In this document: one piece after another, positions 1 through 64,000 of the stretch
Layout: the number at the start of each line of letters is the position of its first letter
How positions within the stretch are numbered: the first letter of the stretch is position 1
From: Planctomycetota bacterium
GTDB taxonomy: Bacteria; Planctomycetota; Phycisphaerae; UBA1845
DNA length: 64,000 nucleotides
Assembly (NCBI GenBank): GCA_016860685.1
Contig: BOJX01000003.1
Span: 1 to 64,000, forward strand
Reading direction: 5' to 3'
Translations under genes and position numbers: made by a program
Notes under the pieces: generated by a model
The model's database searches: none
The model's input: the letters and a program-made list of their open reading frames with translations, nothing else
Told to the model about the DNA's origin: nothing

Positions 1-58
1 CCCTGCCCAACACTCGCCGCTCATCAGCCGTCAACGTAATCACAACCGCCACTCGCAT
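1..58 (-). CDS. Partial transposase-like N-terminus (IS630-type, running off the window edge)
   Basis: Reading leftward from an ATG at 58, the visible residues begin MRVAVVITLTADERRVLGR, which resembles the start of IS630-family transposases (short beta strand, then an 'L(S/T)xxER' helix). A purine-rich GAGG stretch lies 8 nt before this ATG; an in-frame ATG at 67 is the alternative. Only 19 residues are inside the window, so the family call is tentative. Its position fits an insertion sequence that removed the front of the recombinase fragment at 130-1083. Confidence 0.35.
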   Translation of the reverse strand, partial: MRVAVVITLTADERRVLGR

Positions 59-936
59 GACGTGCATCCTCCCCTCGAAGAGGGATACACGCCAGGTGGC
101 GATAAGATTCATTATTTCTGAAACATTACAGTAGTTGCCCACGCTTCCACCGCACGGCGCTGTCCTACATCCTCAACAACCGTTTCTACATCGGCATGGT
201 CACCTTCCGAGGGCAGACCTACCCCGGCAAGCACAAGCCCATCATCGAACTGGATGTGTTCGAGCGATGCCAGGACCTGCTCCAAGGCAAGAACCGCCGC
301 GTGCGCAACGCCAACCACTACCTGGCCGGAGGCATGTTCGTCTGCGCCCACTGCGGCTACGGAATCACCGGCGAACGCATCGTCCGCCGGATGAAGAGCG
401 GCAGAGTTCACGAGTACGTTTATTACCGCTGTGGAAACCTCGAACCCGCCCCCGACCACCCCGTGGTCCGATGGCGGCAGGACCAACTCGAGGAAGCCAT
501 CCAGCGCGACCTCGCAGCGCTGCACATCCCGCACGACGAGCGCCGCGACTGGTTCCGTCGGCATCTGGCGGCTGCCTGCGACGATCAGAACCGCCTGCGC
601 GAGGAGCGGAACCGCCAGGCCCGCAAACGCCTGACCGAACTGGACCAGATGCAGCAGCGCCTGCTGGATGGCTACCTCGGCGGCGCGATCGAAAAGGAAG
701 CGTTCACCGCCAAGACGACCGAGATGAAAGCCGAGGCCGAACGGGTGCGGCAGCAGTTGGACGGGGCGGGGACGTGCGGCGACGAGGTTGGCCAGCACGT
801 GCTGGCGCTCTTCGACTTCGCCCAGAACGCGGGCCAGGACTGGGGGGTTTCTGGGAAAGACGCCCGGCGGGCGATCCTCGGGCGCGTTTTATTGAAACGG
901 TCATTGAGCGACGTAAGTCTTGTCACGACAAAGAGA

Positions 937-966
937 AAGCCCTTCGACGTGCTCATCGAAGGGCTT
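937..966. terminator. Hairpin inside the recombinase remnant 3' end
   Basis: Perfect inverted repeat AAGCCCTTCG / CGAAGGGCTT with a 10-nt loop, followed on the minus side by TTTCTC. It is the counterpart of the hairpin at 58,730-58,759, which would terminate tRNA-Pro transcription. Both copies keep the stem perfect although the loop and flanking codons differ. Confidence 0.5.
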
Positions 967-977
967 GATCTCTCGAA

Positions 978-992
978 AAGTCGGGGTGACAG
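978..992 (+). other. Candidate left attachment site of the element
   Basis: AAGTCGGGGTGACAG matches AAGTCGGGGCGACAG at 58,771-58,785, the junction of the recombinase tail and the tRNA-Pro 3' end, with one mismatch. Similarity continues leftward through recombinase coding sequence but stops at once on the right, as expected for the edge of an older element's right end. The exact crossover cannot be read from one sequence. Confidence 0.5.
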
Positions 993-1099
993 TACGCCAG
1001 TTGAACTCTTCGTGCAAGGAATCCGGGCCTGGGAGCCTGGAATCAAGGGTCTGCTCTCCCGTGAAACCGTGAAACGCGATTGAAGGGCAAGGTGGCGAG

Positions 1100-1432
1100 T
1101 CAGTGCGTGGAAACGCTTGGCGAGCCTGGGCGGAGCCCCATCGCCAGGAACGGGCGTTCGGGCGGCTTGTCGGCTGCGGTCTTCGCCCAACGGATGGCCA
1201 AATCTGGGGGAAGCTGCTCCGGCCCCGCATGTATCGTCACCCATCGGTTAGGCTCGGCATCCAGGTCGTCGGGCAGTCGCCCCCAACTCTCGATGCGGTA
1301 TTGTGCGACTCCATCGGGTCGGGTCGCCCGAACGAGCCTCATCCCCGGCCGAATCGGATGCACGACCCGGTCAGTTTCGGGGTCGAACACGAAGTTCGCG
1401 GATCGCTCGCTTTCGGTGATGTCGTTCGGCAT
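1100..1432 (-). CDS. Hypothetical protein, 110 aa
   Basis: Not recognised. The soluble protein starts MPNDITESERSANFVFD and is rich in charged and aromatic residues (SWGRLPDDLDAE, RWVTIHAGPEQ), with no membrane segment. The start at 1432 was chosen because AGGAGC lies 6-7 nt before it, whereas the longer frame has no such signal. It is the first intact gene inside the left end of the element and is transcribed toward that end. Confidence 0.6.
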   Translation of the reverse strand: MPNDITESERSANFVFDPETDRVVHPIRPGMRLVRATRPDGVAQYRIESWGRLPDDLDAEPNRWVTIHAGPEQLPPDLAIRWAKTAADKPPERPFLAMGLRPGSPSVSTH

Positions 1433-1543
1433 GGAAGCTCCTGGCCACGGAGAATATGGATAGTGGAATGAGAGGCCAAGTGTCAATAGGACACGGACGC
1501 TGATGCGCGTCACGGCGTTTGCCGTCTATCGACATTTGTCCGG

Positions 1544-2341
1544 TCAGGAGGTAGCGACAGGGATTGGAGCTGGCAGCCGCCACCGGCCCGCGTGCCAAGC
1601 GAAGTAGACGCCCAAGCCCAGCCCGAACACGACGTGGGCGAGCATCGTCACGACCACGAACCGCGTGGTCAAGTGGATGCCGAAGAACTTGGCATACGGC
1701 GATGCGAGCAGGCAGCACTCAATGGCCACGGCCATCAGCGTTGCCCACAGGGCAGGCTTCCAAGCCTGTGCCCTTGTCGCCCCGATCGCCTCCTTCGCGC
1801 CGGCGTACATCGCGGCGAACATGACGCCGAACGTGGCGCCATTCGAGAAGTGGTAGAGCCAGCCCAATAGATGGGCCGCGGACGAATAACCCGCGCCCCA
1901 CGCGGCTCCCGGCTGTCCCGCGGCCACACCCTGCTCCATTGGCTCGCCCAAAATGAGCGCCCCAAAACGCGGGAACACCTTGAACAGCGGCATCTGTGGA
2001 ATGCCAAGCTTTCCCATGCCCCACGCATCGGAGAACACGAACGGCAGGCGGAAGATGTCGTACATGACTGCACCGAACAGTCCAGCGAGCGACCCGATCA
2101 TCACAGCCCGCCAGAGCTTCCGGTCCCCCTTTGCACGGTCAAGTACCGCGAGGGCGTACAGCGCGGCGGTCGCCGGAAGGAGGATCGCGAAGAAGAACGT
2201 TCGCATGTCGCACAGGCCGTACATCTCGCTTAGCAGACACCAAATCGACGCTGCGGAAAGCACGAAAACCAGCAACCGGCCGGGGCCTGTCCACTGGAGC
2301 AAGGCAGGAAGGCGGGATGGCGCGGACACTTGATTGTTCAT
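1544..2341 (-). CDS. Polytopic membrane protein, 265 aa
   Basis: The protein has about six hydrophobic segments (near residues 22-40, 47-66, 80-95, 145-180, 195-215 and 225-248) and no catalytic motif I can name. The middle part contains small-residue-rich stretches (GAAWGAGYSSAAHLLGWLYHFSNGATFG) that look like helix-packing regions. It is likely an inner-membrane protein of unknown function. A 70-bp hairpin repeat lies just upstream of its start, so its promoter must lie within or beyond that repeat. Confidence 0.7.
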   Translation of the reverse strand: MNNQVSAPSRLPALLQWTGPGRLLVFVLSAASIWCLLSEMYGLCDMRTFFFAILLPATAALYALAVLDRAKGDRKLWRAVMIGSLAGLFGAVMYDIFRLPFVFSDAWGMGKLGIPQMPLFKVFPRFGALILGEPMEQGVAAGQPGAAWGAGYSSAAHLLGWLYHFSNGATFGVMFAAMYAGAKEAIGATRAQAWKPALWATLMAVAIECCLLASPYAKFFGIHLTTRFVVVTMLAHVVFGLGLGVYFAWHAGRWRLPAPIPVATS

Positions 2342-2362
2342 GGCCCGGATCGTAGCGATACC

Positions 2363-2432
2363 TGCTCGTGGGGGGTAGAGGGTGAGGCTTGGAGCGGGAG
2401 AGGGGCCGCGTCTCCCGCTTCATCAACGCGGT
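2363..2432 (+). repeat. 70-bp dispersed hairpin repeat, copy 1
   Basis: Nearly identical to the copies at 3385-3454 and 19,941-20,011. The core is an inverted repeat, GGAGCGGGAGA / TCTCCCGCTTC, around GGGGCCGCG; in this copy the right arm carries a C-to-T change. It lies before the membrane-protein gene and after the TIGR02996 gene. Confidence 0.8.
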
Positions 2433-2638
2433 AAGGCTTGGCCCCGTCTGGCAGTAGGCCGGGGTAGTGCGGGGGGCACAGACTGACAGGATAGCGGTGC
2501 AGGCGAGCGCCTAGAGGAATGCCACACCCACGGCGCCCCGTAATTGTAAGAGGGCACTCCACACTCGTCAGCAAACTCCCACGGCGAAGCATGGCAGAGC
2601 GGTGGCGACATCTGGCGCGTCACCATCAGCCGCGATAG

Positions 2639-3325
2639 TCAATAGGTGTAGTCGATCGTCACCCGCGGTTCGAGGATGGCGCTCGCCAATGCGAGCACCA
2701 CGGGCGATACCCCTCCAGACAAGCCGATCTTCTCCAGTCGATCCGTCCAAGGGCTCTGAGCAAATAGGCGGATATCGTCCTCGGTGAACTCCGACGATTC
2801 CGAGAACTCATCGGCGGTTCGGGGAAACACGCGAAGTTCGTTCGTGAATCGAAGGATGGGGTGATCCAGCCAGCAAGAGATTTGGCTGGTGTGGACGAAC
2901 AGCGTGTAACGAGCCAGCGGCGATGGGACGCCGCACAGAACATCTACGTCATACTCCAAATGCTTGTCATCAAGTTCTCGTTCATAGAGCGGAAGGCCAC
3001 GCCAGTATTCTTGCCACAAACGGGGGTCTGGAAAGCGATCGCCTGGGTGCAAGCGCCCTAACAGCTCGATGGCTCTTTCCACACGCTGGGGATCGTCAAA
3101 GCCGATGTGAGCGGACTCCGGCCGAATCGTCGCCGTCTCGTCCCCCTGTTTAGCGAGTCCGAAATACGGTTCCGCACACTGAAGTCGGATGAACTCGGCA
3201 AGGTCGCGTTCTCCTCTCGCAGCAAGCCAATCCGCGTATGCGAGCCGAGGCGAATCGCTGCGCGGATCGTCATGGATCGCCTCCACTATCGCGAGTTCAT
3301 CGGCTTGAAATGGAATTGTCGGCAT
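2639..3325 (-). CDS. TIGR02996 domain-containing protein
   Basis: The N-terminal 45 residues match the TIGR02996 repeat-companion domain: a helix with 'EAIxDDPxSDxPRLAYADWLxxRG' followed by 'ExARF/FIRLQ'. This domain is typical of planctomycetes. The C-terminal two thirds (to 228 aa) has no repeat that I recognise; TIGR02996 proteins often carry leucine-rich or HEAT repeats there. The start at 3325 (MPTIPFQADELAIVEAI) places the domain right at the N-terminus; the longer frame upstream is made of the hairpin repeat and can be discarded. Function is unknown. Confidence 0.75.
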   Translation of the reverse strand: MPTIPFQADELAIVEAIHDDPRSDSPRLAYADWLAARGERDLAEFIRLQCAEPYFGLAKQGDETATIRPESAHIGFDDPQRVERAIELLGRLHPGDRFPDPRLWQEYWRGLPLYERELDDKHLEYDVDVLCGVPSPLARYTLFVHTSQISCWLDHPILRFTNELRVFPRTADEFSESSEFTEDDIRLFAQSPWTDRLEKIGLSGGVSPVVLALASAILEPRVTIDYTY

Positions 3326-3384
3326 GGCTGCACCAGTTCCCGGCCATTGCCAAAAGCGTATTCGCTGACCGTCGGTTGCGAAAC

Positions 3385-3454
3385 TGCTCGTGGGGGGTAG
3401 AGGGTGAGGCTTGGAGCGGGAGAGGGGCCGCGTCTCCCGCTCCATCAACGCGGT
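3385..3454 (+). repeat. 70-bp dispersed hairpin repeat, copy 2
   Basis: Same length and sequence as copy 1 apart from one base in the right arm. It lies 12 bp beyond the stop codon of the CBASS operon's last gene and between it and the TIGR02996 gene start, so its 11-bp stem may terminate the CBASS transcript. Confidence 0.85.
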
Positions 3455-3466
3455 TCGATGGAACGA

Positions 3467-4216
3467 TTAGCCATTGCAATCTGACCGGATGTTGGCCGCA
3501 TAGGCCAGCACGTCGATGCAGGGCACGGTCGCGATCGTCTGCAACGACGCGATGAACCGGAGAAGGAACAGAGCCAGTGAACAAGCGGATTGTTCGGCAG
3601 CGATTGCCGGAGGTTCGTTTGTCGAGTATTTGACACTGAAGACGCCGTGGCGCACGGCGCAGCCCATGTCGAGCCGACCATCGGCGGGGACCACCGCGAG
3701 CGCCTTCCGGAAAGCGTCGCCAAGAGGCGGACTCCAATCGCTTTCCAAGGTCACCAGCCCGCCCAGGATGTAGTGCGGCGGCTTGGCGGGGTACTCGCCG
3801 CCAGCGTGCTTGATCGGGAGGCTGGTGCGGTGCAAACGGCGCACACTCGCGATCTTGTCGGCCGCATACTCGATGTGGCCGGCGTTCAAGTTCTGCTTGA
3901 CTTCAAGGACCGCATAGACGCTCTCGGCTGGGACGTACAGCGCGCCCCCGAGATTGAGCACGAACGGCGAGTATTGGCGGTCGTGGATCACGATGTCCTG
4001 TTGTTGGCTGGCACCGTCCTTGGAGTCGATAACGAAGGCCCTGTTTACCCGGTAGCGCTCGGGAAGGTGCTTGCGGAGCATCTCGATCCATCTGTCCTCG
4101 GTCACCGTCCCCTTGGTTCCGGAGTGGTCGATGGTTTCGCGGGCGATGCCAAGTTCACTCTCCAACTGGCGGTGCAGCCCGCCGAAGAGTTGGTTCAGAT
4201 TCGGTGTGTCCGTCAT
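3467..4216 (-). CDS. DUF6602-type PD-(D/E)xK protein, putative CBASS effector nuclease
   Basis: 249 aa. Residues 36-108 show G36xxxE40, then D74 in QQDIVIHD, then E105-V-K107 in YAVLEVKQ; this G...E / D / ExK order is the core of restriction-like nucleases. The overall pattern matches DUF6602 proteins. It is the last gene of a CD-NTase-HORMA-AAA operon, 13 bp after the AAA stop, the place where type III CBASS systems carry NucC, itself a PD-(D/E)xK nuclease of similar size. That makes a ligand-activated DNase the most likely role, but this is inference. The start at 4216 is preceded by GGGAGA; longer starts would overlap the AAA gene by about 100 bp. Confidence 0.75.
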   Translation of the reverse strand: MTDTPNLNQLFGGLHRQLESELGIARETIDHSGTKGTVTEDRWIEMLRKHLPERYRVNRAFVIDSKDGASQQQDIVIHDRQYSPFVLNLGGALYVPAESVYAVLEVKQNLNAGHIEYAADKIASVRRLHRTSLPIKHAGGEYPAKPPHYILGGLVTLESDWSPPLGDAFRKALAVVPADGRLDMGCAVRHGVFSVKYSTNEPPAIAAEQSACSLALFLLRFIASLQTIATVPCIDVLAYAANIRSDCNG

Positions 4217-4229
4217 CGGAGTCTCCCGG

Positions 4230-5162
4230 TTACGAAGCGTGGCCATTGCCGCGGAATGGCGGCGTCGGCCTGATGGCACGTACAAGTTCGACGGCGCGTG
4301 CGCCGGTGACGGGGCGCTCGGGAAAAGCGTCAAGCACGATGGTCGGGATGAGCCGCTGGGTCAGGTCGGAGTACGTGAATCCGCAGGATTGCTCGGCCGT
4401 TTCGCCCGTGGCGTCGGCCAGAGCATCTATGTCGCGGTCAGCGACAGCGGTACCCTGAAGGCCAGCACGCAACACGGCGATGCGTTGCTGGCGGTTCGGT
4501 CGGTGAAACTCAAAGACGGCGGCCGCGCGCCGGCGGACGGCCGGGTCGATGGCGTCCAGCCGGTTCGTACACATGACGATGGCAATCGGTAGCCGCTCCG
4601 CGGCGGTCTCGTCCACGCCGCGGATGAGCGCGTTCACCCCTGCGCGGTCCTCGTGGTGCATCTGCGCGGCTTCGCGCGATTGTGCGAGCGCATCCGCCTC
4701 GTCGATCAGCAGGATGATGCCGCGGCCGGATCGTCCGTGGGCGTCGCGCGATTTGGCGACGGCGTCGCGGACCTGCCGGAACGCACCGGAGATTAGCCGG
4801 GTCATTTCGCCGACCGCCCCGTTCCCTCGGGCGTTCAGACTCAGCGCGTAGAGGTGAACCTGAACCTTCGCGCGCTTGGCTACCTCGTTGCCGAACGAAC
4901 GGGCCAGTGCCGTCTTTCCGGTGCCCACGTCACCGGCAAGGACGAAAAGTGACGGTCGGGCCGCAAAGTAGTCGAGGGCGGCGAGTTGGCCCTTGTGGTG
5001 CTTGCGGCTCCAATCGCTGAGCAGAGCGGGATCCACCAGCAACAGCGTCTCTTTGACCAATCGATCCTTGTAGTCGTCGAGTCCGACAAGCCGGTCGTAG
5101 TCGGTCTGCGCTTTGGGATCAGGAAAGTGAATGACCTGCTCGAAGAGATCAGCCGGATTCAT
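4230..5162 (-). CDS. TRIP13/Pch2-like AAA+ ATPase (CBASS Cap6-like)
   Basis: 310 aa with Walker A GDVGTGKT at 77-84, Walker B LLIDEAD at 151-157, a sensor region 'VMCTNRLDAIDPAVRRRAA' and C-terminal lid. In type III CBASS, this ATPase disassembles HORMA-CD-NTase complexes and thereby shuts off nucleotide signalling. The family call rests on the AAA motifs plus direct linkage to HORMA and CD-NTase genes. Its start codon overlaps the HORMA stop in an ATGA (5159-5162), so the two are translationally coupled. Confidence 0.85.
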   Translation of the reverse strand: MNPADLFEQVIHFPDPKAQTDYDRLVGLDDYKDRLVKETLLLVDPALLSDWSRKHHKGQLAALDYFAARPSLFVLAGDVGTGKTALARSFGNEVAKRAKVQVHLYALSLNARGNGAVGEMTRLISGAFRQVRDAVAKSRDAHGRSGRGIILLIDEADALAQSREAAQMHHEDRAGVNALIRGVDETAAERLPIAIVMCTNRLDAIDPAVRRRAAAVFEFHRPNRQQRIAVLRAGLQGTAVADRDIDALADATGETAEQSCGFTYSDLTQRLIPTIVLDAFPERPVTGARAVELVRAIRPTPPFRGNGHAS

Positions 5163-5668
5163 ACGCCGCCCCCAATCGTGGCGCGCCGCAATCCGCAGCC
5201 AACGGCGCTATAGGTCTTGTCCAGCGACCACGATCCGTTGCGGATGACCGGCTCGACACCGGACGAGCGCGCGAACGGCAAGTCGCGCTCGATGGATTTA
5301 CGCTGGCCGGGCGTAAGCAAGTCCCACTTGCTGCTGTAGGAGAGAAAGGAATACCAAGTCGCGCCGGTGATGTCAGCGCCCCTGGGGATTCGCCCCGAGC
5401 GGTCGTCGGCCGTGAGATTGCCGTACATGTCGGCGGTGTACTTGAGCGCGGCGACCCATACACCGTCACGCCGAAAGCCGTAACTGACTTCCTTGACGTA
5501 GGCGCCGGCCAGAAGCTCGGTGAGTTCCTGGAGGTAGTTCTCGATGTCTGTGTCAGAGGGCCTGCCATACGCCTGCTGCATCTGTCGGAGGTCGGCAGCG
5601 ACCTTGCCCGCGGCATACCGCGCGTGCGTGCGGGACCATGTTTCTGTTGTCGTGTACGTCTGTGTCAT
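5159..5668 (-). CDS. Bacterial HORMA-domain protein (CBASS Cap7-like)
   Basis: 169 aa, close to the usual size of bacterial HORMA-1 proteins. It opens with a long helix (TWSRTHARYAAGKVAADLRQMQQ), then a strand-rich core with 'VSYGFRRDGVWVAALKYTAD' and a C-terminal segment 'SLDKTYSAVGCGLRRATIG' that would act as the safety belt. In type III CBASS the HORMA protein binds the cyclase and switches it on when it senses a phage peptide; the AAA protein reverses this. It lies between the CD-NTase (3 bp away) and AAA gene (4-bp overlap). Confidence 0.85.
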   Translation of the reverse strand: MTQTYTTTETWSRTHARYAAGKVAADLRQMQQAYGRPSDTDIENYLQELTELLAGAYVKEVSYGFRRDGVWVAALKYTADMYGNLTADDRSGRIPRGADITGATWYSFLSYSSKWDLLTPGQRKSIERDLPFARSSGVEPVIRNGSWSLDKTYSAVGCGLRRATIGGGV

Positions 5669-5671
5669 GAA

Positions 5672-6649
5672 TCATCCCCTGAACGAAGTGCCGAGCACCA
5701 CCTGCCACATCTGCACGGCGTGCCCTTTGGTGGCCGCCGTGTGAGCTTCGTTCAGGGCGTCAAGCGCGTCCTGCGCGGCAGTCACGATCAGCCGGCGATG
5801 GTTCTCTGTGTACTGCGAAGCCACGTTGTTTTTCGGATTGACTGGATCGAAAATCTGCACGGGGTCCGGAAGCGTCGCCGGCAACTCGCTGGCCGGGTAG
5901 TGATCCTTGAAGGCAATGCGGGTTTTGAGTCCCGTATTGACGACGTAGTTGAAAAACGCCTCCATCGCCACGCGGTAGTCGGCCATGCCTTGACCCGTGT
6001 CGGCAAGATGAGCGCAAATCAGCTCCACCATGAACGACTTGAGGCGGAAGTTGGCGTCGGCACCTTTTTGCTCCGCAGCCCACCACTTGACTAGGCGGAC
6101 GACCTGAGCGAAGTGTTGCGGCTGGGCGTCCTTGCGCTTGCGAGTGAACGCGAGGTGCATCGGGATGCTGGTCAGCATCAGGCGGCCGGATTTCTTGGAC
6201 ACGAGCCAGCCCTTGTCCTGCGGATCGCCCTCGTAGAACACCGGAACGATGTCCACGTCGATGCCCGCTTCCTTGTATTTGATTTTGACCGAGTATTCCT
6301 GCGGCTCGATCTGCTCAGGCTTCATCTGGGGGTACGCCTTCCGCAGTCGTTCCGCGATCCAGTCGGCGAGCTTTCGATCGGCCTTCTTCTCGCCGTCGTA
6401 GTTGATGTAGAGCGCGACATCGACATCGCTCGATGTCTTCAGCGCGGTACCCTTTGCCAGGCTGCCGGAGAGATACGACTTGGCGATGCCGCAGTCAGGA
6501 TGGTCCTTCATCCATTTTGCGAGACGCTCGCGGAGGTCGTTCACCTTCTGGCGGCGTTCCTTCGCGATGTCCGCCGGCAGGTTGACGCGATCCTCGGCAA
6601 ACTGGCGGATGTCGGAGTGGGCGATTGGCGGTGCAATGGTCATGGTCAT
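5672..6649 (-). CDS. CD-NTase, cyclic oligonucleotide synthase of CBASS
   Basis: 325 aa. The nucleotidyltransferase signature is clear: G62-S63 in SGSLAKGT, D75-V-D77 in SSDVDVAL, and a third acidic site in AGIDVDIVPVF. These residues bind metals and the nucleotide in cGAS/DncV-like enzymes. As first gene of the operon it would make the second messenger that activates the effector encoded at 3467-4216. The class (CdnC/CdnD-like) is suggested by the HORMA and AAA neighbours, not proved by the sequence. The start at 6649 has GGAAG upstream and follows a plausible promoter; the longer GTG start at 6751 would be inside that promoter. Confidence 0.9.
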   Translation of the reverse strand: MTMTIAPPIAHSDIRQFAEDRVNLPADIAKERRQKVNDLRERLAKWMKDHPDCGIAKSYLSGSLAKGTALKTSSDVDVALYINYDGEKKADRKLADWIAERLRKAYPQMKPEQIEPQEYSVKIKYKEAGIDVDIVPVFYEGDPQDKGWLVSKKSGRLMLTSIPMHLAFTRKRKDAQPQHFAQVVRLVKWWAAEQKGADANFRLKSFMVELICAHLADTGQGMADYRVAMEAFFNYVVNTGLKTRIAFKDHYPASELPATLPDPVQIFDPVNPKNNVASQYTENHRRLIVTAAQDALDALNEAHTAATKGHAVQMWQVVLGTSFRG

Positions 6650-6756
6650 TTTCGCTCGCTTCCTGTTCTCGGTCCTGCACAGTCCGCAGCCACCTATTGT
6701 GGCCCGCGAACTCGTTGCCCCTACCCCTGGGCCTCCGGGCAGGCTCGGCACAGAAC

Positions 6757-6785
6757 AGGATAGCCACGCTTGACGTAGATGTCAA
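6757..6785 (-). promoter_or_regulatory. Promoter of the CBASS operon
   Basis: On the minus strand, TTGACA (6785-6780) is followed after 17 bp by TATCCT (6762-6757), a near-consensus sigma-70 promoter about 100 bp before the CD-NTase start. It overlaps the promoter that fires the other way toward the nucleotidyltransferase/XRE pair. Confidence 0.6.
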
Positions 6786-6804
6786 GTAGTGCTAAAGTGT
6801 CAAG
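6769..6804. promoter_or_regulatory. Divergent promoter and candidate operator, CBASS versus NTase/XRE
   Basis: On the plus strand, TTGACG (6770-6775), 17-bp spacer, TAAAGT (6793-6798). The palindrome CTTGAC-N6-GTCAAG (6769-6774/6781-6786) covers this -35 and also the -35 of the CBASS promoter; a further TGTCAAG half-site lies 18 bp on (6798-6804). Binding here would control both transcripts. The obvious candidate regulator is the XRE-type protein at 7395-7841. Confidence 0.55.
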
Positions 6805-6822
6805 GTGACGAGGACGACAACC

Positions 6823-7398
6823 ATGCCAGTGATCCCCCCATTCACGGACGACGGGCTCCTGCCGCGGGGCGATTTTGAGGTCACGTTCGAGGAGCTGCGT
6901 CAATCGGTCCTGGTCCTCGGACCTGGCGATCCGAGCGACTTTCCGACCTGGGACGCCGGATGGCGTGCGAGGCTCGTGGACAACCTGGAAGTCCTGACGC
7001 GGCAGCTCTGGCGGGTGGGAATCACGGAGGTCTTCGCCGACGGCTCGTTCGCGGAGGACAAGGACCATCCGAACGACATCGACGGCTATTTCGTCTGCGA
7101 TTTGAATCGGTTGCGGACCGGTCAACTGGAACGGGAGTTGAACCTGCTGGACCCCGACAAGGTGTGGACGTGGGACCCGGCGTCGCGCCGGCCGTACCGC
7201 GGGTATCCGAAGCGGCAGCTTCCGATGTGGCACAGGTACCGTGTGGAGCTTTACCCGCATGTGCCGGGTCTCGGAATCGGCACTGGTATCCGCGACAAAC
7301 ACGGAAACGAACTGGAGTTCCCCTCGGCGTTCCGCCAATCGCGACGCGACGGCACTCCGAGGGGCATCGTGAAACTGCGTGATGGAGGTCAACCATGA
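6823..7398 (+). CDS. DUF6932-like nucleotidyltransferase-fold protein
   Basis: 191 aa with a minimal nucleotidyltransferase motif: G74-S75 in ADGSFAED and D85-I-D87 in PNDIDGYF. These match the active-site pattern of MNT-type enzymes and DUF6932 proteins, which are often paired with antitoxin-like or HTH proteins. It overlaps the following XRE gene by 4 bp (ATGA), so the two form a unit, plausibly a toxin-antitoxin or a modifying module next to CBASS. ATG 6823 is preferred because GAGGA lies 8 nt upstream; the GTG at 6805 sits at the predicted transcription start. Confidence 0.7.
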   Translation: MPVIPPFTDDGLLPRGDFEVTFEELRQSVLVLGPGDPSDFPTWDAGWRARLVDNLEVLTRQLWRVGITEVFADGSFAEDKDHPNDIDGYFVCDLNRLRTGQLERELNLLDPDKVWTWDPASRRPYRGYPKRQLPMWHRYRVELYPHVPGLGIGTGIRDKHGNELEFPSAFRQSRRDGTPRGIVKLRDGGQP

Positions 7399-7841
7399 TT
7401 CGTAACGAGACAGAGTACCAAGAGGCCATGACTCGTCTCGCGGAAGAGCGAAACCGACTTACCGAGCATCGGGCGCGTCTGAAGCAAACGGGCCTCACGG
7501 ATGAGGAAATCAAGCGGGTCATCGATCCGATGGAGTCGTTTCACCTGCAACTCAAGGAGGAAGTCGAGAGCTACGAGCGGCTCAAGCGGCGAGAGTTCGA
7601 TGAACTCGACAACTTTCGCGGATTCGGGCACCTGCTGATCTCGCTTCGCATCGCGCAGGGCATGTCGCAGCGCGAACTCGCGAAGCGCCTCGACGTTCAC
7701 GAATCGCAGGTGTCGCGTGATGAGCGCAACGAGTACTTCGGCATCACGCTCGAACGGGCGGTGAAAGTTCTCGACGCGCTCAACGTCAGGCTACGCACTA
7801 CAGTCGAGCTTGACGCACCGCGTGAAATGGTCCCTGCATAA
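7395..7841 (+). CDS. XRE-family HTH regulator with N-terminal coiled coil
   Basis: 148 aa. The first 75 residues are a charged helical region (EYQEAMTRLAEERNRLTEHRA...). Residues about 80-135 form a Cro/C1-type helix-turn-helix (LLISLRIAQGMSQRELAKRLDVHESQVSR). It is coupled to the nucleotidyltransferase gene through an ATGA overlap and probably represses both its own promoter and the divergent CBASS promoter, which share one palindrome. It may also act as antitoxin to its partner. The regulatory role is inferred from layout. Confidence 0.75.
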   Translation: MIRNETEYQEAMTRLAEERNRLTEHRARLKQTGLTDEEIKRVIDPMESFHLQLKEEVESYERLKRREFDELDNFRGFGHLLISLRIAQGMSQRELAKRLDVHESQVSRDERNEYFGITLERAVKVLDALNVRLRTTVELDAPREMVPA

Positions 7842-7882
7842 TCAACCATCGGGCGACGTGCCCAACCAGAAAGGAAGTCGTT

Positions 7883-8089
7883 ATGGCCAAGAAACCAGCC
7901 AATCATCGCGAACCCATCACGCCGACGGTCGTTCGGCAAGTGCGTCAACTCGCCGCGGAAAACACGCCGACGCGGGTCATCGGAATCAAGGTCCAGCGGA
8001 CGGAAGCGGCGGTGCGAGCCATCGCTGCGGACAACAACATTTCGCTGAAACCGACGAATCAGAGTCCGTACAACCGGCGGAAGAGTTGA
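7883..8089 (+). CDS. Small HTH-like conserved protein, 68 aa
   Basis: The protein resembles a widespread family of very small proteins with 'VRxLAxxNTPTRVIGxKxxRTExAVRxxAxxxxISLKPTNQSPY(N)RRK'. The middle segment looks like a short SANT/HTH-type helix pair, so nucleic-acid binding is plausible; no function is established that I know of. A strong AAGGAAG ribosome-binding site lies before the ATG, and it follows the XRE gene by 41 bp on the same strand, so it may be cotranscribed. Confidence 0.6.
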   Translation: MAKKPANHREPITPTVVRQVRQLAAENTPTRVIGIKVQRTEAAVRAIAADNNISLKPTNQSPYNRRKS

Positions 8090-8160
8090 TCGGATAGGCG
8101 GCCAACTCGTGCGGAATGGAGGATGAGGGGGAAAATGGAGGGACCACGAGTTCCGCGTTT

Positions 8161-8481
8161 TCAACGCGATTGAGCCTGTTCGTCGTGCATGAAGTTCAAT
8201 ACGGTGGAGTCCTCGAAGTCGTACCAGAAGCCGTGCTCGGCGACGATGCGGTCAAACTCGGTTCGCAGGGTGTCGTTTTCGCGCTCGTAGAACATGTCAA
8301 CAAGCGATCCGTCAATCCGCAGGACAAGATAGACGGCTTCCGCGCCCTGGCTCGTATCGATTGATTCTGGAGCTTCGGGTGTATCAAACATGCTGTCGGC
8401 GAAGAGTTCGTGCGATTCAAGCCATTGTTCAAGCGTCTTGCGCAGTTCCGCGGCTCGTTTCTGGTTCAGGCTCAAGGGCAT
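8161..8481 (-). CDS. Small acidic protein at the end of the helicase/methylase operon
   Basis: 106 aa and strongly acidic (FADSMFDTPEAPESIDTSQ, MFYERENDTLRTEFDRIV, WYDFEDST). No family recognised. It starts 4 bp after the DUF499 gene stop and closes the six-gene operon, so it should act with the methylase/helicase system, for instance as an inhibitor, a DNA mimic or a small structural subunit; those are guesses. Its ORF ends about 70 bp from the convergent small HTH-like gene. Confidence 0.65.
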   Translation of the reverse strand: MPLSLNQKRAAELRKTLEQWLESHELFADSMFDTPEAPESIDTSQGAEAVYLVLRIDGSLVDMFYERENDTLRTEFDRIVAEHGFWYDFEDSTVLNFMHDEQAQSR

Positions 8482-8485
8482 GGCG

Positions 8486-11400
8486 TCATTGCTCCTCGAA
8501 CCCGAACTCGGTGAACTTCAAGGTCCGGCAGTTTTCGGTCACGTCGCGGACGGTCTTGTCCGACGCACCCTCGGGCAGGCCGGCGCTGATTTCGAGGGTG
8601 ATCTCCACGTCGGCTCCCACAACGCCGGTCAGGTGTTGCACGATCTCTTCGGCAATGCGTGCGGCGTCCCTCCCCAAGCGGAGCGGGTCCACCTTCACCG
8701 AGCCGTGGAAACGGCGCAATGCTGGAGCGGTCGGCGCTGCTGCGGCCGTCCCACCCGATGTCGGAGTGGCCGTCCCGCCAGAGCCGTTCGTTCCCGCAGC
8801 GGTAGCGCTCGGGGAGCCTCCTGGCGTCGGTGCGGCTCCCGTGCCGGCGCCGGCGGCTTGACGGTCGGCCGCAAGCTGTGCGGCGGCGGCGTCCGGTTTC
8901 ACCAACACAGTCCGGTCGTCCGCGATTACGCGGATCGTCGTCGCGGCACGAAGGCCCTGATAGCGCTTGCGTTGTTCGTCCCATCCCTCTGCATACGCAA
9001 ACGTCTCGCTCTGCCACATGAGCGTGGCGACGCCCTCCTGGATGGCGGCGAACAGGACGTTTTCGTCGCGGAGCCGCGGGAGATACAGGTAGCGGGCCAT
9101 GTATTCGGCAAGCTGTTTGATGCCGACGTGATTACCGGTCCAAAGCGGCACGCGGTCAAGTTCCGTCCGCAGCCGAACGGCCCCCATCTGCACCAAGAGC
9201 GATTCTTCGTTCTTGAGTTTCTTCGCCGCACGGCCAGCGAGACTCTCCTGACCTTGCAGCTTCAACTCTGTCCAGGTCGCCTCGCCCTTCGGATCGGATT
9301 GGCTCGGAACCAGAAGCCATTGAAACGCCTCGGAGATTCGCAAATCGACGGCCTCGGCGGCGCTCTTGCGCTTGGTCTCGGCTTGGCGAGTCTGGAACTG
9401 GTCCAGATTCAGCGGCACGCGCTCGTCCCAGATAGAGGTCCACGCAAGGTACTGCCGAACGGACTGCTCAAGCTCGCGCAGGCGGTTGATGTCGCCGGCG
9501 AGAAAAACGAGCGTGTTCTTGAAGTTGCGAGGCGCTGTTCCGCGCGATTCCAGGATCGCCGCAGCTTCCTTCCGGGCGGCGCTGACGCCGTTCTTGTTCG
9601 TGTGCGGGAACTCCGGCCCAAGGATCACGAGCCGCGCCTCGCGTTCATCGGGAACGTCGCTGCTCGGGACGCAGGCATGGACTTTCGAGAAGTCGGCGCG
9701 CGTGCGGGCCTCCTCCCGCAACCGCTTGATGATCTCGTCGCCGATCTGGTCGTCGGTGAGTTGGCCGGCTCGATCGTCGGCCAGTCGCGTAACCGTCGGC
9801 TGTGTCGAGTACCAGTACCGCTTGCCGTCTACATAGAGGTATGTGGCGCTGTCGGTCAGTCGCCGCAGAGCGTCGCCAAAAGTGGCGACGGACTCGCCCG
9901 GCTGGGCGCAGCCGAGCTTGACCTGGCGCTCGTCGATTCCGCGGTGCGATGCTCGCATCGTGGGCGCGGACCCCATGTAGATGGTGCGCGCAACACGGCG
10001 CGACGCGGAATACCGGCCTAGATTCGGGTTGGCGCGGTCCAGGGCCAGCGGGAGCGAGTTCGCCCCGTCCACGTCCTTCTCGATCACGGGAACCCATTGA
10101 TCTTCGAGGTAACGGGTGAGTTCAAACTGCACGATCTGGTCATCGACGGGCACGTTGCCCGGCATGATGAGCAGATTGCCGTCCTGGCGTTCCCACAGAG
10201 AATGGATTACCGCTGCCATGAGGCGCAGCACGCCGCGCGTGCGCTGGAACTTGTCGAGCGTGGACCAGTCGTTGTAGAGTCGGTCGAACATTTCGGGGTG
10301 AATCGGGTACGCCATCTTGATGCGGCGTTCGTAGTCGGCCTCGCGGCACTCGGTCGGAAACTCCTGTTGTTGCGTGCCGTACCAATCGACGAATGCGCGC
10401 GCCACGGCGTCGCGGGCTACGAACTGGTCGCCCGAAAGCGGCTGGAACAGCCGCCGGCGGACGATCTCGAATCCCTCGTCCGGGCTTGCCGGCCGCCACG
10501 ATGCCTCAACGCGGCCGACGGCGTTTTTGAGGCGGGCCAGTGCCTCACGGCCGCGTTCGCCGCCGACTTCGATATCGGTGACGCCGCGGTCGGCCCGCTG
10601 ATGCGGGCTTTCCGACGCCGGGATGCTCACGACCAGCAAGGTGTGCTTCGCGGCTTTGGCCGCTTCGCTGAGGGCCTGGGCGAAGGTGAACTGCGTGTCG
10701 AACGTGCCCGCGGGAAGGTCGGCCGTGCCGTGAAGTTGCCGTGCGTAAGCGACCCATTCGTCGATCAGGATCAGGCACGGGCCGTACTTGTTGAACAACT
10801 CCGTCATCGTGGCGCCGGGATTCGTCGCCCGCTCGTCATCCTCCTTGACGAGCTTGTACCCCTCCTTGCCGCCGAGTTGCCAAGCGATCTCTCCCCAGAC
10901 GGTGCGGATCGTCGTGCCGTCGGGTTTCTTGTGCGGCTTGCCTGGCGAAATCTGCGTGCCGACGAAGACGGTTCGGTGGACATTTTTCGGCAGCGGGATG
11001 CCGACGGCCTTGACCAGCTCCTCGGCGCCGGGCAGGTCGGCCGGCGACGCGCCGGAGAAAAGGTGATACAGCGCGAGCATGGAGTGCGTCTTGCCGCCGC
11101 CGAAGTTCGTCTGAAGCTCCACGACCGGATCGCCGCCCTTGCCCGACAATCGCAGCACGGCTTGCGACAGCAGTCGGCGCAGGCCCTCGGTGATGAACGT
11201 CCGGCGGAAGAACTCGGTCGGGTGCTTGTATTCGTCGGAGCCTTCGCCCTGGTACACCTGCCACAAGTCGGCTGCGAACTCGGCCTGCTGATACCTGCCG
11301 CTCGCCACGTCGGGGTGCGGGGTGACGACCTCGCGCCACGGCTTCAACCCGCCCTGCGGCTTGCCCTCAGTCGGCTGGGCCGATCGCTTGCGCATCTCCG

Positions 11401-11845
11401 AGCGACGCTGCTCGTCGAACATCGTGCGCATCAGGTCCATCCGCATCTGGCCTACTTCGCCGGCGGAGTCGGCGGCGGACACGGCGTTCAACAGGCGCTC
11501 CATCGAATCCAGCGCCCGGATGGCGTCGTTGCTGGTGAACTGTTCGTTGTGCGCCCACTGGTTACGGATGGTGCGAAGTTCGCTGACGATGCTGCGCTCG
11601 GCCGGTCCGAGCACGTCGCGGAACACGGCATTCCACTGGTCCCAGAGGACGCCGAGCAACGTGGCCGGATCGTCCAGGTTGATCGGCTGAGGTTTGCCGC
11701 GTGGTCCCCGGTTGGATGGATCGGGCAAGGCGTTCTGCCAGTTGTCGCCAAGGTGGGATTTCAGTTCGCGCTCGACGAACGGCCGCAGGCCCGCGGAGAG
11801 CAGGTCCAGTCCCTTGCCGACACGTTCTCGATTGCTTACTGCCAT
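8486..11845 (-). CDS. HEPN-like plus DUF499 ATPase, defence operon
   Basis: 1119 aa. The N-terminal 120 residues resemble Swt1/HEPN-type helical domains and contain R94-N-x3-H99 (RNQWAH), the catalytic motif of HEPN ribonucleases. Next comes a large DUF499 region with a Walker A NFGGGKTHS near residue 245 and 'CLILIDEWVAYARQL' as a probable Walker B. The C-terminus has a Gly/Thr/Ala-rich linker and a small alpha/beta domain. DUF499 proteins are found with DUF1156 methylases and helicases in phage-defence loci, which fits the 16-bp spacing to the methylase gene here. Ribonuclease activity is inferred only from the motif. Confidence 0.8.
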   Translation of the reverse strand: MAVSNRERVGKGLDLLSAGLRPFVERELKSHLGDNWQNALPDPSNRGPRGKPQPINLDDPATLLGVLWDQWNAVFRDVLGPAERSIVSELRTIRNQWAHNEQFTSNDAIRALDSMERLLNAVSAADSAGEVGQMRMDLMRTMFDEQRRSEMRKRSAQPTEGKPQGGLKPWREVVTPHPDVASGRYQQAEFAADLWQVYQGEGSDEYKHPTEFFRRTFITEGLRRLLSQAVLRLSGKGGDPVVELQTNFGGGKTHSMLALYHLFSGASPADLPGAEELVKAVGIPLPKNVHRTVFVGTQISPGKPHKKPDGTTIRTVWGEIAWQLGGKEGYKLVKEDDERATNPGATMTELFNKYGPCLILIDEWVAYARQLHGTADLPAGTFDTQFTFAQALSEAAKAAKHTLLVVSIPASESPHQRADRGVTDIEVGGERGREALARLKNAVGRVEASWRPASPDEGFEIVRRRLFQPLSGDQFVARDAVARAFVDWYGTQQQEFPTECREADYERRIKMAYPIHPEMFDRLYNDWSTLDKFQRTRGVLRLMAAVIHSLWERQDGNLLIMPGNVPVDDQIVQFELTRYLEDQWVPVIEKDVDGANSLPLALDRANPNLGRYSASRRVARTIYMGSAPTMRASHRGIDERQVKLGCAQPGESVATFGDALRRLTDSATYLYVDGKRYWYSTQPTVTRLADDRAGQLTDDQIGDEIIKRLREEARTRADFSKVHACVPSSDVPDEREARLVILGPEFPHTNKNGVSAARKEAAAILESRGTAPRNFKNTLVFLAGDINRLRELEQSVRQYLAWTSIWDERVPLNLDQFQTRQAETKRKSAAEAVDLRISEAFQWLLVPSQSDPKGEATWTELKLQGQESLAGRAAKKLKNEESLLVQMGAVRLRTELDRVPLWTGNHVGIKQLAEYMARYLYLPRLRDENVLFAAIQEGVATLMWQSETFAYAEGWDEQRKRYQGLRAATTIRVIADDRTVLVKPDAAAAQLAADRQAAGAGTGAAPTPGGSPSATAAGTNGSGGTATPTSGGTAAAAPTAPALRRFHGSVKVDPLRLGRDAARIAEEIVQHLTGVVGADVEITLEISAGLPEGASDKTVRDVTENCRTLKFTEFGFEEQ

Positions 11846-11861
11846 AGGTCAGGTTCCATCG

Positions 11862-14798
11862 TCAGAAGAGTTCTCGTTGAGATTCAGGTTGCCGGACCCG
11901 GCTCGAAAGGGCAAGCTTCGAGAGTTCCGGCCACGCGATCACGAGGCCGTTGTAGGCCCGCTCCTCGTCGGGCCACTTCTTGCGGCTGGATATCGAGTGC
12001 AGGCGATAAGCCAGTTCGCGAGCGATCTCGCCCATGCCTCCCAGGCTTGCCAGCAATCGAGCAGCTTCGGCCTCGCCTTTGTTCTCCAGCGTGCGGATCA
12101 AATGTTGGGTCGTCTCCCATGCCGTGAGACGGTTGTCCGTCGATGGACTCCAGTCGTCAGACAGTTCGGCCCTGGTCACGAGCCGGACCTTGCCGCCGCG
12201 CGCCTTTACGATGCCCGCTTCGACCAATCCGTTCACGGCGGTGTTCTTGGCCTTGCTCAACGTTTCGGCGACGCCGAAGGAATCCTCGTTCGTGCCGTAC
12301 TGCTCGAACCACGCGAGCGCCCAGCGCGTGTCGGGATCGAAATCGCCTTCCTGTTCGGCGAGTACCTCGTCAAGCACCTGATTGATGATGCCGAGCGCCG
12401 TTCGCACGGTCATGGGAGTGCCGTCGGACTCGATGACTCTCGCGTAGCGCGTGAACACCGCCATGCCCGGCCCGATGACCGCCTGGGCAAGGTCCACGGG
12501 CGCAACGTTGCCGTGTTGCAGCGCCTTGAGAGCGCTCGGCAGTTCACTCCTGAGCGCAGTGAGAAAGTCCCGCCGAGTCGTCATGGCCGCAGTGCTTGAG
12601 CGCAGCCGACACACCAGTACGATGGACGACGCGAGCGAGTTCCGGCCGTGCTCGCGAAGTCCGCCGGGCTGTTCGGTTCGCATCGGCCATGTGCCGGTCA
12701 CGGTCCATCCGGAGTCCACGATGCCCTGGAGGATGGTGTCCCAGCCGCTTGACGTTCGGGCTTCCTCGTCGTCCTCTTCCTGTTTGAATGCGTAGTAGAC
12801 GGTGACGGGTATTTCGCGGTTTGCGCTCTTGCTGATGCCGGTGAAAACTGCTCGCAATCCGTCCTCGAAGAACTGCTTCGCCTGGTCGGCGCTTTCGTGC
12901 CGGGCCGGCTCCGCGATGAGTTCCATCTGTTTGGGCGTCAGCAGAGTCGAATACAACTGCGGAAACAGTCCGGAGAGCGCGCGGCGATGCCACACGTAGA
13001 AGAAGTCCGACAGGTCGGCATAGGGGACGTTGTCGTAGTATGGCGGATCGGTCGATACGACCGGAGCATCGTTGGTCCAGGGCACCCGCGCGTCCCGTTG
13101 TTCGACGACTCCCGGTGCCGCGGCCGGTACGGCGGCAAGCGCGTGGTACAGATACTCGAATTGTCCGTCCACGTTGCCGGATGAGTCGGAAAACGGATTC
13201 GCTTCCGCGTAGACCCAAATCATCGGCAACGCATTGCGCGCAAATACCTGTTCGACAGTCTCGCGGTTGGGGTTGTAGAAGGACTGCGACGCGTGTCGAT
13301 TGGCGACGCGCCCGATGCCAAGAGCAAGATACACGGCGATCGCTCGCGCGTAGTCGTCGTCTGCACTGTCGCGTTTCGCTAGATCAAACGCACCCTGCGA
13401 CGCCTGACAGAGGGTGTCGAGAAGCAGCAACTGGCGGTCGGTGAATAGATCCCGGTGACGACGGATGCCGTAGTTCTGTACCCTGAATCCGAGCGCCTTC
13501 TCCGGCAATGCGGAGTTCAAGAGGTCGGGACTCGTGCTCGGCACTCGTGGAAGATCGATCGCTCCCCCGGGCAGATAGACGCGCTCGCGGTCTCCGGCGG
13601 CGACGACGGTCATCAACTGACGGCCGAGCTTTCCCTTTTGTCCTGCGTCGCGGATGTCGTCGAGCGCGATCGGGGAACCGCACGACGGGCAGGTAGCGCC
13701 GCGCCGCCCGATCGTGGAAAACTTCGGATCGGCCTTTTCTGCGACTACGGACCATTCGGCCGCGGACGCGGCACCACGCGCCCTCTCCCATCTGAGCGAG
13801 TACCAGCGTCGCGGTCGTTTGCAGAGTCCGGGATCGCTGACCAAGGGGACGGATTGACCACACGCGGGGTTGGTGCATGGCGTCGTGCGAGCCCAAATCC
13901 ACGCGATGACGGTCAGTTCCCTACCTATGTACTTGGCGAGGTCCGCGCGGCCTCTGGCCATTGCCGCAGTGACCCTCGTCTTCGGATAGAGTTGCCCCAT
14001 CCGCTTCTCGGCCTCGTCACGCATCCATTTGCCGTAGTAGCGCACGTCTTCGGCCAATCCCTCGGCACCATGCCATTGGCTCGTGGAGCGGGCCTGCTCA
14101 TTCTTCTCGGGCGGATGCACGGGCGGACGGCCGGAGAACTTGGGCGGAATCTCGATCAGCGCCTTCGTAATGAGCACTGGCACTGGGTTCAAGTCGGACG
14201 CGTAGGCGCGGAGGCCGAGCCGCTGGGCTTCGAGCGGAATCGAACCGCCGCCGCAGAACGGGTCAAGGATCGGCGGCGCATGTTCGGCGAGAAACGCGTT
14301 GACGATCTCCGGCTTGGCCTTCGTCGTCAGCACGTCCCAGGCGGTGACGCCTTCGCCGGAGACGGCCCCCTTCGGGTGCTTCTGGCCTTTCCTGCCGCCG
14401 AAGATAATTGCTTCTTTGGCAAGTTCGCCGAGTTCGATCTTGCGGGAAGCGACGCAGCGGGCGATCTCGGCGCGCGCGGCGTTGATGACGCGCGGGTTGG
14501 TCGAGTTCTCCCACTGGACAAGTTCTTCGATCAGGTTGAAGAGCTCGGCTCGCTTGATGCCGGCGCGCTCCTCGTCAACAGTGCCGTCTGCCCGACGATA
14601 GACGGGATCGCTGTCGGGATCATCGACCAGCGAAGCGAACAGGACGGCCCGACACGCGGCAAGAGGCCGCCGCGCCCACCACAGGTGAAGCGTGCTCGGA
14701 TGTCCGTGTCGGATGGACTTCTCCCTCGCGCTGGCCTCGTTGATGGCCTTGAGCGGCAGAGCGACTTCGATCAGCTTCTTGCGGTGCGGTATGGTCAC
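11862..14798 (-). CDS. DUF1156-family DNA methyltransferase
   Basis: 978 aa. The N-terminus has the DUF1156 hallmark 'REKSIRHGHPSTLHLWWARRP'. SAM-binding motif I is DPFCGGGSIP at 179-188; the catalytic motif IV is DPPYYDNVPYADLSDFFYVW, near residue 590, typical of amino-methyltransferases (adenine-N6 or cytosine-N4). Two CxxC pairs (CTNPACG, CPSCGS) suggest a zinc ribbon. GTG 14798 is taken as start because GTGA overlaps the stop of the preceding gene (14795-14797). It probably marks host DNA for the helicase/nuclease partners in this operon. Confidence 0.85.
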   Translation of the reverse strand: MTIPHRKKLIEVALPLKAINEASAREKSIRHGHPSTLHLWWARRPLAACRAVLFASLVDDPDSDPVYRRADGTVDEERAGIKRAELFNLIEELVQWENSTNPRVINAARAEIARCVASRKIELGELAKEAIIFGGRKGQKHPKGAVSGEGVTAWDVLTTKAKPEIVNAFLAEHAPPILDPFCGGGSIPLEAQRLGLRAYASDLNPVPVLITKALIEIPPKFSGRPPVHPPEKNEQARSTSQWHGAEGLAEDVRYYGKWMRDEAEKRMGQLYPKTRVTAAMARGRADLAKYIGRELTVIAWIWARTTPCTNPACGQSVPLVSDPGLCKRPRRWYSLRWERARGAASAAEWSVVAEKADPKFSTIGRRGATCPSCGSPIALDDIRDAGQKGKLGRQLMTVVAAGDRERVYLPGGAIDLPRVPSTSPDLLNSALPEKALGFRVQNYGIRRHRDLFTDRQLLLLDTLCQASQGAFDLAKRDSADDDYARAIAVYLALGIGRVANRHASQSFYNPNRETVEQVFARNALPMIWVYAEANPFSDSSGNVDGQFEYLYHALAAVPAAAPGVVEQRDARVPWTNDAPVVSTDPPYYDNVPYADLSDFFYVWHRRALSGLFPQLYSTLLTPKQMELIAEPARHESADQAKQFFEDGLRAVFTGISKSANREIPVTVYYAFKQEEDDEEARTSSGWDTILQGIVDSGWTVTGTWPMRTEQPGGLREHGRNSLASSIVLVCRLRSSTAAMTTRRDFLTALRSELPSALKALQHGNVAPVDLAQAVIGPGMAVFTRYARVIESDGTPMTVRTALGIINQVLDEVLAEQEGDFDPDTRWALAWFEQYGTNEDSFGVAETLSKAKNTAVNGLVEAGIVKARGGKVRLVTRAELSDDWSPSTDNRLTAWETTQHLIRTLENKGEAEAARLLASLGGMGEIARELAYRLHSISSRKKWPDEERAYNGLVIAWPELSKLALSSRVRQPESQRELF

Positions 14799-16075
14799 AG
14801 GGTGAACTCCCTGAACTCGGTCTCGCGGATGTTGTCTGCTGTGACCGTGCCGCACATGCTGCCGTCCGGCATCACGCTTCCATCGAACTGCGCTGTCTCG
14901 ACTTCAAACAATGGCTCTATCGCAAATAACGGAGCTTCTTCCGGGGTTGTCAGCGCACGCGAAATCGCCTCGATCACGTCCACGCGCAATCCGACGATTG
15001 TCATTTCCAAAGCGTCCCGACCGGGGCCGAAGAAGAACCACTCCGGCCAGTGCGGCCAGTGGTGGCGGAAGTCGCGCATGAAGCGCCGCTGATACCGAGG
15101 ATTTAGACCTGCTCCCGTGACGACGTAGGCGTAATCGCGGGGGCCGACTCGTTTTATCGGCAGAGAAAGCGTGACTCCGTCCCGGATAGCGCCTGTGCGG
15201 AGGGCGGCAGCGGCTTCGGGAAATCCCATGCCGAGCAACCATGCCGCATAGTTTCCGCGGCGAATCCAGTCGCGGGGGAACTCAACAGTGAGATCGCCAT
15301 CCTCGCGGCCTTCCGGGTCCACGAAGGCAATCAAGGACGTGTCCTCATGCGGATCATCGACTTCGCGCAGGTACGTCCCGACCGCAAAGGTCTTGGACGG
15401 TTGCGGCGAAATCAATGGTTTGGTCGCCGCGAGCTGCTTCAGTGCATCGCTCAGGTCGGCCTTGATGGTGCTGCTCGTGCCGGGCGAGAGAAGGCTGCCC
15501 TTGGCCTCCGCGAGCGCAGTCTCGGACTTCGCGTTCTCGATGACGAAGTCCGATCGCTTGTCGAGTTTTCGCTTGGCCAGCTTGTTTCGGATGGCTTGGG
15601 CGCGCTTCACGCTCTCCGGGTGTTGCACTATCTGATTTCGTAGTGCGCGCTTCACAAGCACGTCAAACCGATCCCAGAACGCATAGCCCTGGGCCTGCAT
15701 CGCCAGCAGCAGCATTCCTTCCCCAATGAGCCGAGAGCGGCTGCTGTGTGCCGCAGTTTCGTAGTGGTCGGTTGTGCCCGCAGCGAGTCGGAGTTCCCCG
15801 CCGTTCCAGCGAAACATGGCGTGATGCTCAGCGGCAAAGCAGGCCGCGAGGTGATCGACGTGGGCGCCGTCGAAACTGCGAGTCAACTCGGCCTTCTTCG
15901 CAGCCTGATACAGGCTCCAAGCGGAGACCCGCAGTTGCCGTTTCGCGGCTGGTAAAGGGCGGACACGGCCGTATCTGGTACGGATGACCCTACGGTCCAA
16001 CTCGATTACAGGGAGCGTGGCCTGACCCGCCGGAGCGACCGAAAGCGTGAAGGGGGTGAGTGATGGGAGAATCAT
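14795..16075 (-). CDS. Uncharacterised defence-operon protein with a DFx...EAK motif
   Basis: 426 aa, family not recognised. Residues 174-194 contain RSDFV followed 12 residues later by E190-A-K192, the spacing of a PD-(D/E)xK nuclease half-site (D176...E190-x-K192). The preceding region is helical and basic; the C-terminus is beta-rich with 'GPRDYAYVVTGAGLNPRY'. It overlaps the helicase stop (ATGA at 16,072-16,075) and the methylase start (GTGA), so it is made in step with both. A nuclease or DNA-binding subunit of the system is the best guess. Confidence 0.65.
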   Translation of the reverse strand: MILPSLTPFTLSVAPAGQATLPVIELDRRVIRTRYGRVRPLPAAKRQLRVSAWSLYQAAKKAELTRSFDGAHVDHLAACFAAEHHAMFRWNGGELRLAAGTTDHYETAAHSSRSRLIGEGMLLLAMQAQGYAFWDRFDVLVKRALRNQIVQHPESVKRAQAIRNKLAKRKLDKRSDFVIENAKSETALAEAKGSLLSPGTSSTIKADLSDALKQLAATKPLISPQPSKTFAVGTYLREVDDPHEDTSLIAFVDPEGREDGDLTVEFPRDWIRRGNYAAWLLGMGFPEAAAALRTGAIRDGVTLSLPIKRVGPRDYAYVVTGAGLNPRYQRRFMRDFRHHWPHWPEWFFFGPGRDALEMTIVGLRVDVIEAISRALTTPEEAPLFAIEPLFEVETAQFDGSVMPDGSMCGTVTADNIRETEFREFTL

Positions 16076-19000
16076 GCCGGCTCCTGGGCCTGGGCCAAGA
16101 GCGCCGACAGGTCGTAGTTGACGCTGGTCGCCTTGAAGTCGGGTTCCTTCTCAAAGGGCTTGCGGACGTACCGCACGTCCGCCCGATCCTGGTCGATGAC
16201 GGCGATGGCGAGAATGAACTCGTCCGGTTTGTTCAAGGCGGTCAGGATTTCGTTCTTGGTGATGGTGACGGTCCTGGCCCCTCTCACGCGGCCTTTGACC
16301 TCGATGAAGCGAAGCAGGCCCGTGTTCGGGATGGCGGACTCGATGTCGTAGCCGAGATTCTGCTCGCTCACGTCCCGCGGGACGAAGCCGAGCCGGCGCT
16401 CGGTCTGCGCCACGGCGTCCATCGCCAATCGTTCGGAACGCTCGGTGTCAATCGCAAAGTCCGGCGGCGCCGCGGCAGACGCGGCTCCCAGCTTCCGAAG
16501 CAGCCCAACAGGCAGGATCATCGCGCCGCCGAGCACGACCGGCGGAAGCGCGGCGAGCTTGCGTTCCTGCTCGATCTCGGTAAGGCGCTTCTGCAATCGG
16601 GCCGTGAGTTCATCCGCTCGCTGCCGGGCAAGGCCGGAGTTGAGCTTGGCGTTGACCTTGCCGGCGAGTTCCTGGTCCTTGAGTTGGGCCGCGCGGTGGT
16701 CCCAGTAGTTGATCTCTTTGGTGAGCCGGTCCTGGACCGCGGCTTTCGTCTTGTCGAGCAGCTCCTCCTTGCGGCGGCGGAGTTCATCAAGGTGCTGCGG
16801 AACTATGTGGATCGCGGCGTGTTCCATCGCCCGCGTTTCGAGGTCTCCGCGAACCCAATCGGGCAGTTTCACTTGCTCCAGCGCCCTCGCCTCTTCCTCG
16901 GTCGCGGGCCGGTAGTCGAGATACGGGGCGGGACCGGCGTTCTCGGCGTGTCCGTCGGCGTCGATTTCGACGAACTGCAATCGCTTGGAGACGACGCGGC
17001 GGTTGCCGGCGCGGTCGGTGCGGGCATCCTGAATGGCGTGCTCCAGGTAGAGCAACGTCCGCGGGTGTTCTCCGTCGTCCGTGTCGTCGATCAGGATGGC
17101 GCCGCGTTTGAGCAAGTCGCGGTGCCGCTCGATCACAAGGTCGAGCGTCGCGTCCAACAGCGGATGGCCGGGACACACGAACGCGGCCAGCGGCTTGCCG
17201 GGAACGCTGATGAGGCCCTTCTCGAACGCTATGCGCTCGTAGCGAGAGAGCACGGCGTCGCCGCGGCCGATCTCGCGGTCGCGGTTGCGGATGACGGCGG
17301 GCACGTGCTTGATTTCGTAACGGTTCGCCTCGCGCTCGTGGATCGTCCCGCCGAGCAGCTTGAACGCTTCGAGGAAGAATGCGGCGATGAAGTGCGGTTG
17401 CAGGCGGCGGGCTTCGGCCCGTTCCATATCCTCGCGAATCTGGCGGACCTTCGACACGTCCATCGCGTCGTGGGTGAGCGCTCGGACTTCGACCAGCTCG
17501 CGAAGGTGCTCCCGGTCGAGGGCCTTGTCCACGACCTGAAACAGCCTTGCCCGGACCTCGGGCTGGTCGCCGTAGCGGATGGCTTCGAGCAGCAGTTGGC
17601 GAAGCGGCTTGTCCTCGAAGGTCACTTGCCCGAGCACGTCGAAGACCTGGCCGCCGAGTGCGTTTCGCTCCTCGTCCAGTTTTTCGAGAAGTCGGTAGTA
17701 GACCTCGCCCTCACGGGTGTCCTTGGCGACAAGGTTCCACAGGTGGCACACTTCGGTCTGCCCGATGCGGTGGATGCGGCCGAATCGCTGCTCCAAGCGG
17801 TTCGGGTTCCACGGCAGGTCGTAGTTGACCATCAAGTGCGCCCGCTGGAGGTTGATGCCCTCGCCCGCGGCGTCGGTGGCCACGAGGATTTCGACTTCCT
17901 TGTCCTGGGTGAACGCCTCCTGCGCGTTACGCCGGTCCTCGCGGCCGACGCCGCCGTGAATGATGACGACGGCCTCGGGCTTGCCGATGAGCGCCCCGAT
18001 CCGCTCGGCAAGATAGTTCAACGTGTCGCGATGCTCGGTGAAGATGACGAGCTTGCGCCGGTGGCCGTATGCGTCGAACATCTCGGAGTTGTTCTGCAAC
18101 AGCCGTGAGAGTTCGTCCCACTTGCGGTCGGTGCCCGATTGGCGGACGCGGAGCGCCGTCCGCTCCAAGTCCTGCAACTGGGCGATTTCGGCTCGGAGTT
18201 CCGCGATGGTGCGGGCGGCGGACGCCTGATCGACGACGTGCTCCTCGGTGTCCTCGATCTCCTTGTCGGGAGCGTCGTCAAGGTCGTCGATGTCGTCGGC
18301 CGTCAACGCAGGCAAGCCGGCGGTCATGTCGATGCCGACTTCTGCGCCACGCTTGAGCAACTGCTCCTCGCGGAGCCGCTTTTCCAGGCGTTCGCGACGG
18401 CGGCGCAGCGATTGGTAAATGGCTTCCGGGGATGACGCCAGTCGGCGTTGCAGGATGGTCAGGGCGAATCCGACCGTTCCCTTGCGGCCCTCGTTTTCCA
18501 GCGCCTCGGCGCGGTTGAACTCTTCGCGGACGTAGTCGGTGACCTGCTTGTACAGGTCCGCCTCGGCGTCGGAAAGCGCATAGTTGACCGTGTAGGCGCG
18601 GCGCTCGGGAAAGAGCGGCGTGCCGTCGAACTTGAGCAACTGCTCCTTGACCAAGCGGCGCATCATGTCCGTCGCGTCGGTGACGTGAACGCCGTCGCGG
18701 AATTTGCCCTCAAAGCGGTCGCCGTCGAGGAGCGCCATGAAAAGTTGGAAGTCCGCCTCCTTGCCGTTGTGCGGCGTGGCGGTCAGCAACAGGAAGTGGC
18801 GCGTCAACGTCGAAAGCGATTGTCCGAGCCTGTAGCGTTTCGTGTATTTGACTTCGTTGCCGAAGTACGTGGCGCTGAGCTTGTGCGCCTCGTCGCAGAC
18901 GATCAGATCCCAGTCGGTCTGATTGAGCTTCGCCTGGGTGTCTTCGTCGCGGCTCAGTTTGTCCAGCCGGCAGATTGCCAGCGGCGTCTCGCTGAACCAG

Positions 19001-19581
19001 TTGCCGGTGCGCGCGGATTCGAGCGCGTCGTTCGTCATGATGTCGAAAGGCAGGTGGAACCGACGGTCGAGTTCGTCCTGCCATTGCTCGACAAGGTTGC
19101 CGGGGCAGACGATGAGGCAGCGTTGCAGGTCGCCGCGTGCGATCAGTTCCTTGATGAACAGTCCGGTCATGATCGTCTTGCCGGCGCCGGGGTCGTCGGC
19201 CAGCAGGAACCGGAGCGGCTGCCGGGAGAGCATCTCGCTGTAGACCCCCGTAATCTGGTGCGGGAGCGGCTCCACAAGCGACGTATGAACGGCCAGCAAC
19301 GGGTCGAAGAGGTATGCGAGCCGGATGCGGTTCGCCTCGGACAGAAGCCGGAACAGGGCGGCATCGCCGTCGAAGCTCCACGGGCGTCCGGCTTCGACGA
19401 TCTCCAGCGTCGGTTCACGGTCGCGGTAGAGCAATTCGTTGCCGAGTTTGCCGGCGGCGTCTTTGTACGTGACCTCGATTGCGACGCTGCCGATCCAGCG
19501 CACGTCGCTGATGGTGACGAGCGAGTCCGGGAGGATGCCTCGCACGGCCGTTCCGCGTGTGATGGTTTCGAGGGTCGCCAT
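16072..19581 (-). CDS. SNF2-like helicase with C-terminal DUF3883 domain
   Basis: 1169 aa. Helicase motifs in order: Walker A DDPGAGKT (129-136), DEAH (230-233), LLLTATPHNG, and in the second lobe VATDAAGEGINLQ and QRFGRIHRIGQ. The C-terminal about 110 residues match DUF3883 with 'GYDIES...RFIEVKGR', whose D...E-x-K pattern suggests a nuclease-like fold. This resembles helicases of DISARM-related phage-defence loci (DrmD type). It begins 4 bp after the HTH regulator and overlaps the next gene, so it is the first enzyme of the operon. Confidence 0.85.
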   Translation of the reverse strand: MATLETITRGTAVRGILPDSLVTISDVRWIGSVAIEVTYKDAAGKLGNELLYRDREPTLEIVEAGRPWSFDGDAALFRLLSEANRIRLAYLFDPLLAVHTSLVEPLPHQITGVYSEMLSRQPLRFLLADDPGAGKTIMTGLFIKELIARGDLQRCLIVCPGNLVEQWQDELDRRFHLPFDIMTNDALESARTGNWFSETPLAICRLDKLSRDEDTQAKLNQTDWDLIVCDEAHKLSATYFGNEVKYTKRYRLGQSLSTLTRHFLLLTATPHNGKEADFQLFMALLDGDRFEGKFRDGVHVTDATDMMRRLVKEQLLKFDGTPLFPERRAYTVNYALSDAEADLYKQVTDYVREEFNRAEALENEGRKGTVGFALTILQRRLASSPEAIYQSLRRRRERLEKRLREEQLLKRGAEVGIDMTAGLPALTADDIDDLDDAPDKEIEDTEEHVVDQASAARTIAELRAEIAQLQDLERTALRVRQSGTDRKWDELSRLLQNNSEMFDAYGHRRKLVIFTEHRDTLNYLAERIGALIGKPEAVVIIHGGVGREDRRNAQEAFTQDKEVEILVATDAAGEGINLQRAHLMVNYDLPWNPNRLEQRFGRIHRIGQTEVCHLWNLVAKDTREGEVYYRLLEKLDEERNALGGQVFDVLGQVTFEDKPLRQLLLEAIRYGDQPEVRARLFQVVDKALDREHLRELVEVRALTHDAMDVSKVRQIREDMERAEARRLQPHFIAAFFLEAFKLLGGTIHEREANRYEIKHVPAVIRNRDREIGRGDAVLSRYERIAFEKGLISVPGKPLAAFVCPGHPLLDATLDLVIERHRDLLKRGAILIDDTDDGEHPRTLLYLEHAIQDARTDRAGNRRVVSKRLQFVEIDADGHAENAGPAPYLDYRPATEEEARALEQVKLPDWVRGDLETRAMEHAAIHIVPQHLDELRRRKEELLDKTKAAVQDRLTKEINYWDHRAAQLKDQELAGKVNAKLNSGLARQRADELTARLQKRLTEIEQERKLAALPPVVLGGAMILPVGLLRKLGAASAAAPPDFAIDTERSERLAMDAVAQTERRLGFVPRDVSEQNLGYDIESAIPNTGLLRFIEVKGRVRGARTVTITKNEILTALNKPDEFILAIAVIDQDRADVRYVRKPFEKEPDFKATSVNYDLSALLAQAQEPA

Positions 19582-19585
19582 CGGA

Positions 19586-19867
19586 TCAGCGGCCCTCCCT
19601 GGAAGTCGATTTCTCGGTCGGACTGCGGGTACGTCGTCCTCGGCGGTTGTTCCCGCCGGATTCGAGGACGTATCGCCAGCCGTCGTCGCGCCGCTCGGCT
19701 CTGATATCGTGCCCGCGCTGCCGTAAGGCCGTCACGTCGCGCGACACGGTCGGGATGGATACCCCAAGTTTTTCGGCGATTCTCGGCGTGGAGTAGGTTC
19801 CCTTGCGGATCATGCCGAGCACGGTCTCCAGTCTTCGCTCGATGTCGAGGGATCGTTGGTAAAGCAT
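19586..19867 (-). CDS. HTH regulator heading the helicase/methylase operon
   Basis: 93 aa. Residues about 8-65 are a winged helix of the HTH_11/DeoR type (ERRLETVLGMIRKGTYSTPRIAEKLGVSIPTVSRDVTALRQRG). The tail is basic and lacks the WYL sensor domain that often follows such helices, so this is a short version. A canonical promoter with a palindrome in its spacer lies directly upstream, and an AGGAGGC ribosome-binding site precedes the ATG. The simplest role is autorepression of the six-gene defence operon. Confidence 0.75.
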   Translation of the reverse strand: MLYQRSLDIERRLETVLGMIRKGTYSTPRIAEKLGVSIPTVSRDVTALRQRGHDIRAERRDDGWRYVLESGGNNRRGRRTRSPTEKSTSREGR

Positions 19868-19894
19868 CCGCGGGGCCTCCTGACCGCCGCTACC

Positions 19895-19923
19895 TGTCTA
19901 TCGGAGCATGATAGACATGTCAA
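19895..19923 (-). promoter_or_regulatory. Promoter and operator of the helicase/methylase operon
   Basis: On the minus strand TTGACA (19,923-19,918), exactly 17 bp, then TAGACA (19,900-19,895). The inverted repeat TGTCTATC / GATAGACA with a 7-bp centre occupies the spacer and -10 (19,895-19,902 and 19,910-19,917). A protein bound there would block RNA polymerase; the HTH gene immediately downstream is the likely one. Confidence 0.75.
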
Positions 19924-19940
19924 CCCGTGCCTGCGTACCC

Positions 19941-20011
19941 TGCTCGGAGGGGGGTAGAGGGTGAGGCTTGGAGCGGGAGAGGGGCCGCGTCTCCCGCTCC
20001 ATCAACGTGGT
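19941..20011 (+). repeat. Dispersed hairpin repeat, copy 3
   Basis: Third copy of the element found at 2363-2432 and 3385-3454, with one extra G and one change near the end. The stem GGAGCGGGAGA / TCTCCCGCTCC is perfect. It sits just upstream of the defence operon promoter, at the right edge of the island. Confidence 0.85.
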
Positions 20012-20152
20012 CGGCTTGCGCCGGACTCGCCGCGTTCAACTTCGGACGCGGTGCTGTCAAGTTTTCTTGCCCGAAAACTTGACATCGGTCGCAGCGATTC
20101 GACGATGCTCGCCTCGCCCCCGCTCCGTCTCGCGCGCCGCCGCTTCCAACAG

Positions 20153-20184
20153 AAAAGCACCCCGGCGGTCGGCCGCCGGGGTGC
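20153..20184 (-). terminator. Intrinsic terminator of the ArdC-like gene
   Basis: Reading leftward from the ArdC stop: a 12-bp stem GCACCCCGGCGG / CCGCCGGGGTGC with a 4-nt loop, followed by TTTTCTGTT. This is a textbook rho-independent terminator on the minus strand. Confidence 0.9.
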
Positions 20185-20193
20185 GGTGAAGAG

Positions 20194-21012
20194 TCAGGCG
20201 GCGTGCGCCTGCTCGTCGGGGGCGTCGTGAAGCGCCGCGATGATCTCGGCGGCGACGTGCTGGATGCGGTCCAGCGACTCGGCCAGCGTCTCGGTCTTGC
20301 CGTCATACAGCTGGATGTAGTCGCTGGCGGCGGCACCGGTCTCCAGCCCGATCGCGTTGCTGACGACGAACGCGACGGCCTCGGCTTCGGTTTCGCGGAC
20401 GGTCTTGCTCGCCGGGCGGTTCTCGCCGCGATGCAGAAGCTCGTGGGCGAGTTCATGCACGGTCACGGAGAACTCGTGCGCGGGGACCAGCCCGGCCCGG
20501 ATGCTGATGCGTCCGCCGCGGGACACGCCGTCGGCGCCGATGGGCACGTCGGCGTTGTCGAGCGTGATGCCGCGTTCGGCGATGACCTGGCGCAGGCGGT
20601 CGATGTGGCGGCCGGGATCGCCGTTGACGCGGTGCGGTTCGGGGAGCGGCTGACCGTCCGTCTGCGATACGTCGAAGACATACACGCCGCGGAATCGCAG
20701 CATGGGCTTCTGCGGCTCGCCGTCCTTCGCCTGCTCGTCCTGCACGCGCAGCACCATCGGCGCGATGATGACGATGCCCTTCTCGCCCTTCTTCACGAAT
20801 CGGCCCATCTGCTTCCAGGTGCTGAAGCCGGCGACGTGGGTCGCGTCGGGCATCTGCGACAGGATCAGCATGACGTTTCCGAAGCTGTACCGGTGGAACC
20901 GGGCCAGCATGGCGAGATAGCGGGTGAGTTCTTCGCTGCGGCCGTTCTTGAGCGCGTCGGCGAGTTGTTCGAGGGCTTGGTCGGCGATCTTCTTGGCTTG
21001 TTCGGCTTTCAT
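20194..21012 (-). CDS. ardC: ArdC-like anti-restriction protein
   Basis: 272 aa. Residues 5-115 match the ArdC N-terminal ssDNA-binding domain (LARFHRYSFGNVMLILSQMP, STWKQMGRFVKKGEKGI). A metallopeptidase-like site HELAH lies at 186-190 with a downstream acidic helix (ETEAEAVAFVVSNAIGLE), giving the usual HExxH...E zinc ligands. ArdC proteins protect incoming plasmid DNA from host restriction. The start at 21,012 has AAGGAG 6 nt upstream; a terminator follows the stop. It is monocistronic. Confidence 0.85.
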   Translation of the reverse strand: MKAEQAKKIADQALEQLADALKNGRSEELTRYLAMLARFHRYSFGNVMLILSQMPDATHVAGFSTWKQMGRFVKKGEKGIVIIAPMVLRVQDEQAKDGEPQKPMLRFRGVYVFDVSQTDGQPLPEPHRVNGDPGRHIDRLRQVIAERGITLDNADVPIGADGVSRGGRISIRAGLVPAHEFSVTVHELAHELLHRGENRPASKTVRETEAEAVAFVVSNAIGLETGAAASDYIQLYDGKTETLAESLDRIQHVAAEIIAALHDAPDEQAHAA

Positions 21013-21542
21013 GTTTTGCTCCTTGTCGGGACCCGCGACGTGCGGTCCCTTCGCCGAGACAGGGACCCCGGCGGGGGTGACAAAGGAGCGAGCGGCGCGC
21101 AGGCCGGCAGCACGCCGGAGAGTCCCGCGAAGCGGAGCAGGACGAATGACGGACCGGACCCGGAGGGCGCCCTTCTTGGCGGGTCCGGCGTGAGGCGTGC
21201 ATGACTCGGAGGCGGGAAGCGAAGCGGTGACGGCCGGAGCGGCGCGATTGAAAGCCGTTAGACAAGCCAAACGCCGACGGGCCGGATGAGCCGACCGGAT
21301 ACGACAGCGAAGGCATCAACCCGTGCCGGTTGCCGACACGTGACTACAGCGGAGGGAATGGTGCCGGTCCGCTCGCTCGACGCGGGTCGTCGGCTGACAC
21401 CGGGTGCGGTCGCGCTAGCGGATTGGCGGCGTGGGCATCGAGAGCGCCATGCGGCAATCTGGGAAAGGCGAAGGCGGCGGTAGGGACGGGCGCAGCGAAT
21501 CCCGGCGGCACAGGACCGACGGAAAAGCCGCCTTCGGGCCGC
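21013..21542. other. Non-coding stretch between ArdC and the XRE gene
   Basis: About 530 bp, GC-rich, with no open frame having a convincing start or composition. Short stems such as GGGACC...GGTCCC lie near the ArdC start. It could hold a long ArdC leader and promoter; I cannot point to a clear promoter. Confidence 0.4.
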
Positions 21543-21758
21543 TTATCGGTCGGTGTGGGCCTCGACGCGGGCGATCAGGGCGGACGGTCGGACCTTCAGC
21601 ACCTTGCAGAGCTTGAACAGCATCTGGACGGTCGGCGACTTCTGGTTCAGCTCCAGCAGGCTCACGTAGTTGCGCGAGACGCCGGCCTTGGCCGCAAGGG
21701 TTTCCTGCGTCAGTTTCGCCCGGAGCCGTTCTTCGCGGAGTTCATTGCCAAGCACCAA
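21543..21758 (-). CDS. XRE-family HTH protein, 71 aa
   Basis: A single Cro/C1-type helix-turn-helix fills the protein (LREERLRAKLTQETLAAKAGVSRNYVSLLELNQKSPTVQMLFKLCKVL). Only TTG (21,758) or GTG (21,755) starts are available, so the exact N-terminus is uncertain. A perfect 14-bp palindrome lies 34 bp upstream, between this gene and the divergent PEP-CTERM gene, and is a plausible binding site. Confidence 0.75.
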   Translation of the reverse strand: MVLGNELREERLRAKLTQETLAAKAGVSRNYVSLLELNQKSPTVQMLFKLCKVLKVRPSALIARVEAHTDR

Positions 21759-21791
21759 AAGAAGGCTAAAGGCTGGTATTGGCCGGGTCTG

Positions 21792-21805
21792 CCAACTATA
21801 GTTGG
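21792..21805. promoter_or_regulatory. Perfect palindrome CCAACTATAGTTGG
   Basis: A 14-bp perfect dyad centred between the divergent XRE gene (starting at 21,758) and the PEP-CTERM gene (starting at 21,858). Its centre contains TATAGT, a possible -10 box. It is likely an operator for the small XRE protein. Confidence 0.5.
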
Positions 21806-21857
21806 AATACGGCAGGGGCGTCCCGGCCGAATGGCTCCATTCCCTGGAGGACCGCTC

Positions 21858-22469
21858 ATGCGCAAGTCGTGTTTTGTCGTAAGTGTTCTGGCCCTCGCCC
21901 TCTGCCCCGCCGCTTCTCGTGCCGACATCGTGCAGAACGGCAGCTTCGAGTTCTTCGGCGGCAGCGGCAACAGCAACATCGGCATGGGCATCGCGCCCTG
22001 GGTCATCGGCGGCGGCGGCATCGACATCTGCGAGCCGAGCGCGCCCAACTACTGGCAGGCCGCCGACGGCCTCGTGTCGTTATCGCTCAACTGGTCCTCG
22101 CCGGGGTCGGTGTCGCAGACGCTCACGACCACGGCCGGACAGGCGTACGAAGTCCGGTTCTGGATGGCCGCTGAAATCTACGGCGGGCCGGCGCTCCGCA
22201 CGATGGACGTGGCGTGGAACGGCTCGGTGGTCGGCTCGCCGTCCTTTCTCTACACGGGGCAGGGTCCGAACAACATGGGCTGGACGGAGTTCGCCTACGT
22301 CATCCAGGGCACGGGCCTCGACACGCTCTCGTTTGTGAGCACCACCTCTGCCAACTATGGCCCGGCACTCGACAACGTGTCCGTGAACCCGGTCCCCGAG
22401 CCGGCGGCGCTCGCGATGTTCTCGCTCCTGGGCGTGTCGTTGCTGCGTCGGCGGAGGAACGGTGCCTGA
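21858..22469 (+). CDS. Secreted DUF642/choice-of-anchor-like protein with PEP-CTERM tail
   Basis: 203 aa. A signal peptide (MRKSCFVVSVLALALCPAASRA) is followed by a jelly-roll region beginning DIVQNGSFEFFGG, as in DUF642/choice-of-anchor C proteins. The C-terminus has VPEPAALAMF, a hydrophobic helix and RRRRN, the PEP-CTERM sorting signal read by exosortases. The product should be surface-anchored or exported and bind carbohydrate. GGAGG precedes the ATG. Such tails are common in planctomycetes and other exopolysaccharide producers. Confidence 0.85.
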   Translation: MRKSCFVVSVLALALCPAASRADIVQNGSFEFFGGSGNSNIGMGIAPWVIGGGGIDICEPSAPNYWQAADGLVSLSLNWSSPGSVSQTLTTTAGQAYEVRFWMAAEIYGGPALRTMDVAWNGSVVGSPSFLYTGQGPNNMGWTEFAYVIQGTGLDTLSFVSTTSANYGPALDNVSVNPVPEPAALAMFSLLGVSLLRRRRNGA

Positions 22470-22526
22470 TCCGCATTGCGTTTCGTGGTCCCATCCAAGT
22501 GATCAGGAGTGTAAGGAGTTGAACAA

Positions 22527-23930
22527 GTGTTCCGATTGTGCGCATTGTCAGCAGTTGCTCTGGTGTTGGTAGCCGCGCATCTGGCGAAGGCGCAGGAAAG
22601 CGCGCCTCCGCCCATTCTGCGCATGACGTTCGGACCGGCGCCGGGAGCGCTGCCACCGCCTGTGATCGACCTCGTGTTTTCCGCGGACGGTAAGTCCGTC
22701 GCCGCTGTAGGGGCTACGGCGGCGTGGGTTTTGGAACTGAACACGGGGCGCTGTTCCCTGTCGTCCGTGCAATCGGGTTTCCGGGGACCTCAATCGCCAA
22801 CGGGCCATCTTTCCAAGAGCGGCTCGCTGTTCGTGACCAGGATTGATGTGCAGGATGCGCCGAAGCTGTACGACGCCAACGGCGCGAAGCTGTTGTGCGA
22901 AATGAGATTTCCGACTCATGCCGCGTTGTGGCCCCGCGCCAAGAGTCCACCATCGGGAATCGAGGGCAACTACCCGCCTCATCTTTACAAAGATGGTAAG
23001 CCTCCTACGCAATACGTTGCCGGCTCCCCGTTCATGGACATCTCGCCCGACGGAACCATCGCGGCGCTGTCCTATGACCCGCATCGCCACGACAAGGACG
23101 GTGAATCCGCGGCGAAGGATGTCCTGACGAAACCAGTCAGACCGGTGTCGCTGAGCGAGGTCGCTCTGTTTCGTCCCGGTACAGGTGAGATCGTCCGGCG
23201 GCTCACCGCCCCGAGCGAGGCGCAGCCGGAAGCGGTCGCCGCGTTCCCGCGCGAGCCGAAATGCTTCCTGATTGATTTTGTGGCGTTCTCGCCGACAGGC
23301 AATCGTCTCGCCGCTCGCGTACCGACCGGCGCGATCATCATCTGGAACGTCGCCGCTGGGAGCGTTGAGCAGGTGCTGCATGGCAGGCCCTTCGACCAAA
23401 CGATTGAGCTGACGGATGGTGAACGTGCCCGGCGCGTACTGACGTGGCTCGGCGACGACACGCTGATCACGTTGGCGCCGGTGGATGCGCACGCCTCGGC
23501 GAATGCGCGCCGGTATGTCCGCTGGGATGTCAACAAAGGCGTCAGCGACGAGGTCGCGTGGGAAGCGGCGGCGCGGCGTGGCAGCGGAGCCGACAAGGAT
23601 GATGACGGGGGTCTGCGAGCGCGCGCTGTGCGCGCCAAGGTTGGCGTGGCGGAATTCTCACCCGATGGCCGGTGGGCGGTTTGCATCCGAACCGGTCCGA
23701 AGAAGGGCAAGGCACGCACGGGTTATACGCTGGAGGTCGCCGATGTCGCCGCACGCCGAGCCGTCGGCGCGCTGGCGTGCTCGCCGGATGACGAGCCGGT
23801 CGCGATCCGTTTCTCGGCGAGTTCGGATTCCTTGGCGATCGCGACGCGACATGGGGCGCTGTATGTCGTGCCGGTCACCCGGCTCGTCGAGATGGCGCAC
23901 GACGGGAGACTGCTGGCGGCCCGTGAGTGA
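22527..23930 (+). CDS. Secreted WD40-like beta-propeller protein A
   Basis: 467 aa starting at GTG with AAGGAG upstream. The N-terminus is a signal peptide (MFRLCALSAVALVLVAAHLAKAQ). Recurrent 'FSxDGRxxA' and 'WN..' segments (VFSADGKSVAAVG, DISPDGTIAALS, AFSPTGNRLAARV, EFSPDGRWAVCI) mark degenerate WD40/propeller blades. Role unknown; likely a periplasmic or surface protein-interaction scaffold. It is followed 51 bp later by a paralogue at 23,982. Confidence 0.75.
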   Translation: MFRLCALSAVALVLVAAHLAKAQESAPPPILRMTFGPAPGALPPPVIDLVFSADGKSVAAVGATAAWVLELNTGRCSLSSVQSGFRGPQSPTGHLSKSGSLFVTRIDVQDAPKLYDANGAKLLCEMRFPTHAALWPRAKSPPSGIEGNYPPHLYKDGKPPTQYVAGSPFMDISPDGTIAALSYDPHRHDKDGESAAKDVLTKPVRPVSLSEVALFRPGTGEIVRRLTAPSEAQPEAVAAFPREPKCFLIDFVAFSPTGNRLAARVPTGAIIIWNVAAGSVEQVLHGRPFDQTIELTDGERARRVLTWLGDDTLITLAPVDAHASANARRYVRWDVNKGVSDEVAWEAAARRGSGADKDDDGGLRARAVRAKVGVAEFSPDGRWAVCIRTGPKKGKARTGYTLEVADVAARRAVGALACSPDDEPVAIRFSASSDSLAIATRHGALYVVPVTRLVEMAHDGRLLAARE

Positions 23931-23981
23931 AAGCGGAGGAACGGCGATGCCGTGTGGCGACATAAGCACTGAGGAGCTGAT

Positions 23982-25445
23982 ATGACCTCAACTTGGTTCA
24001 AGATGATCGCGGTCGCGGTTCTCGGGGCGATGACCTCCGTGGCAGCGGCGCAAGGGGACGAACACGGGCTCCCGCTGGCGGCGTTCAAGTTCGGCCCCGA
24101 CGCGGCAGAATCGGTCTCGGTGGTCTCCCTGTCGTTTTCGACGGACGGGCGACTGCTGGTGGCGAACGGCGAATTCGAGACGGGCGCATCAAAGGGTGAC
24201 TTGGTGCAGACATGGGACATTGACAAGGGCGAGAAGCGTTTCTCCAAAGCCATTCGACGGGCAAAGTCGCCCTTCCCGGGATTTGGGTTCTGTGGTGGGG
24301 TTGTCGTTGTTGACGTATCCGTACCCGGTGCCGCACCCACGCGTGGCGGTCAACCTGCCCCCGACACCTTGACCCTCGTGGACGCGGTGAAAGGAATCCC
24401 GCTGGGGCGATGGCGGGCACCAGTCCTCAGCGGGTCGCTCGACGGTTCGTTTGATGCGGGAAGTGGGCCGACATCCGTCGGAGTCATGGACCTCGCCTCG
24501 GACGGAAGCCTCGTCGCCTTCGCGTGCAATCGCTTCACGGAGAACACCATTCGCACGAGCCCGGACGGCAAGCGGCTGCCCGGGGAGTCTGATTCGATCG
24601 TCCTCGTGCGGCCCCTTTCCGGCGAGGTCGTTCGCGTCATCCAACTGCCTGTCGCCCCGCATGAGATTGCACCAGGACTCCCGGGCGATCCCGTTCCGAT
24701 CAATATCCGCTGGATGGCGATCTCGCCTGCGGTGAAGTGCCTCGCCGCTCGCGACGACGATGGTCGCCTGTTTGTGTGGAGACTCGACACTGGCAAGGAA
24801 CTGGCTACGTTCAAGACTGCGGTGCGCGGTCGCCCGAAGTTCGACGAGAACGGAAGTGTCCTGCATCCAATCGAATGGATCGACGACGACACGCTCGTCG
24901 TGCGGCTCATGGATGGCTTGAACCAGGACGCAGCGCGGCGTTACCAGCGTTGGAGAGTTTCTGACAAATCAACCGAAACGCTCAGTTGGACCGTGCCCTC
25001 CAGCCCCCCTCAATCCACGTCGCGGCCCGGCCGGCTACCAATGCCGCAGGATGAACACGGCACCATGCCGTGGGCCGGAAAGGCGGCCTTCTCGCCCGAC
25101 GCACGTCTGGCGGTCTGCGTCGGCGAGCCTATCGTGACCAAGGCTCGCAAACACGGTGTCGAATCGGCATGGTTGGAAGTCTTCGCGGTACGAGACAAGA
25201 AACTGCTGGGGATGGTCCCGTGGCCCGTTGCGGACGCGGTGCCGGACATGCTGCGGTTTTCGGGTGATTCCAAACGCTTGGCACTGGCGAGCGCGGATGG
25301 ACACTTGTGGGTCACAAACACTGCCGATCTCGAGCAGGCGGTGCGGGCCTTCCCGGTGCCCGCAATCCAGCCGCCCGCCGATCCCGCGGACCCCGAACCG
25401 TCACGCGGGCGTCATCCGCGGCGTCCCGGGCGGCGTGGCCGGTGA
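23982..25445 (+). CDS. Secreted WD40-like beta-propeller protein B
   Basis: 487 aa, paralogous in layout to the preceding protein: signal peptide (MTSTWFKMIAVAVLGAMTSVAAA), then blade-like repeats (SLSFSTDGRLLVANG, AFSPDARLAVCVG, LRFSGDSKRLALAS). GAGGAG lies before the ATG. The C-terminus is proline/arginine-rich. The pair probably arose by tandem duplication and is cotranscribed. It converges with the giant methylase/helicase gene, leaving about 190 bp with no recognisable feature. Confidence 0.75.
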   Translation: MTSTWFKMIAVAVLGAMTSVAAAQGDEHGLPLAAFKFGPDAAESVSVVSLSFSTDGRLLVANGEFETGASKGDLVQTWDIDKGEKRFSKAIRRAKSPFPGFGFCGGVVVVDVSVPGAAPTRGGQPAPDTLTLVDAVKGIPLGRWRAPVLSGSLDGSFDAGSGPTSVGVMDLASDGSLVAFACNRFTENTIRTSPDGKRLPGESDSIVLVRPLSGEVVRVIQLPVAPHEIAPGLPGDPVPINIRWMAISPAVKCLAARDDDGRLFVWRLDTGKELATFKTAVRGRPKFDENGSVLHPIEWIDDDTLVVRLMDGLNQDAARRYQRWRVSDKSTETLSWTVPSSPPQSTSRPGRLPMPQDEHGTMPWAGKAAFSPDARLAVCVGEPIVTKARKHGVESAWLEVFAVRDKKLLGMVPWPVADAVPDMLRFSGDSKRLALASADGHLWVTNTADLEQAVRAFPVPAIQPPADPADPEPSRGRHPRRPGRRGR

Positions 25446-25635
25446 ACCGGCAGGCGTGGTCAATGCGGAGCTGTCAGTGGCGCTTGTCGGTCCGAACTGG
25501 GAGATTCTGAGGGAGTGATGGCTGAGGCGCTTGTATCGGTTCGCGGCGCATCCTCCCAGAAATGGGCCAGGAATCGTCAAAGGGCATGTCGTCGCCGTTT
25601 GCTCCCTCCCCTGCCTTGCTCGCTTCCTCCGGGCC

Positions 25636-28600
25636 TCAGAATCGGAATGAACGGGTATCCGTTGACGGATCGGCGCGCATTCCTCTGAATGCCCTCTCCG
25701 GAGTGTCGGGCGGTGTCGCCGCGTCCGTGCCGGAAGGCGATTCCGTGCGACGGCGAATGCGGACCGTGACGGGTTCCTCCGCATCGAGCCGGCGGTTGCC
25801 GGCGCGCTCGGGCGCCGCCTCGATGGTGTGTTCGGCTTTCAGCGCCTTGATCCGTTCGGCGAGTTCGGAAGCCGACGGCGGTGGCTCGTTGCCCGGTTCC
25901 GGCGTAGCACCGGACAGGCTGACCTTGAGTTGATCGCGCAGGCTGGTCAATGCAGATTGGTAAGCGTCATGGACGAAGGGCTTGCCGATGCGAGCCTGGT
26001 AGTCGCGAAGCTGGGCTTCCGCGATGGATAAGTCCTGTCGAACCCTGGCGATTTCGGCGCCATACGCACCGGCAAGGCGGTCGAGGGCGTTGAAGACGGC
26101 GCGCGGTCCGTGACTGCCCCGCAAGAGCCGGTCGTGCCGGGTTGTCGCCCCTTCAAGATAGACCTCGGCCGGGAACTGCGGATGCAGCACAAGGCCGAAC
26201 CGCAGGCCGCGAAACACGCCGAGAGGAATCCGGCGCTCCTGCCGGATCTCTCTCGGCAACGCATCCAGTTGACCGCCCAAGACGGAGGGCGCGTCCTCGC
26301 GTGAGTATGTGCGGCCCCCGATGGCAATGGGATCGCCGGCGCGAGCGGCGGCGACGGATTGGTCTGCGGTGAGGTTGGACAAGCGTTCTGACAGGCCGGC
26401 AATCGTGCCCGGCAAGTCGCGCACGCTGCGCCGGGCGACGTACTGCTCGTCGATGTGCTGCTTCTTCAAGAGTGCGAGCCGCTGCAATTCTGCGTCGGCC
26501 TCGGCCAAGGTCAGCACCGCGGGGTTGCCCGATGCAATCGCCTTGACCTCGGCGTAGGAGAGTTCCTGGCCGCCGACATCCTCGGCGCGACGCGCAGCAT
26601 TGTTGCCGGTGATGACCTGGCCGATGAAGCGGGCCTTGGTTTCGAGGGCCTGCCACATGTAGGCGTCGAATGAACCCTCCGTGACGTAGCGGTAGACCGC
26701 CACTTCCTTGTTCGTGTTTCCCTGGCGGAGAATGCGGCCCTCGCGCTGCTCGACCTCCGCCGGCTTCCACGGGGCGTCGAGATGATGCAGGGCCACCAGA
26801 CGTTGCTGCACGTTGGTGCCGGTGCCCATCTTTTGCGTGCTGCCGATCAGCACGCGCACCGAGCCGTTGCGGACTTTCTCGAAGAGCGCCTGCTTCTTGG
26901 CATCGGAATCGGCATCACCGATGGCCGCGATCTGCGCTCGCGGTATGCCGCCGGCGACCAGCTTCTCGATCACGTCGTCGTAGGCCGAGTATCCCCACGG
27001 GGTCGGGTGAACCCCCATGTCGCAGAAGATCATCTGCGTGCCTCGCGTCGCGGCCGTCCGCTCCCATATCGCGGCGACGTTCTCCACCATCCGGTTGACC
27101 TTCGAGCCGGCGAAATCCGCAGCGGCAGCCGAGAGCATTCTCGCGTCGATAGCGAGCTTGCGGCCGTCGGTAGTGATGTTCAGCGCGTTGTCTACGCGCG
27201 GGTCCACTTTCTCCGAACGCAGACGTTCGTAGCGTTCGACGAGTTTTTCCTGGAGGGCGTGCTGCTCCGCTGACATCGGGCAAGCGACGACGATCGGCTT
27301 GCCGGTTTCCAGTTGCGGCTGGGGCAGGTCGAGCATCCCGGCCGTCTGCACGTCGGAGAAGGCCCGGAACATCTGCTGGAGTTCCGGCAGGTTAGTGAAG
27401 CGGGCGAAGCGGCTCCGCGGCCGCAGCGACGCGCCGTCGGGAGAAATCTCCATCGTGTCGATCACTTCCCCGAACGTGGCCGCCCAGGCGTCGAAGTGCT
27501 CCAATCCGCGGGTCTTGAGTCCGTCCGGGTCGAGGAACCGCTGCATGGTGTACATCTCCACCATCGTGTTGGAGATCGGCGTTCCGGTGGCGAAGGTGAC
27601 GCCGTGGCCGGCATGTTGCTCGCCCAGAAAGCTCGCCTTCATGTATACGTCGAAGGCGCGTTCGCTGCCGCCGGTCTGGATGCCGGCGACACGCTCCATC
27701 TTGGTCGGCGTCTCCAGATTCTTGAAGAAGTGCGCCTCGTCGATGAAGACATGATCGACGCCGAGTTCGTCGAACACCAACCCGTCGTCTTTTTTGTCCT
27801 CGGCAAGCAGGTCTTTCAGGCGTTCCACGCGAGCCGCCTTCTGTTTCTCAATCGCCTTGATGAGATTGCGGTTGGAACCCTTTGCCTCGGCGTGCTCGCG
27901 CAGCAGCTCGTCGTATTCGGCGATCTGCTCGATGAGGAACTTCTCCTGGTAATCCCGCGACATGCCGATCCGCTCGAACGATGAATGGGTCACGAGAATG
28001 CCGTCCCATTCGCCGCTGGCAATCTTGGCGGTCAGAAGCTTGCGGCGGTCCCGGCTCAGGTCGTCCTTGGTGGCGACGAGCAACTTGGCGTTGGGATAGA
28101 GCTGCATGAACTCGCGGGCGAACTGCTCCAGCAAGTGATTGGGAACGACGTACATGGGCTTCTTGATGAGGCCGGCCTGCTTCATCTTCATGCCGGTGGC
28201 CGCCATCGTGTAGGTCTTGCCCGCGCCGACGGCGTGGGCGAGCAGCGTGTTGCCGGAACTCATCCCCCGCCACACGGCGTCGGCCTGGTGCGGCCGAAGC
28301 CGGATCGTCTGGTTCATGCCGGGGAAGTCCAGGTGCGAGCCGTCGAAGAGACGCGGCCGGAGGTTGTTGTACGTGTCGTTGTAGAGCCGCACCAGCCGCT
28401 CGGTTCGCTCTGGATCGGTGAAGACCCATGCGCGGAAGCGCTCCTTGATGAGCTTTTGCTTTTCACGTGCCGCCATCGTGTCTTCCTGGTTGACCACGCG
28501 CTCCTCGCGGTCGCCGTGGTCGATCACGTCGTAGATGACGGGGGACTTCATGTTCAGGGCGAGTTCGAGCAACCACGTTCCGTTGGCGCGCGCGGTGCCG

Positions 28601-30819
28601 TACTCGGAGGTTGCGGCGACGGACGCTTTCGCAGCGTGCCCCGCGTCAAGGTTCCAGACGGCATCTTTCTGAAGGTGAGCGACCGGGACTGCGGACGGCT
28701 CGACGTGGAACAGGTCGGCCGCGAATGCCTGGATGTCGGACGCGGGAATCCACGGCGCACCGAGATTCGCGTCGATATCGCCGGGCAACACGTCCTCGGG
28801 CTGCACGCGCCGCAAGGTCTCGGCGTTGCGGGCGTAAGCGGGGCCGGCCTGCTCGGCCCTGGCGAGCTTGGCGCGCACGTTGCCGGACAAATAGGCATCG
28901 GCAGTCTTCCACGTCTGCGATTCCGGGTCGTGGAAGATCAGGTCTCCCAGTTCGGTAATGACCTGCTCCTCGGGCTTGCCGTAGAGGCCGGCGATGAACG
29001 GCAAATCCACCGTTCCCCGCTGGTTGAGTGAAACGAGCAAGCCTTCCTCGGCGCTGCGGACGTGGGTGACGGGCGGCGTCTTGCCGACCACATCCTTCGT
29101 CATGATGGCGGCCCTGGCAGCTTTTCCCGTGACCTCGTCGTACTCCTCCAGCGACATGACCAGCATGGCGTCGGGGTCTTCGCTGAACTTCACGAGGTTG
29201 GGCCGGCGGCGGATCACGTTCCCGTCGCCGGTTGCATTGAACGTGGTCTTGTTGATCGGGCCATACGCACTTTGGAATCGGTCGTAGGCGCGATTGAGAT
29301 CCCGGCGTGCCGAGTCGCGGTGTTCCGCGGGCCAGCCCTCGTTCTGCGATTGCAGCACGCGGCGCGCGCGGTCGCGCAAATCGACCAGTGCGGCCAGTCG
29401 CCGGCCGGTCCGCGTTCCGTTCGCTTTCAGCGTGGTTCCGCCGTACACCACGGGCACGGCCTGTCTGCCTACCGACTGGCAGAGCGTCTGGTCGGGGCCG
29501 ACGAAGAAGCTCCCTTCGTTGATGTGGCGTTCGGGCGGCGGCGGTGAGAACGCCGCGACCGGCTCTTGTTCTTCGGTCGGAGATGCTTGCGATGGAGCGA
29601 ACTCCGGCAATCGGCGGATGGCGTTCTTTAGCTGGCCGGCCAACTCGCCGTTGCCGACGACGCTGTACCCCTCTCCGCCGTAGAGCGTGTCCTTCCGCGT
29701 CCAGGAGCCGAGGACCATTTCGGGATGACTGAGGAAGTAGCGATTGACTGGGACCGCGACCCCTTCGACGGCCAGCGGCGCGATGCCGAGCCACTGCGGG
29801 TCGGCGTGATGTGCCGGTTCATTCGCGGCGCGTTTGCGCAGAAAAACGATGTCGGTGACGACGGCGGTGCCTTCGCGCTTGAAGGCGTCGGACGGCAGCC
29901 GAACCGCCCCGACGAAATCAGCCTTCGCCGCGAGGTATTCGCGGATGGCGGCATTCTGCTTGTCGAGCGTGAAGTGCGTCGTGACAAGCGCGAGCACGCC
30001 GCCGGGCTTCAAGGCATCCACGGACTTGGCGAGAAAGTAATCGTGGATCGACAGCTTCTGCCCGTGATAGTCGAGCTTGATGTCGGCGAACGGCACGTTG
30101 CCGATCACCGCGTCGATGCGATCCGCCGGCAGACGGGTGTCGCGGAAGCTCTCAATGCGGATGTCCTGGTCGGGGTGAAGCGCCCTAGCGATGCGCCCCG
30201 AAACGGAATCCAGTTCGACGCCGATGAAGCGATAGCGGTCGCTTCCCTGGCTCATGAAGTTGCCGGTGCCGCATCCGGGTTCCAGGATCACGGCGTTGCC
30301 GGGAACGCCTAACCGCGTGATGGCCTCATGGATGGCCGCGATGACGGTGGGAGACGTGTAGAAGGCGTTGAAGGTCGTGCGTTTGGCGCTGTCGTACTCC
30401 GCGGGGCTGAGAAGCGCCCTCAACTCCTCGCCCAAGCCCTGCCATGCGGCATCCTTGTAGTTGCCGGTTACTGGGTCGGGAAAGATCGACAGGGCGACCG
30501 GACCGAAGCCGGCGAAACGCGAGAGCACCTGCTTCTCGTCCGGCGAGGCAAGCCGCTGCTCGTCCTCGATTCGCTTGAGCGTGCGGATGGCGGCGATGAT
30601 GTCGCGGGCTTTCCCCTTCTCGCCGCCGGCGATCTGGCCGGACGAAGCCGGCGCCATGTCTTCAGGCCGGGACGCGGGCGAATCGGAAGGTCGGGGTGCT
30701 TCGGTAGATGCCGCGGTGTTGCCGACCGGGGCCTGCGAGTCTTCTCTCGGCCCTGGCGGTTCTGGTTTGTCAGCGGCCGGCTCAGTCGGAAGCGCGTCAA
30801 ACAGCGACGGAGTTCGCAA
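25636..30819 (-). CDS. Giant methyltransferase-helicase fusion (DarB-like anti-restriction type)
   Basis: About 1727 aa. An N6-adenine methyltransferase region has motif I LEPGCGTGNF and motif IV NVPFADI. It is followed by an SF2 helicase with HAVGAGKT (Walker A), FIDEAH (motif II), TGTPISN and QREGRILRQGN (motif VI). Such fusions occur on plasmids, ICEs and phages; P1 DarB is the best known and guards DNA from restriction. The start is uncertain: a TTG at 30,819 lies just past the stop of the preceding small gene, while the open frame upstream overlaps that gene and looks non-coding. Confidence 0.8.
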   Translation of the reverse strand: MRTPSLFDALPTEPAADKPEPPGPREDSQAPVGNTAASTEAPRPSDSPASRPEDMAPASSGQIAGGEKGKARDIIAAIRTLKRIEDEQRLASPDEKQVLSRFAGFGPVALSIFPDPVTGNYKDAAWQGLGEELRALLSPAEYDSAKRTTFNAFYTSPTVIAAIHEAITRLGVPGNAVILEPGCGTGNFMSQGSDRYRFIGVELDSVSGRIARALHPDQDIRIESFRDTRLPADRIDAVIGNVPFADIKLDYHGQKLSIHDYFLAKSVDALKPGGVLALVTTHFTLDKQNAAIREYLAAKADFVGAVRLPSDAFKREGTAVVTDIVFLRKRAANEPAHHADPQWLGIAPLAVEGVAVPVNRYFLSHPEMVLGSWTRKDTLYGGEGYSVVGNGELAGQLKNAIRRLPEFAPSQASPTEEQEPVAAFSPPPPERHINEGSFFVGPDQTLCQSVGRQAVPVVYGGTTLKANGTRTGRRLAALVDLRDRARRVLQSQNEGWPAEHRDSARRDLNRAYDRFQSAYGPINKTTFNATGDGNVIRRRPNLVKFSEDPDAMLVMSLEEYDEVTGKAARAAIMTKDVVGKTPPVTHVRSAEEGLLVSLNQRGTVDLPFIAGLYGKPEEQVITELGDLIFHDPESQTWKTADAYLSGNVRAKLARAEQAGPAYARNAETLRRVQPEDVLPGDIDANLGAPWIPASDIQAFAADLFHVEPSAVPVAHLQKDAVWNLDAGHAAKASVAATSEYGTARANGTWLLELALNMKSPVIYDVIDHGDREERVVNQEDTMAAREKQKLIKERFRAWVFTDPERTERLVRLYNDTYNNLRPRLFDGSHLDFPGMNQTIRLRPHQADAVWRGMSSGNTLLAHAVGAGKTYTMAATGMKMKQAGLIKKPMYVVPNHLLEQFAREFMQLYPNAKLLVATKDDLSRDRRKLLTAKIASGEWDGILVTHSSFERIGMSRDYQEKFLIEQIAEYDELLREHAEAKGSNRNLIKAIEKQKAARVERLKDLLAEDKKDDGLVFDELGVDHVFIDEAHFFKNLETPTKMERVAGIQTGGSERAFDVYMKASFLGEQHAGHGVTFATGTPISNTMVEMYTMQRFLDPDGLKTRGLEHFDAWAATFGEVIDTMEISPDGASLRPRSRFARFTNLPELQQMFRAFSDVQTAGMLDLPQPQLETGKPIVVACPMSAEQHALQEKLVERYERLRSEKVDPRVDNALNITTDGRKLAIDARMLSAAAADFAGSKVNRMVENVAAIWERTAATRGTQMIFCDMGVHPTPWGYSAYDDVIEKLVAGGIPRAQIAAIGDADSDAKKQALFEKVRNGSVRVLIGSTQKMGTGTNVQQRLVALHHLDAPWKPAEVEQREGRILRQGNTNKEVAVYRYVTEGSFDAYMWQALETKARFIGQVITGNNAARRAEDVGGQELSYAEVKAIASGNPAVLTLAEADAELQRLALLKKQHIDEQYVARRSVRDLPGTIAGLSERLSNLTADQSVAAARAGDPIAIGGRTYSREDAPSVLGGQLDALPREIRQERRIPLGVFRGLRFGLVLHPQFPAEVYLEGATTRHDRLLRGSHGPRAVFNALDRLAGAYGAEIARVRQDLSIAEAQLRDYQARIGKPFVHDAYQSALTSLRDQLKVSLSGATPEPGNEPPPSASELAERIKALKAEHTIEAAPERAGNRRLDAEEPVTVRIRRRTESPSGTDAATPPDTPERAFRGMRADPSTDTRSFRF

Positions 30820-30824
30820 CCATT

Positions 30825-31142
30825 TCAGGCGTGCGACGTGTGACGGCGGATGAACGCGATTGCGGCGTCCAGCGAGAGCGGTTGCGGATCGTTCGGAGGA
30901 AACGCGAGCCGCAAACGACTCTCCACTTCCTGGAGGGCGATCTCCAGAGCCGCGCTCGCGGCCTGGCTCGGGTCGATGTCCGGCCTGTCCTCGGTCAGAT
31001 TCTCCTTCCAGGATTCGTGGCGGGTCTTCAGCTCCCCGGCGAAGTTGTCCACCACGGCGAGCAGCTTCCGCTTCCTGCGTAGCAGGTCGTGGAGCTTCGG
31101 TCGCTGTCGCAGAAGTTGGAGGATGATCGTCTTGTACTGCAT
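30825..31142 (-). CDS. Hypothetical helical protein upstream of the methylase-helicase
   Basis: 105 aa, starting MQYKTIILQLLRQRPKLHDLL with GGAGG 5 nt upstream. It is mostly helical and charged (RRKRKLLAVVDNFAGELKTRHESWKENL), with a C-terminal AIAFIRRH. No domain recognised. Proteins of this kind often precede the DarB-like gene on mobile elements, and here the stop lies 6 bp before the proposed TTG start, so the two are likely cotranslated. Confidence 0.7.
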   Translation of the reverse strand: MQYKTIILQLLRQRPKLHDLLRRKRKLLAVVDNFAGELKTRHESWKENLTEDRPDIDPSQAASAALEIALQEVESRLRLAFPPNDPQPLSLDAAIAFIRRHTSHA

Positions 31143-31380
31143 GTTGACCTCCATCGTGTGAATCGGGCGGTTCTTCCAGGGCGACTGGCGGATCATCGGG
31201 ATCGGACTCGAACGGCAAGAATGGATGCTGCGGGGGGCGCGACCTCCGGCGCATGGTCAGGAACGATCACGGTTTTTTCGTTCCCGACCTGCACGTCGGC
31301 CCTTGGGTCGTCTATTTGGCGTTCGACCAGCCATGTTCCCGCATTGTGGTTATTCACGATTTCACATAGCACACTCTGGA

Positions 31381-31640
31381 GCTTGACTCAATCGGAAAGG
31401 TCGAAACGAATGAATCGTCCGCGACTGATGTCGGTGGGTGACGGATCGGCGAGCATTCCCCTGAATGCCCACTTCCCGACTCACCGAGACTCGCAGCCAC
31501 AGCTTCCTGGACAGTCCGCGCAACACTCGGGAACACCGGTGTCGCCTTCTCGTCTCGTTTCAGTTGATGTTTCTCTTTCAGGGCATCATCGGCCGTCGCC
31601 GTCGCCAGCGCTGTGGGGGCGCGCTCGGCGCCGGCCTTCA
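31381..31640 (-). pseudogene. Decayed C-terminus of a second methylase-helicase
   Basis: The minus-strand frame around here contains ALKEKHQLKRDEKA and, near 31,440-31,470, HSGECSPIRHPP. These line up with ALKAEHTIEAAPERA and AFRGMRADPSTD at the C-terminus of the giant protein. At DNA level, GACGGATCGGCG and GCATTCC(C/T)CTGAATGCCC recur in both places. The remnant is short and has no start, so it looks like the leftover of a related gene after an exchange. Confidence 0.45.
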
Positions 31641-31704
31641 TGGGTGGTGGTATTGAAGTATAAGAAAGAGCACGGGCGCAACTCGTTGATTTATCTCGCT
31701 CCGA

Positions 31705-31824
31705 ACCGTCACGACTTGTCGGTCGGCCGTCAGGACCAGTCGGCATACCGACAGAAACCGCTTGCGCCTTTGTCGGTCATGTGCCAGTGTGTTGACTGTC
31801 TACAGACACATTCGGAGGCGGAAA
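31705..31824 (+). other. Candidate replication origin/operator region before the replication gene
   Basis: TTGTCGGTC occurs at about 31,717 and TTTGTCGGTC at about 31,771, with the dyad TCGGCATACCGA between them and a TGTCT-AC-AGACA dyad at about 31,798. Iteron-like repeats and dyads just before a replication-initiator gene are usual for plasmid origins. The repeats are few, so this is tentative. Confidence 0.35.
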
Positions 31825-32451
31825 ATGACGGCAGAACGACAGACCGCGGCGGTGTCCGCGAATCAGATCAGTACGAAGCGGGGCTTCCCTGTCTACCGCA
31901 CGAATCCGAGCGTGCCGTCGGCGAACGGGATCACGACGCGGACCAAGCGGTTCCACGTGCCCGGCGGCAGGGGCTCGGTCATCGTGGATAACAGCAGCGG
32001 CGAGATCAAGGGCCTCGGCGGCATGGGCTTCTGGTGGGAAGAGGAAGTGGACAGCAGCCGGTTCGTGAAGCTCTTCCTCGACGGCATCAAGCAGGCGGCG
32101 GACCTCTCGAAGACGGGGATGCAGGTCTTTGAACTCGTCTACCACGAAATGCGGGCCAATCCCGGATCGGACGAAATCAAGCTGAATCAGTACGTGGCGA
32201 AGGATAACGGGATCAACGACCGAACCTATCAGCGCGGCGTGCGGGAGTTGCTGGAGAAAGAGTTCCTGTACCGGAGTCCGAGCGACGGCGTGTTCTTCGT
32301 GAACATCCGGTTCATGTTCAACGGCGACCGCCTCGCCTTCGTGCGGTCGTACCACTTGAAAGGCGCCGGCCGGCAACAGGAGCTTCAACTCGGCGACACG
32401 GCGGCGCTCCCCTCGCCCCCGCCGGTTGGTTCGGTGGATCAAGACAGATAG
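31825..32451 (+). CDS. Plasmid-type replication initiator (winged-helix)
   Basis: 208 aa. After a 60-residue N-terminus, the central region reads LSKTGMQVFELVYHEMRAN...VAKDNGINDRTYQRGVRELLEKEFLYRSPSDGVFFVNIRFMFNGDRLAFV, a winged-helix layout like RepL/RepA-type plasmid initiators. GGAGGCGG lies before the ATG at 31,825; a longer start is less likely. It is next to partition genes and putative iterons, so the element probably replicates transiently or can persist as a plasmid after excision. Confidence 0.65.
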   Translation: MTAERQTAAVSANQISTKRGFPVYRTNPSVPSANGITTRTKRFHVPGGRGSVIVDNSSGEIKGLGGMGFWWEEEVDSSRFVKLFLDGIKQAADLSKTGMQVFELVYHEMRANPGSDEIKLNQYVAKDNGINDRTYQRGVRELLEKEFLYRSPSDGVFFVNIRFMFNGDRLAFVRSYHLKGAGRQQELQLGDTAALPSPPPVGSVDQDR

Positions 32452-32750
32452 CCGTGCGTGCGAAGCCAAGGCTCGATGGCTTGCTCCAGGATGTCCTGGA
32501 GCGTGTTCGGCTCGATGCCCTTCAACTGGCGCTCCAGCGATGCGCGTTTCAGCGCCGCCGCGAAGTCGGCGCGGACGCGAGTGCTGATCGGAGCGCGGTT
32601 CACCACGGCTGCGGCCGGATCGGCGGCAGTCGTCGTCGGCTGTCGGGTTCCGGCATTCGTCTTTCCTGCGTGGATGAACTCCCGGGCAACGGCCGCATCA
32701 ACTCCCGGCGTCGCTTTGAGTCCATCGGTGAGTGAGCGGCGTTCGACCAT
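32439..32750 (-). CDS. Small partition-associated protein downstream of ParA
   Basis: 103 aa. The C-terminal half (VRADFAAALKRASLERQLKGIEPNTLQDILEQAIEPWLRTHGYL) looks like a ribbon-helix-helix domain with an extended C-terminal helix, as in small centromere-binding proteins that accompany ParA. The N-terminal half is low-complexity. It lies 12 bp after the ParA gene and overlaps the replication gene's end on the opposite strand by 13 bp. It is a likely centromere-binding partner of ParA. Confidence 0.65.
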   Translation of the reverse strand: MVERRSLTDGLKATPGVDAAVAREFIHAGKTNAGTRQPTTTAADPAAAVVNRAPISTRVRADFAAALKRASLERQLKGIEPNTLQDILEQAIEPWLRTHGYLS

Positions 32751-32762
32751 GTGTCCCCTTCC

Positions 32763-33440
32763 CTACGTTGATGCCGGCTGCCGTCGCATGGACGGCTTCG
32801 CGGTCTTGCGGACCGCCTCGGGGACCAGCTCGCGGAAGAGCCGGTCAACTTCGATGGCTGCCTCCCGCGCGCGTGATCCCAGTTGCCAGACGACCGCCGC
32901 CTGGCCCGGCGCGTCGGCGTAAATCTGGCGCAGCGTCATGAACGTCGGCGTGATGGGAAGCTTCAGCAAAGCCGCGGCTTCCCGCATGTCCTGCGTGAGC
33001 CGGTAGTTTTTTCCGACCATGCTGAGCACGATCTTGGCCTTGGGCATCCCGGAGCGAATCTTCTGCGCCTGGCGCAGCACCTTCGTGGCCGCGTCAAGCG
33101 CCCGGATTTCCAGCATGGATGCCTTGCACGGAACGATCGCCGTATCCGCCACGAGCAGCAACGCCCTGCTCGTTTCGGCAAGGCTCCCCGGCCCGTCGGC
33201 CACGACGTAGTCGGTGTCCTGGGCGAGCATCGGCAGGTCGCTGATGATGTCGTCCGGGTCGCGTAGGCAAAGCGCCTTGACCTGCGGAGCGGCCTCACGA
33301 ATCCACTGCGACGATGACTGTTGGGTATCGCAGTCGGCGAGCGTCACCCGGTGGCCCTGTTTGTCGAGCCAAGCGGCCAGGTGGACGGCGAGTGTCGATT
33401 TCCCGACCCCGCCCTTGGAGTTCGCCACGGCGATAATCAT
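32763..33440 (-). CDS. parA: ParA-type partition ATPase
   Basis: 225 aa. The deviant Walker A motif SKGGVGKST is at residues 8-16, followed by VTLADCDTQQSS (A') and VVADGPGSL (Walker B region). Short ParA proteins of this size (type Ib) lack an N-terminal HTH and work with a small RHH partner, which is present next door. No Shine-Dalgarno is seen; a TAGCAA box lies only 10 bp before the ATG, so translation may be leaderless. A repeat array upstream is the probable centromere. Confidence 0.9.
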   Translation of the reverse strand: MIIAVANSKGGVGKSTLAVHLAAWLDKQGHRVTLADCDTQQSSSQWIREAAPQVKALCLRDPDDIISDLPMLAQDTDYVVADGPGSLAETSRALLLVADTAIVPCKASMLEIRALDAATKVLRQAQKIRSGMPKAKIVLSMVGKNYRLTQDMREAAALLKLPITPTFMTLRQIYADAPGQAAVVWQLGSRAREAAIEVDRLFRELVPEAVRKTAKPSMRRQPAST

Positions 33441-33441
33441 G

Positions 33442-33690
33442 CTTGATTGCTAGCACGATTTCATGCTGGCTGGCAAGCAGTATTTATTGACTGCATGATG
33501 GCACGCAGTCATGCCAGCAAGTCGGATGGCTGGCAAGCAGGCATGTCAGCTTTCCATCCATCTGTCTTTCTGGCTGTCCTGCTCTCCATCATGCTGTCCG
33601 TCATGCCTGCAATCATGACGGACAGCAAGCCTGCATGATGGCTGGCTTGCCGTCTGGCTGTCATGCTTTCATGCTGGCTTTCACGGTGAA
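33442..33690. repeat. Partition-site-like repeat array upstream of parA
   Basis: About 250 bp packed with short repeats: GGCTGGCAAGCAG twice (33,468 and 33,528), TGCATGATGGC twice (33,492 and 33,632), TCATGCTGGCT twice, and many TGGCTG/CATGC words in both orientations. It differs sharply in composition from its surroundings and contains no reading frame. Its place directly upstream of parA fits a centromere (parS/parC) and autoregulatory operator. Confidence 0.65.
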
Positions 33691-33697
33691 AGACGGC

Positions 33698-33841
33698 CTA
33701 AGCACCGCTTAGGGGAGACGTCTGCTCGCTGATCGCCAGCTGCTGGCACAACTCGGCGATCGTCTTCCCGGCCGACAGCATCCCGTCGGCTTCCCGAAGC
33801 TTCCGAATGATCTGCTCCGCACTATGCCGCTTCTTCTTCAT
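33698..33841 (-). pseudogene. IS3-family OrfA transposase fragment
   Basis: The 47-residue frame begins MKKKRHSAEQIIRKLREADG and continues with TIAELCQQLAISEQT, the helix-turn-helix start of IS3-family OrfA. It then diverges and stops, where a complete OrfA would go on with YYRWRKEYG. OrfB is absent. This is a truncated insertion-sequence remnant next to the partition region. A short GGCCC-TT-CGGGCC hairpin lies near its start. Confidence 0.75.
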
Positions 33842-34076
33842 CGAGAATCTCCCCGGCCCTTCGGGCCGCAAAGACTCTCATACCAGATGGATCAACTTTT
33901 GGGGAGCAGGCCAGTCGGGTTCTCGCAGGGGCCGGGACCCGACACGAACGGCCGGGCGGTCAGGTTTATTCAACCATCTGCCGGTAAGGTTCGGAGTCAG
34001 AGGGGAACTCTTCTGGGCCTTTGGATTGCAGGGGCAGGGGACGTGACAGGCGCGGCCCCGACTGGCGCGGACCGTG

Positions 34077-34307
34077 CTAGAGATCGGGTTGCTCGGCGAG
34101 AATCTGTCTGTAAACCTGCTGACGGTGTGTGGCCTCGTCGATGACAGCCTGCATCAGATCGAGATAGGCTGGGCCTTGCGGTCCGCCAAGTTCCTCGGCG
34201 TTCTGCATCGCAGCGAGCACTTCATTGAAGACCCATCGTGCGGCGGCAGGCAATGCGCGGGCACGCAACTGCGTGCAATAGGTGGTCGTTTTCTCGTGTT
34301 CGGTCAT
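34077..34307 (-). CDS. Hypothetical helical protein, 76 aa
   Basis: Not recognised. The sequence is predicted helical (ARALPAAARWVFNEVLAAMQNAEELGG, YLDLMQAVIDEATHRQQVYRQILAEQ), without membrane or metal-binding motifs. It starts 4 bp after the methyltransferase stop, so it is the last gene of a three-gene minus-strand operon. The 235 bp between it and the IS3 remnant shows no gene. Confidence 0.6.
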   Translation of the reverse strand: MTEHEKTTTYCTQLRARALPAAARWVFNEVLAAMQNAEELGGPQGPAYLDLMQAVIDEATHRQQVYRQILAEQPDL

Positions 34308-34311
34308 GGGC

Positions 34312-35049
34312 TTACCTCTCGAAGATCATGCACACGTCGTGCAGGCCGGGGATGAAGGCGGATCGGTAGACCTTCCTGCCGCTGCTGGCTCCGTGGCTGA
34401 ACCGGGTAATGTCCGTGCAACACTGCCGCAATCCGGCGTCGAAGGCAAGCCGTTTTGTGTGGTACACGAGCGGCACGAACCCGGCCTCGCGGTCGGAGTA
34501 GTCGCCCATCAGAATGGCAAGCCTGCCGCCGGGCACGAGCGAGCCGGCACAGTTGACGATGAGCTGGCGATAGCGATTCAGAAATGCGTCAAGGGTCGGT
34601 GTGCGCGATAGATCACGGGGATCGTCGGTGTACAGCTTCTGCCGCCAGTACGGCGGATGAAGCCAGCAAAACTCGAATGACTCTCTTGGCAGGGCTGACG
34701 GAGAACAGGCGTCAATGCCCTGATGGAGGTCGCTTGACCAGCAGGACACGCCCAGTTCTTGGCACACGTCGAAGCATGTGCCGCTGCCAGTCATCGGGTC
34801 CGCCGCGATGCTGACTGAAAAGTAACGGAGCAGGTCGCGGATCAGGTTTCCGCCGCAGTTGCCTGGGTAGTCGCGCCGGCCGTATTCGCCGGCCTCGGAG
34901 TTGTGGTAGAGGCTGGTCAGGTGAGGGACCGGGCTGGCGTTGACCGGAATGCGCGGGAGTTTCGCGTATCGGCTCGGTGCTGGTGCGCGGGTACTCGGCT
35001 CGACCCGTGACGAGTAGAAGGGATTGACGGATGTGCCGGAGCGATTCAT
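34312..35049 (-). CDS. Class I DNA methyltransferase
   Basis: 245 aa. Motif I is DPMTGSGT and the catalytic motif IV is HPPYW, a variant of the DPPY/NPPY motif of adenine-N6 or cytosine-N4 methyltransferases. The strand PGGRLAILMGDYSD follows as motif V/VI-like. No restriction enzyme gene is near, so it may protect the element or regulate it. Its ATG overlaps the stop of the preceding gene in an ATGA. The histidine in place of Asp in motif IV is unusual but known in some families. Confidence 0.75.
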   Translation of the reverse strand: MNRSGTSVNPFYSSRVEPSTRAPAPSRYAKLPRIPVNASPVPHLTSLYHNSEAGEYGRRDYPGNCGGNLIRDLLRYFSVSIAADPMTGSGTCFDVCQELGVSCWSSDLHQGIDACSPSALPRESFEFCWLHPPYWRQKLYTDDPRDLSRTPTLDAFLNRYRQLIVNCAGSLVPGGRLAILMGDYSDREAGFVPLVYHTKRLAFDAGLRQCCTDITRFSHGASSGRKVYRSAFIPGLHDVCMIFER

Positions 35050-35309
35050 ACGGTCGCCTCCTCTTCCGTGGTATCAGCATGGGGAAAGAGGTCGTCGGCC
35101 ACTGTCTCGATGAGGAGCCAAGTGAAGCCGACTTCGCAGTGGTGGACACGAATGCAGCGTTGCAGCACGTCCCAGGATTGGTTGTCGCTAAGGTCGGGGC
35201 GGACCGCCTGAACGTCTTCGATGCTCCACAAGACGGCCACTTGTCGCCGGGAGGTGACCAGTTCATGAATGTTGATGTCGTCAAGTGAATACGAGGGGTC
35301 TGTGGTCAT
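35046..35309 (-). CDS. Hypothetical protein, 87 aa, coupled to the methyltransferase
   Basis: Begins MTTDPSYSLDDINIHELVTSRRQVAVLW. It is acidic, with an SIEDVQAVRPDLSDNQSWDVLQRC helix-turn that resembles small plasmid-encoded proteins, followed by HCEVGFTWLLIETVAD. No function is assigned. AAGGA lies about 8 nt before ATG 35,309. The stop overlaps the methyltransferase start, so they are translated together. Confidence 0.65.
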   Translation of the reverse strand: MTTDPSYSLDDINIHELVTSRRQVAVLWSIEDVQAVRPDLSDNQSWDVLQRCIRVHHCEVGFTWLLIETVADDLFPHADTTEEEATV

Positions 35310-35332
35310 GATCGGAGTCCTTTCCAGAGAAA

Positions 35333-35356
35333 GGGCGGGCCTTTTTCGGCCCGCCC
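35333..35356 (-). terminator. Hairpin terminator after the 67-aa gene
   Basis: GGGCGGGCC / GGCCCGCCC with a 5-6-nt loop, between the 67-aa gene stop and the next start. The loop rather than the 3' flank holds the T-run, so it may attenuate rather than fully terminate. Confidence 0.6.
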
Positions 35357-35367
35357 GGTTGGTTGAA

Positions 35368-35571
35368 TCAGTCTTTCTTCTCGCTCGCGACGCGGAGCGT
35401 GATGCGGCCGTCAAGCGGCACGACTTCAAGCTGGATGTTGAAGCCCTTGCCGTCGGCGTGCGGCCATGCGCTGCCGATGCGGGTCCAGAAGCTCTTCTTG
35501 CCTTCGCGGTCGCGTACTTGGTAGGCGACGTGCGTGGGAGCCTTGGAAGCGGTGTTGTTCGTGTCGGTCAT
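35368..35571 (-). CDS. Small conserved plasmid-type protein, 67 aa
   Basis: The protein reads THVAYQVRDREGKKSFWTRIGSAWPHADGKGFN and then QLEVVPLDGRITLR. This is a small beta-barrel-like family often found on plasmids and integrative elements near transfer or stability genes, annotated as hypothetical or DUF736-like. AAGGAG precedes the ATG. It is separated from the next gene by a hairpin. The role is unknown. Confidence 0.7.
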   Translation of the reverse strand: MTDTNNTASKAPTHVAYQVRDREGKKSFWTRIGSAWPHADGKGFNIQLEVVPLDGRITLRVASEKKD

Positions 35572-36053
35572 GGTGAAGTCTCCTTTTCTTGTTTCCGGCC
35601 GCGCCCATCGCGGCCTGATGGCACGCGGAAACCAGCCGCCTCAGCCGGAGCGACCTTCGGGAGCGCACGGGTCACAGCGGAAAACGGGAGGGACCCGGTC
35701 TGCAACGCAGTGAAGATTGGGAGGAACCGGTTTTCTGCTTGACCTGGACGGCGGCGGCTGTAGCGATGCCGTCGATCAGGCCGTGTGGTGCGCAGGAAAC
35801 GACAAGAGAAGGGGGGACAAGCCTGCCGCACGAGCCGCGACCGGGCGACCGCCCGCGCCGACGGTGCGCAGCGATAGCCGTGCTTCTGGCTCGCATCTGC
35901 ACTGGCCTTACGTGCAAGGGCTGGCGTTCATCGGTTCTCGTGCCCGAGGGATGCGACTGAAGCGAGCGGGAGTGATTACTGATTCATGGGCGGGGCGACG
36001 GCCAAGCACCGGAATAGCAAGCGGGATCAATAGGATATCATAAACCGCGCCGA
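35572..36053. other. Gene-free stretch, about 480 bp
   Basis: No frame has both a credible start and protein-like composition. The part next to 35,571 probably holds the promoter of the 67-aa gene. Short GC hairpins (GGCCGCG...CGCGGCC near 35,600) are present. I see nothing further. Confidence 0.35.
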
Positions 36054-36072
36054 CTGTCACACAAATGGCACG
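36054..36072 (+). promoter_or_regulatory. PHO-box-like direct repeat, site 1
   Basis: CTGTCACACAAATGGCACG: half-sites GTCACAC and GGCACGC spaced 11 bp. It is upstream of the 36,090 gene, with TACGTC 7 bp further as a possible -10. Confidence 0.45.
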
Positions 36073-36089
36073 CACAAGTACGTCGGCCC

Positions 36090-36401
36090 GTGTTGAACGC
36101 ATGTGATCGACAACGGATGGGGGAAAGATGGATAGAGGTGACTGGCCCTGCCGACACATGGCGCGTTCCGGCGCTCATGACATCACTGCCGGAACGAGTC
36201 GCGCCGGCCTCACAAGCGGCACGCGATAGCGGGCCTGCCGTGGCGACGCCGCAGGAAACTCCGCTGGGGGAGTGGCTGCCCCCGGAATGCCGGGCGGATG
36301 CTCGCGCGCAGGAGGTGCTCGCAGAGCTGGTTCGGCGTAGTGCGGCGCGTGCCGCCAGCGTGCGCGAAGCCGCAAAGGGCCTCGGTGGGCCAGGGCGGTG
36401 A
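36090..36401 (+). CDS. Hypothetical protein, about 103 aa
   Basis: GTG 36,090 or ATG 36,117 start. The product is Ala/Arg/Pro-rich (PLGEWLPPECRADARAQEVLAELVRRSAARAASVREAAKGL), with a helical C-terminus. No family is recognised and the coding case is moderate; it is strengthened by a PHO-box-like repeat 18 bp upstream of the GTG, the same arrangement as in the neighbouring genes. Confidence 0.4.
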   Translation: MLNACDRQRMGERWIEVTGPADTWRVPALMTSLPERVAPASQAARDSGPAVATPQETPLGEWLPPECRADARAQEVLAELVRRSAARAASVREAAKGLGGPGR

Positions 36402-36499
36402 CATGTGTCATGAGGAGTGTTTTGGTACACCTTGAAATGGAATGTCCGCCCGTCGGAGATACGCCTATTGTGATGATGGCACAATCAGGGCGTTACGGC

Positions 36500-36955
36500 T
36501 CAGGCAAGAGTCAACAGGACAAACAATAGCGCAAGAACCGCCGCGTAGGTAAGGCTGGGAGCACAGGCGGCGCGGCGGCGCGCAAAGCAGGCCGCGGCTA
36601 CGCCAAGGCCGACGGCGGCAGACAGCAAGGGGATGAGGTGCGGCGCGCGGAGTGGGATGCTCGGGTGAATCGGCCAAGCACCCACGATACACAGTGTTCC
36701 CGCGAAGGCCGTGAGCGCACCAACGGCGTAACAGCGCTTGGTCAAGGTGACCGCGGCGACACACAGCGCCAGCAGGCCAACGCGGCGGGCCACCTCAGGC
36801 GCGACATGAAGTTGGAGCTGAACAAACAGGATCGTGGACGCGGCGAAGAGGGCTACAAGCCCGCACGCCAGGACGATCCGGCGCTCGACGGGCGCCGTCT
36901 CCAATGGCTCACTGGGAGGCAGGTCAGGACGGGGGTTGCCTGGTCGGGTGTTCAT
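36500..36955 (-). CDS. Small polytopic membrane protein, 151 aa
   Basis: Four to five hydrophobic segments (IVLACGLVALFAASTILFV; VGLLALCVAAVTLT; AVGALTAFAGTLCIVGAWP; LIPLLSAAVGLGVAAACFA; LTYAAVLALLFVLLTL) follow a proline-rich cytoplasmic N-terminus. No family is recognised. A PHO-box-like repeat and TACACA -10 lie upstream, in a divergent intergenic region shared with the ankyrin gene. Confidence 0.65.
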   Translation of the reverse strand: MNTRPGNPRPDLPPSEPLETAPVERRIVLACGLVALFAASTILFVQLQLHVAPEVARRVGLLALCVAAVTLTKRCYAVGALTAFAGTLCIVGAWPIHPSIPLRAPHLIPLLSAAVGLGVAAACFARRRAACAPSLTYAAVLALLFVLLTLA

Positions 36956-36997
36956 CTCGGGGCTCGCTCGGTGGTGCGAACGATGTGTAGCACGTCA

Positions 36998-37016
36998 TGG
37001 TAAATAAATGGTAAAC
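36998..37016 (-). promoter_or_regulatory. PHO-box-like direct repeat, site 2
   Basis: Minus strand GTTTACCATTTATTTACCA: TTTACC twice, 11 bp apart, then TACACA (36,989-36,984) as -10 before the membrane-protein gene. Confidence 0.55.
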
Positions 37017-37041
37017 GGTGATGCAGGTAAGTCGCCGAGAC

Positions 37042-37060
37042 CTGTCACATAATTGTCACA
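37042..37060 (+). promoter_or_regulatory. PHO-box-like direct repeat, site 3
   Basis: CTGTCACATAATTGTCACA, close to the enterobacterial PHO-box consensus (two CTGTCA units 11 bp apart). It ends 15 bp before the GTG start of the ankyrin gene. No clear TAnnnT follows at the usual distance. Confidence 0.6.
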
Positions 37061-37075
37061 CACTGGCCCGTTGAA

Positions 37076-37732
37076 GTGTGCTACCGGTGGAGGTGCATGG
37101 GAGGGTTGATGGGGACACGGGACGGGTCAGACGACGACGTCGAGGGAAGCGGGGCATCGAGCGGCGCGCTTCCGAAAGGCGGCGCGCACGAGAACAAGAG
37201 TCGCACGCGGGAAAAGCGCCGCAGGGCGTGGATGAAGAGCGATCGACGGACCGCACTTCACCAGGCCGTGTATGGCGACTCTGCGGAGGTGCGAGCATTG
37301 ATCAGCGGCGGGGCAAACGTGAACGCGAGGGACATCGATGGAGACACCCCGCTGCACAGCGCGGCGCATTCGGGCAACCGTTCGGCAATCGAAATCCTCA
37401 TTCACGCCGGAGCCAACGTCAACGCGGCCGATCGGAACAGGAACACTCCGCTGCACTACGCGGCGAGCGGAGATGCAGAGGTGATTCGGACGCTGCTGAA
37501 ACTCGGGGCCAAGCCGGACGTACAGAACGTCAACGGCATCACGCCGCTTCATTGGGCGGCATTCTCTGGCAACGTGAAGGGTGTAAAGGCACTGCTCGCC
37601 GCAGGGGCAACGTGCGACAAGAGAGACGTGCGGCAGCGGACGCCGGAAGCCGTCGCTCGGGAGTGCGGCCATGCGGCGATTGGCGAGATTCTCCGCGCGG
37701 CCGCGAAGGGTCGTGGTGACCAGGGCCCCTGA
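37076..37732 (+). CDS. Ankyrin-repeat protein
   Basis: 218 aa. Four ankyrin repeats cover residues about 60-200 (RTALHQAVYGDSAEVRALI; TPLHSAAHSGNRSAIEILI; TPLHYAASGDAEVIRTLL; TPLHWAAFSGNVKGVKALL), each with the TPLHxAA turn. The N-terminal 50 residues are charged and disordered. There is no signal peptide, so a cytoplasmic protein-protein adaptor is likely. GTG 37,076 or ATG 37,097 could be the start. A decayed ankyrin segment at about 44,180-44,361 shows that a second member once existed. Confidence 0.8.
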   Translation: MCYRWRCMGGLMGTRDGSDDDVEGSGASSGALPKGGAHENKSRTREKRRRAWMKSDRRTALHQAVYGDSAEVRALISGGANVNARDIDGDTPLHSAAHSGNRSAIEILIHAGANVNAADRNRNTPLHYAASGDAEVIRTLLKLGAKPDVQNVNGITPLHWAAFSGNVKGVKALLAAGATCDKRDVRQRTPEAVARECGHAAIGEILRAAAKGRGDQGP

Positions 37733-37805
37733 CGTGTCCTGGGCGGTCGGCCGCTGGGACTGGCGCGGTGAAAGCCCGTGAAAGAAACACGCCCCGCGTG
37801 CGTTC

Positions 37806-37838
37806 GGTAACGATTTCTCAACCATTGCGGTGTAGAGT
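37806..37838 (+). promoter_or_regulatory. PHO-box-like promoter, site 4 (relaxase)
   Basis: GGTAACGATTTCTCAACC (37,806-37,823) holds two half-sites 11 bp apart, and TAGAGT (37,833-37,838) is the -10. The ATG of the relaxase at 37,845 begins 7 nt after the -10, so the transcript would be leaderless. Confidence 0.55.
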
Positions 37839-37844
37839 CGAGTG

Positions 37845-40484
37845 ATGCTCCGCATCACTCAGAACAGCACGGCTGAAAGAGCCAAGAGTTACTATTCCAC
37901 CGCCGATTACTACACGGAGGGACAGGAGCTTGTCGGCCTCTGGCGCGGCAAGGGTGCGGAGCGCCTGGGCCTTTCGGGAAGCGTGGAGCGCCAACAGTGG
38001 GACGCGCTCTGCGACAACCGCAACCCGGCGACGGGCGGCGTGCTGACGCCGCGGCAGAAGCGGGACCGTCGCGTCGGCTACGACTTCAACTTCCACGTTC
38101 CCAAAAGCGTGTCGGTGCTCTACGGCCTCACGCGGGACGATCGCATTCTGCAAGCGTTCCGCGATTCGGTGGACGTGACGATGGAGGACATCGAAGCGGA
38201 CATGCAGACGCGCGTACGGGCCAAGGGCAAGAACACCGACCGCACGACCGGCAACATGACCTGGGGCGAGTTCGTGCACTTCACGGCCCGGCCGGTGGAC
38301 GGTATCCCGGACCCTCACCTTCACGCCCACTGCTTCTGTTTCAACCAGACCTGGGACGCGGAAGAGTCTCGCTGGAAGGCGGGTCAGTTCGCGGGGATCA
38401 AGCGCGACGGCGAGTTCTTCGAGGCCGTGTTCCATTCCCGCCTGGCACGGCGGCTCGAGGAACTCGGGCTGCCAGTGGAACGAACGAGGCGCGGCTGGGA
38501 GATTCGCGGCGTGCCGCAGTCGGCGGTCAAGAAGTTTTCGCGGCGGACGGCGCTCATCGAAGAGAAGGCAAGAGAGAAGGGCATCACGAATCCCGATGCC
38601 AAGGGTGAACTCGGCGCGAAGACGCGCGAGCGGAAGGTCAAGGACCTGTCGATGGATGAACTCCGCGAACAGTGGGCCTCGCGGCTCTCGCCGGAGGAAC
38701 TCGCGGCGCTCACCGCCGTCCGGGGCCGGCTCGGCGGCGACGGCATCCCGGAGGACGGCCGGCTGGTCGCGGAGTCGGTGCTGCACGCGGTCGGACATTG
38801 CTTCGAGCGCAGCTCGGTGGTGCCGGAGCGCAAGGTCCTGGCGGAAGCGCTCAAGCGTTCCCTCGGTTCTGCATCGCCGGATGTTGTGCGTCGGGCGGTG
38901 GACGCGCAGGGCCTTGTCGTCGGCGAGCGGAACGGACGGCGCATGGCGACGACGCGCGAGGTACTCGCTGAAGAGCGGAAGATGATCGACTTCGCGCGTA
39001 AGGGAAGGGGAGCGTGCCGCACGCTCGGTTCTGCAAACCGCGCGTTCACGCGCGACTGGTTGAACGCCGGCCAGAAGCAAGCCGTGCGGCACCTGCTCGA
39101 ATCACGCGACCGCGTGATGCTGGTCCGCGGCGCCGCGGGTACCGGCAAGACGACGATGATGAAGGAAGCCGTCGAAGCGATCGAAACTGCCGGGACGCCG
39201 GTCCACACCTTCGCGCCGTCGGCGGATGCCAGCCGCGGCGTGCTGCGGGAAGAGGGATTCGGCGATGCCGACACGGTGGCCCGGCTGCTTACCGATCAGT
39301 CCTTGCAGGCACAGGTGGCCGCGGGCGTGGTCTGGATTGACGAGGCAGGCTTGCTCGGCACGCGGATGATGGGTCAGGTTTTCGACCTGGCCGACCGGCT
39401 TGATTGCCGGGTGGTCCTCTCCGGCGATCGCCGTCAGCACGGCAGTGTCGAGCGCGGGGCGGCGCTGCGGCTGCTGGAGGAAGAGGCAGGTCTCAAGCCC
39501 GCGGATATCCGCGACATTCAGCGCCAGAAAGGCGACTACATGTCGGCGGTGCGGGCGCTCTCCGACGGCCGCATTGACGATGGCTTCCGCCAGCTCGACA
39601 AGCTCGGGTGGATTCGCGAAGTAAACGAGACGGAGCGCTACAAGTCGCTGGCGGAGGACTACGTCGCCACAATCGCCGACGAGAAGACTGCGCTCGTGGT
39701 GTCGCCCACGCACCTGGAGGGGGAATGGATCACCGATGAAATCCGCGCACGTCTGAAGCAGGCCGGCCGGCTCCAGGGCGGCGAGCATCGGCTGCTCACG
39801 CTGGAGAACGCGAACCTCACGGAGGCAGATCGCGCGGAGGCGGCGAGCTACGAACCGGGCGACGTGCTGGTGTTCCACCAGAACGCGACGGGATTTCGCA
39901 AGGGCGAGCGCGTCGTCGTCGGCGACGATCCACTGCCGCTCGACCATGCGGACAGGTTCCAGGTATTCCGCCAAGGCGTTCTGCCGGTCGCTGCCGGCGA
40001 CATCCTGCGTATCACGCGCAATGGCATGACGGCCGACGGTGAGCACCGGCTCAACAACGGTGCGCTTTACACGGTCAAGGGATTCACGAAGGCCGGCGAT
40101 ATCCGGCTCACGAACGGATGGACGATCTCGAAGGACTATGGGCACCTGGCCTATGGGTACGTCGTGACAAGCCACGGCTCACAAGGAAAGACGGTCGATC
40201 GCGTGTTCATCGGCCAGTCGTCGGAGTCCCTGCCGGCGTCGTCGCGCGAACAGTTCTACGTCTCGGTGTCGCGCGGGCGCGAGCGGGCGACGGTGTACAC
40301 GGACGACAAGGAAGCCTTGCTCGAAGCCGTGAGTCGTTCGGACGAACGGCTGACGGCGACGGAATTCATCGAAGGCCGCGAGATTCGCGACCGCGCCGCT
40401 GCGCTGCACCGCATGGAGGGACTGGCCGGCCGCGACAATGTGCCGGCGCACCCGGAACGGGAAGGAGTGAACCATGACAGATAA
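37845..40484 (+). CDS. MobF-family conjugative relaxase-helicase
   Basis: 879 aa. The relaxase domain has the paired catalytic tyrosines Y16-Y17 (and Y22-Y23) and the metal-binding histidines in GIPDPHLHAHCF. The second half is an SF1 helicase with Walker A GAAGTGKTT, DEAGLLGT (motif II) and C-terminal VTSHGSQGKTVDRV / YVSVSRGRERATVYT. MobF relaxases nick at oriT and unwind the transferred strand. At 879 aa it is near TrwC size. The first ATG at 37,845 is chosen because the -10 box ends 6 nt before it; no ribosome-binding site is seen. Confidence 0.95.
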   Translation: MLRITQNSTAERAKSYYSTADYYTEGQELVGLWRGKGAERLGLSGSVERQQWDALCDNRNPATGGVLTPRQKRDRRVGYDFNFHVPKSVSVLYGLTRDDRILQAFRDSVDVTMEDIEADMQTRVRAKGKNTDRTTGNMTWGEFVHFTARPVDGIPDPHLHAHCFCFNQTWDAEESRWKAGQFAGIKRDGEFFEAVFHSRLARRLEELGLPVERTRRGWEIRGVPQSAVKKFSRRTALIEEKAREKGITNPDAKGELGAKTRERKVKDLSMDELREQWASRLSPEELAALTAVRGRLGGDGIPEDGRLVAESVLHAVGHCFERSSVVPERKVLAEALKRSLGSASPDVVRRAVDAQGLVVGERNGRRMATTREVLAEERKMIDFARKGRGACRTLGSANRAFTRDWLNAGQKQAVRHLLESRDRVMLVRGAAGTGKTTMMKEAVEAIETAGTPVHTFAPSADASRGVLREEGFGDADTVARLLTDQSLQAQVAAGVVWIDEAGLLGTRMMGQVFDLADRLDCRVVLSGDRRQHGSVERGAALRLLEEEAGLKPADIRDIQRQKGDYMSAVRALSDGRIDDGFRQLDKLGWIREVNETERYKSLAEDYVATIADEKTALVVSPTHLEGEWITDEIRARLKQAGRLQGGEHRLLTLENANLTEADRAEAASYEPGDVLVFHQNATGFRKGERVVVGDDPLPLDHADRFQVFRQGVLPVAAGDILRITRNGMTADGEHRLNNGALYTVKGFTKAGDIRLTNGWTISKDYGHLAYGYVVTSHGSQGKTVDRVFIGQSSESLPASSREQFYVSVSRGRERATVYTDDKEALLEAVSRSDERLTATEFIEGREIRDRAAALHRMEGLAGRDNVPAHPEREGVNHDR

Positions 40485-40890
40485 GTCGATTCTCCAGCGC
40501 TACGCGATGCGAAACGGTGACGCGGCAAACGGCAACGCCACGCCAGCCGACGTGGAGGGTACCGATGACCTGGGCGCATTCGGGTGGCTCCGCGGGATTC
40601 GGGACCGGGCCGTGAGCCTGGAGCTGCGGAAGAAGGACGGCAACATCCTGGCCGTGAGCTACGGCTACATGGACAAGGCGGAGTTCGACCCGTCCGAAGG
40701 CATCACGGTGTCGGTCGGCGGACAGAAGATCCGCATCAAGGGCCGCAATCTCAACGCACCCGTCAGGCCGACCGTTCGGTTATTCGAGGGCATCACGCGG
40801 CATCGCGTACCCTGGATTCGCGAGGCGGCTCACGTTGAAAGCATGCACGCCGATGACAACGTGACGATCATCGACAGCCTCGACTGGTAG
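40474..40890 (+). CDS. Hypothetical protein coupled to the relaxase, 138 aa
   Basis: Overlaps the relaxase end by 11 bp, so it is translated from the same mRNA. The C-terminal two thirds has a regular strand pattern (VSLELRKKDGNILAVSYGYMDKAEFDP, GITVSVGGQKIRIKGRNL, TVRLFEGITRHRVPWI), suggesting a small beta domain. No known family. A relaxosome accessory role is plausible from position only. Confidence 0.65.
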   Translation: MTDKSILQRYAMRNGDAANGNATPADVEGTDDLGAFGWLRGIRDRAVSLELRKKDGNILAVSYGYMDKAEFDPSEGITVSVGGQKIRIKGRNLNAPVRPTVRLFEGITRHRVPWIREAAHVESMHADDNVTIIDSLDW

Positions 40891-40894
40891 CGGC

Positions 40895-40927
40895 GTTAAC
40901 GGTTCGGTAACCGGTTTCGGTTAAACT
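40895..40927 (+). promoter_or_regulatory. PHO-box-like promoter, site 5 (prepilin 1)
   Basis: GTTAACGGTTCGGTAACC: TAAC units 11 bp apart, then TAAACT (40,922-40,927). Because an ATG at 40,929 lies right behind the -10, translation more likely begins at ATG 40,956. Confidence 0.5.
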
Positions 40928-40955
40928 GATGCCTGATCGTCGGCATGAGAGGAAG

Positions 40956-41747
40956 ATGCAGCAGCGCATAGTACACGAAGGCCGAAGTGCTTCGACGGGT
41001 ATGACGATCATGGAACTGACCGTCGGACTTGTCGTGATCGGCCTGCTCGCAGGGATGATCCTGGTGGGGCGCGAACTACTGGAGTCCGCGACCATGCATC
41101 GCGCTGTATCGCAAGTTGGCCGGGTTCAAACCGGCATCAGCCTGTTCCGGGCAAAGTACAGCGCGTTCCCTGGAGACTTCGCCAAAGCGAGCCAGTATTG
41201 GCCCGGACAAGGCATAATCGATGGCGACGGTGATGAACGGATCGGCGGCGGGTACCTGAGCGACGTGAGCGCGGTGGCCGATGGATCGCTGGAGTGTTAC
41301 AACGCATGGAACCACTTGGCGGCGACAGGTGTGCTGGAGTGGCACGCGGAACCCGTGAGTGCCCCTCCGACCGCGGCGCAGACCGTGGCGATGCCGGGCG
41401 TGCTGGATCGCTCCTATCTTGGCCTGCATCATGACGGAGCGACCTACGGGTACGGCGTTGAGAGCAATTACATCACGCTGACCCGGCTGGCGCTGGGAAC
41501 CACGCGTGAATCATTTCGTGGTATCGTGTATGGGATGCTGACGCTCCCGGGGGTCAGTGACGTCGGCCTTCGGCCGGCGGTGGCCGCCCGGTTTGATGCC
41601 AAGGCGGACGACGGACAGCCGCTCACCGGGGCGGTAACGGCCGCATATCCGGGTGGCGCCTGCTCTGACGCGAGCGCGAACACCTATCTGTATGCCCAGA
41701 CTCGAAATAGCTGCGGATTGTGGATCGCGTTCTCAGCCGCACAGTGA
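40956..41747 (+). CDS. Type IV prepilin-like protein 1
   Basis: 263 aa from ATG 40,956 (272 from 40,929). A 15-residue basic leader ends in G, followed by MTIMELTVGLVVIGLLAGMILVG: the prepilin peptidase site with Glu at +5 and a hydrophobic alpha-N helix. After it comes RAKYSAFPGDFAKA, shared with the two following proteins. The rest is a globular domain with paired cysteines at the C-terminus. It would be a pilin or pseudopilin processed by the host's PilD. Such proteins are unexpected on a MobF element. Confidence 0.85.
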   Translation: MQQRIVHEGRSASTGMTIMELTVGLVVIGLLAGMILVGRELLESATMHRAVSQVGRVQTGISLFRAKYSAFPGDFAKASQYWPGQGIIDGDGDERIGGGYLSDVSAVADGSLECYNAWNHLAATGVLEWHAEPVSAPPTAAQTVAMPGVLDRSYLGLHHDGATYGYGVESNYITLTRLALGTTRESFRGIVYGMLTLPGVSDVGLRPAVAARFDAKADDGQPLTGAVTAAYPGGACSDASANTYLYAQTRNSCGLWIAFSAAQ

Positions 41748-41823
41748 CGGGCCGTGGCCATCTGGCTGATGCTCAACCTCGTAGAGCCCATGCTGGTCCG
41801 CCTTGCGCACCTCGCTAACCGGA

Positions 41824-41928
41824 TCAGGGGGTGGCCGGGTGTGGCCGCGGTCTGCTGACAGCGCGGGCGGCAATCGCGAGCGTTGCCGCGAGACCGAAAC
41901 GCCCGAGTCTTGGAATCCATGTACGCAT
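41824..41928 (-). CDS. Possible short exported peptide, 34 aa
   Basis: MRTWIPRLGRFGLAATLAIA followed by a basic, proline-rich tail resembles a cleavable or anchoring N-terminus. A PHO-box-like site lies about 75 bp upstream on the same strand. The ribosome-binding site is weak, so this may not be translated. The rest of the 370 bp between the two prepilin genes has no other candidate. Confidence 0.25.
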   Translation of the reverse strand: MRTWIPRLGRFGLAATLAIAARAVSRPRPHPATP

Positions 41929-42002
41929 AAAGGTCGTTCCCAGTTCGAGCGGCAGCAGGGCACGGTCTGTCGCCTTTCTTACACGTCACTACGTTCCTTC
42001 AC

Positions 42003-42020
42003 TGTGACAGTTTGATGACG
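42003..42020 (-). promoter_or_regulatory. PHO-box-like direct repeat, site 6
   Basis: Minus strand CGTCATCAAACTGTCACA, a very good match to the PHO-box pattern (GTCA units 11 bp apart). It points toward the short 34-aa frame and has no clear -10. Confidence 0.45.
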
Positions 42021-42066
42021 GTTCGATGAACAGTCCGTGACAATCGGCGGCGGCGGGCCACCTGGA

Positions 42067-42097
42067 AACCATTTGTTAACCACGGCAGCCATAGACT
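42067..42097 (+). promoter_or_regulatory. PHO-box-like promoter, site 7 (prepilin 2)
   Basis: AACCATTTGTTAACC (42,067-42,081), AACC units 11 bp apart, then TAGACT (42,092-42,097). AAAGGA lies between the predicted transcription start and ATG 42,119. Confidence 0.6.
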
Positions 42098-42118
42098 GAA
42101 GGGAAAGGACACCGGACA

Positions 42119-42874
42119 ATGGCCTTGCACCTAAGCACCGCGCGCCGCGGGTTCACGTTGCTGGAACTGTCAGTCGTGCTGGTTATCATCGGCCTGGTGG
42201 CGGGCGGGATACTCGTCGGCAGCGAGCTGATCGCCCTTGCCGAACTGAAGAGCGTCATGCGGCAGTTGGAGTCTTACAACACCGCGGTAAACACGTTTCG
42301 CGTCAAGTACGGCGGGCTCCCTGGAGATTTTGTGCAAGCTGTGGAATATGGTCTGGGGGATGCGGGTTGCCCGACCGCGAACCCCTGCCCCGCGACACCG
42401 ACGGGATCGTATGACTACGCGGGATGCAATGGGAACGGGAACGGGCGGCTCGATGACCTGGGCGTTGGAACCGACCTCGCGTGGTGCCCTGAGAACCTGA
42501 ACTTCTGGCATCATCTGAGCCGAGCGAGCCTGATAGAAGGTTCGTACGACGGCAAAACCCTGACTGGCGGTGGCTGGGAGCCGCAGTACGGAATATCAAG
42601 CCCGGTAACCAAGCTGCGCGGGATCGGCATCTGGGTTATGCTCGATCAGTACTATCTTGGCATCCGGCAGGGGGACGGCGCCCCGCAGCTCTCGACGAAG
42701 GAGGCTGCATATCTGGATGAGAAGATGGATGACGCGCTGCCGCTGACGGGTCGCGTTCGGCTCCTGATCGGATTTGGATGCAATACAGGAAACAGCTACA
42801 ACACGCGCGCCCTGCCGGGCGTGACGCCGGAACTCTGCTCGCTGAGGATATCCGGCATCCCTGGGTTCCAATGA
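42119..42874 (+). CDS. Type IV prepilin-like protein 2
   Basis: 251 aa. Short leader MALHLSTARRG, then FTLLELSVVLVIIGLVAGGILVG with Glu at +5, and FRVKYGGLPGDFVQAVE. The globular part contains NGNGNGRLDD and WHHLSRASLIEG, motifs shared with prepilin 3, and several cysteines. It overlaps the next gene in an ATGA (42,871-42,874), so 2 and 3 are one translation unit. The three proteins look like successive duplications; 2 and 3 are most similar. Confidence 0.85.
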   Translation: MALHLSTARRGFTLLELSVVLVIIGLVAGGILVGSELIALAELKSVMRQLESYNTAVNTFRVKYGGLPGDFVQAVEYGLGDAGCPTANPCPATPTGSYDYAGCNGNGNGRLDDLGVGTDLAWCPENLNFWHHLSRASLIEGSYDGKTLTGGGWEPQYGISSPVTKLRGIGIWVMLDQYYLGIRQGDGAPQLSTKEAAYLDEKMDDALPLTGRVRLLIGFGCNTGNSYNTRALPGVTPELCSLRISGIPGFQ

Positions 42875-43740
42875 ATGGCGCGCTGGTCGTGATTGGGTTT
42901 GGGCCACGAGGTCCAACGAAACATGCCGCGACAACGAACGTCTGCTTTGTAAGCGGTTTCACTCTCGTCGAGCTTTCGATCGTGCTGCTTATCATCGGAT
43001 TTGTGGCAGGCGGCATACTTGTCGGCAGGGCGCTCGTGCATACGGCGGAAATCAGAAGCGTGCTGACGCAGCTCGGGCACTATGATGCTGCGGCAATGAC
43101 GTTCAAGAACAAGTACGGCGGCCTGCCCGGCGATCTCGCCCAGGCTGAGGAAGCGGGGCTGGCCGAAGCGGGGTGTCCCGACGTATACGGTTACGGGGAT
43201 AATGAGTGCTTCTACGCCGTGGTCCTGCGCGCCGGGTGCAGCGGAAACGGCAACGGCATGTTCGACGACGGTAACGGGGCAGCGAATTATCTGAATTGCC
43301 CGGAGAACCTCAACTTCTGGTATCACCTGAAGCAGGCAGGGCTGCTGGACGGGCCGGCCGATGGTAAAACCGTGTCGGACATAAACCCCGTATGGGGACG
43401 GCCGATCTTCGGCGCCTCGGCACCGCTGACGCGCCTGCGCAATGTCGGTATCATGGTGGCGACCTACACACCACTGCCGCCCCGTCGTGCGAATTACTAC
43501 ACACTTGGTCTGTCCGATCGCTACGATATATTGCCGTCAGCGCGGACGAAGGCGCTTCGCGGCCACGAAGCATTCACGATAGACAACAAACTGGATGACG
43601 GGCTTCCGACAACAGGCAGAGTGCTGGTCTATGTTCTATCAATGCCGCAATGCATTGCGGCCGGCCAGTACAGGATGGCTGACGAGACCAGCAACTGCGG
43701 CTTGTTTATCAATACGGCCGTGCTGGGCGGCCAGCAGTAA
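42871..43740 (+). CDS. Type IV prepilin-like protein 3
   Basis: 289 aa from ATG 42,871, which overlaps the stop of prepilin 2. The leader is unusually long (about 34 residues, ending SG) before FTLVELSIVLLIIGFVAGGILVG. The 'KYGGLPGDLAQAEE' segment and GNGNGMFDDGNG, CPENLNFWYHLKQAGLLDG match prepilin 2. Cysteine pairs near the C-terminus suggest a disulphide loop as in type IV pilins. The long leader could instead mean a later start, but no better ribosome-binding site is visible. Confidence 0.85.
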   Translation: MNGALVVIGFGPRGPTKHAATTNVCFVSGFTLVELSIVLLIIGFVAGGILVGRALVHTAEIRSVLTQLGHYDAAAMTFKNKYGGLPGDLAQAEEAGLAEAGCPDVYGYGDNECFYAVVLRAGCSGNGNGMFDDGNGAANYLNCPENLNFWYHLKQAGLLDGPADGKTVSDINPVWGRPIFGASAPLTRLRNVGIMVATYTPLPPRRANYYTLGLSDRYDILPSARTKALRGHEAFTIDNKLDDGLPTTGRVLVYVLSMPQCIAAGQYRMADETSNCGLFINTAVLGGQQ

Positions 43741-43794
43741 TTGTCTGCCATCGACTCGGCCGCAGGGCGGCACTACGGAACGCCGATCAAGTCC

Positions 43795-43825
43795 TAACCA
43801 TTTGTTAGGCGTTGCCTGGTATGAT
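43795..43825 (+). promoter_or_regulatory. PHO-box-like promoter, site 8
   Basis: TAACCATTTGTTAGGC (43,795-43,810), half-sites 11 bp apart, then TATGAT (43,820-43,825). It shares the word AACCATTTGTTA with site 7, so the two may be a recent duplication. Confidence 0.6.
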
Positions 43826-43860
43826 CGGGGAGACGATCATTGAAGGGGGGTATTGCGCCG

Positions 43861-44061
43861 ATGACACAGAAGGGCAACGGCCAGTGGGTCCAGGGAATGC
43901 GCGCCGGCGCGATGACGCTGGTCGCTTTGGTTACGGGCACGCACGCGGTGTGTGCGCAAGTAATGAGTCCGGATGTGCCGGAAATTCCGGCTGGGACGGC
44001 ACCCGCGGTATTGGCGGCGCTGTTGGCGCTGACGCTCTGGGTGAGGAATCGGCGGCCATGA
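43861..44061 (+). CDS. Small exported protein with sorting-like C-terminal anchor, 66 aa
   Basis: Positively charged N-terminus and hydrophobic stretch (GAMTLVALVTGTHAVCAQ) look like a signal peptide. The C-terminus is VPEIPAGTAPAVLAALLALTLWVRNRRP: a proline-rich motif, hydrophobic helix and basic end, like PEP-CTERM or related exosortase signals. Almost nothing lies between the two, so the mature peptide would be about 10-15 residues plus anchor. A GGGGGG run upstream acts as a poor ribosome-binding site. It has its own PHO-box-like promoter. Confidence 0.6.
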   Translation: MTQKGNGQWVQGMRAGAMTLVALVTGTHAVCAQVMSPDVPEIPAGTAPAVLAALLALTLWVRNRRP

Positions 44062-44179
44062 TAGCGCCTTCGGGAACCGGGAACCAAACGCGACAGGTTC
44101 GTTATCCGGGAAACACCCACAGGGACGTCAGCCTGCGATGTCGCAGCTGGCCATGCCGCGGAAAGGGGGGCCGGGGCAG

Positions 44180-44361
44180 ATGCTGCCGTGACCTGGTTTC
44201 CGTCCGAGGTGCGCTGCCGCATCAGCTCCCCCACAACCGAATGCCGGTTGGCACGTGCAAGGTCCTCTGGCGTGAATGTCGATGTCCCGCCGGCGCGCGT
44301 TGGCGCCGGCATCGAGCAGCAGTCTGGCATCGTAAGCAAGGTGCCGATAAGGGCTCATCAT
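44180..44361 (-). pseudogene. Ankyrin-repeat gene remnant
   Basis: Minus-strand frames give LLLDAGANARRRDIDIHA and, after a one-base shift, PEDLARANRHSVVGELMRQR. Together they form the end of one ankyrin repeat and the start of a C-terminal cap, similar to the ankyrin protein at 37,076. No start or full repeat set remains. The rest of 44,062-44,418 shows no gene. Confidence 0.5.
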
Positions 44362-44418
44362 CCGCGCCGGTCCCCGCCCTCATCAGTTATCGCCGCGGCC
44401 CCCGACAGGCGCGTGTGG

Positions 44419-44832
44419 CTATTGGCACGTGAGGGTGCCACTGATCACGTTGCCGCTGATCGAGATGAACGGCACCGGCGTACCTTCTCCCATGGCGTAT
44501 TGACATAGAGCGTCAGCACCCTGATTGCAGAGCGCCGGCGCATAATCAGGGAAGTACAGTGAGGTCGTGAGGCTCAGGACCTCGATGCCGTTGAGAATGC
44601 CGCGGTACTGAACCCAGAATACGCCTTGCTGATCGATACTGGATTTGCAGGAAATGGAGGCGCTCGATGGAAGGACGGCAGAGGCCGCGTCGTCCGCCGC
44701 TGGCTCGGCGGCCACAGTGGTGGAACCGGACATCGTGGGCTTTCTGGCCTCCGCCTGGCTCGTCATGGAAAGAACCGCCGCTAGCGCCACAAGGCCAGCG
44801 ATGCCAGCCACTCTTATTGGTGAAGATTGCAT
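44419..44832 (-). CDS. Secreted hypothetical protein, 137 aa
   Basis: Signal peptide MQSSPIRVAGIAGLVALAAVLSMTSQAEA, then an Ala/Thr-rich linker and a small domain with three or four cysteines (SISCKSS, ALCNQGADALCQYA, GTLTCQ). The strand pattern suggests a small beta domain with disulphides. GGAGA lies 6 nt before the ATG. It has a PHO-box-like promoter. No family recognised. Confidence 0.7.
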   Translation of the reverse strand: MQSSPIRVAGIAGLVALAAVLSMTSQAEARKPTMSGSTTVAAEPAADDAASAVLPSSASISCKSSIDQQGVFWVQYRGILNGIEVLSLTTSLYFPDYAPALCNQGADALCQYAMGEGTPVPFISISGNVISGTLTCQ

Positions 44833-44915
44833 ACATTTCTCCGTTGATAGGTTGATAGAACTGGGTCGCAACGCCGGTGAGGCCAAGCGACATGAGGCGA
44901 ATCCCTCACGATCCC

Positions 44916-44949
44916 AGCCTACCATAGAAGTGTGACATATTTATGACGC
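44916..44949 (-). promoter_or_regulatory. PHO-box-like promoter, site 9
   Basis: Minus strand GCGTCATAAATATGTCACA (44,949-44,931), almost the PHO-box consensus, followed by TAGGCT (44,921-44,916). It drives the secreted 137-aa protein, with a leader of about 80 nt. Confidence 0.65.
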
Positions 44950-45103
44950 TTTGATGAAGGTTCTGGGATGGCTGCACCGGCACAACGAGCGGCGCTTGAC
45001 CGCGGAGGGGGCTTGGCCGGTCGCCCCACCGATTGGCGGCGAGCGATGAAGGCACGCGCAGCAACGGCATGGGCTACGCCGGCGCGGGTTGTGGAGGATC
45101 CGC

Positions 45104-45481
45104 TCATTTCATTCCAGCGAGGGCGCACTTGGCAAGGCACTCGGCGAAGGTAAGTCCCCGCGAAACGTCATTGCCAATCGTGCAGTACGTGTCGGTACCA
45201 AACCGGTCGGTCGAGACGTGGTAAGAGCACTGAAACTGCCCGTTGATGTACCCCCAGTGCATAACGCAGTTGCTACCGGGAATGTAGTCAAAGTTGAGGC
45301 CCTGAAACGGCACCCTGGTATCGCCGCCGCCGCAAGACAGTTCGCAACTGTAACAGTCGATGGCAGGATTGTACGACGCGTGCCCCCTAATCAGGCTGAT
45401 GGTCGCAAGGGCGGGCGTACTGGCGAGAAGAAGCATCAGCACACCAGCTACGGCAGATATCTTGAAGTGAGCGTGTTCCAT
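45104..45481 (-). CDS. Secreted cysteine-rich protein, 125 aa
   Basis: Signal peptide MEHAHFKISAVAGVLMLLLASTPALA. The mature part has eight or more cysteines (DCYSCELSCGG, NCVMHW, QCSYH, YCTIG, ECLAKC), arranged for several disulphides. No family recognised. It follows the 131-aa secreted gene by 18 bp and is probably cotranscribed with it. Confidence 0.7.
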   Translation of the reverse strand: MEHAHFKISAVAGVLMLLLASTPALATISLIRGHASYNPAIDCYSCELSCGGGDTRVPFQGLNFDYIPGSNCVMHWGYINGQFQCSYHVSTDRFGTDTYCTIGNDVSRGLTFAECLAKCALAGMK

Positions 45482-45499
45482 AATAGCCTACCTCACTGC

Positions 45500-45895
45500 C
45501 TATGGCCTGGGACAAGTGAAGCTCTGGTATGGCAATGCGTTCACGAAGACCGTGACAGTTACAGAGTCTGTTACTTCCGGAACGATCTCGCCGTACTTGG
45601 TCCAGCACTCGTTGCAGTATTGCTCAGTCGTTGCCGGTGCCGTCAATGGCCCAAGGTAGGTTCCAGGCATTGGGGAATAACACGCTGCCGTTACCTTGTT
45701 CTCCAACGGAGCAGGGGTTCCGCCGGACGGATTCGAACCGAATGTGCCCGAGGGGCAGTTGAGCCCCAGCGGATTCAAGAGACAGGGCGGCTGGCCGCCG
45801 GCTGCGTGAGCGGAAAAGTGAGCGGTCGCAAGCAGCGCGACGGCTGCTGCTGTGACGGCGCGTCCGGTAAGACGGCGGTAAGTACGATGTGTCAT
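45500..45895 (-). CDS. Secreted cysteine-containing protein, 131 aa
   Basis: Signal peptide MTHRTYRRLTGRAVTAAAVALLATAHFSAHA, then GGQPPCLLNPLGLNCPSGTFG, ACYSPMPG, YCNECWTKYGE and SFTCPRP. The cysteines suggest an extracytoplasmic fold. First gene of a two-gene operon with a PHO-box-like site about 70 bp upstream. The shorter start at 45,895 is preferred because it begins directly with the signal peptide. Confidence 0.7.
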   Translation of the reverse strand: MTHRTYRRLTGRAVTAAAVALLATAHFSAHAAGGQPPCLLNPLGLNCPSGTFGSNPSGGTPAPLENKVTAACYSPMPGTYLGPLTAPATTEQYCNECWTKYGEIVPEVTDSVTVTVFVNALPYQSFTCPRP

Positions 45896-45962
45896 AGTGT
45901 CATCCTGTAGTATGTTGATGAGATCATCGTAACACCGTACTGTGACTGTTGTGTGTCCGTTA

Positions 45963-45980
45963 TGTGACATATTTGTGACA
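45963..45980 (-). promoter_or_regulatory. PHO-box-like direct repeat, site 10
   Basis: Minus strand TGTCACAAATATGTCACA, two TGTCACA units 11 bp apart. A second, looser pair (GTCACAGTAC...GTTACG) lies closer to the gene, so the promoter may contain more than one box. No TAnnnT at the usual distance. Confidence 0.6.
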
Positions 45981-46156
45981 ATGCGCGCGGACTGGCTGCG
46001 ATAGGCGTACTCAAGTGCCGGGGAAATCAGAATGCCAGGGCTAGGCTACTTCGGTATTCGCCATTTCGCAGCGCAAACGAGCTGCGGGCTTCAGACCGCG
46101 CCCGCAGGACCGCGACCGTACCAATCGCTGCCGGATCTTGCGCCGCAATCGTACGA

Positions 46157-46900
46157 GGGTCATGACTAGCTGAGCCTCCCGGAATCGTCCGGATAGGCTG
46201 GTTTTCCCGTGAAGAACCGCTATGTCGCCCGTTCACGAGTTTCAGAGCACGTTGTCCGCCGGTTCCTGCGGCACGTCGCCGCCGACCTCACCGCCGTCCA
46301 GATCGCCCAGCCCACCGGCCTCAACCGCAACACCGTCAACCGCCTGCTCGCGGCCCTGCGGCTCCGCATGGCCGAGGCGTGTGAACGCGAGAAGCCCTTC
46401 CGGGGGCGGTGGAGGTTGACGAGAGCTACTTCGGACCCCGCCGCGTCAAGGGCAAGGCCGGCCGTGGCGCCAGCAAGAAGACCCCCGTCTTCGGCGTCTT
46501 CAAGCGTCACGGCAAGGTCTACACCGAGGTCGTGCCCGACTGCTCGAAAGCCACTCTCTTGCAGGCGATCCGGGGCAAAGTCTCACTCGACAGCATCATC
46601 CACTCCGACGGCTGGGGCGGCTACGACGGCCTGGTCGACATGGGCTACAAGAAGCACCTGCGTGTCGATCATGCCAGGAACGAGTTCAGCAGCCGTCGCG
46701 TCCGCGGCAACCACATCAACGGCATCGAGGGCTTCTGGGGCTACGCCAAGACCCGCCTGGCACGCTTCCGCGGTATCCATCCCGACACCTTCCTGTTCCA
46801 CCTCAAAGAGTGCGAGTTCCGCTTCAACCATCGCCGCCACGACCTCTACAAGGTCCTCCTGCTACTGTGCCGCGAACACCCGCTCAGCTAGTCATGACCC
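46157..46900 (+). mobile_element. IS1595-family insertion sequence (744 bp)
   Basis: Bounded by perfect 19-bp terminal inverted repeats GGGTCATGACTAGCTGAGC (46,157-46,175) and its complement (46,882-46,900), flanked by the 8-bp direct repeat TCGTACGA (46,149-46,156 and 46,901-46,908). An 8-bp duplication fits IS1595. The transposase stop codon lies inside the right repeat. Confidence 0.9.
46209..46891 (+). pseudogene. IS1595-family (ISXO2-like) transposase, frameshifted
   Basis: The first frame gives MKNRYVARSRVSEHVVRRFLRHVAADLTAVQIAQPTGLNRNTVNRLL, an N-terminal HTH. From about 46,407 the second frame gives VEVDESYFGPRR...KTPVFGVFKRHGKVYTEVV...IHSDGWGGYDGL...EGFWGYAKTRLARF, the ISXO2 catalytic DDE-like domain. 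The junction at CCGGGGGCGGTGGAGG is one base short of an in-frame fusion. A G-rich slippage site makes programmed frameshifting possible, but the family normally has a single frame, so this copy is probably inactive. Confidence 0.85.
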
Positions 46901-47055
46901 TCGTACGAATAGGTATTTAGGATGGGCGCGCTTCGTCCGCGGGGGGCCATCGTCCAGTCTTCCTAGCCAGGGCGAAGGCGGTGGCCGCGAGGGAGACGCC
47001 GCTACCACCGCCCACGGCCCTCACGAATGATACGTCCCGCGTGGGTGTTGCCGGC

Positions 47056-48087
47056 CTATCGGCCACGCATGCCCGGGCCGGGAATGTCGCGGCGCAGGTC
47101 TCCCTGGGACAGGGACCGACGGCAACGCTCCAGTGCAAGGCTCTCCAGATGATGAACATAGGTCTTGGACAGCCCCAGCTTCTGGCCTATTTCCTTGCAC
47201 GTATGACACGGTCCGTTGTCGAGACCGAAACGAAGGCGTAAAACCTCACGTTCGCGGGGCTTCAGGGTGTGGAGCACGCGCCGGAGCTGCGCGGTCTCCT
47301 CGGCGGCCATCATAGAGGCCCCCGGAGGGGCTTCGCGCTTGCCGTCGGGGTGTGAATCCAGCATCCCGTCGTCGGCCGGCGCTATCAGCATGGATCGGGA
47401 GACCGTGTTCCTCACATCCGAAGCGAGGAACGACTTGAGTCCGCCTTGGACGAAGGTGGTGAAGCAGGCATTGCGATCTGGACGGTAGCGGAAGAGCGCC
47501 CGGTCGAAGCGATCGTACGCCAGGTCCAATACATCGTCATAGTCAATGCGTGGAGTATATCGGTCGTACACGCGCTGTGCCGCGACGCGGATGAGCCGGT
47601 CGTGTGCGAGCTTCAGGGTGCCGCCAAGCAGGCCGCCCGCGGGCGTGCGAAGTATCGCCGCATATCGGCGCTGCACGGCGTCCTTGTCCTGAAAGGCCAC
47701 ACCGACGGCGGAGGTAATGTCCGGCGGCGGATAGAGTGCGTGGTCGCTCTCCAACGCGATCCACTGCGTAATCAATGATGAGACAATGGCTTGGTGCAGC
47801 GGGTACATCCGCGAGTCGCCCGTATGATCGGACAGGGCGCGCGCGGCATCCTCGATTCCCTTTTTCGCGTGCCGGATGGCTTGAGGGCCGTCGGCCTGCC
47901 GGCGAACGATTGCGCCGATGCCGTCGCCGAACGCGAGGTCGTCGAGCATAGTTGCGTTGTCGGCGTTCCGGGAATACCTGCCGTGGTCGGTGTATTGATC
48001 GACGAACCGCTCCCAAAGTGGAGCAAGTTCAGCGGGACCGTGGAACGGGACGATTCTTGACCCAATCGAATCCAAGCCGCCCGTCAC
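47056..48087 (-). CDS. Sigma-70-family factor carried by the element
   Basis: 343 aa. The middle (YDDVLDLAYDRFDRALFRYRPDRNACFTTFVQGGLKSFLASDVRN) fits region 2 of sigma factors. The C-terminal 60 residues are region 4: LKPREREVLRLRFGLDNG followed by the HTH TCKEIGQKLGLSKTYVHHLESLALERCR. The N-terminal 150 residues are unusual. It lies 64 bp after a small membrane-protein gene, within a PHO-box-controlled operon, so the element may build a second regulatory layer through it. Confidence 0.8.
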   Translation of the reverse strand: MTGGLDSIGSRIVPFHGPAELAPLWERFVDQYTDHGRYSRNADNATMLDDLAFGDGIGAIVRRQADGPQAIRHAKKGIEDAARALSDHTGDSRMYPLHQAIVSSLITQWIALESDHALYPPPDITSAVGVAFQDKDAVQRRYAAILRTPAGGLLGGTLKLAHDRLIRVAAQRVYDRYTPRIDYDDVLDLAYDRFDRALFRYRPDRNACFTTFVQGGLKSFLASDVRNTVSRSMLIAPADDGMLDSHPDGKREAPPGASMMAAEETAQLRRVLHTLKPREREVLRLRFGLDNGPCHTCKEIGQKLGLSKTYVHHLESLALERCRRSLSQGDLRRDIPGPGMRGR

Positions 48088-48151
48088 AAGTGCCTCAAGC
48101 CCAACGATGACGGGAGAACGGCACGCGAGCGGGAAGGCAGGGATGTGCGCT

Positions 48152-48361
48152 TCATCGACTTCTGCGCCGGTCGCGGTGATCGTAATTGCGGGTATTCAAC
48201 TCGCGTAGAAGCGGCTGAAGAATCTGCATCACGGAGGCTGCGGCCATGACGCCCATGCAGACCATCGCGACCTTGTTGAATACAACGGCGTCGGCGGCCG
48301 GCGCGAAGCGGGCCATCTGCTGGGCCGTGCTGGCGACGTGGAAAGGACTTGGTCCGTTCAT
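48152..48361 (-). CDS. Small single-span membrane protein, 69 aa
   Basis: One hydrophobic helix (VAMVCMGVMAAASVMQILQPLL) between a polar N-terminus and a strongly basic tail (YDHRDRRRSR). GGGGGAG precedes the ATG. It is first in the operon with the sigma factor; an anti-sigma or membrane-tether role is conceivable but unproved. Confidence 0.6.
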   Translation of the reverse strand: MNGPSPFHVASTAQQMARFAPAADAVVFNKVAMVCMGVMAAASVMQILQPLLRELNTRNYDHRDRRRSR

Positions 48362-48394
48362 GCTCTCCCCCGGGGAGTTGTGACGTATCCCCCG

Positions 48395-48428
48395 ACAGTA
48401 CCACAGATGTGTTACCGTTTTATGACAA
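48395..48428 (-). promoter_or_regulatory. PHO-box-like promoter, site 11 (sigma operon)
   Basis: Minus strand TTGTCATAAAACGGTAACA (48,428-48,410), an excellent PHO-box match, then TACTGT (48,400-48,395). The leader of about 30 nt contains a good ribosome-binding site. Confidence 0.65.
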
Positions 48429-48476
48429 TGATGTGCGAGGCGTTGGCCTCAGCTACTGGCTGCCCGGACCCCGGGT

Positions 48477-48635
48477 CTACATGGCAAGCAGTCGGCGCAC
48501 GTACGCGCGGCTGACACCGAGCACGACGGCGATCCGGGTGAGCGAGAACCCTTTGCCGGCGAGGTGGTGCGCCAGCGCGGCCTTGCGGCGTTCAACCGTG
48601 AGGGCGGCCAGAGGCGCAATCGTGCGAGCGGTCAT
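48477..48635 (-). CDS. Small HTH protein, 52 aa
   Basis: MTARTIAPLAALTVERRKAA, then a resolvase-like helix-turn-helix (FSLTRIAVVLGVSRAYVRRLL) filling the C-terminus. It could be a free DNA-binding domain. ATG 48,635 is chosen because the promoter -10 lies 7 nt upstream, implying a leaderless mRNA; a longer start at 48,698 would be upstream of the promoter. Confidence 0.6.
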   Translation of the reverse strand: MTARTIAPLAALTVERRKAALAHHLAGKGFSLTRIAVVLGVSRAYVRRLLAM

Positions 48636-48642
48636 GAATGCC

Positions 48643-48676
48643 AGCGTACCATGCGGATGGTTAACAACCGATAAAG
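48643..48676 (-). promoter_or_regulatory. PHO-box-like promoter, site 12 (small HTH gene)
   Basis: Minus strand CTTTATCGGTTGTTAACC (48,676-48,659), half-sites 11 bp apart, then TACGCT (48,648-48,643). The stretch ATGGTAcGCTGG repeats that of site 9 (ATGGTAgGCTGG), supporting a shared promoter design. Confidence 0.6.
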
Positions 48677-48724
48677 ACACGCCCTCACCGTTAAGCATCG
48701 CCGATGTGTCGTGATAGGGTCTAC

Positions 48725-48894
48725 CTCAACCTGATGTCAGACACTTCCGCTCTACGCCGTCAGGTTGGAGTCGCTTCAAGTATTTGTTGACAGGTGCAGT
48801 GCGATTTCATAGACCTGATCTGACATTTCACAGGGGGGTGCGGCGGTGTCGATTGTCAAAGTGCTCTTCAGCATTCTGTCAAAGTCCTCTTCAG
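48725..48894 (+). repeat. Resolution (res)-like site
   Basis: TGTCAAAGTGCTCTTCAG (48,854-48,871) and TGTCAAAGTCCTCTTCAG (48,877-48,894) are direct repeats with a 23-bp period, ending 1 bp before the resolvase ATG. Farther left lie the inverted pair CAACCTGA/TCAGGTTG and ATGTCAGA/TCTGACAT. Such a cluster in front of a resolvase gene is typical for its own recombination and repression site. Confidence 0.55.
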
Positions 48895-48895
48895 T

Positions 48896-49492
48896 ATGAC
48901 GGTATCGGGGAAGGGGCAACGGATCGGGTACGTGCGAGTCAGTACCCTCGATCAGAACACGGAGCGACAACTCGAAGGCGTCGATCTCGACCGCGTGTTC
49001 ACGGATACCGCCTCCGGCAAAGACACGGATCGGCCGCAGCTTCAATCGCTGCTCGCCTACGCGCGCGAAGGCGACACGATCGTCGTCCACAGCATGGACC
49101 GTCTGGCCCGCAACGTGGACGACCTTCGCCGGCTCGTCCAGGAGCAGACGAGGCGCGGCATCCGGGTCCAGTTCATCAAGGGGGACCTGCTCTTCACTGG
49201 CGAGGAGTCGGCGACGGCGAACCTGATGCTCACGGTGCTCGGCGCCTTTGCAGAGTTTGAGCGGGCGCTGATCAAGGAACGGCAGCGTGAAGGCATTGCG
49301 CTTGCGAAGCAGCGCGGCGTCTATCGCGGTCGGCGGAAGAAACTGACGCCGGAGCGCGTTGCCGAACTTCGCGCTCGTGCCGCGAAGGAAAAGAAGGCGG
49401 GACTCGCCCGCGAGTTCGGGATCAGCCGCGAGACGCTCTACCAGTACCTCCGCGAGCCGGAGAAAGCGGAGGCGGAATGCTCGACCTCCTGA
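48896..49492 (+). CDS. Serine resolvase/invertase
   Basis: 198 aa. Catalytic Ser16 in GYVRVSTLDQ, HSMDRLARN, GAFAEFERALIKERQREGI and a C-terminal HTH (GLAREFGISRETLYQYL): the Tn3/Hin small serine recombinase layout. It probably resolves dimers or cointegrates of the element, using the repeats just upstream. No ribosome-binding site is visible because the repeat abuts the start. Confidence 0.95.
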   Translation: MTVSGKGQRIGYVRVSTLDQNTERQLEGVDLDRVFTDTASGKDTDRPQLQSLLAYAREGDTIVVHSMDRLARNVDDLRRLVQEQTRRGIRVQFIKGDLLFTGEESATANLMLTVLGAFAEFERALIKERQREGIALAKQRGVYRGRRKKLTPERVAELRARAAKEKKAGLAREFGISRETLYQYLREPEKAEAECSTS

Positions 49493-49809
49493 CGATCTCG
49501 CTCGAAGCGCACAACGACGAGCGGAACCATCACCGGCGGTACGAAGTGTCCGTGGGTCGGGACCTGCTCGGGCACTGGATCGTGACCGTCCGGTACGGGC
49601 GGGTCGGCCGACCGGCGCGGGAGCTTCGGTTCGGCAGTAGGGATGTGGAAACGGCTCGCTCGATCTTCGCCGATCGGCTGCGGCGTCGGCTGTCGGCTGT
49701 GCGACGGATTGGTTGTGCGTATCGCATTCGGGAGCTGTCGGTGCCGTGCAACTCGGCGCTATCCGACTGGGTGCCTCCGCCGGTGGCGGCGGTTTTGATG
49801 GCGGGGTGA
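49477..49809 (+). CDS. WGR-domain protein, 110 aa
   Basis: Residues 20-70 fit the WGR domain (RRYEVSVGRDLLGHWIVTVRYGRVGRPARELRFG), a nucleic-acid-binding fold also found in PARPs and on plasmids. It overlaps the resolvase stop by 16 bp and is likely cotranslated. The short C-terminal tail is unassigned. Confidence 0.75.
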   Translation: MLDLLTISLEAHNDERNHHRRYEVSVGRDLLGHWIVTVRYGRVGRPARELRFGSRDVETARSIFADRLRRRLSAVRRIGCAYRIRELSVPCNSALSDWVPPPVAAVLMAG

Positions 49810-49863
49810 TTCAGAGGGCACGATTCGTGGATGGTGCCGCATAGACCGCGGTAGAATGGAAGA

Positions 49864-51303
49864 ATGAGCGGCTTGAACGGGCGAATTGGGCGGGTTCGTC
49901 GGAGTGATGACGGTCGGGTGCCGACGCGACGCGGAAGTCGCGCGCGGCCGGATGAGTTGCGCGGGGACTCTTTTGAGTCTCGCGTCATTCACCTGGCTTC
50001 TCACTTCAGTTGGGTCGTAGACGATACGGACACGGAACGGGCGCTTGCAGAACTCCGTGCGCTCGGCAGTCGAGCAACTACAACGCTCTACGGTCGTCTC
50101 AGGCATGGAACTCCGTCGGAACAGGAACATGCAGCTATGGCGCTGGGTTTCCTGAGGCCGAATCCCCGCAAGGCTGTGCCGGAACTGGAATGCGCACTAC
50201 GCAGCAAGAATTCCGATGTCGCTTCTGCCGCTGCAAATGCCCTGGGACGACTAGGCGCTATGGGCGCCGCATCCCTCGTCGAAGGGTTGCGGAGTGACGA
50301 TCCTCTGCTTCGGCGCGTAGCCGCCCACGGCCTCACGCTGATCGCTGACGAAAATGACGACGTGGTGATTGCGCTCTGCGCGGCGCTTCGCGACCCAGAC
50401 GAGAGCGTGCGACAATCCGCAATCCAATCGCTGGGATTCATGAGGGCACGTGCTGTCCAAGCACTCCCGGCGCTCCTGGCCGCGAAGAGCAGGGAAGGCG
50501 ACAGTTGGCAGGGCTATTTCATCTCCTGCGCGTTGTCTTGGGTGGTCCCTTCAGCCGTGCCACATTTGATTGAGGCACTCAAAGACGGCGATGCCGAGGT
50601 GCGCCGTAATGCTGCCCGCCATTTCGCGGACGCCGTCAGTTTCAGCAAGAAGAATATCGAGTTGCTCGCAAAGGCGGGCAGGCATGATCCCGTCGAAGGA
50701 GTTCGAGCGCAGGCGCTCATGGTGATGGAGCAGATAGGCATCGATGCGGCTGAGGCATTGGCAACGGTCATGGATGCGCTGGAGAAAGCTGAGCACAGTC
50801 CGAACCACGCGGAAGTTCGTACACGGAGCCTTCTGTCACAGGAGAAGATTCGTACCGAAGTGGCTCGCCTCCTGCGAGTACCTCGGTCAACGCTTCAGCT
50901 TACGCCCGTCGTGTCCAGCAAAACTCGGAAGCCAAAGCGCTTGCCCGACGACTTCGGAAAGAGCGTGCTGGCATTGCTGAGAACGTGCCGGTACTGGGCT
51001 CACGACAGCGTGTCCGAACGCAAACTGCACGCTTCGGAGAATCTCAAGGATCAGCGCAGCCGTCTCGGCCTGGATGAGCAGGTAAGTCAAACCTCGGTTC
51101 ATAATCACATGATGTTTCTCGCGAAGCTCTGTGGGTTGGATAGCCTCGTAGAGGTGGACAAGAAGCGGCAGGTATCGCGCTTTCGGAAGGGTGCGAAGGA
51201 GAGGCTGGCGACAATCGAAAATAGTCTGGGGCAATACGTTCGGGACGAGGCCGATCTTGCGGCAAGGAAGATTCAGACACCACCATTCGATCGAGCCACT
51301 TGA
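49864..51303 (+). CDS. HEAT-repeat protein, 479 aa
   Basis: Residues about 50-300 form HEAT/PBS-lyase-like repeats (EQEHAAMALGFLRPNPRKAVPELECAL; DVASAAANALGRLGAMGAASLVEGL; ESVRQSAIQSLGFMRARAVQALPALL; AEVRRNAARHFADAV). The C-terminal about 130 residues are different, with a basic region and a winged-helix-like segment (NHMMFLAKLCGLDSLVEVDKKRQVSRFRKG). It is a likely scaffold; no enzyme motif is present. Confidence 0.8.
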   Translation: MSGLNGRIGRVRRSDDGRVPTRRGSRARPDELRGDSFESRVIHLASHFSWVVDDTDTERALAELRALGSRATTTLYGRLRHGTPSEQEHAAMALGFLRPNPRKAVPELECALRSKNSDVASAAANALGRLGAMGAASLVEGLRSDDPLLRRVAAHGLTLIADENDDVVIALCAALRDPDESVRQSAIQSLGFMRARAVQALPALLAAKSREGDSWQGYFISCALSWVVPSAVPHLIEALKDGDAEVRRNAARHFADAVSFSKKNIELLAKAGRHDPVEGVRAQALMVMEQIGIDAAEALATVMDALEKAEHSPNHAEVRTRSLLSQEKIRTEVARLLRVPRSTLQLTPVVSSKTRKPKRLPDDFGKSVLALLRTCRYWAHDSVSERKLHASENLKDQRSRLGLDEQVSQTSVHNHMMFLAKLCGLDSLVEVDKKRQVSRFRKGAKERLATIENSLGQYVRDEADLAARKIQTPPFDRAT

Positions 51304-51356
51304 CACTGCGCATCGATGTGTGCTTTCGTGCAGGGTGAGTATCACGAAAGCAGTGG

Positions 51357-51725
51357 TTGTTCGTGCCCGAGCATTCCAATCCTCCCCCCAGCGTTGACTG
51401 GACGAAGGTGCCTTTTCCAAGCGACCGTTTGACGCTCGGGCATTTGCGGCAACGCGCGGCGAGTGATCCCGACGAGCTTGAAGTCCTCGCCTACAACTTG
51501 TTGAGCTTCGAGCTGGACGTGGCCGGAGCGGTACTGCTTCAATACCCGCCGGGCTCCAACACCGCGCGCGTCAGTGACGCGATCAAAGAAGAAAACTGCA
51601 AGCAACTGGCGGCGCTTTACGTCGAAATGGGCGTGGCCTCTGGTCCCCAGGAAGCGAAACTCCTCGTCGATGAACTGATCGCGGCAGTTCGGGCGCATGT
51701 ACGCGCGCCCGGCGGCCGTGTGTGA
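51357..51725 (+). CDS. Hypothetical protein, 122 aa
   Basis: Mostly helical (LTLGHLRQRAASDPDELEVLAYNLLSFELDVAGAVLLQYP, REENCKQLAALYVEMG-type helix). No signal peptide or motif. It follows the HEAT gene by 53 bp on the same strand. Function unknown. Confidence 0.6.
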   Translation: MFVPEHSNPPPSVDWTKVPFPSDRLTLGHLRQRAASDPDELEVLAYNLLSFELDVAGAVLLQYPPGSNTARVSDAIKEENCKQLAALYVEMGVASGPQEAKLLVDELIAAVRAHVRAPGGRV

Positions 51726-51833
51726 CGGCGTCCCTTCCCATCAACCGCTGATGTGCTCACGTGCTCAACTGGAGTTGAGCGCGCTGACCCACCAGTGGGT
51801 GGTCCATATCTTCTGACATGAATAGTCGCCGCG

Positions 51834-51912
51834 AGCGTTCGGCGAGCGACAGAAGCGGAAGCTCTACGAAGAACTCGAACTCAAGGACCTCCAGGACAAG
51901 GCGACCAAAGGA
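51834..51912 (+). pseudogene. 3'-terminal fragment of a lost gene before parB copy 1
   Basis: The frame reads FGERQKRKLYEELELKDLQDKATKG and runs on out of register. A shorter version, LRGLHDKATKE plus stop, lies before the intact parB at 52,165-52,198. This implies that the duplicated unit contained the end of an upstream gene plus the start of parB. Confidence 0.4.
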
Positions 51913-51920
51913 ATAAGGCA

Positions 51921-52149
51921 ATGCCGGAGCGCATCGTTCAGGACATTCCGACAGAGAAGCCCATCTCTCGCGGCAACATGCGGACGCGGTTCGATGAGGA
52001 AGTGCAGGTGTCGCTCACGCAGAGCATCGCGCAGAACGGCATTCTCGTGCCGCTGCTTGGGCACCCCGAAGGCGACAGGATCGTCGTCGATGACGGGCAT
52101 CGCCGGCTCGACGCGGCGAAACGAGCAGGTCTCGCCACGGTGCCGATGG
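51921..52149 (+). pseudogene. Truncated parB copy (N-terminal domain only)
   Basis: 76 residues (MPERIVQDIPTEKPISRGN...ILVPLLGH...DGHRRLDAAKRAGLATVPMV) align with the first 76 of the intact ParB at 52,204, then coding breaks into the spacer. Many third-position and some amino-acid differences show an old tandem duplication with a period of 283 bp. A short ParB N-domain could still be made from it. Confidence 0.75.
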
Positions 52150-52203
52150 TTCAGGCGCAACACGCTCAGGGGCTTACACGACAAGGCCACCAAGGAGTAA
52201 TCC

Positions 52204-53031
52204 ATGCCGAAGCGAGTATTTCAGGATGTTCCGACGGAAAAGCCTGTCTCTTGGGGAAACGTGCGGGAGCGATTCGTCGAGGAAGAGCAGGTCTCGCTCG
52301 CGCAGAGTATCGCCCAGAACGGCATCCTCGTCCCGCTGCTCGGGCATTCCGAAGGCGACCGGATCGTCGTCGATGACGGGCATCGCCGGCTTGACGCGGC
52401 GAAACGTGCGGCCCTGCCCACGGTGCCGATGATCGTCGCCGAACACGCTCCGACGGCGGCGGAGCGCGGGATGCTTCAACTTCTGGCCAACACGCTACGC
52501 GTTGATTTGAAGATCATGGAAAAATCCCGCGCCCTTGCCGGGCTGATGAAGGAAACGAACTGGTCGGCGGCGGACGTGTCGCTCAAGCTCGGCGGGCCGT
52601 CTCCCGCATCGATCTCCAAGCTCCTGACGCTGCTCGTTCTGCCGCGCGAAGTGCAGGACTTCATCGACGCCGGGCGCATCCCCATGAGCAGCGCGTACAT
52701 CATCGCAACGGTCGCGGACGCCGCGGAACGCGAGCGACTGATTCAGGAAGTCCTCAGTGGCCGGCTCACGCGCGATCGCCTGGTGGCACAGACGAAGGCG
52801 AACAAGTCGGCAGCGGGCGTCACTCGGCCGCGCAAGCCACGGCAGGCACGGCGCGAGCGCTTGGTCATTCCGCTCGGGCCGGGACGATCGGTCGCGCTGT
52901 CCGCTCCGACGCTGAGTGTCGAATGCGTCCTCGCCTGGCTCACGGACCTCGTTGATCGAATCAGGACCGCCGGCGCTAACGGCCGCGCGCTGGGCGATGT
53001 CGTCAAGGAACTTGCGGCAAATGCCAAGTAG
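52204..53031 (+). CDS. parB: ParB-like nuclease/partition domain protein
   Basis: 275 aa. N-terminal ParB/Spo0J domain with IxxNGxLxPLLGH...VVDDGHRRLDAAK (GHRR box), then an HTH region (NWSAADVSLKLGGPSPASISKLLTLLVLP) and a basic C-terminus. It lies far from ParA, next to the coupling protein, so it may serve transfer or regulation rather than segregation. A partial copy precedes it. Confidence 0.85.
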   Translation: MPKRVFQDVPTEKPVSWGNVRERFVEEEQVSLAQSIAQNGILVPLLGHSEGDRIVVDDGHRRLDAAKRAALPTVPMIVAEHAPTAAERGMLQLLANTLRVDLKIMEKSRALAGLMKETNWSAADVSLKLGGPSPASISKLLTLLVLPREVQDFIDAGRIPMSSAYIIATVADAAERERLIQEVLSGRLTRDRLVAQTKANKSAAGVTRPRKPRQARRERLVIPLGPGRSVALSAPTLSVECVLAWLTDLVDRIRTAGANGRALGDVVKELAANAK

Positions 53032-53043
53032 GAGGCCGGGACA

Positions 53044-53130
53044 ATGGAAATGCTCCTGATCGCGATGCTGCTCATGTGCGTGCTCGATTGTGAATCGGAA
53101 GGATCGCTCTACGACCGGGATCAGCGGTGA
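53044..53130 (+). CDS. Micro-protein, 28 aa, membrane-like
   Basis: MEMLLIAMLLMCVLDCESEGS followed by LYDRDQR. AGGAGG precedes the ATG at proper distance. A 12-residue hydrophobic stretch followed by an acidic tail suggests a membrane-inserted or lipoprotein-like peptide. It lies between parB (12 bp) and the coupling protein gene (27 bp). Confidence 0.5.
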   Translation: MEMLLIAMLLMCVLDCESEGSLYDRDQR

Positions 53131-53157
53131 CAGAAAGACGGTAACGGAGGCACTCGG

Positions 53158-54660
53158 ATGTTCGGATTGTTTCGGAACAAGCAGAAGCTCAAGACTGCGA
53201 AACACGCCGCGGCGTGGAACATGGACGCGGCGGTTCTGAAGCTGTCGAACAATGAGTTCATCTCCCTGCTCTGGGCGATGGCCGGGCTGTTCATCGCGGG
53301 CATGACGGGGAGTTCCAAGAGCACGTCGTCCGCCAAACAGGCGGCGCGGGCGCTGCTTCGGCTGGGCTGTGGCGGACTAATTCTCACAGTAAAAAACGAG
53401 CGGGCGATGTGGGAAAAACTGTGCAAAGAGGAAGGCCGGCTCGACGACCTAGTGATTTTCAATCCGCAGAACCCCTGGCGGTTTGATCCGATTTTGCACG
53501 AGACCGAACGCAAGGGTCCCGGCGCGGGGATGACGGAAGTCATCGTCGAGCTTCTCATGACGCTGGTTGAGTTCACGTCGCGGGATCGGAATCAGGGCAG
53601 CCGCGAGAACGAAGCGTACTGGCGGAATTCCTGCATGCGCCTGCTGAGGTCCGCTACCGATTTGTTGCTGCTGGCCGGTCGCCGCGTGACGGTGCGTGAC
53701 CTGTACCGCGTAGTGATCAGCGCGCCGCAATCGCTCGCCGATGTCGTCTCGGAGCAATGGCGCCGCTCGTCGTTCTGCTACGAGTGCCTCGCCGAAGCTG
53801 ACAAGCGGCCGCGAACTGCCAGTCAGACAGCCGACTACGAGATCGTCGCTGACTTCTTCTTGGCCGAGTTTCCTGGAACAAGCGATAAGACGCGCAGCAT
53901 TACCGTGTCCCAATTCACGTCCACGTGTGACGTGCTGCTCCGCGGCACGCTGCGTGAAATGTTCGCCGGCGGGACGAACATCACGCCCGAAGCGACGGAA
54001 GAGGGACGGATCATCCTTGTCGATATGCCGCTCAAGACCTGGGGGGCTGTCGGTCTTTGCGCGAATCTCCTGTGGAAGACGGCGTTTCAGCGGTCGATTG
54101 AACGCCGTGACGTGCGCGTCAGCCCTCGTCCGGTGTTCCTGTTCGCCGACGAAGGGCACTACTACCTGCATCGTGACGACAGCCTTTTTCAGACGACCTG
54201 CCGCAGTTCGCGGTGTGCGTCGATCCTTGTGACCCAGAACATCGCAAACCTCGACGCCGCGTTGGGCACGGGTGACGCCGGACGCGCCGAAGCGGAGAGC
54301 CTGCTCGCCAACTTCGGCACGCTGATATTCCACTGCAACACCTGCCAGCGCACGAACGCGCTGGCATCTCAGCTCTGCGGCGAGCAGCGCGTGCTGATGG
54401 CGAGCGGCAACTCGACGTACGACGCCGACTCTCAATGGTCTGGCGTACTGGGCCTCGACTGGCTCGGTCACAGCGGGAGCACCTCGGCCGGATTCAGCGA
54501 GCAATACCGACCAATTCTAGAGGCGGCGGCGTTTACGCGCCTGAGAGCGGGCGGCAAGGTCAATGGATTCGAGGCCGACGTGATCGTGGTCAAGAGCGGC
54601 GATTTGTTTCGGAGCACGGGCACAACGTGGCTGCCCGTGACTTTCCGACAGGACTTTTAG
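53158..54660 (+). CDS. VirD4/TraD-type coupling ATPase
   Basis: 500 aa. Walker A GMTGSSKST at 48-56, Walker B VFLFADEGHYY, and the conserved FVTQN-like segment SILVTQNIANLDAALG with ANFGTLIFHCNT. Coupling proteins bring the relaxase-DNA complex to the transfer channel. The N-terminus contains only a weak membrane stretch (FISLLWAMAGLFIAG). Serine replaces the usual glycine in the P-loop (GSSK for GSGK), worth noting. The genes that follow may supply membrane partners. Confidence 0.85.
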   Translation: MFGLFRNKQKLKTAKHAAAWNMDAAVLKLSNNEFISLLWAMAGLFIAGMTGSSKSTSSAKQAARALLRLGCGGLILTVKNERAMWEKLCKEEGRLDDLVIFNPQNPWRFDPILHETERKGPGAGMTEVIVELLMTLVEFTSRDRNQGSRENEAYWRNSCMRLLRSATDLLLLAGRRVTVRDLYRVVISAPQSLADVVSEQWRRSSFCYECLAEADKRPRTASQTADYEIVADFFLAEFPGTSDKTRSITVSQFTSTCDVLLRGTLREMFAGGTNITPEATEEGRIILVDMPLKTWGAVGLCANLLWKTAFQRSIERRDVRVSPRPVFLFADEGHYYLHRDDSLFQTTCRSSRCASILVTQNIANLDAALGTGDAGRAEAESLLANFGTLIFHCNTCQRTNALASQLCGEQRVLMASGNSTYDADSQWSGVLGLDWLGHSGSTSAGFSEQYRPILEAAAFTRLRAGGKVNGFEADVIVVKSGDLFRSTGTTWLPVTFRQDF

Positions 54661-54707
54661 TGCCACGGACACCCTGGATGCGGATGAGACGGCGTGGACC
54701 GTCGGCG

Positions 54708-54729
54708 CGATCGGTGCGCGCACCGATCG
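54708..54729. promoter_or_regulatory. 22-bp perfect palindrome between coupling protein and next gene
   Basis: Arms CGATCGGTGCG / CGCACCGATCG meet without a loop. There is no T-run, so it is not a standard terminator; it could be an operator or an mRNA-processing hairpin in the transfer operon. Confidence 0.5.
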
Positions 54730-54746
54730 GCGGAAAGGAAAGACGA

Positions 54747-55334
54747 ATGAATCAACCACAACCTGCCAATCACAGCGACGGACTCAGGAACGCGGTCGGG
54801 CTTCTCGTGATGGTCTGTCGCGCCTTCGCGATATCGGTGGAGGTCTTCCTGCACCGGACATCGACGTTCGGCGAGCGATACCTCGGCGTCCAGGTCTTGA
54901 TGGCGATGGCGCTGATCTTCTTCTGGCCGGCGTTCTGCTCGCCGCATCACGACCCTGAGCCGCTTTATGTGTTCCTCGCCCTGTTCGCATGCATGTGCGG
55001 GTGCATCCGCGCGCAGAACGCCCTGCGGCGCAAGCGCGGTGGTCCGCAGCCGCACACTTTTTACACCGGCACGCCCATCGTGATGCGTTTCACTGGCCGC
55101 ATGAGCGAAGCCTCGGTCAAGTGCATTGAGCCGGTGATCGTGTTCCTTGCCGGTGCGGTGGTGTGTGAGTTCACCCCGCCGCTAGGCGGGTTCCTGATGA
55201 TTTCTGCGCTGGGCCTCCTCGTCTCGACGCAGCTCACGGTCGGCTACGAACGCCGGCGCGCACTCGACATGAATGACGCCGCTATTGACACACAACAAAC
55301 TGTCTCGCGGTTTCGCGCAATGCGCCGCGATTAG
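54747..55334 (+). CDS. Membrane protein in transfer region, 195 aa
   Basis: Four hydrophobic segments in two pairs (GVQVLMAMALIFFWPAFC; LYVFLALFACMCGCI; and IEPVIVFLAGAVVCEF; GFLMISALGLLVSTQ) flank a cytoplasmic loop with TFYTGTPIVMRFTGRM. A short conserved helix precedes them. AAAGGAAAG lies before ATG 54,747. It may anchor the coupling ATPase, like small TraD-associated membrane proteins. Confidence 0.7.
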   Translation: MNQPQPANHSDGLRNAVGLLVMVCRAFAISVEVFLHRTSTFGERYLGVQVLMAMALIFFWPAFCSPHHDPEPLYVFLALFACMCGCIRAQNALRRKRGGPQPHTFYTGTPIVMRFTGRMSEASVKCIEPVIVFLAGAVVCEFTPPLGGFLMISALGLLVSTQLTVGYERRRALDMNDAAIDTQQTVSRFRAMRRD

Positions 55335-55357
55335 TCCGCGATCAAAGGAGAACAGGC

Positions 55358-55645
55358 ATGGCACGAAGTGAATCAAGTCCAAAAATCGGCGCCGGATCAT
55401 TCGGTGCGTGGATTCGCACCGGGTGGCGGGAAATCAGGGCAGCCCTGTACCCGGATTCAAACGTGGCTCAGCAACCCGACGCGGGGGTATGGGGCAATAA
55501 GACGCCCGGAGAAGTGATGTTGGAACGCCAAGGCGAGGCGCGCGATCCGGACGAGCGCCCGTCGATCCTCGGCGAGCGATTGCAACAGGCAGAGAAGGCC
55601 CGCGACGGTCGCGAGCCGGAGTCCCCTCAACTCGAAAAGGAGTAA
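55358..55645 (+). CDS. Hypothetical protein, 95 aa
   Basis: Hydrophilic, charged product (SFGAWIRTGWREIRAALYPDSN, EVMLERQGEARDPDERPSILGERLQQAEKARDG). AAAGGAG precedes the ATG. It lies between the 195-aa membrane protein and three micro membrane proteins, and is probably part of the same transcript. No family recognised. Confidence 0.65.
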   Translation: MARSESSPKIGAGSFGAWIRTGWREIRAALYPDSNVAQQPDAGVWGNKTPGEVMLERQGEARDPDERPSILGERLQQAEKARDGREPESPQLEKE

Positions 55646-55648
55646 CAC

Positions 55649-55786
55649 ATGTTCGTCTTCTTCAGCATGATGGTCTGGGCCATGTTCCTCGGCTGGATCA
55701 TCCCCAAGGCATACCGCTTCGCGGTCAACAACCCCGATGCCGTCAAGGGCGGCATCGCGAGCCTCCGCCGGATGTTCGGCCGGTAG
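55649..55786 (+). CDS. Micro membrane protein 1, 45 aa
   Basis: MFVFFSMMVWAMFLGWIIPK forms one transmembrane helix, then NNPDAVKGGIASLRRMFGR, a short amphipathic basic tail. AAAGGAG lies before the ATG, which begins 3 bp after the preceding stop. It shares the NPxxVKxGI tail with the two micro-proteins that follow. Confidence 0.7.
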   Translation: MFVFFSMMVWAMFLGWIIPKAYRFAVNNPDAVKGGIASLRRMFGR

Positions 55787-55865
55787 GCGGCAATGACCAT
55801 CGCACTCGCGGGCGGGGCGCTCACGCGCCCTGCCCGCATTCCCCGGCTCACTGAAAGGAGAAGTC

Positions 55866-56030
55866 ATGGATCCAAATGCTCCGCTCATCATTGTCGGCTG
55901 GCTCTTCGGCATCGTCTTCTGGGTCGCCGTGTTCAAGTACATCCTGATTCCCGCGTATCGCTGGGGATCGCAAAACCCTGAGTCCGTCAAACGCGGGATT
56001 CTCATCGCGCGAAAGCTGCTGCGCAAGTGA
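55866..56030 (+). CDS. Micro membrane protein 2, 54 aa
   Basis: MDPNAPLIIVGWLFGIVFWV begins one long transmembrane helix; the tail SQNPESVKRGILIARKLLRK matches the first and third micro-proteins. GAAAGGAGAAG lies before the ATG. Confidence 0.7.
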   Translation: MDPNAPLIIVGWLFGIVFWVAVFKYILIPAYRWGSQNPESVKRGILIARKLLRK

Positions 56031-56109
56031 GTCGGTATCGAAGCGACAGCCTGGTCACGTCGCCAGTCGCGGCCGGACCACCTGTGTCACTGCCAATGGA
56101 GGTGTTCTC

Positions 56110-56265
56110 ATGGCTCTGTTCAATCTCATCATCAACGTCGTCGGCTGGTACCTGATCCTGCGGTATGTGGCTCCGCGCGTCGTCCGGTTCCTCGCCGGAA
56201 ACCCGGAAGTCGCCAAGGGCGGAGCCTCACTGCTCAAGCGGCTGTTCAAGTGGCTCATGGCGTGA
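56110..56265 (+). CDS. Micro membrane protein 3, 51 aa
   Basis: MALFNLIINVVGWYLILRYV is the membrane helix; AGNPEVAKGGASLLKRLFKW is the shared tail. GGAGGTG precedes the ATG. With copies 1 and 2 it forms a tandem family of single-span peptides with conserved tail and diverged helices. Confidence 0.7.
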   Translation: MALFNLIINVVGWYLILRYVAPRVVRFLAGNPEVAKGGASLLKRLFKWLMA

Positions 56266-56323
56266 CGCAGAGCGGGCGCGGCGTCTAGCCGCGCCATGTC
56301 CGCAATCGAAAGGAGCGATAGCC

Positions 56324-57043
56324 ATGTGGGTCGTCAGTCTCATCAGCATCGCGATCATCGGGTGGTACGTGTCGAAGCGACTCAGGTGCTCAGGCACGCG
56401 CTGCGAAATCGCTTGGAGCCATTTTGACTGTATCGCGTACCCTGCGGCGCTTGTCTGCGATGTCCTTGACGAGTGCTTCGGTACGGCGGATCGCACCTAC
56501 CTGGAGGATGGCAGCACCATCAACGTGTACCTCCGTGGTGATCCGAAGGCAATGCGGGTGTCGGACCCGCACAAAGTACGGTTTTGCGACATTCCGTCGT
56601 GCTTCAGCGTCACAGTTGTCCCAAGCGAACTCGGGACGCTAGTCAGCCTTCGGATCGGCCTTCACCCGAAGGTGAGAATAAGCCCTTCGGCGGCGAAATT
56701 CTTCGAGCCTACAGCGCAAGACGTGTTTGTCGTGGCAGTTGAGCGGATGAAGCGGGCGGCGGCGCAGCGACGATACGAGCGCAAGGCTCAGAAGCAGAAC
56801 ATGCCCGGTGCTGTTGCCTCAGGCGATGGCCCAGACTACGTGACACTGGGCGTCAAGCCGGGGGCGACCCTGGAGCAGGTGAAGGCTGCGTACCGCGATG
56901 CCTGCCGCAAGTACCACCCCGACCGGCTCAGCGGCCAGAACGTGGAGCCGCAGTTGGTTGAACTGGCAGTGCAGCGCTTCAAGGAAGTCTCCGCTGCCTA
57001 CCGCCGGCTAAAGGACCACCTCGCGCAGCCGCAGCACACCTGA
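56324..57043 (+). CDS. Membrane-anchored J-domain protein
   Basis: 239 aa. N-terminal helix (MWVVSLISIAIIGWYVSKRL) anchors the protein; a middle domain of about 130 residues is unassigned; the C-terminal 70 residues are a DnaJ domain with YVTLGVKPGATLEQVKAAYRD and the HPD motif in RKYHPDRLS. J-domains recruit DnaK. AAAGGAG precedes the ATG. It may remodel a membrane complex of the element. Confidence 0.85.
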   Translation: MWVVSLISIAIIGWYVSKRLRCSGTRCEIAWSHFDCIAYPAALVCDVLDECFGTADRTYLEDGSTINVYLRGDPKAMRVSDPHKVRFCDIPSCFSVTVVPSELGTLVSLRIGLHPKVRISPSAAKFFEPTAQDVFVVAVERMKRAAAQRRYERKAQKQNMPGAVASGDGPDYVTLGVKPGATLEQVKAAYRDACRKYHPDRLSGQNVEPQLVELAVQRFKEVSAAYRRLKDHLAQPQHT

Positions 57044-57076
57044 ACCGCCCGCACGCGAAACGGAGAACCGCGAGCG

Positions 57077-57292
57077 ATGCCGCAGGAACGGCTCCAGGTC
57101 GAAACGACGGACGAGCGCGAAGGCGCGTGCGCCGCCGTTCCGCCCGGCACGCCGGAGTGGATCACGCCCGAACTGGTCCGCTTGACGCAGAAAGTGTGGA
57201 ATCCTCGCTACAAAACGTCGCTGACCCGCGACGAGGCGATTACAATTATCCAGAACGCTGGACGGTTGTTCGACCTCTTGACGCGGGAGTGA
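57077..57292 (+). CDS. Small recombinase-companion protein, 71 aa
   Basis: The C-terminal half (PEWITPELVRLTQKVWNPRYKTSLTRDEAITIIQNAGRLFDLL) matches short proteins that precede large serine recombinases in mobile elements. It ends 6 bp before the recombinase ATG, so they are cotranslated. A directionality or accessory function is possible. Confidence 0.7.
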   Translation: MPQERLQVETTDEREGACAAVPPGTPEWITPELVRLTQKVWNPRYKTSLTRDEAITIIQNAGRLFDLLTRE

Positions 57293-57298
57293 TTCGGC

Positions 57299-58792
57299 AT
57301 GAAGCGATTCGTCGCACTGGCACGGGTCAGCAGTCGGGAACAGGAGCGGGAGGGCTTCTCGCTCGCGGTCCAGGAGGACGCTCTCAGGCGATACGCGGTC
57401 ACTGCCGGCGGCGAGATTGTCCGCTTCTTCCGCATCGCGGAGACCGCAAGCAAGAGCGATGAGCGGAAGACCTACCGCGAGCTGATCGCCTACGCGAAAA
57501 AGAACGCGGAGGAACTCGACGCGCTGTTGTTCTACAAGGTCGATCGTGCGGCCCGCAATCTCTTCGACTACGTGGAACTCGAACGGCTGGAAAGCGAGTA
57601 CGGCCTCGCGTTCGTCTCCGTGTCTCAGCCGACCGAGAACAACCCCGCCGGCCGGATGATGAGGCGCACGCTCGCCAATATGGCGAGTTTTTACACCGAG
57701 CAACAGTCAGTCGATGTCCGCGAGGGCCTGGCCCGTCGCGTCCAGGAAGGCTGGTTCGTGGGCAAGGCGCCCTACGGCTACCGCAACGTCCGCAAGGATG
57801 GCCGCTGCGTCACCGAAGTCGATGCGGACGCGGCGGAGAATGTCCGGAGAATCTTTCACCTCTACGCCTACGAACCGCTGACGCTCGATTCCCTGCGTGA
57901 CCGGCTGCACGACGAAGGCATGACGTATCGGCCGGATGCTCCACGGTTCACGCGGAGCAAGCTGCACGCGATGCTCACCGACCGGGCCTACATCGGAGAG
58001 ATTCCGTTCAAGGGACAGTGGTACCCCGGCAAGCAGAAGCCCATGATCGACCGTGAGACCTGGGACCGGGTTCAAGCCCTCCTGGGCGGGCACGTCCGTC
58101 ACGCTCACCAGATGACCTTTGCCGGCGAGTTCATGACCTGCGGTCATTGCGGCCGCGCCGTCACCGGTGAACAGGTGATGAAGCGCTTCAAGACGACCGG
58201 CGAACGCCGGTATGTCTACTACCGGTGCAGCGGGTACACCGCGGCCGGGCATCCGCGGGTGCGGATACCAGAACCCGAACTGGATCGGCAGGTGCTTGAA
58301 CTCTTCGGCCGGATGCGGGTCGAGGACCCGGAGGTACGCGACTGGTTCCGCATGGTGCTGGCGTCACAGACGCGGGACGCTCAGACGGACGCCCGCGCCC
58401 AGCGGGAGGAACTCCAGCGGCAGGCGTCGCTCCTGGTCGGCCAGCAGGACCGGCTGCTCAACCTGCGGCTGGGAGAGGAAGTCGATCAGGACACCTTCGC
58501 ACGGAAGCACACGGAGCTACGGGACCGCCTGGCGTCGATCAAGCTGCAACTGGACGTTCTGGACCGCTCGCACGACGAAACGGCCGAACTCGCGGCGAAG
58601 GTGTTTGAACTCTCGCAAACCCTGCAAAATCAGTGGGTTTCTGCTGATTACACCACCAAGCGGCGAATCCTCGAAATCGTCTGTTTGAACTGCCGCCTCG
58701 ATGGCGTAAGTCTCGTCCCCACAATGAGAAAGCCCTTCGACGTGCTCGCCGAAGGGCTTGATCTCTCGAAAAGTCGGGGCGACAGGATTTGA
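57299..58792 (+). CDS. Large serine recombinase (integrase of the element)
   Basis: 497 aa. Resolvase domain with Ser11 in ALARVSSREQ and YKVDRAARN; recombinase domain with RPDAPRFTRSKLHAMLTDRA YIGEI; zinc ribbon CGHCG...YYRC; coiled coil in the C-terminal third. It probably catalyses integration and excision at the tRNA-Pro 3' end. Its last six codons overlap the tRNA gene by 19 bp, and its tail coding sequence includes the hairpin that would terminate the tRNA. No other integrase gene is present. Confidence 0.95.
   Translation: MKRFVALARVSSREQEREGFSLAVQEDALRRYAVTAGGEIVRFFRIAETASKSDERKTYRELIAYAKKNAEELDALLFYKVDRAARNLFDYVELERLESEYGLAFVSVSQPTENNPAGRMMRRTLANMASFYTEQQSVDVREGLARRVQEGWFVGKAPYGYRNVRKDGRCVTEVDADAAENVRRIFHLYAYEPLTLDSLRDRLHDEGMTYRPDAPRFTRSKLHAMLTDRAYIGEIPFKGQWYPGKQKPMIDRETWDRVQALLGGHVRHAHQMTFAGEFMTCGHCGRAVTGEQVMKRFKTTGERRYVYYRCSGYTAAGHPRVRIPEPELDRQVLELFGRMRVEDPEVRDWFRMVLASQTRDAQTDARAQREELQRQASLLVGQQDRLLNLRLGEEVDQDTFARKHTELRDRLASIKLQLDVLDRSHDETAELAAKVFELSQTLQNQWVSADYTTKRRILEIVCLNCRLDGVSLVPTMRKPFDVLAEGLDLSKSRGDRI
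58730..58759 (-). terminator. Terminator of tRNA-Pro encoded inside the recombinase tail
   Basis: Downstream of the tRNA 3' end on the minus strand: AAGCCCTTCG, 10-nt loop, CGAAGGGCTT, then TCTC. The same DNA encodes KPFDVLAEGL of the recombinase on the other strand. The stem is also perfect in the remnant at 937-966. Confidence 0.65.
58771..58785 (+). other. Candidate right attachment site
   Basis: AAGTCGGGGCGACAG spans the recombinase tail and the last 12 nt of tRNA-Pro; one mismatch to 978-992. Confidence 0.55.
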
Positions 58793-58849
58793 ACCTGCGA
58801 CCTCTGGACCCCCAGTCCAGCACTCTAAACCAGGCTGAGCTACGCCCCG
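58774..58849 (-). tRNA. tRNA-Pro(GGG)
   Basis: 76 nt. Acceptor CGGGGCG / CGCCCCG with discriminator A, D-stem GCTC/GAGT, anticodon stem CTGGA/TCCAG around CTGGGGG (anticodon GGG), T-arm GCAGG-TTCAAAT-CCTGT. CCA is not encoded. It is the insertion site of the element, whose recombinase overlaps its 3' end. Confidence 0.95.
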
Positions 58850-59023
58850 ATAGGATTGAATTTCGTCATGACACAGATGCGAGCGCGGGGCGCCGATGGG
58901 CGGTTGTCTGCTTTACCGCCCGTGCGATTTCCGGCGGGCGCGCGACTGTTCCTCCCGGCCGCTCGGCGCCTCAACGGCGGAATGCTCGGGGCGTCGCCGA
59001 AGACGTCGCCCGAACCGCCAAGC

Positions 59024-59095
59024 TTACGCCAGGAAAACGTTTAACAGCGTCAGCCCCAGCAGCACCCCGACGATCAATGCAAACAAAGCTTCCAT
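59024..59095 (-). CDS. Micro membrane peptide, 23 aa
   Basis: MEALFALIVGVLLGLTLLNV followed by FLA is one hydrophobic helix with an acidic N-terminus. GAAAGGA lies about 5 nt before the ATG, a strong ribosome-binding site. It lies alone in the 500 bp between the tRNA and the SEC-C gene, where nothing else was found. Confidence 0.45.
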   Translation of the reverse strand: MEALFALIVGVLLGLTLLNVFLA

Positions 59096-59356
59096 CGCGG
59101 TCCTTTCTCCGATCAGACGCTGCGCGGCGCGGCACCCTGCGGCCCGCCGCCTCCACCACGTGCATCAGGCTACCTCACAGGCAAACCCGGCACAAGCGTC
59201 GCAGGCCTCTCGCCGAACCGGTCGGCAACGTGGGTTTGCGGGTGTCGGTCAGGCCGGTCCAGCCCCATTCCCCACTGTTTATCGCACGAATACTCGGGGT
59301 CATTCCCGAACACGGAAGATCGAACCCCGAGTGCATCCGGCGATGGGGGCAAGTCT

Positions 59357-60610
59357 TCATGCCCCTCCGCAGCATCGTTTGTACTTCTTCCCGCTGCCGC
59401 ACGAGCACGGTTCGTTACGGCCGACTTTTCCGCCGGAAGTCACGGGCGCTAACGCGTCGTCCTCCTCCTTCGGATTGAACAGCAGCGACGCCGCGGAGTC
59501 CTTCACCGTCCGCGCCCCCATAAGGCGGGCCATCTCGTTCCGGCGACGCTCCCGGCGCAGCTCGTCATTCTCGCGCTGGCGGCGCCAGTCGTCGCTCTCG
59601 GGAATCGTCAGGCCCAACACGTCAGCGGCGACGAGAATCTCGTCTTCAAGGTCCACCATCATCCGGTCATACCCGTCCGCAACCTGCTTCCGGGCCAGTT
59701 CGACGCCACGCGGCGAAAACAGGCGGCAAAGGGCGTGGCAGAGCATCGTCCGGATCGTAAGATCCGGCTCACCTTCAAGCAGCGCGATCCCCGCATCCTC
59801 CGACTCCGGCAGGCGCAGCCCCTCGAGCACCTCCGCCGCCATCATGCGGAAACCGAACCCGCCCGACGGATAGTCCTCACGGATCAGCCGGACGGCGTCC
59901 ACGTCGCCGATCCGCACCAGCGCATCGCGGACGCGCTGCGGCATCCAGTCGTCGTCCGCGCCCAGGCGGCGCACCAGCTCGGGGACGGCCTTTCGCATCT
60001 TGCACGCACCGGCCAGGTCGACCAGAACCAACTCCAGAAACGAGTTCTCGACGTCCGGATCCGCAAGCCGCTCGCACACCGCCTCCGCGCCGGGAAAATC
60101 ATGCCGGCCCAGCGCCTCGACCAACCCATCGACATAAGTCCAGTCCAGCTTCCACGGCTCCCGGGCGTTCTCCGCGCGCCGCGCGAAGGCGACCAGCGCA
60201 TCCCAGAGTTCCGCCGCGGACAACCCGGCCGCTTCGATGCGGTGGGACATTGTCTTCGCCTGCTGCGGACTGAGCAGCCCCTCGCGGCGCAGCCGATCGC
60301 CGCCATCCCGAAGCAATTCGACCGGCGCCTTCACCAGCAGGTCGCCGGCGCATTGCCCCAGGGTTCCCGGCCCCAGCGCTGCACGGGCCGCCACGACGTC
60401 CTCGAAGACCGGCGAATCCAGCGGAAACCGATCCCAGGCGTGCAGCGCCGTGTCGTTCGCCGCAAACCCGAACCGCCGGCACGCCGCCAGAATCGTCGGC
60501 ACCAGCTCCGCGTCCCGCGCCCACGCGTCACGCAGACACCGGACCACCGTGTCCCGCACGTACCCGTCCGAATGAAGGAGCAACGGCTTGAGCGCTTCCA
60601 CCGTCAGCAT
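59357..60610 (-). CDS. HEAT-like protein with C-terminal SEC-C zinc motif
   Basis: 417 aa. Armadillo/HEAT-like helices run from residue 1 ([24 protein letters not shown]) to about 300. The C-terminus is [21 protein letters not shown], the zinc-binding SEC-C motif also found at the end of SecA. In such proteins it is thought to bind partner proteins or the ribosome. ATG 60,610 starts directly with the first helix; longer starts add low-complexity sequence. This is the first clear chromosomal gene to the right of the element. Confidence 0.85.
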
Positions 60611-60692
60611 AAAAGACGATCTCCGGACCACGCCGGTGTCGCAGCGATCAGCACGGAGGCCCTGAGATCCACGCGAGACCTCGACGCGCGAG

Positions 60693-61355
60693 TTACTCGC
60701 GGCATCGCGCCGTGCGATCAAACTCCGGGCAATCAGGCTCGACCAGCGAAACCGGAACCCGGCCCGAGTCACCGGAGTCGCTGCGCACCTTGGCACGATC
60801 GCCGCGGACGCGCGTCGCGTGCTCCGTCTCGCCGATCCGGATCCGCACGCGCTGCCCGTCAAACAACGCGTTGACGAGCCGCAGCTTCACCTTGACTTCG
60901 CCGGATTTGCACCGCGCCTTAAGCGACGCGACGTCCGCACACCCGACCTCGCATCCGCCAACGCGGACCGGCGACAGACGCACGCGCCGGTCCGCCTCCA
61001 ACGCCAGCTCGACCGGCGAACCGTCGCTCGACGCCACGACCCACGACGTGACGCCTACCGGATCAAACGGCGGCGTGGCCTCGTCGCCGTCCACGTCCGT
61101 GAACGCGGCGGTTACGCCCCAGTCTCCCGCCAGCCCGCTGATCCCGAATCCGTCGGTATTGCAGCCTTGCCAACCGTTCTGCGCCGTGAATTCGCGGCGA
61201 TCCTCGGCGAAGAAGTACTGCTCGGCTTCACTCTCCTGGCCGTGCGGTCCGTCCTGGATCGTGTTCTCCAAATCTTGACGGTTGCCCGTGAACGTCAGCC
61301 TCATCTGTGCGGTTCCATCCACCGCTTCGCCGCTACAGCTGCAATTGCCCGGCAC
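60693..61355 (-). CDS. Hypothetical protein, about 220 aa
   Basis: Overlaps the end of the secreted 314-aa gene by 23 bp and is probably cotranscribed. It contains [26 protein letters not shown] and [22 protein letters not shown], extracellular-looking segments, with cysteine pairs ([10 protein letters not shown]). No signal peptide is seen at this start (MPGNCSCSG), so the true N-terminus may differ. Family unknown. Confidence 0.6.
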
Positions 61356-62277
61356 GGTTGTGAACGACCAACGCCGTCATTCCCTCCCGGGCATCCAGAA
61401 ACGCAAGCGTGGTTCGCGTCTTCTGCAGGTCCAGCATCTCCTGAAATTCTCCGTAGGAGACGGGATTCGAGGTCATCCCGTAGGAATACAGGTGGCAGAC
61501 GCTCGGCGTCGGCGGCGGCGGCGAACGCCAGGGGCGGACGACTCCGAGCACATTTGCATCAAAATCCCCTGCGCCGGGCGCCGACTCCTGCGCGACTTGA
61601 ATGAAGAATTCAACCGGCTGCGGCTGCGGGTCGCGGAACACGGACAATGCCCCGAGCGAGAATCCCAGCGACCCTCGGGACGACGTTAACTCCACGCGCG
61701 TAAACGGCTCATGATCGTCCGCCCACTCCGTGAACCGTCCGCTGCGCCCCGTGCAGTCCTTGTGCGACTGCACCGACTGCTCCGGATCGCCGTAGTAGGC
61801 CCGTACCTGGGGCAGTACACCCCCTTCCGGGATATTAACCCAGAACCGAAACCCGCGCGCCGGCGGATCGAACGTGATCCGAATCGGGCGAAACGCGAAA
61901 ACGTCGCCCCCCTTCCCCACGGGATCCGTCAGCCCGTGCGCTACAACGCCTTCCTCGCACGTCATCAACTCCTTGATCGGCGTGTCGTCCCCGTCCGGGC
62001 CGGTGAACGCAACCGCCGGCGAACCTTCCGCCACCGCGATCGGCGCGCCAGGACCGTCCGCCAACGAGAAATACACTCCGAAGGCCGCGTACCGGTCCGT
62101 GATCGAGTCCCCTTCGGTCAGTTCCTGAAAGTTGATCCGGGTGTATTCCGGAACCTGCGCGGCGATCGGACAGGCCGCCCCTGCGCAGACCAGAACAAGC
62201 ATCAGAGCCCGAACGCGCACGCTTCGGGAAAGGAGATTCTCGGGACGGCTCATGCAACGACTCCCGCTAAGAGACAA
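61333..62277 (-). CDS. Secreted protein, 314 aa
   Basis: Signal peptide in VRVRALMLVLVCAGAACPIAA (starts at 62,277 or 62,253). The mature part starts QVPEYTRINFQELTEGDSITDRYAAFGVYFSL, typical of secreted beta-sandwich proteins of PEP-CTERM-bearing bacteria, with GFRFWVNIPEGG and DPQPQPVEFFIQVAQ. Its C-terminal 60 residues are helical rather than a sorting signal. Function unknown. Confidence 0.7.
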   Translation of the reverse strand: MSLSGSRCMSRPENLLSRSVRVRALMLVLVCAGAACPIAAQVPEYTRINFQELTEGDSITDRYAAFGVYFSLADGPGAPIAVAEGSPAVAFTGPDGDDTPIKELMTCEEGVVAHGLTDPVGKGGDVFAFRPIRITFDPPARGFRFWVNIPEGGVLPQVRAYYGDPEQSVQSHKDCTGRSGRFTEWADDHEPFTRVELTSSRGSLGFSLGALSVFRDPQPQPVEFFIQVAQESAPGAGDFDANVLGVVRPWRSPPPPTPSVCHLYSYGMTSNPVSYGEFQEMLDLQKTRTTLAFLDAREGMTALVVHNRAGQLQL

Positions 62278-62409
62278 AGGGAATCATGTCGCTGGCGTCC
62301 CGGTCAGAACTGACCCGCCGGTCTCGCCGCGCAAGCAAACGCTCGTCGAAAGTATATTGAGTTGTTCGGACGCTTCAAGAAAAAAATCGCACCGCGGATC
62401 GGCCCCTCG

Positions 62410-62745
62410 TCAGCGCTGCCGCTGCGGGTCTGGAAAAGTGCGGTACAGCGCCGAGCGGAAGTCTGTGACGCGGGCGTAGACGTTGGCGTGCAGCTTCTCG
62501 ATGTCTCCGCCGCGCCGCGCGATGACCTCGAACGCCTGCTCAAGCTGCGCCAGATCGCGGCACGCCAGCGACATATTGAACTCGCCCAGCTCCGCCGGTC
62601 CGAACCCGAGCTTCCGCCGGGTCAGGCGGTAGTCCTCGATCAGCCCGCGCCGCTTCAACTCGCCGAGGTAGGCATGCACCGCGTCGGCGAACTCGATGTC
62701 CTTGTGCGTATCCTTGAGATTGCACCAGATTTCATAGTAGTTCAC
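62410..62745 (-). CDS. DUF6614 family protein
   Basis: 111 aa from GTG 62,745 (MNYYEIWCNLKDTHKDIEFAD...). The pattern MNYYEIWCNLKD ... YRLTRRKLGFGP..LGEFNMSLACRDLAQLEQAFE matches DUF6614, small alpha/beta proteins of unknown function. Longer frames upstream look non-coding. Confidence 0.75.
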   Translation of the reverse strand: MNYYEIWCNLKDTHKDIEFADAVHAYLGELKRRGLIEDYRLTRRKLGFGPAELGEFNMSLACRDLAQLEQAFEVIARRGGDIEKLHANVYARVTDFRSALYRTFPDPQRQR

Positions 62746-62861
62746 GTGGGCCTCGCAGACCGCGGATTTCAAGCCCGCGCAAAACCACAGCCGGGAAACC
62801 CTTGCACGGAATGCAACAACGGGGGAACCCAGGACGAACGATGCGCGGACGCCGCCACGCT

Positions 62862-64000
62862 TCACGGAGAGATCATCACCGTCTGCACCGCGATGTCCAC
62901 CACCGGCGGACTGCCATCGAACACCAGCGGATCGCCCGCGCGGCGCCCGCCCTGCACCGGCGGCGGGAACACCCAGACCGTCCGCAGACGCTCGCAGTCG
63001 TCGAGAACCCGGTTCGGCTGAACCTGGCATTCCGTCCGGTCAGGGTTCCCGCAGGGATCGCAATCCGGGTCGTTCGGATCGCACACGCCGTCCAGCGTAC
63101 CGAAGTCCACATCCTCCCGGAAGACTTCGCGGTCCAGCGTCAGGTACGCCGTGCGGTCGTCGTCGGTGAGACGGGCTTTCTCGACCCGGTAGATATTCCC
63201 CGAAAGCTCGTCGATGAACACCGCCCCGCGATCGAACAACCCCGTCACCCATGCCGGCTGGTTCCGGTCGATTTCCGCGTCCTTGTGATTCACGGTGATC
63301 TCGGTGGCGACGCCCGTCGGGCAGTCATCCGGATCGGACGTCGCCTCGCACCCGCTGCGAAGCTTCAGGTCGTCCGGGAAGAGCACCTGCACGCGCCAGG
63401 GCGTCGGCAGCATCACGTCCTGGTCCGACGCCAGCGCCGCCACGCGCGTCGCCCCGTCCTCGTAAGCTTTCCGCGGGTCCGGGTTCGGCACGGCGTCCGG
63501 ATCCTGTCGGGCATAGCGCGCCGTCGGCTTCGGACGGCGGAGCGTGACGTAGTACATCGCTACGACGCGCGAGTCGCTGATCGTGTCCAGATCGAGGTAG
63601 CGGTCGCCGTCGTTGTCGAGGCAGCTTCCGGCGTTGGCCGTGCAGACGTACTCGTCGTCGAACCGGTACAGCGCCGCCCAGGCGTAGCGCCGCGCCGAGT
63701 ACGCATCGTCCCAGCGCCGGTTGTCCGCCGAAAGATCGGTGAAGTCGTCGGTCGGCCGGCTCGGCAGCGGCGGATACACCCGGTCCTGCACGGCGATCAC
63801 GGGCTTCAGCACGTTCGGCAAACGCGAAAAATCCACCGTGTTGTTCGACGCGCGATACGGGCAGTTGCACGACGACGGGATGTTGAATGTCCCGCCGCCC
63901 CGGAGCAACTCGCCGACGCGCGTCTGCTCCAGCATCCACGCATCGTCGCCCACGAACGCCCGGTTCTCAAAGAGCACGTTGCCGAGGTTCAGCACGTGAA
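62862..64000 (-). CDS. C-terminal part of a large protein running off the window
   Basis: At least 378 aa; the frame is still open at 64,000, so the start is outside. It contains LDNDGDRYLDLDTISDS, a calcium-binding-like DxDxDxxxD segment, and a strand-rich region WVTGLFDRGAVFIDELSGNIYRVEKARL. Acidic composition and many CDP/NDP turns suggest an extracellular or periplasmic protein, such as a PilY1-like or propeller-type surface protein. Confidence 0.7.
   Translation of the reverse strand, partial: HVLNLGNVLFENRAFVGDDAWMLEQTRVGELLRGGGTFNIPSSCNCPYRASNNTVDFSRLPNVLKPVIAVQDRVYPPLPSRPTDDFTDLSADNRRWDDAYSARRYAWAALYRFDDEYVCTANAGSCLDNDGDRYLDLDTISDSRVVAMYYVTLRRPKPTARYARQDPDAVPNPDPRKAYEDGATRVAALASDQDVMLPTPWRVQVLFPDDLKLRSGCEATSDPDDCPTGVATEITVNHKDAEIDRNQPAWVTGLFDRGAVFIDELSGNIYRVEKARLTDDDRTAYLTLDREVFREDVDFGTLDGVCDPNDPDCDPCGNPDRTECQVQPNRVLDDCERLRTVWVFPPPVQGGRRAGDPLVFDGSPPVVDIAVQTVMISP

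Follow-up and report, generated by a model that had tools for sequence, protein, structure and literature searches.

A prepilin cassette at a fixed position downstream of the relaxase operon in a mobilizable integrative element from Planctomycetota

Results

Prepilin genes p1, p2 and p3

The window, that is, the whole stretch of 64,000 nucleotides analysed here, lies on a contig of 67,548 bases (C3) in the 3.92-Mb draft of the host genome (G000; 437 contigs, 90% complete). The three prepilin genes of the original prediction were found as intact, uninterrupted open reading frames on the forward strand: p1 (40956-41747, with an alternative in-frame start at 40929), p2 (42119-42874) and p3 (42871-43740). 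The expected type III signal with glutamate at position +5 was present in all three proteins (cleavage sites G↓MTIMEL, G↓FTLLEL and G↓FTLVEL), as was the common KYxxxPGD motif, which reads KY(S/G)(A/G)(F/L)PGD. With a leader, a G↓F/M site, Glu+5 and a hydrophobic helix, all three have the sequence features of the type IV prepilin superfamily (PF07963/TIGR02532). The TIGR02532 cut-off was exceeded by p2 and p3, with p2 having the best N_methyl score (31.6 bits). On the N_methyl profile alone p1 scored a sub-threshold 15.2 bits (cut-off 21.2), and it was recognised only through a family profile.

The proteins could be aligned from end to end (38-47% identity to p2), and the alignment showed a C-terminal D-K-DD-P-G motif common to them. 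We defined the KYxxxPGD family by a full-length match that includes both motifs, and p1, p2 and p3 belong to it. Together they scored 232-268 bits on the family profile, with p1 at 232 bits, a value that expresses family likeness and is no independent test because the profile alignment includes the window proteins. p3 is a tandem paralogue of p2 (~49% amino acid identity), and as its ATG lies on the p2 stop codon (ATGA), translation of the two is probably coupled. p1, which has an orthologue with 46% amino acid identity on a G457 element, starts ~40-65 nt 3' of the stop of the preceding gene at 40474. Profile searches of the prepilins found no known adhesin domain, and an AF2 model from three sequences had a pLDDT of 38 and gave no usable structure.

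Upstream of p2 lies the 12-base sequence AACCATTTGTTA (42067-42078, +). A second exact copy (43796-43807; 0.04 expected in the window) is located upstream of an open reading frame for a 73-aa secreted protein with a signal-like N-terminus. The repeat could possibly be a shared regulatory site; it was absent from the sibling elements in which it was sought.

The mobilizable element

The genes had been placed on a mobilizable element, and the window agrees with this: it contains a relaxase, an integrase and attachment-site-like repeats at a tRNA gene. The backbone gene for a MobF/TrwC relaxase-helicase (880 aa; 37842-40484, +) is followed by that for a conserved 138-aa protein with no assigned function (40474-40890, +), whose reading frame opens just before the relaxase stop; directly 3' of this gene starts the cassette slot. 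In sibling elements the variable slot extends as far as the gene for a ParB-like protein (52204-53031, +). Beyond it are genes for a TraG/TraD-like coupling ATPase (T4CP, 500 aa; 53158-54660, +), a J-domain protein of the backbone (56165-57043, +) and a large serine recombinase (57299-58792, +), likely the integrase of the element. The recombinase gene runs into a tRNA-Pro(GGG) gene (58773-58849, -), the likely integration target, whose 3' end lies within an 81-bp repeat. The two copies of this repeat (912-992 and 58705-58785; 91% identical) are likely the element ends, which would give a size of ~58 kb. The left copy is contained in a second serine recombinase gene (196-1083; 39% identical to that at 57299-58792), which suggests a possible tandem integration of two elements at tRNA-Pro.

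The backbone further includes ParA (32763-33440, -; 71-89% identical in five sibling stretches) and a RepL-like protein (31762-32451, +; 84-86% identical in siblings). An SNF2-type helicase of 1872 aa (25636-31254) with a weak methyltransferase-like match is 74-80% identical across siblings and is either a backbone or a defence gene. The nearest plasmid-borne relaxases came from Planctomycetota (three) and Runella (one).

Other cargo was also observed. PADLOC identified a likely, complete-looking type III CBASS at 3467-6751, with a NucC-like effector (3467-4333), TRIP13 (4230-5162), HORMA (5159-5668) and a cyclase (5672-6751), and matches to HmaC, HmaB and HmaA, a helicase-methylase-ATPase defence set, at 8486-19581. 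An unassigned open reading frame of 426 aa (14795-16075) lies between HmaB and HmaA. A sigma-70 region 4 protein (47056-48087), with a 35% identical relative in G429b, is encoded close to the cassette slot. The secreted cysteine-rich proteins at 44419-45970, which had been proposed as adhesin partners of the prepilins, had no homologues in the compared element stretches, and no evidence linked them to the cassette. Nor did anything point to a connection of the cassette with phosphate limitation.

Distribution of the cassette

Searches with a profile of five sequences gave full-length matches in a single additional genome (G105) among 392 from the phylum, and in G429, G447 and G450 among 60 relatives. 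A scan of genome contigs gave one match, limited to the N-terminal signal region. The element relaxase was present in 23 of the 114 genomes of the order. When the best candidates per genome (at most 21) of these 114 genomes, most of them drafts, were scored with a 14-sequence profile, 14 family members were found at 8 loci in 5 genomes, and all of them lay within ~5 kb downstream of the relaxase of this element family. The prepilin of G105, which is outside the order, likewise adjoins the relaxase end within ~5 kb. The genes might have been chromosomal in relatives and on the element only by chance; among the candidates scored within the order this was rejected. A viral origin was rejected as well, since no relatives were found in phages or viral contigs.

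Among 28 further relaxase stretches, a few of which end too early for the cassette to be judged, it was present in three, all from G457, and most of the others were without it. The carriers are thus 8 of ~24 judgeable element copies (the window, two in G429, one each in G447 and G450, and three in G457), and each has one to three intact prepilin genes. As about two thirds of the sibling elements have no cassette, it is accessory, transfer does not need it, and a universal requirement for the prepilins was rejected. In the window and in a G457 element, 39-84 nt separate the 40474-type gene from the start of the first prepilin; in G429b and G457c, prepilin and relaxase are encoded on opposite strands. 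In other elements the slot holds unrelated cargo, read from the sequence as recombinases and as kinase-like and toxin-antitoxin-like open reading frames.

Cassette swapping between elements

Element G457a, with a prepilin, and G437a, without one, were 90-95% identical outside one discrete block that contains the prepilin. Counted from the relaxase start, the first 2,976 bases were 92% identical; the differing block then measured ~1.8 kb in G457a and 0.4 kb in G437a, and beyond it followed a ~950-base block at 90% and a long stretch at 95%. G447 and G450 were ~89-92% identical until just after the 40474-type gene, from where no DNA homology was detectable until 5.4-11 kb past the relaxase start.

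The relaxases of G429a, G450 and G447 had 92-94% amino acid identity and a dS of ~0.4, and their position-matched prepilins 37-48% identity and a dS from 1.5 to saturation. Such high synonymous divergence indicates that alleles were replaced by diverged ones, and not that the proteins changed fast alone. For the same prepilins pN was well below pS; the cassette alleles are under purifying selection. Together with the break in homology at the cassette, this identifies it as a swapped cassette in a fixed slot. Within the prepilins, conservation was higher in the N-terminal 60 residues than in the C-terminal part. The ParB and T4CP genes were likewise more diverged than the relaxase, so that the mosaic extends beyond the prepilins. 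In a tree with many open forks and unsettled bootstrap values, the element prepilins were intermixed with chromosomal genes of the Pseudomonadota genomes G568 and G860, and orthologue pairs across elements, kept across host families, were recovered. The intermixing would tend to count against a single origin of all element prepilins.

Relatives on plasmids and in Pseudomonadota

The original prediction called for a survey of such prepilins on other elements. Family members are indeed present on plasmids with mobilization genes, but the family is not specific to elements. On Frigidibacter pcai42B a MOBP relaxase gene is followed by two genes and then a family prepilin, and T4CP fragments and a J-domain gene are also present. 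Singulisphaera acidiphila pSINAC03 carries a family prepilin with MobF, ParB and T4CP, and Acuticoccus p4 one with a T4CP relative and MobA/L. An annotated prepilin was absent from five comparison plasmids with a relaxase or T4CP relative (Nitrosospira, Skermanella, Roseibium, Paludisphaera and the K2D stretch), whose gene tables are incomplete.

In Pseudomonadota, family matches at E <= 1e-14, some of the N-terminal half only, were found in 44 of 399 genomes, and the members are at least partly chromosomal. One locus combines a secretin, a prepilin, PilB and PilC, another a secretin and a prepilin, and a third context PilB/PilC with ABC-transporter genes; orphan copies occur in G568 and G860. 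These contexts, type IV pilus operons among them, show that prepilins with this motif form a broad family. ABC-transporter genes adjoin the family member in some Pseudomonadota (L192, L194). No MobF relaxase was identified among the scanned neighbours of the Pseudomonadota prepilins.

Pilus machinery of the host

As had been stated, neither a prepilin peptidase nor an assembly ATPase was found among the window open reading frames searched. The suggested check of the host genome for PilD and PilB yielded a prepilin peptidase, platform proteins and PilB-like ATPases. Two PilB-like ATPases, PilC and PilT form one cluster on a single contig; PilT scored above its cut-off, and the PilB-like ATPases and PilC gave strong matches under the equivalog cut-offs. 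A prepilin peptidase and T2SSF (PilC/GspF) proteins were present in all six carrier genomes. The host encodes 39 proteins with a prepilin (N_methyl) signal, and only p1, p2 and p3 fit the family beyond the signal region; the others reached at most ~30 bits on the family profile, over the signal region and little more. Three further N_methyl proteins, without the KYxxxPGD motif, are encoded in the flank past tRNA-Pro just outside the window (G000:C3:64257-66545).

VirB4, the ATPase expected of a self-transmissible ICE with a VirB-type T4SS, was not detected in the carrier genomes. VirB4 searches with PF03135 were negative in the six carrier genomes and three plasmids and positive in 5 of the 114 genomes of the order; with PF19044 two controls from the same order were positive, whereas the six carriers and two plasmids gave no match. 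These negatives, obtained in part from an incomplete host genome, are compatible with a divergent VirB4 or with help from a second cell.

Discussion

A proposed role for the cassette

We tentatively propose, with somewhat less than even confidence, that the three genes, in their fixed slot after the relaxase operon, are an accessory cassette of minor-pilin-like subunits that are built into host pili and set mating contact or recipient range. The prepilins would be made together with, or near, the relaxase, be cut by the host prepilin peptidase and then be incorporated by the PilB and PilC of the host into its type IV pilus or into a related pseudopilus. The divergent C-terminal domains may then alter what the pilus binds, so that the donor would gain contact with, or choice of, recipients, and swaps of cassette alleles between elements would change the binding specificity. 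The original prediction held that the prepilins must borrow host machinery: the host does encode a peptidase, PilB, PilC and PilT, and we infer from this the processing and assembly of the element prepilins. The data suggest that the cassette pilins re-dress the host's own pili, probably for the benefit of an element reaching new cells.

We favour a role tied to mobilization on the basis of the slot behind the relaxase, the mobilization genes around family members on unrelated plasmids, the host machinery, the secretin, PilB and PilC next to family members in Pseudomonadota, and the PilV-like diversity (PMC9045228). Mating contact or recipient choice is preferred to the two other roles that had been put forward, modification of host pili and adhesin formation, with none singled out firmly. 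Counting against mating are the many sibling elements without a cassette, the unrelated cargo in the slot, the opposite-strand prepilins of G429b and G457c, and the negative searches for an adhesin domain and a usable structure. In a bolder version, the elements would move without a VirB-type apparatus: the DNA would pass from relaxase and coupling ATPase into the type IV pilus or pseudopilus machinery of the host, and the element pilins would adapt this machinery to conjugation and to the recipient. We consider this very unlikely.

The absence of prepilins from most elements and the filling of the same slot by unrelated genes elsewhere would also be expected if the slot after the 40474 gene were an insertion hotspot and the pilins adhesin or biofilm cargo that helps the host to stick to surfaces or cells, with no part in transfer. 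Two Pseudomonadota genomes in which relatives outside elements are chromosomal, and often orphans, fit this too. Yet the candidates scored in the 114 order genomes include no family member elsewhere, though the elements have other variable regions, and the family recurs among mobilization genes on plasmids of unrelated bacteria; we regard such cargo as unlikely, if worth keeping in mind. Alleles that are deeply diverged, occupy one fixed slot and are under purifying selection would be expected from an arms race no less than from adhesin variation. The element pilins might protect the cell: phages that bind pili, or competing elements, would fail to recognise the altered host pilus, and allele swapping would reflect the arms race. 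The same element does carry a complete-looking type III CBASS (cyclase, HORMA, TRIP13, NucC) and an HmaABC set. The cassette, however, sits behind the relaxase and outside the defence island at 3.4-19.6 kb, and the phages and viral contigs searched held no relative, so that we judge protection rather improbable. Like adhesin cargo, protection would account for a good part of the observations on which the mating reading rests.

Ordinary pilin genes might also have been captured once as chance cargo, with no selected function on the element, and their patchy distribution would be in keeping with this. Their repeated occurrence in one slot, as one to three intact genes per element, the low pN relative to pS of the position-matched genes and the orthologue pairs across host families argue against it, and this explanation is already disfavoured and very unlikely.

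If the proposed role in mating contact is right, mobilizable elements that build no pilus themselves can steer recipient contact through a few swappable subunits in host pili, which would make the cassette a low-cost equivalent of the IncI shufflon. Such a role would also offer a way to approach the spread of elements with a relaxase and a coupling ATPase in bacteria in which VirB4 was not detected. The locus is defined and testable, and lies in lineages whose conjugation has hardly been studied.

Comparison with known systems

A literature search, with subscription papers mostly outside its scope, returned no account of elements of this kind that carry orphan prepilins. The cassette proteins share the N-terminal signal and hydrophobic helix with the T2SS/T4P pseudopilins GspG, GspH and ComGC, but the match is limited to the first ~60 mature residues, is far under the equivalog cut-offs and does not extend to the large C-terminal domain. 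Chromosomal KYxxxPGD prepilins of Pseudomonadota match the profile in full length, including the D-K-DD-G motif; unlike the window genes, they lie in secretin/PilB/PilC operons, beside ABC transporters or as orphans. The 32-kb plasmid pSINAC03 resembles the window in having MobF followed by a small gene, ParB, T4CP and ParA, and one family prepilin. It differs in that its relaxase is only 39% identical, its prepilin lies ~4 kb away on the opposite strand, and it is a free plasmid.

IncI plasmids carry a plasmid-borne pilus and a shufflon in addition to a VirB-type system. Like PilV and PilS of R64 and TP114, the window proteins are pilins with a type III signal on a transmissible element. The PilV minor-pilin variants of TP114 are adhesins that select recipients (PMC9045228). 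The minor pilin has a variable C-terminal region, a feature comparable to the divergent C-termini of the cassette proteins. The window prepilins gave no match to the PilV profile, and the window open reading frames searched included no peptidase, PilB or PilC, and hence no pilus assembly operon of the element's own. By analogy, the cassette pilins may be PilV-like in function, not by homology. In contrast to IncI PilV/PilS, the element carries orphan prepilins only, and the source of their diversity is the swapping of whole cassettes between elements.
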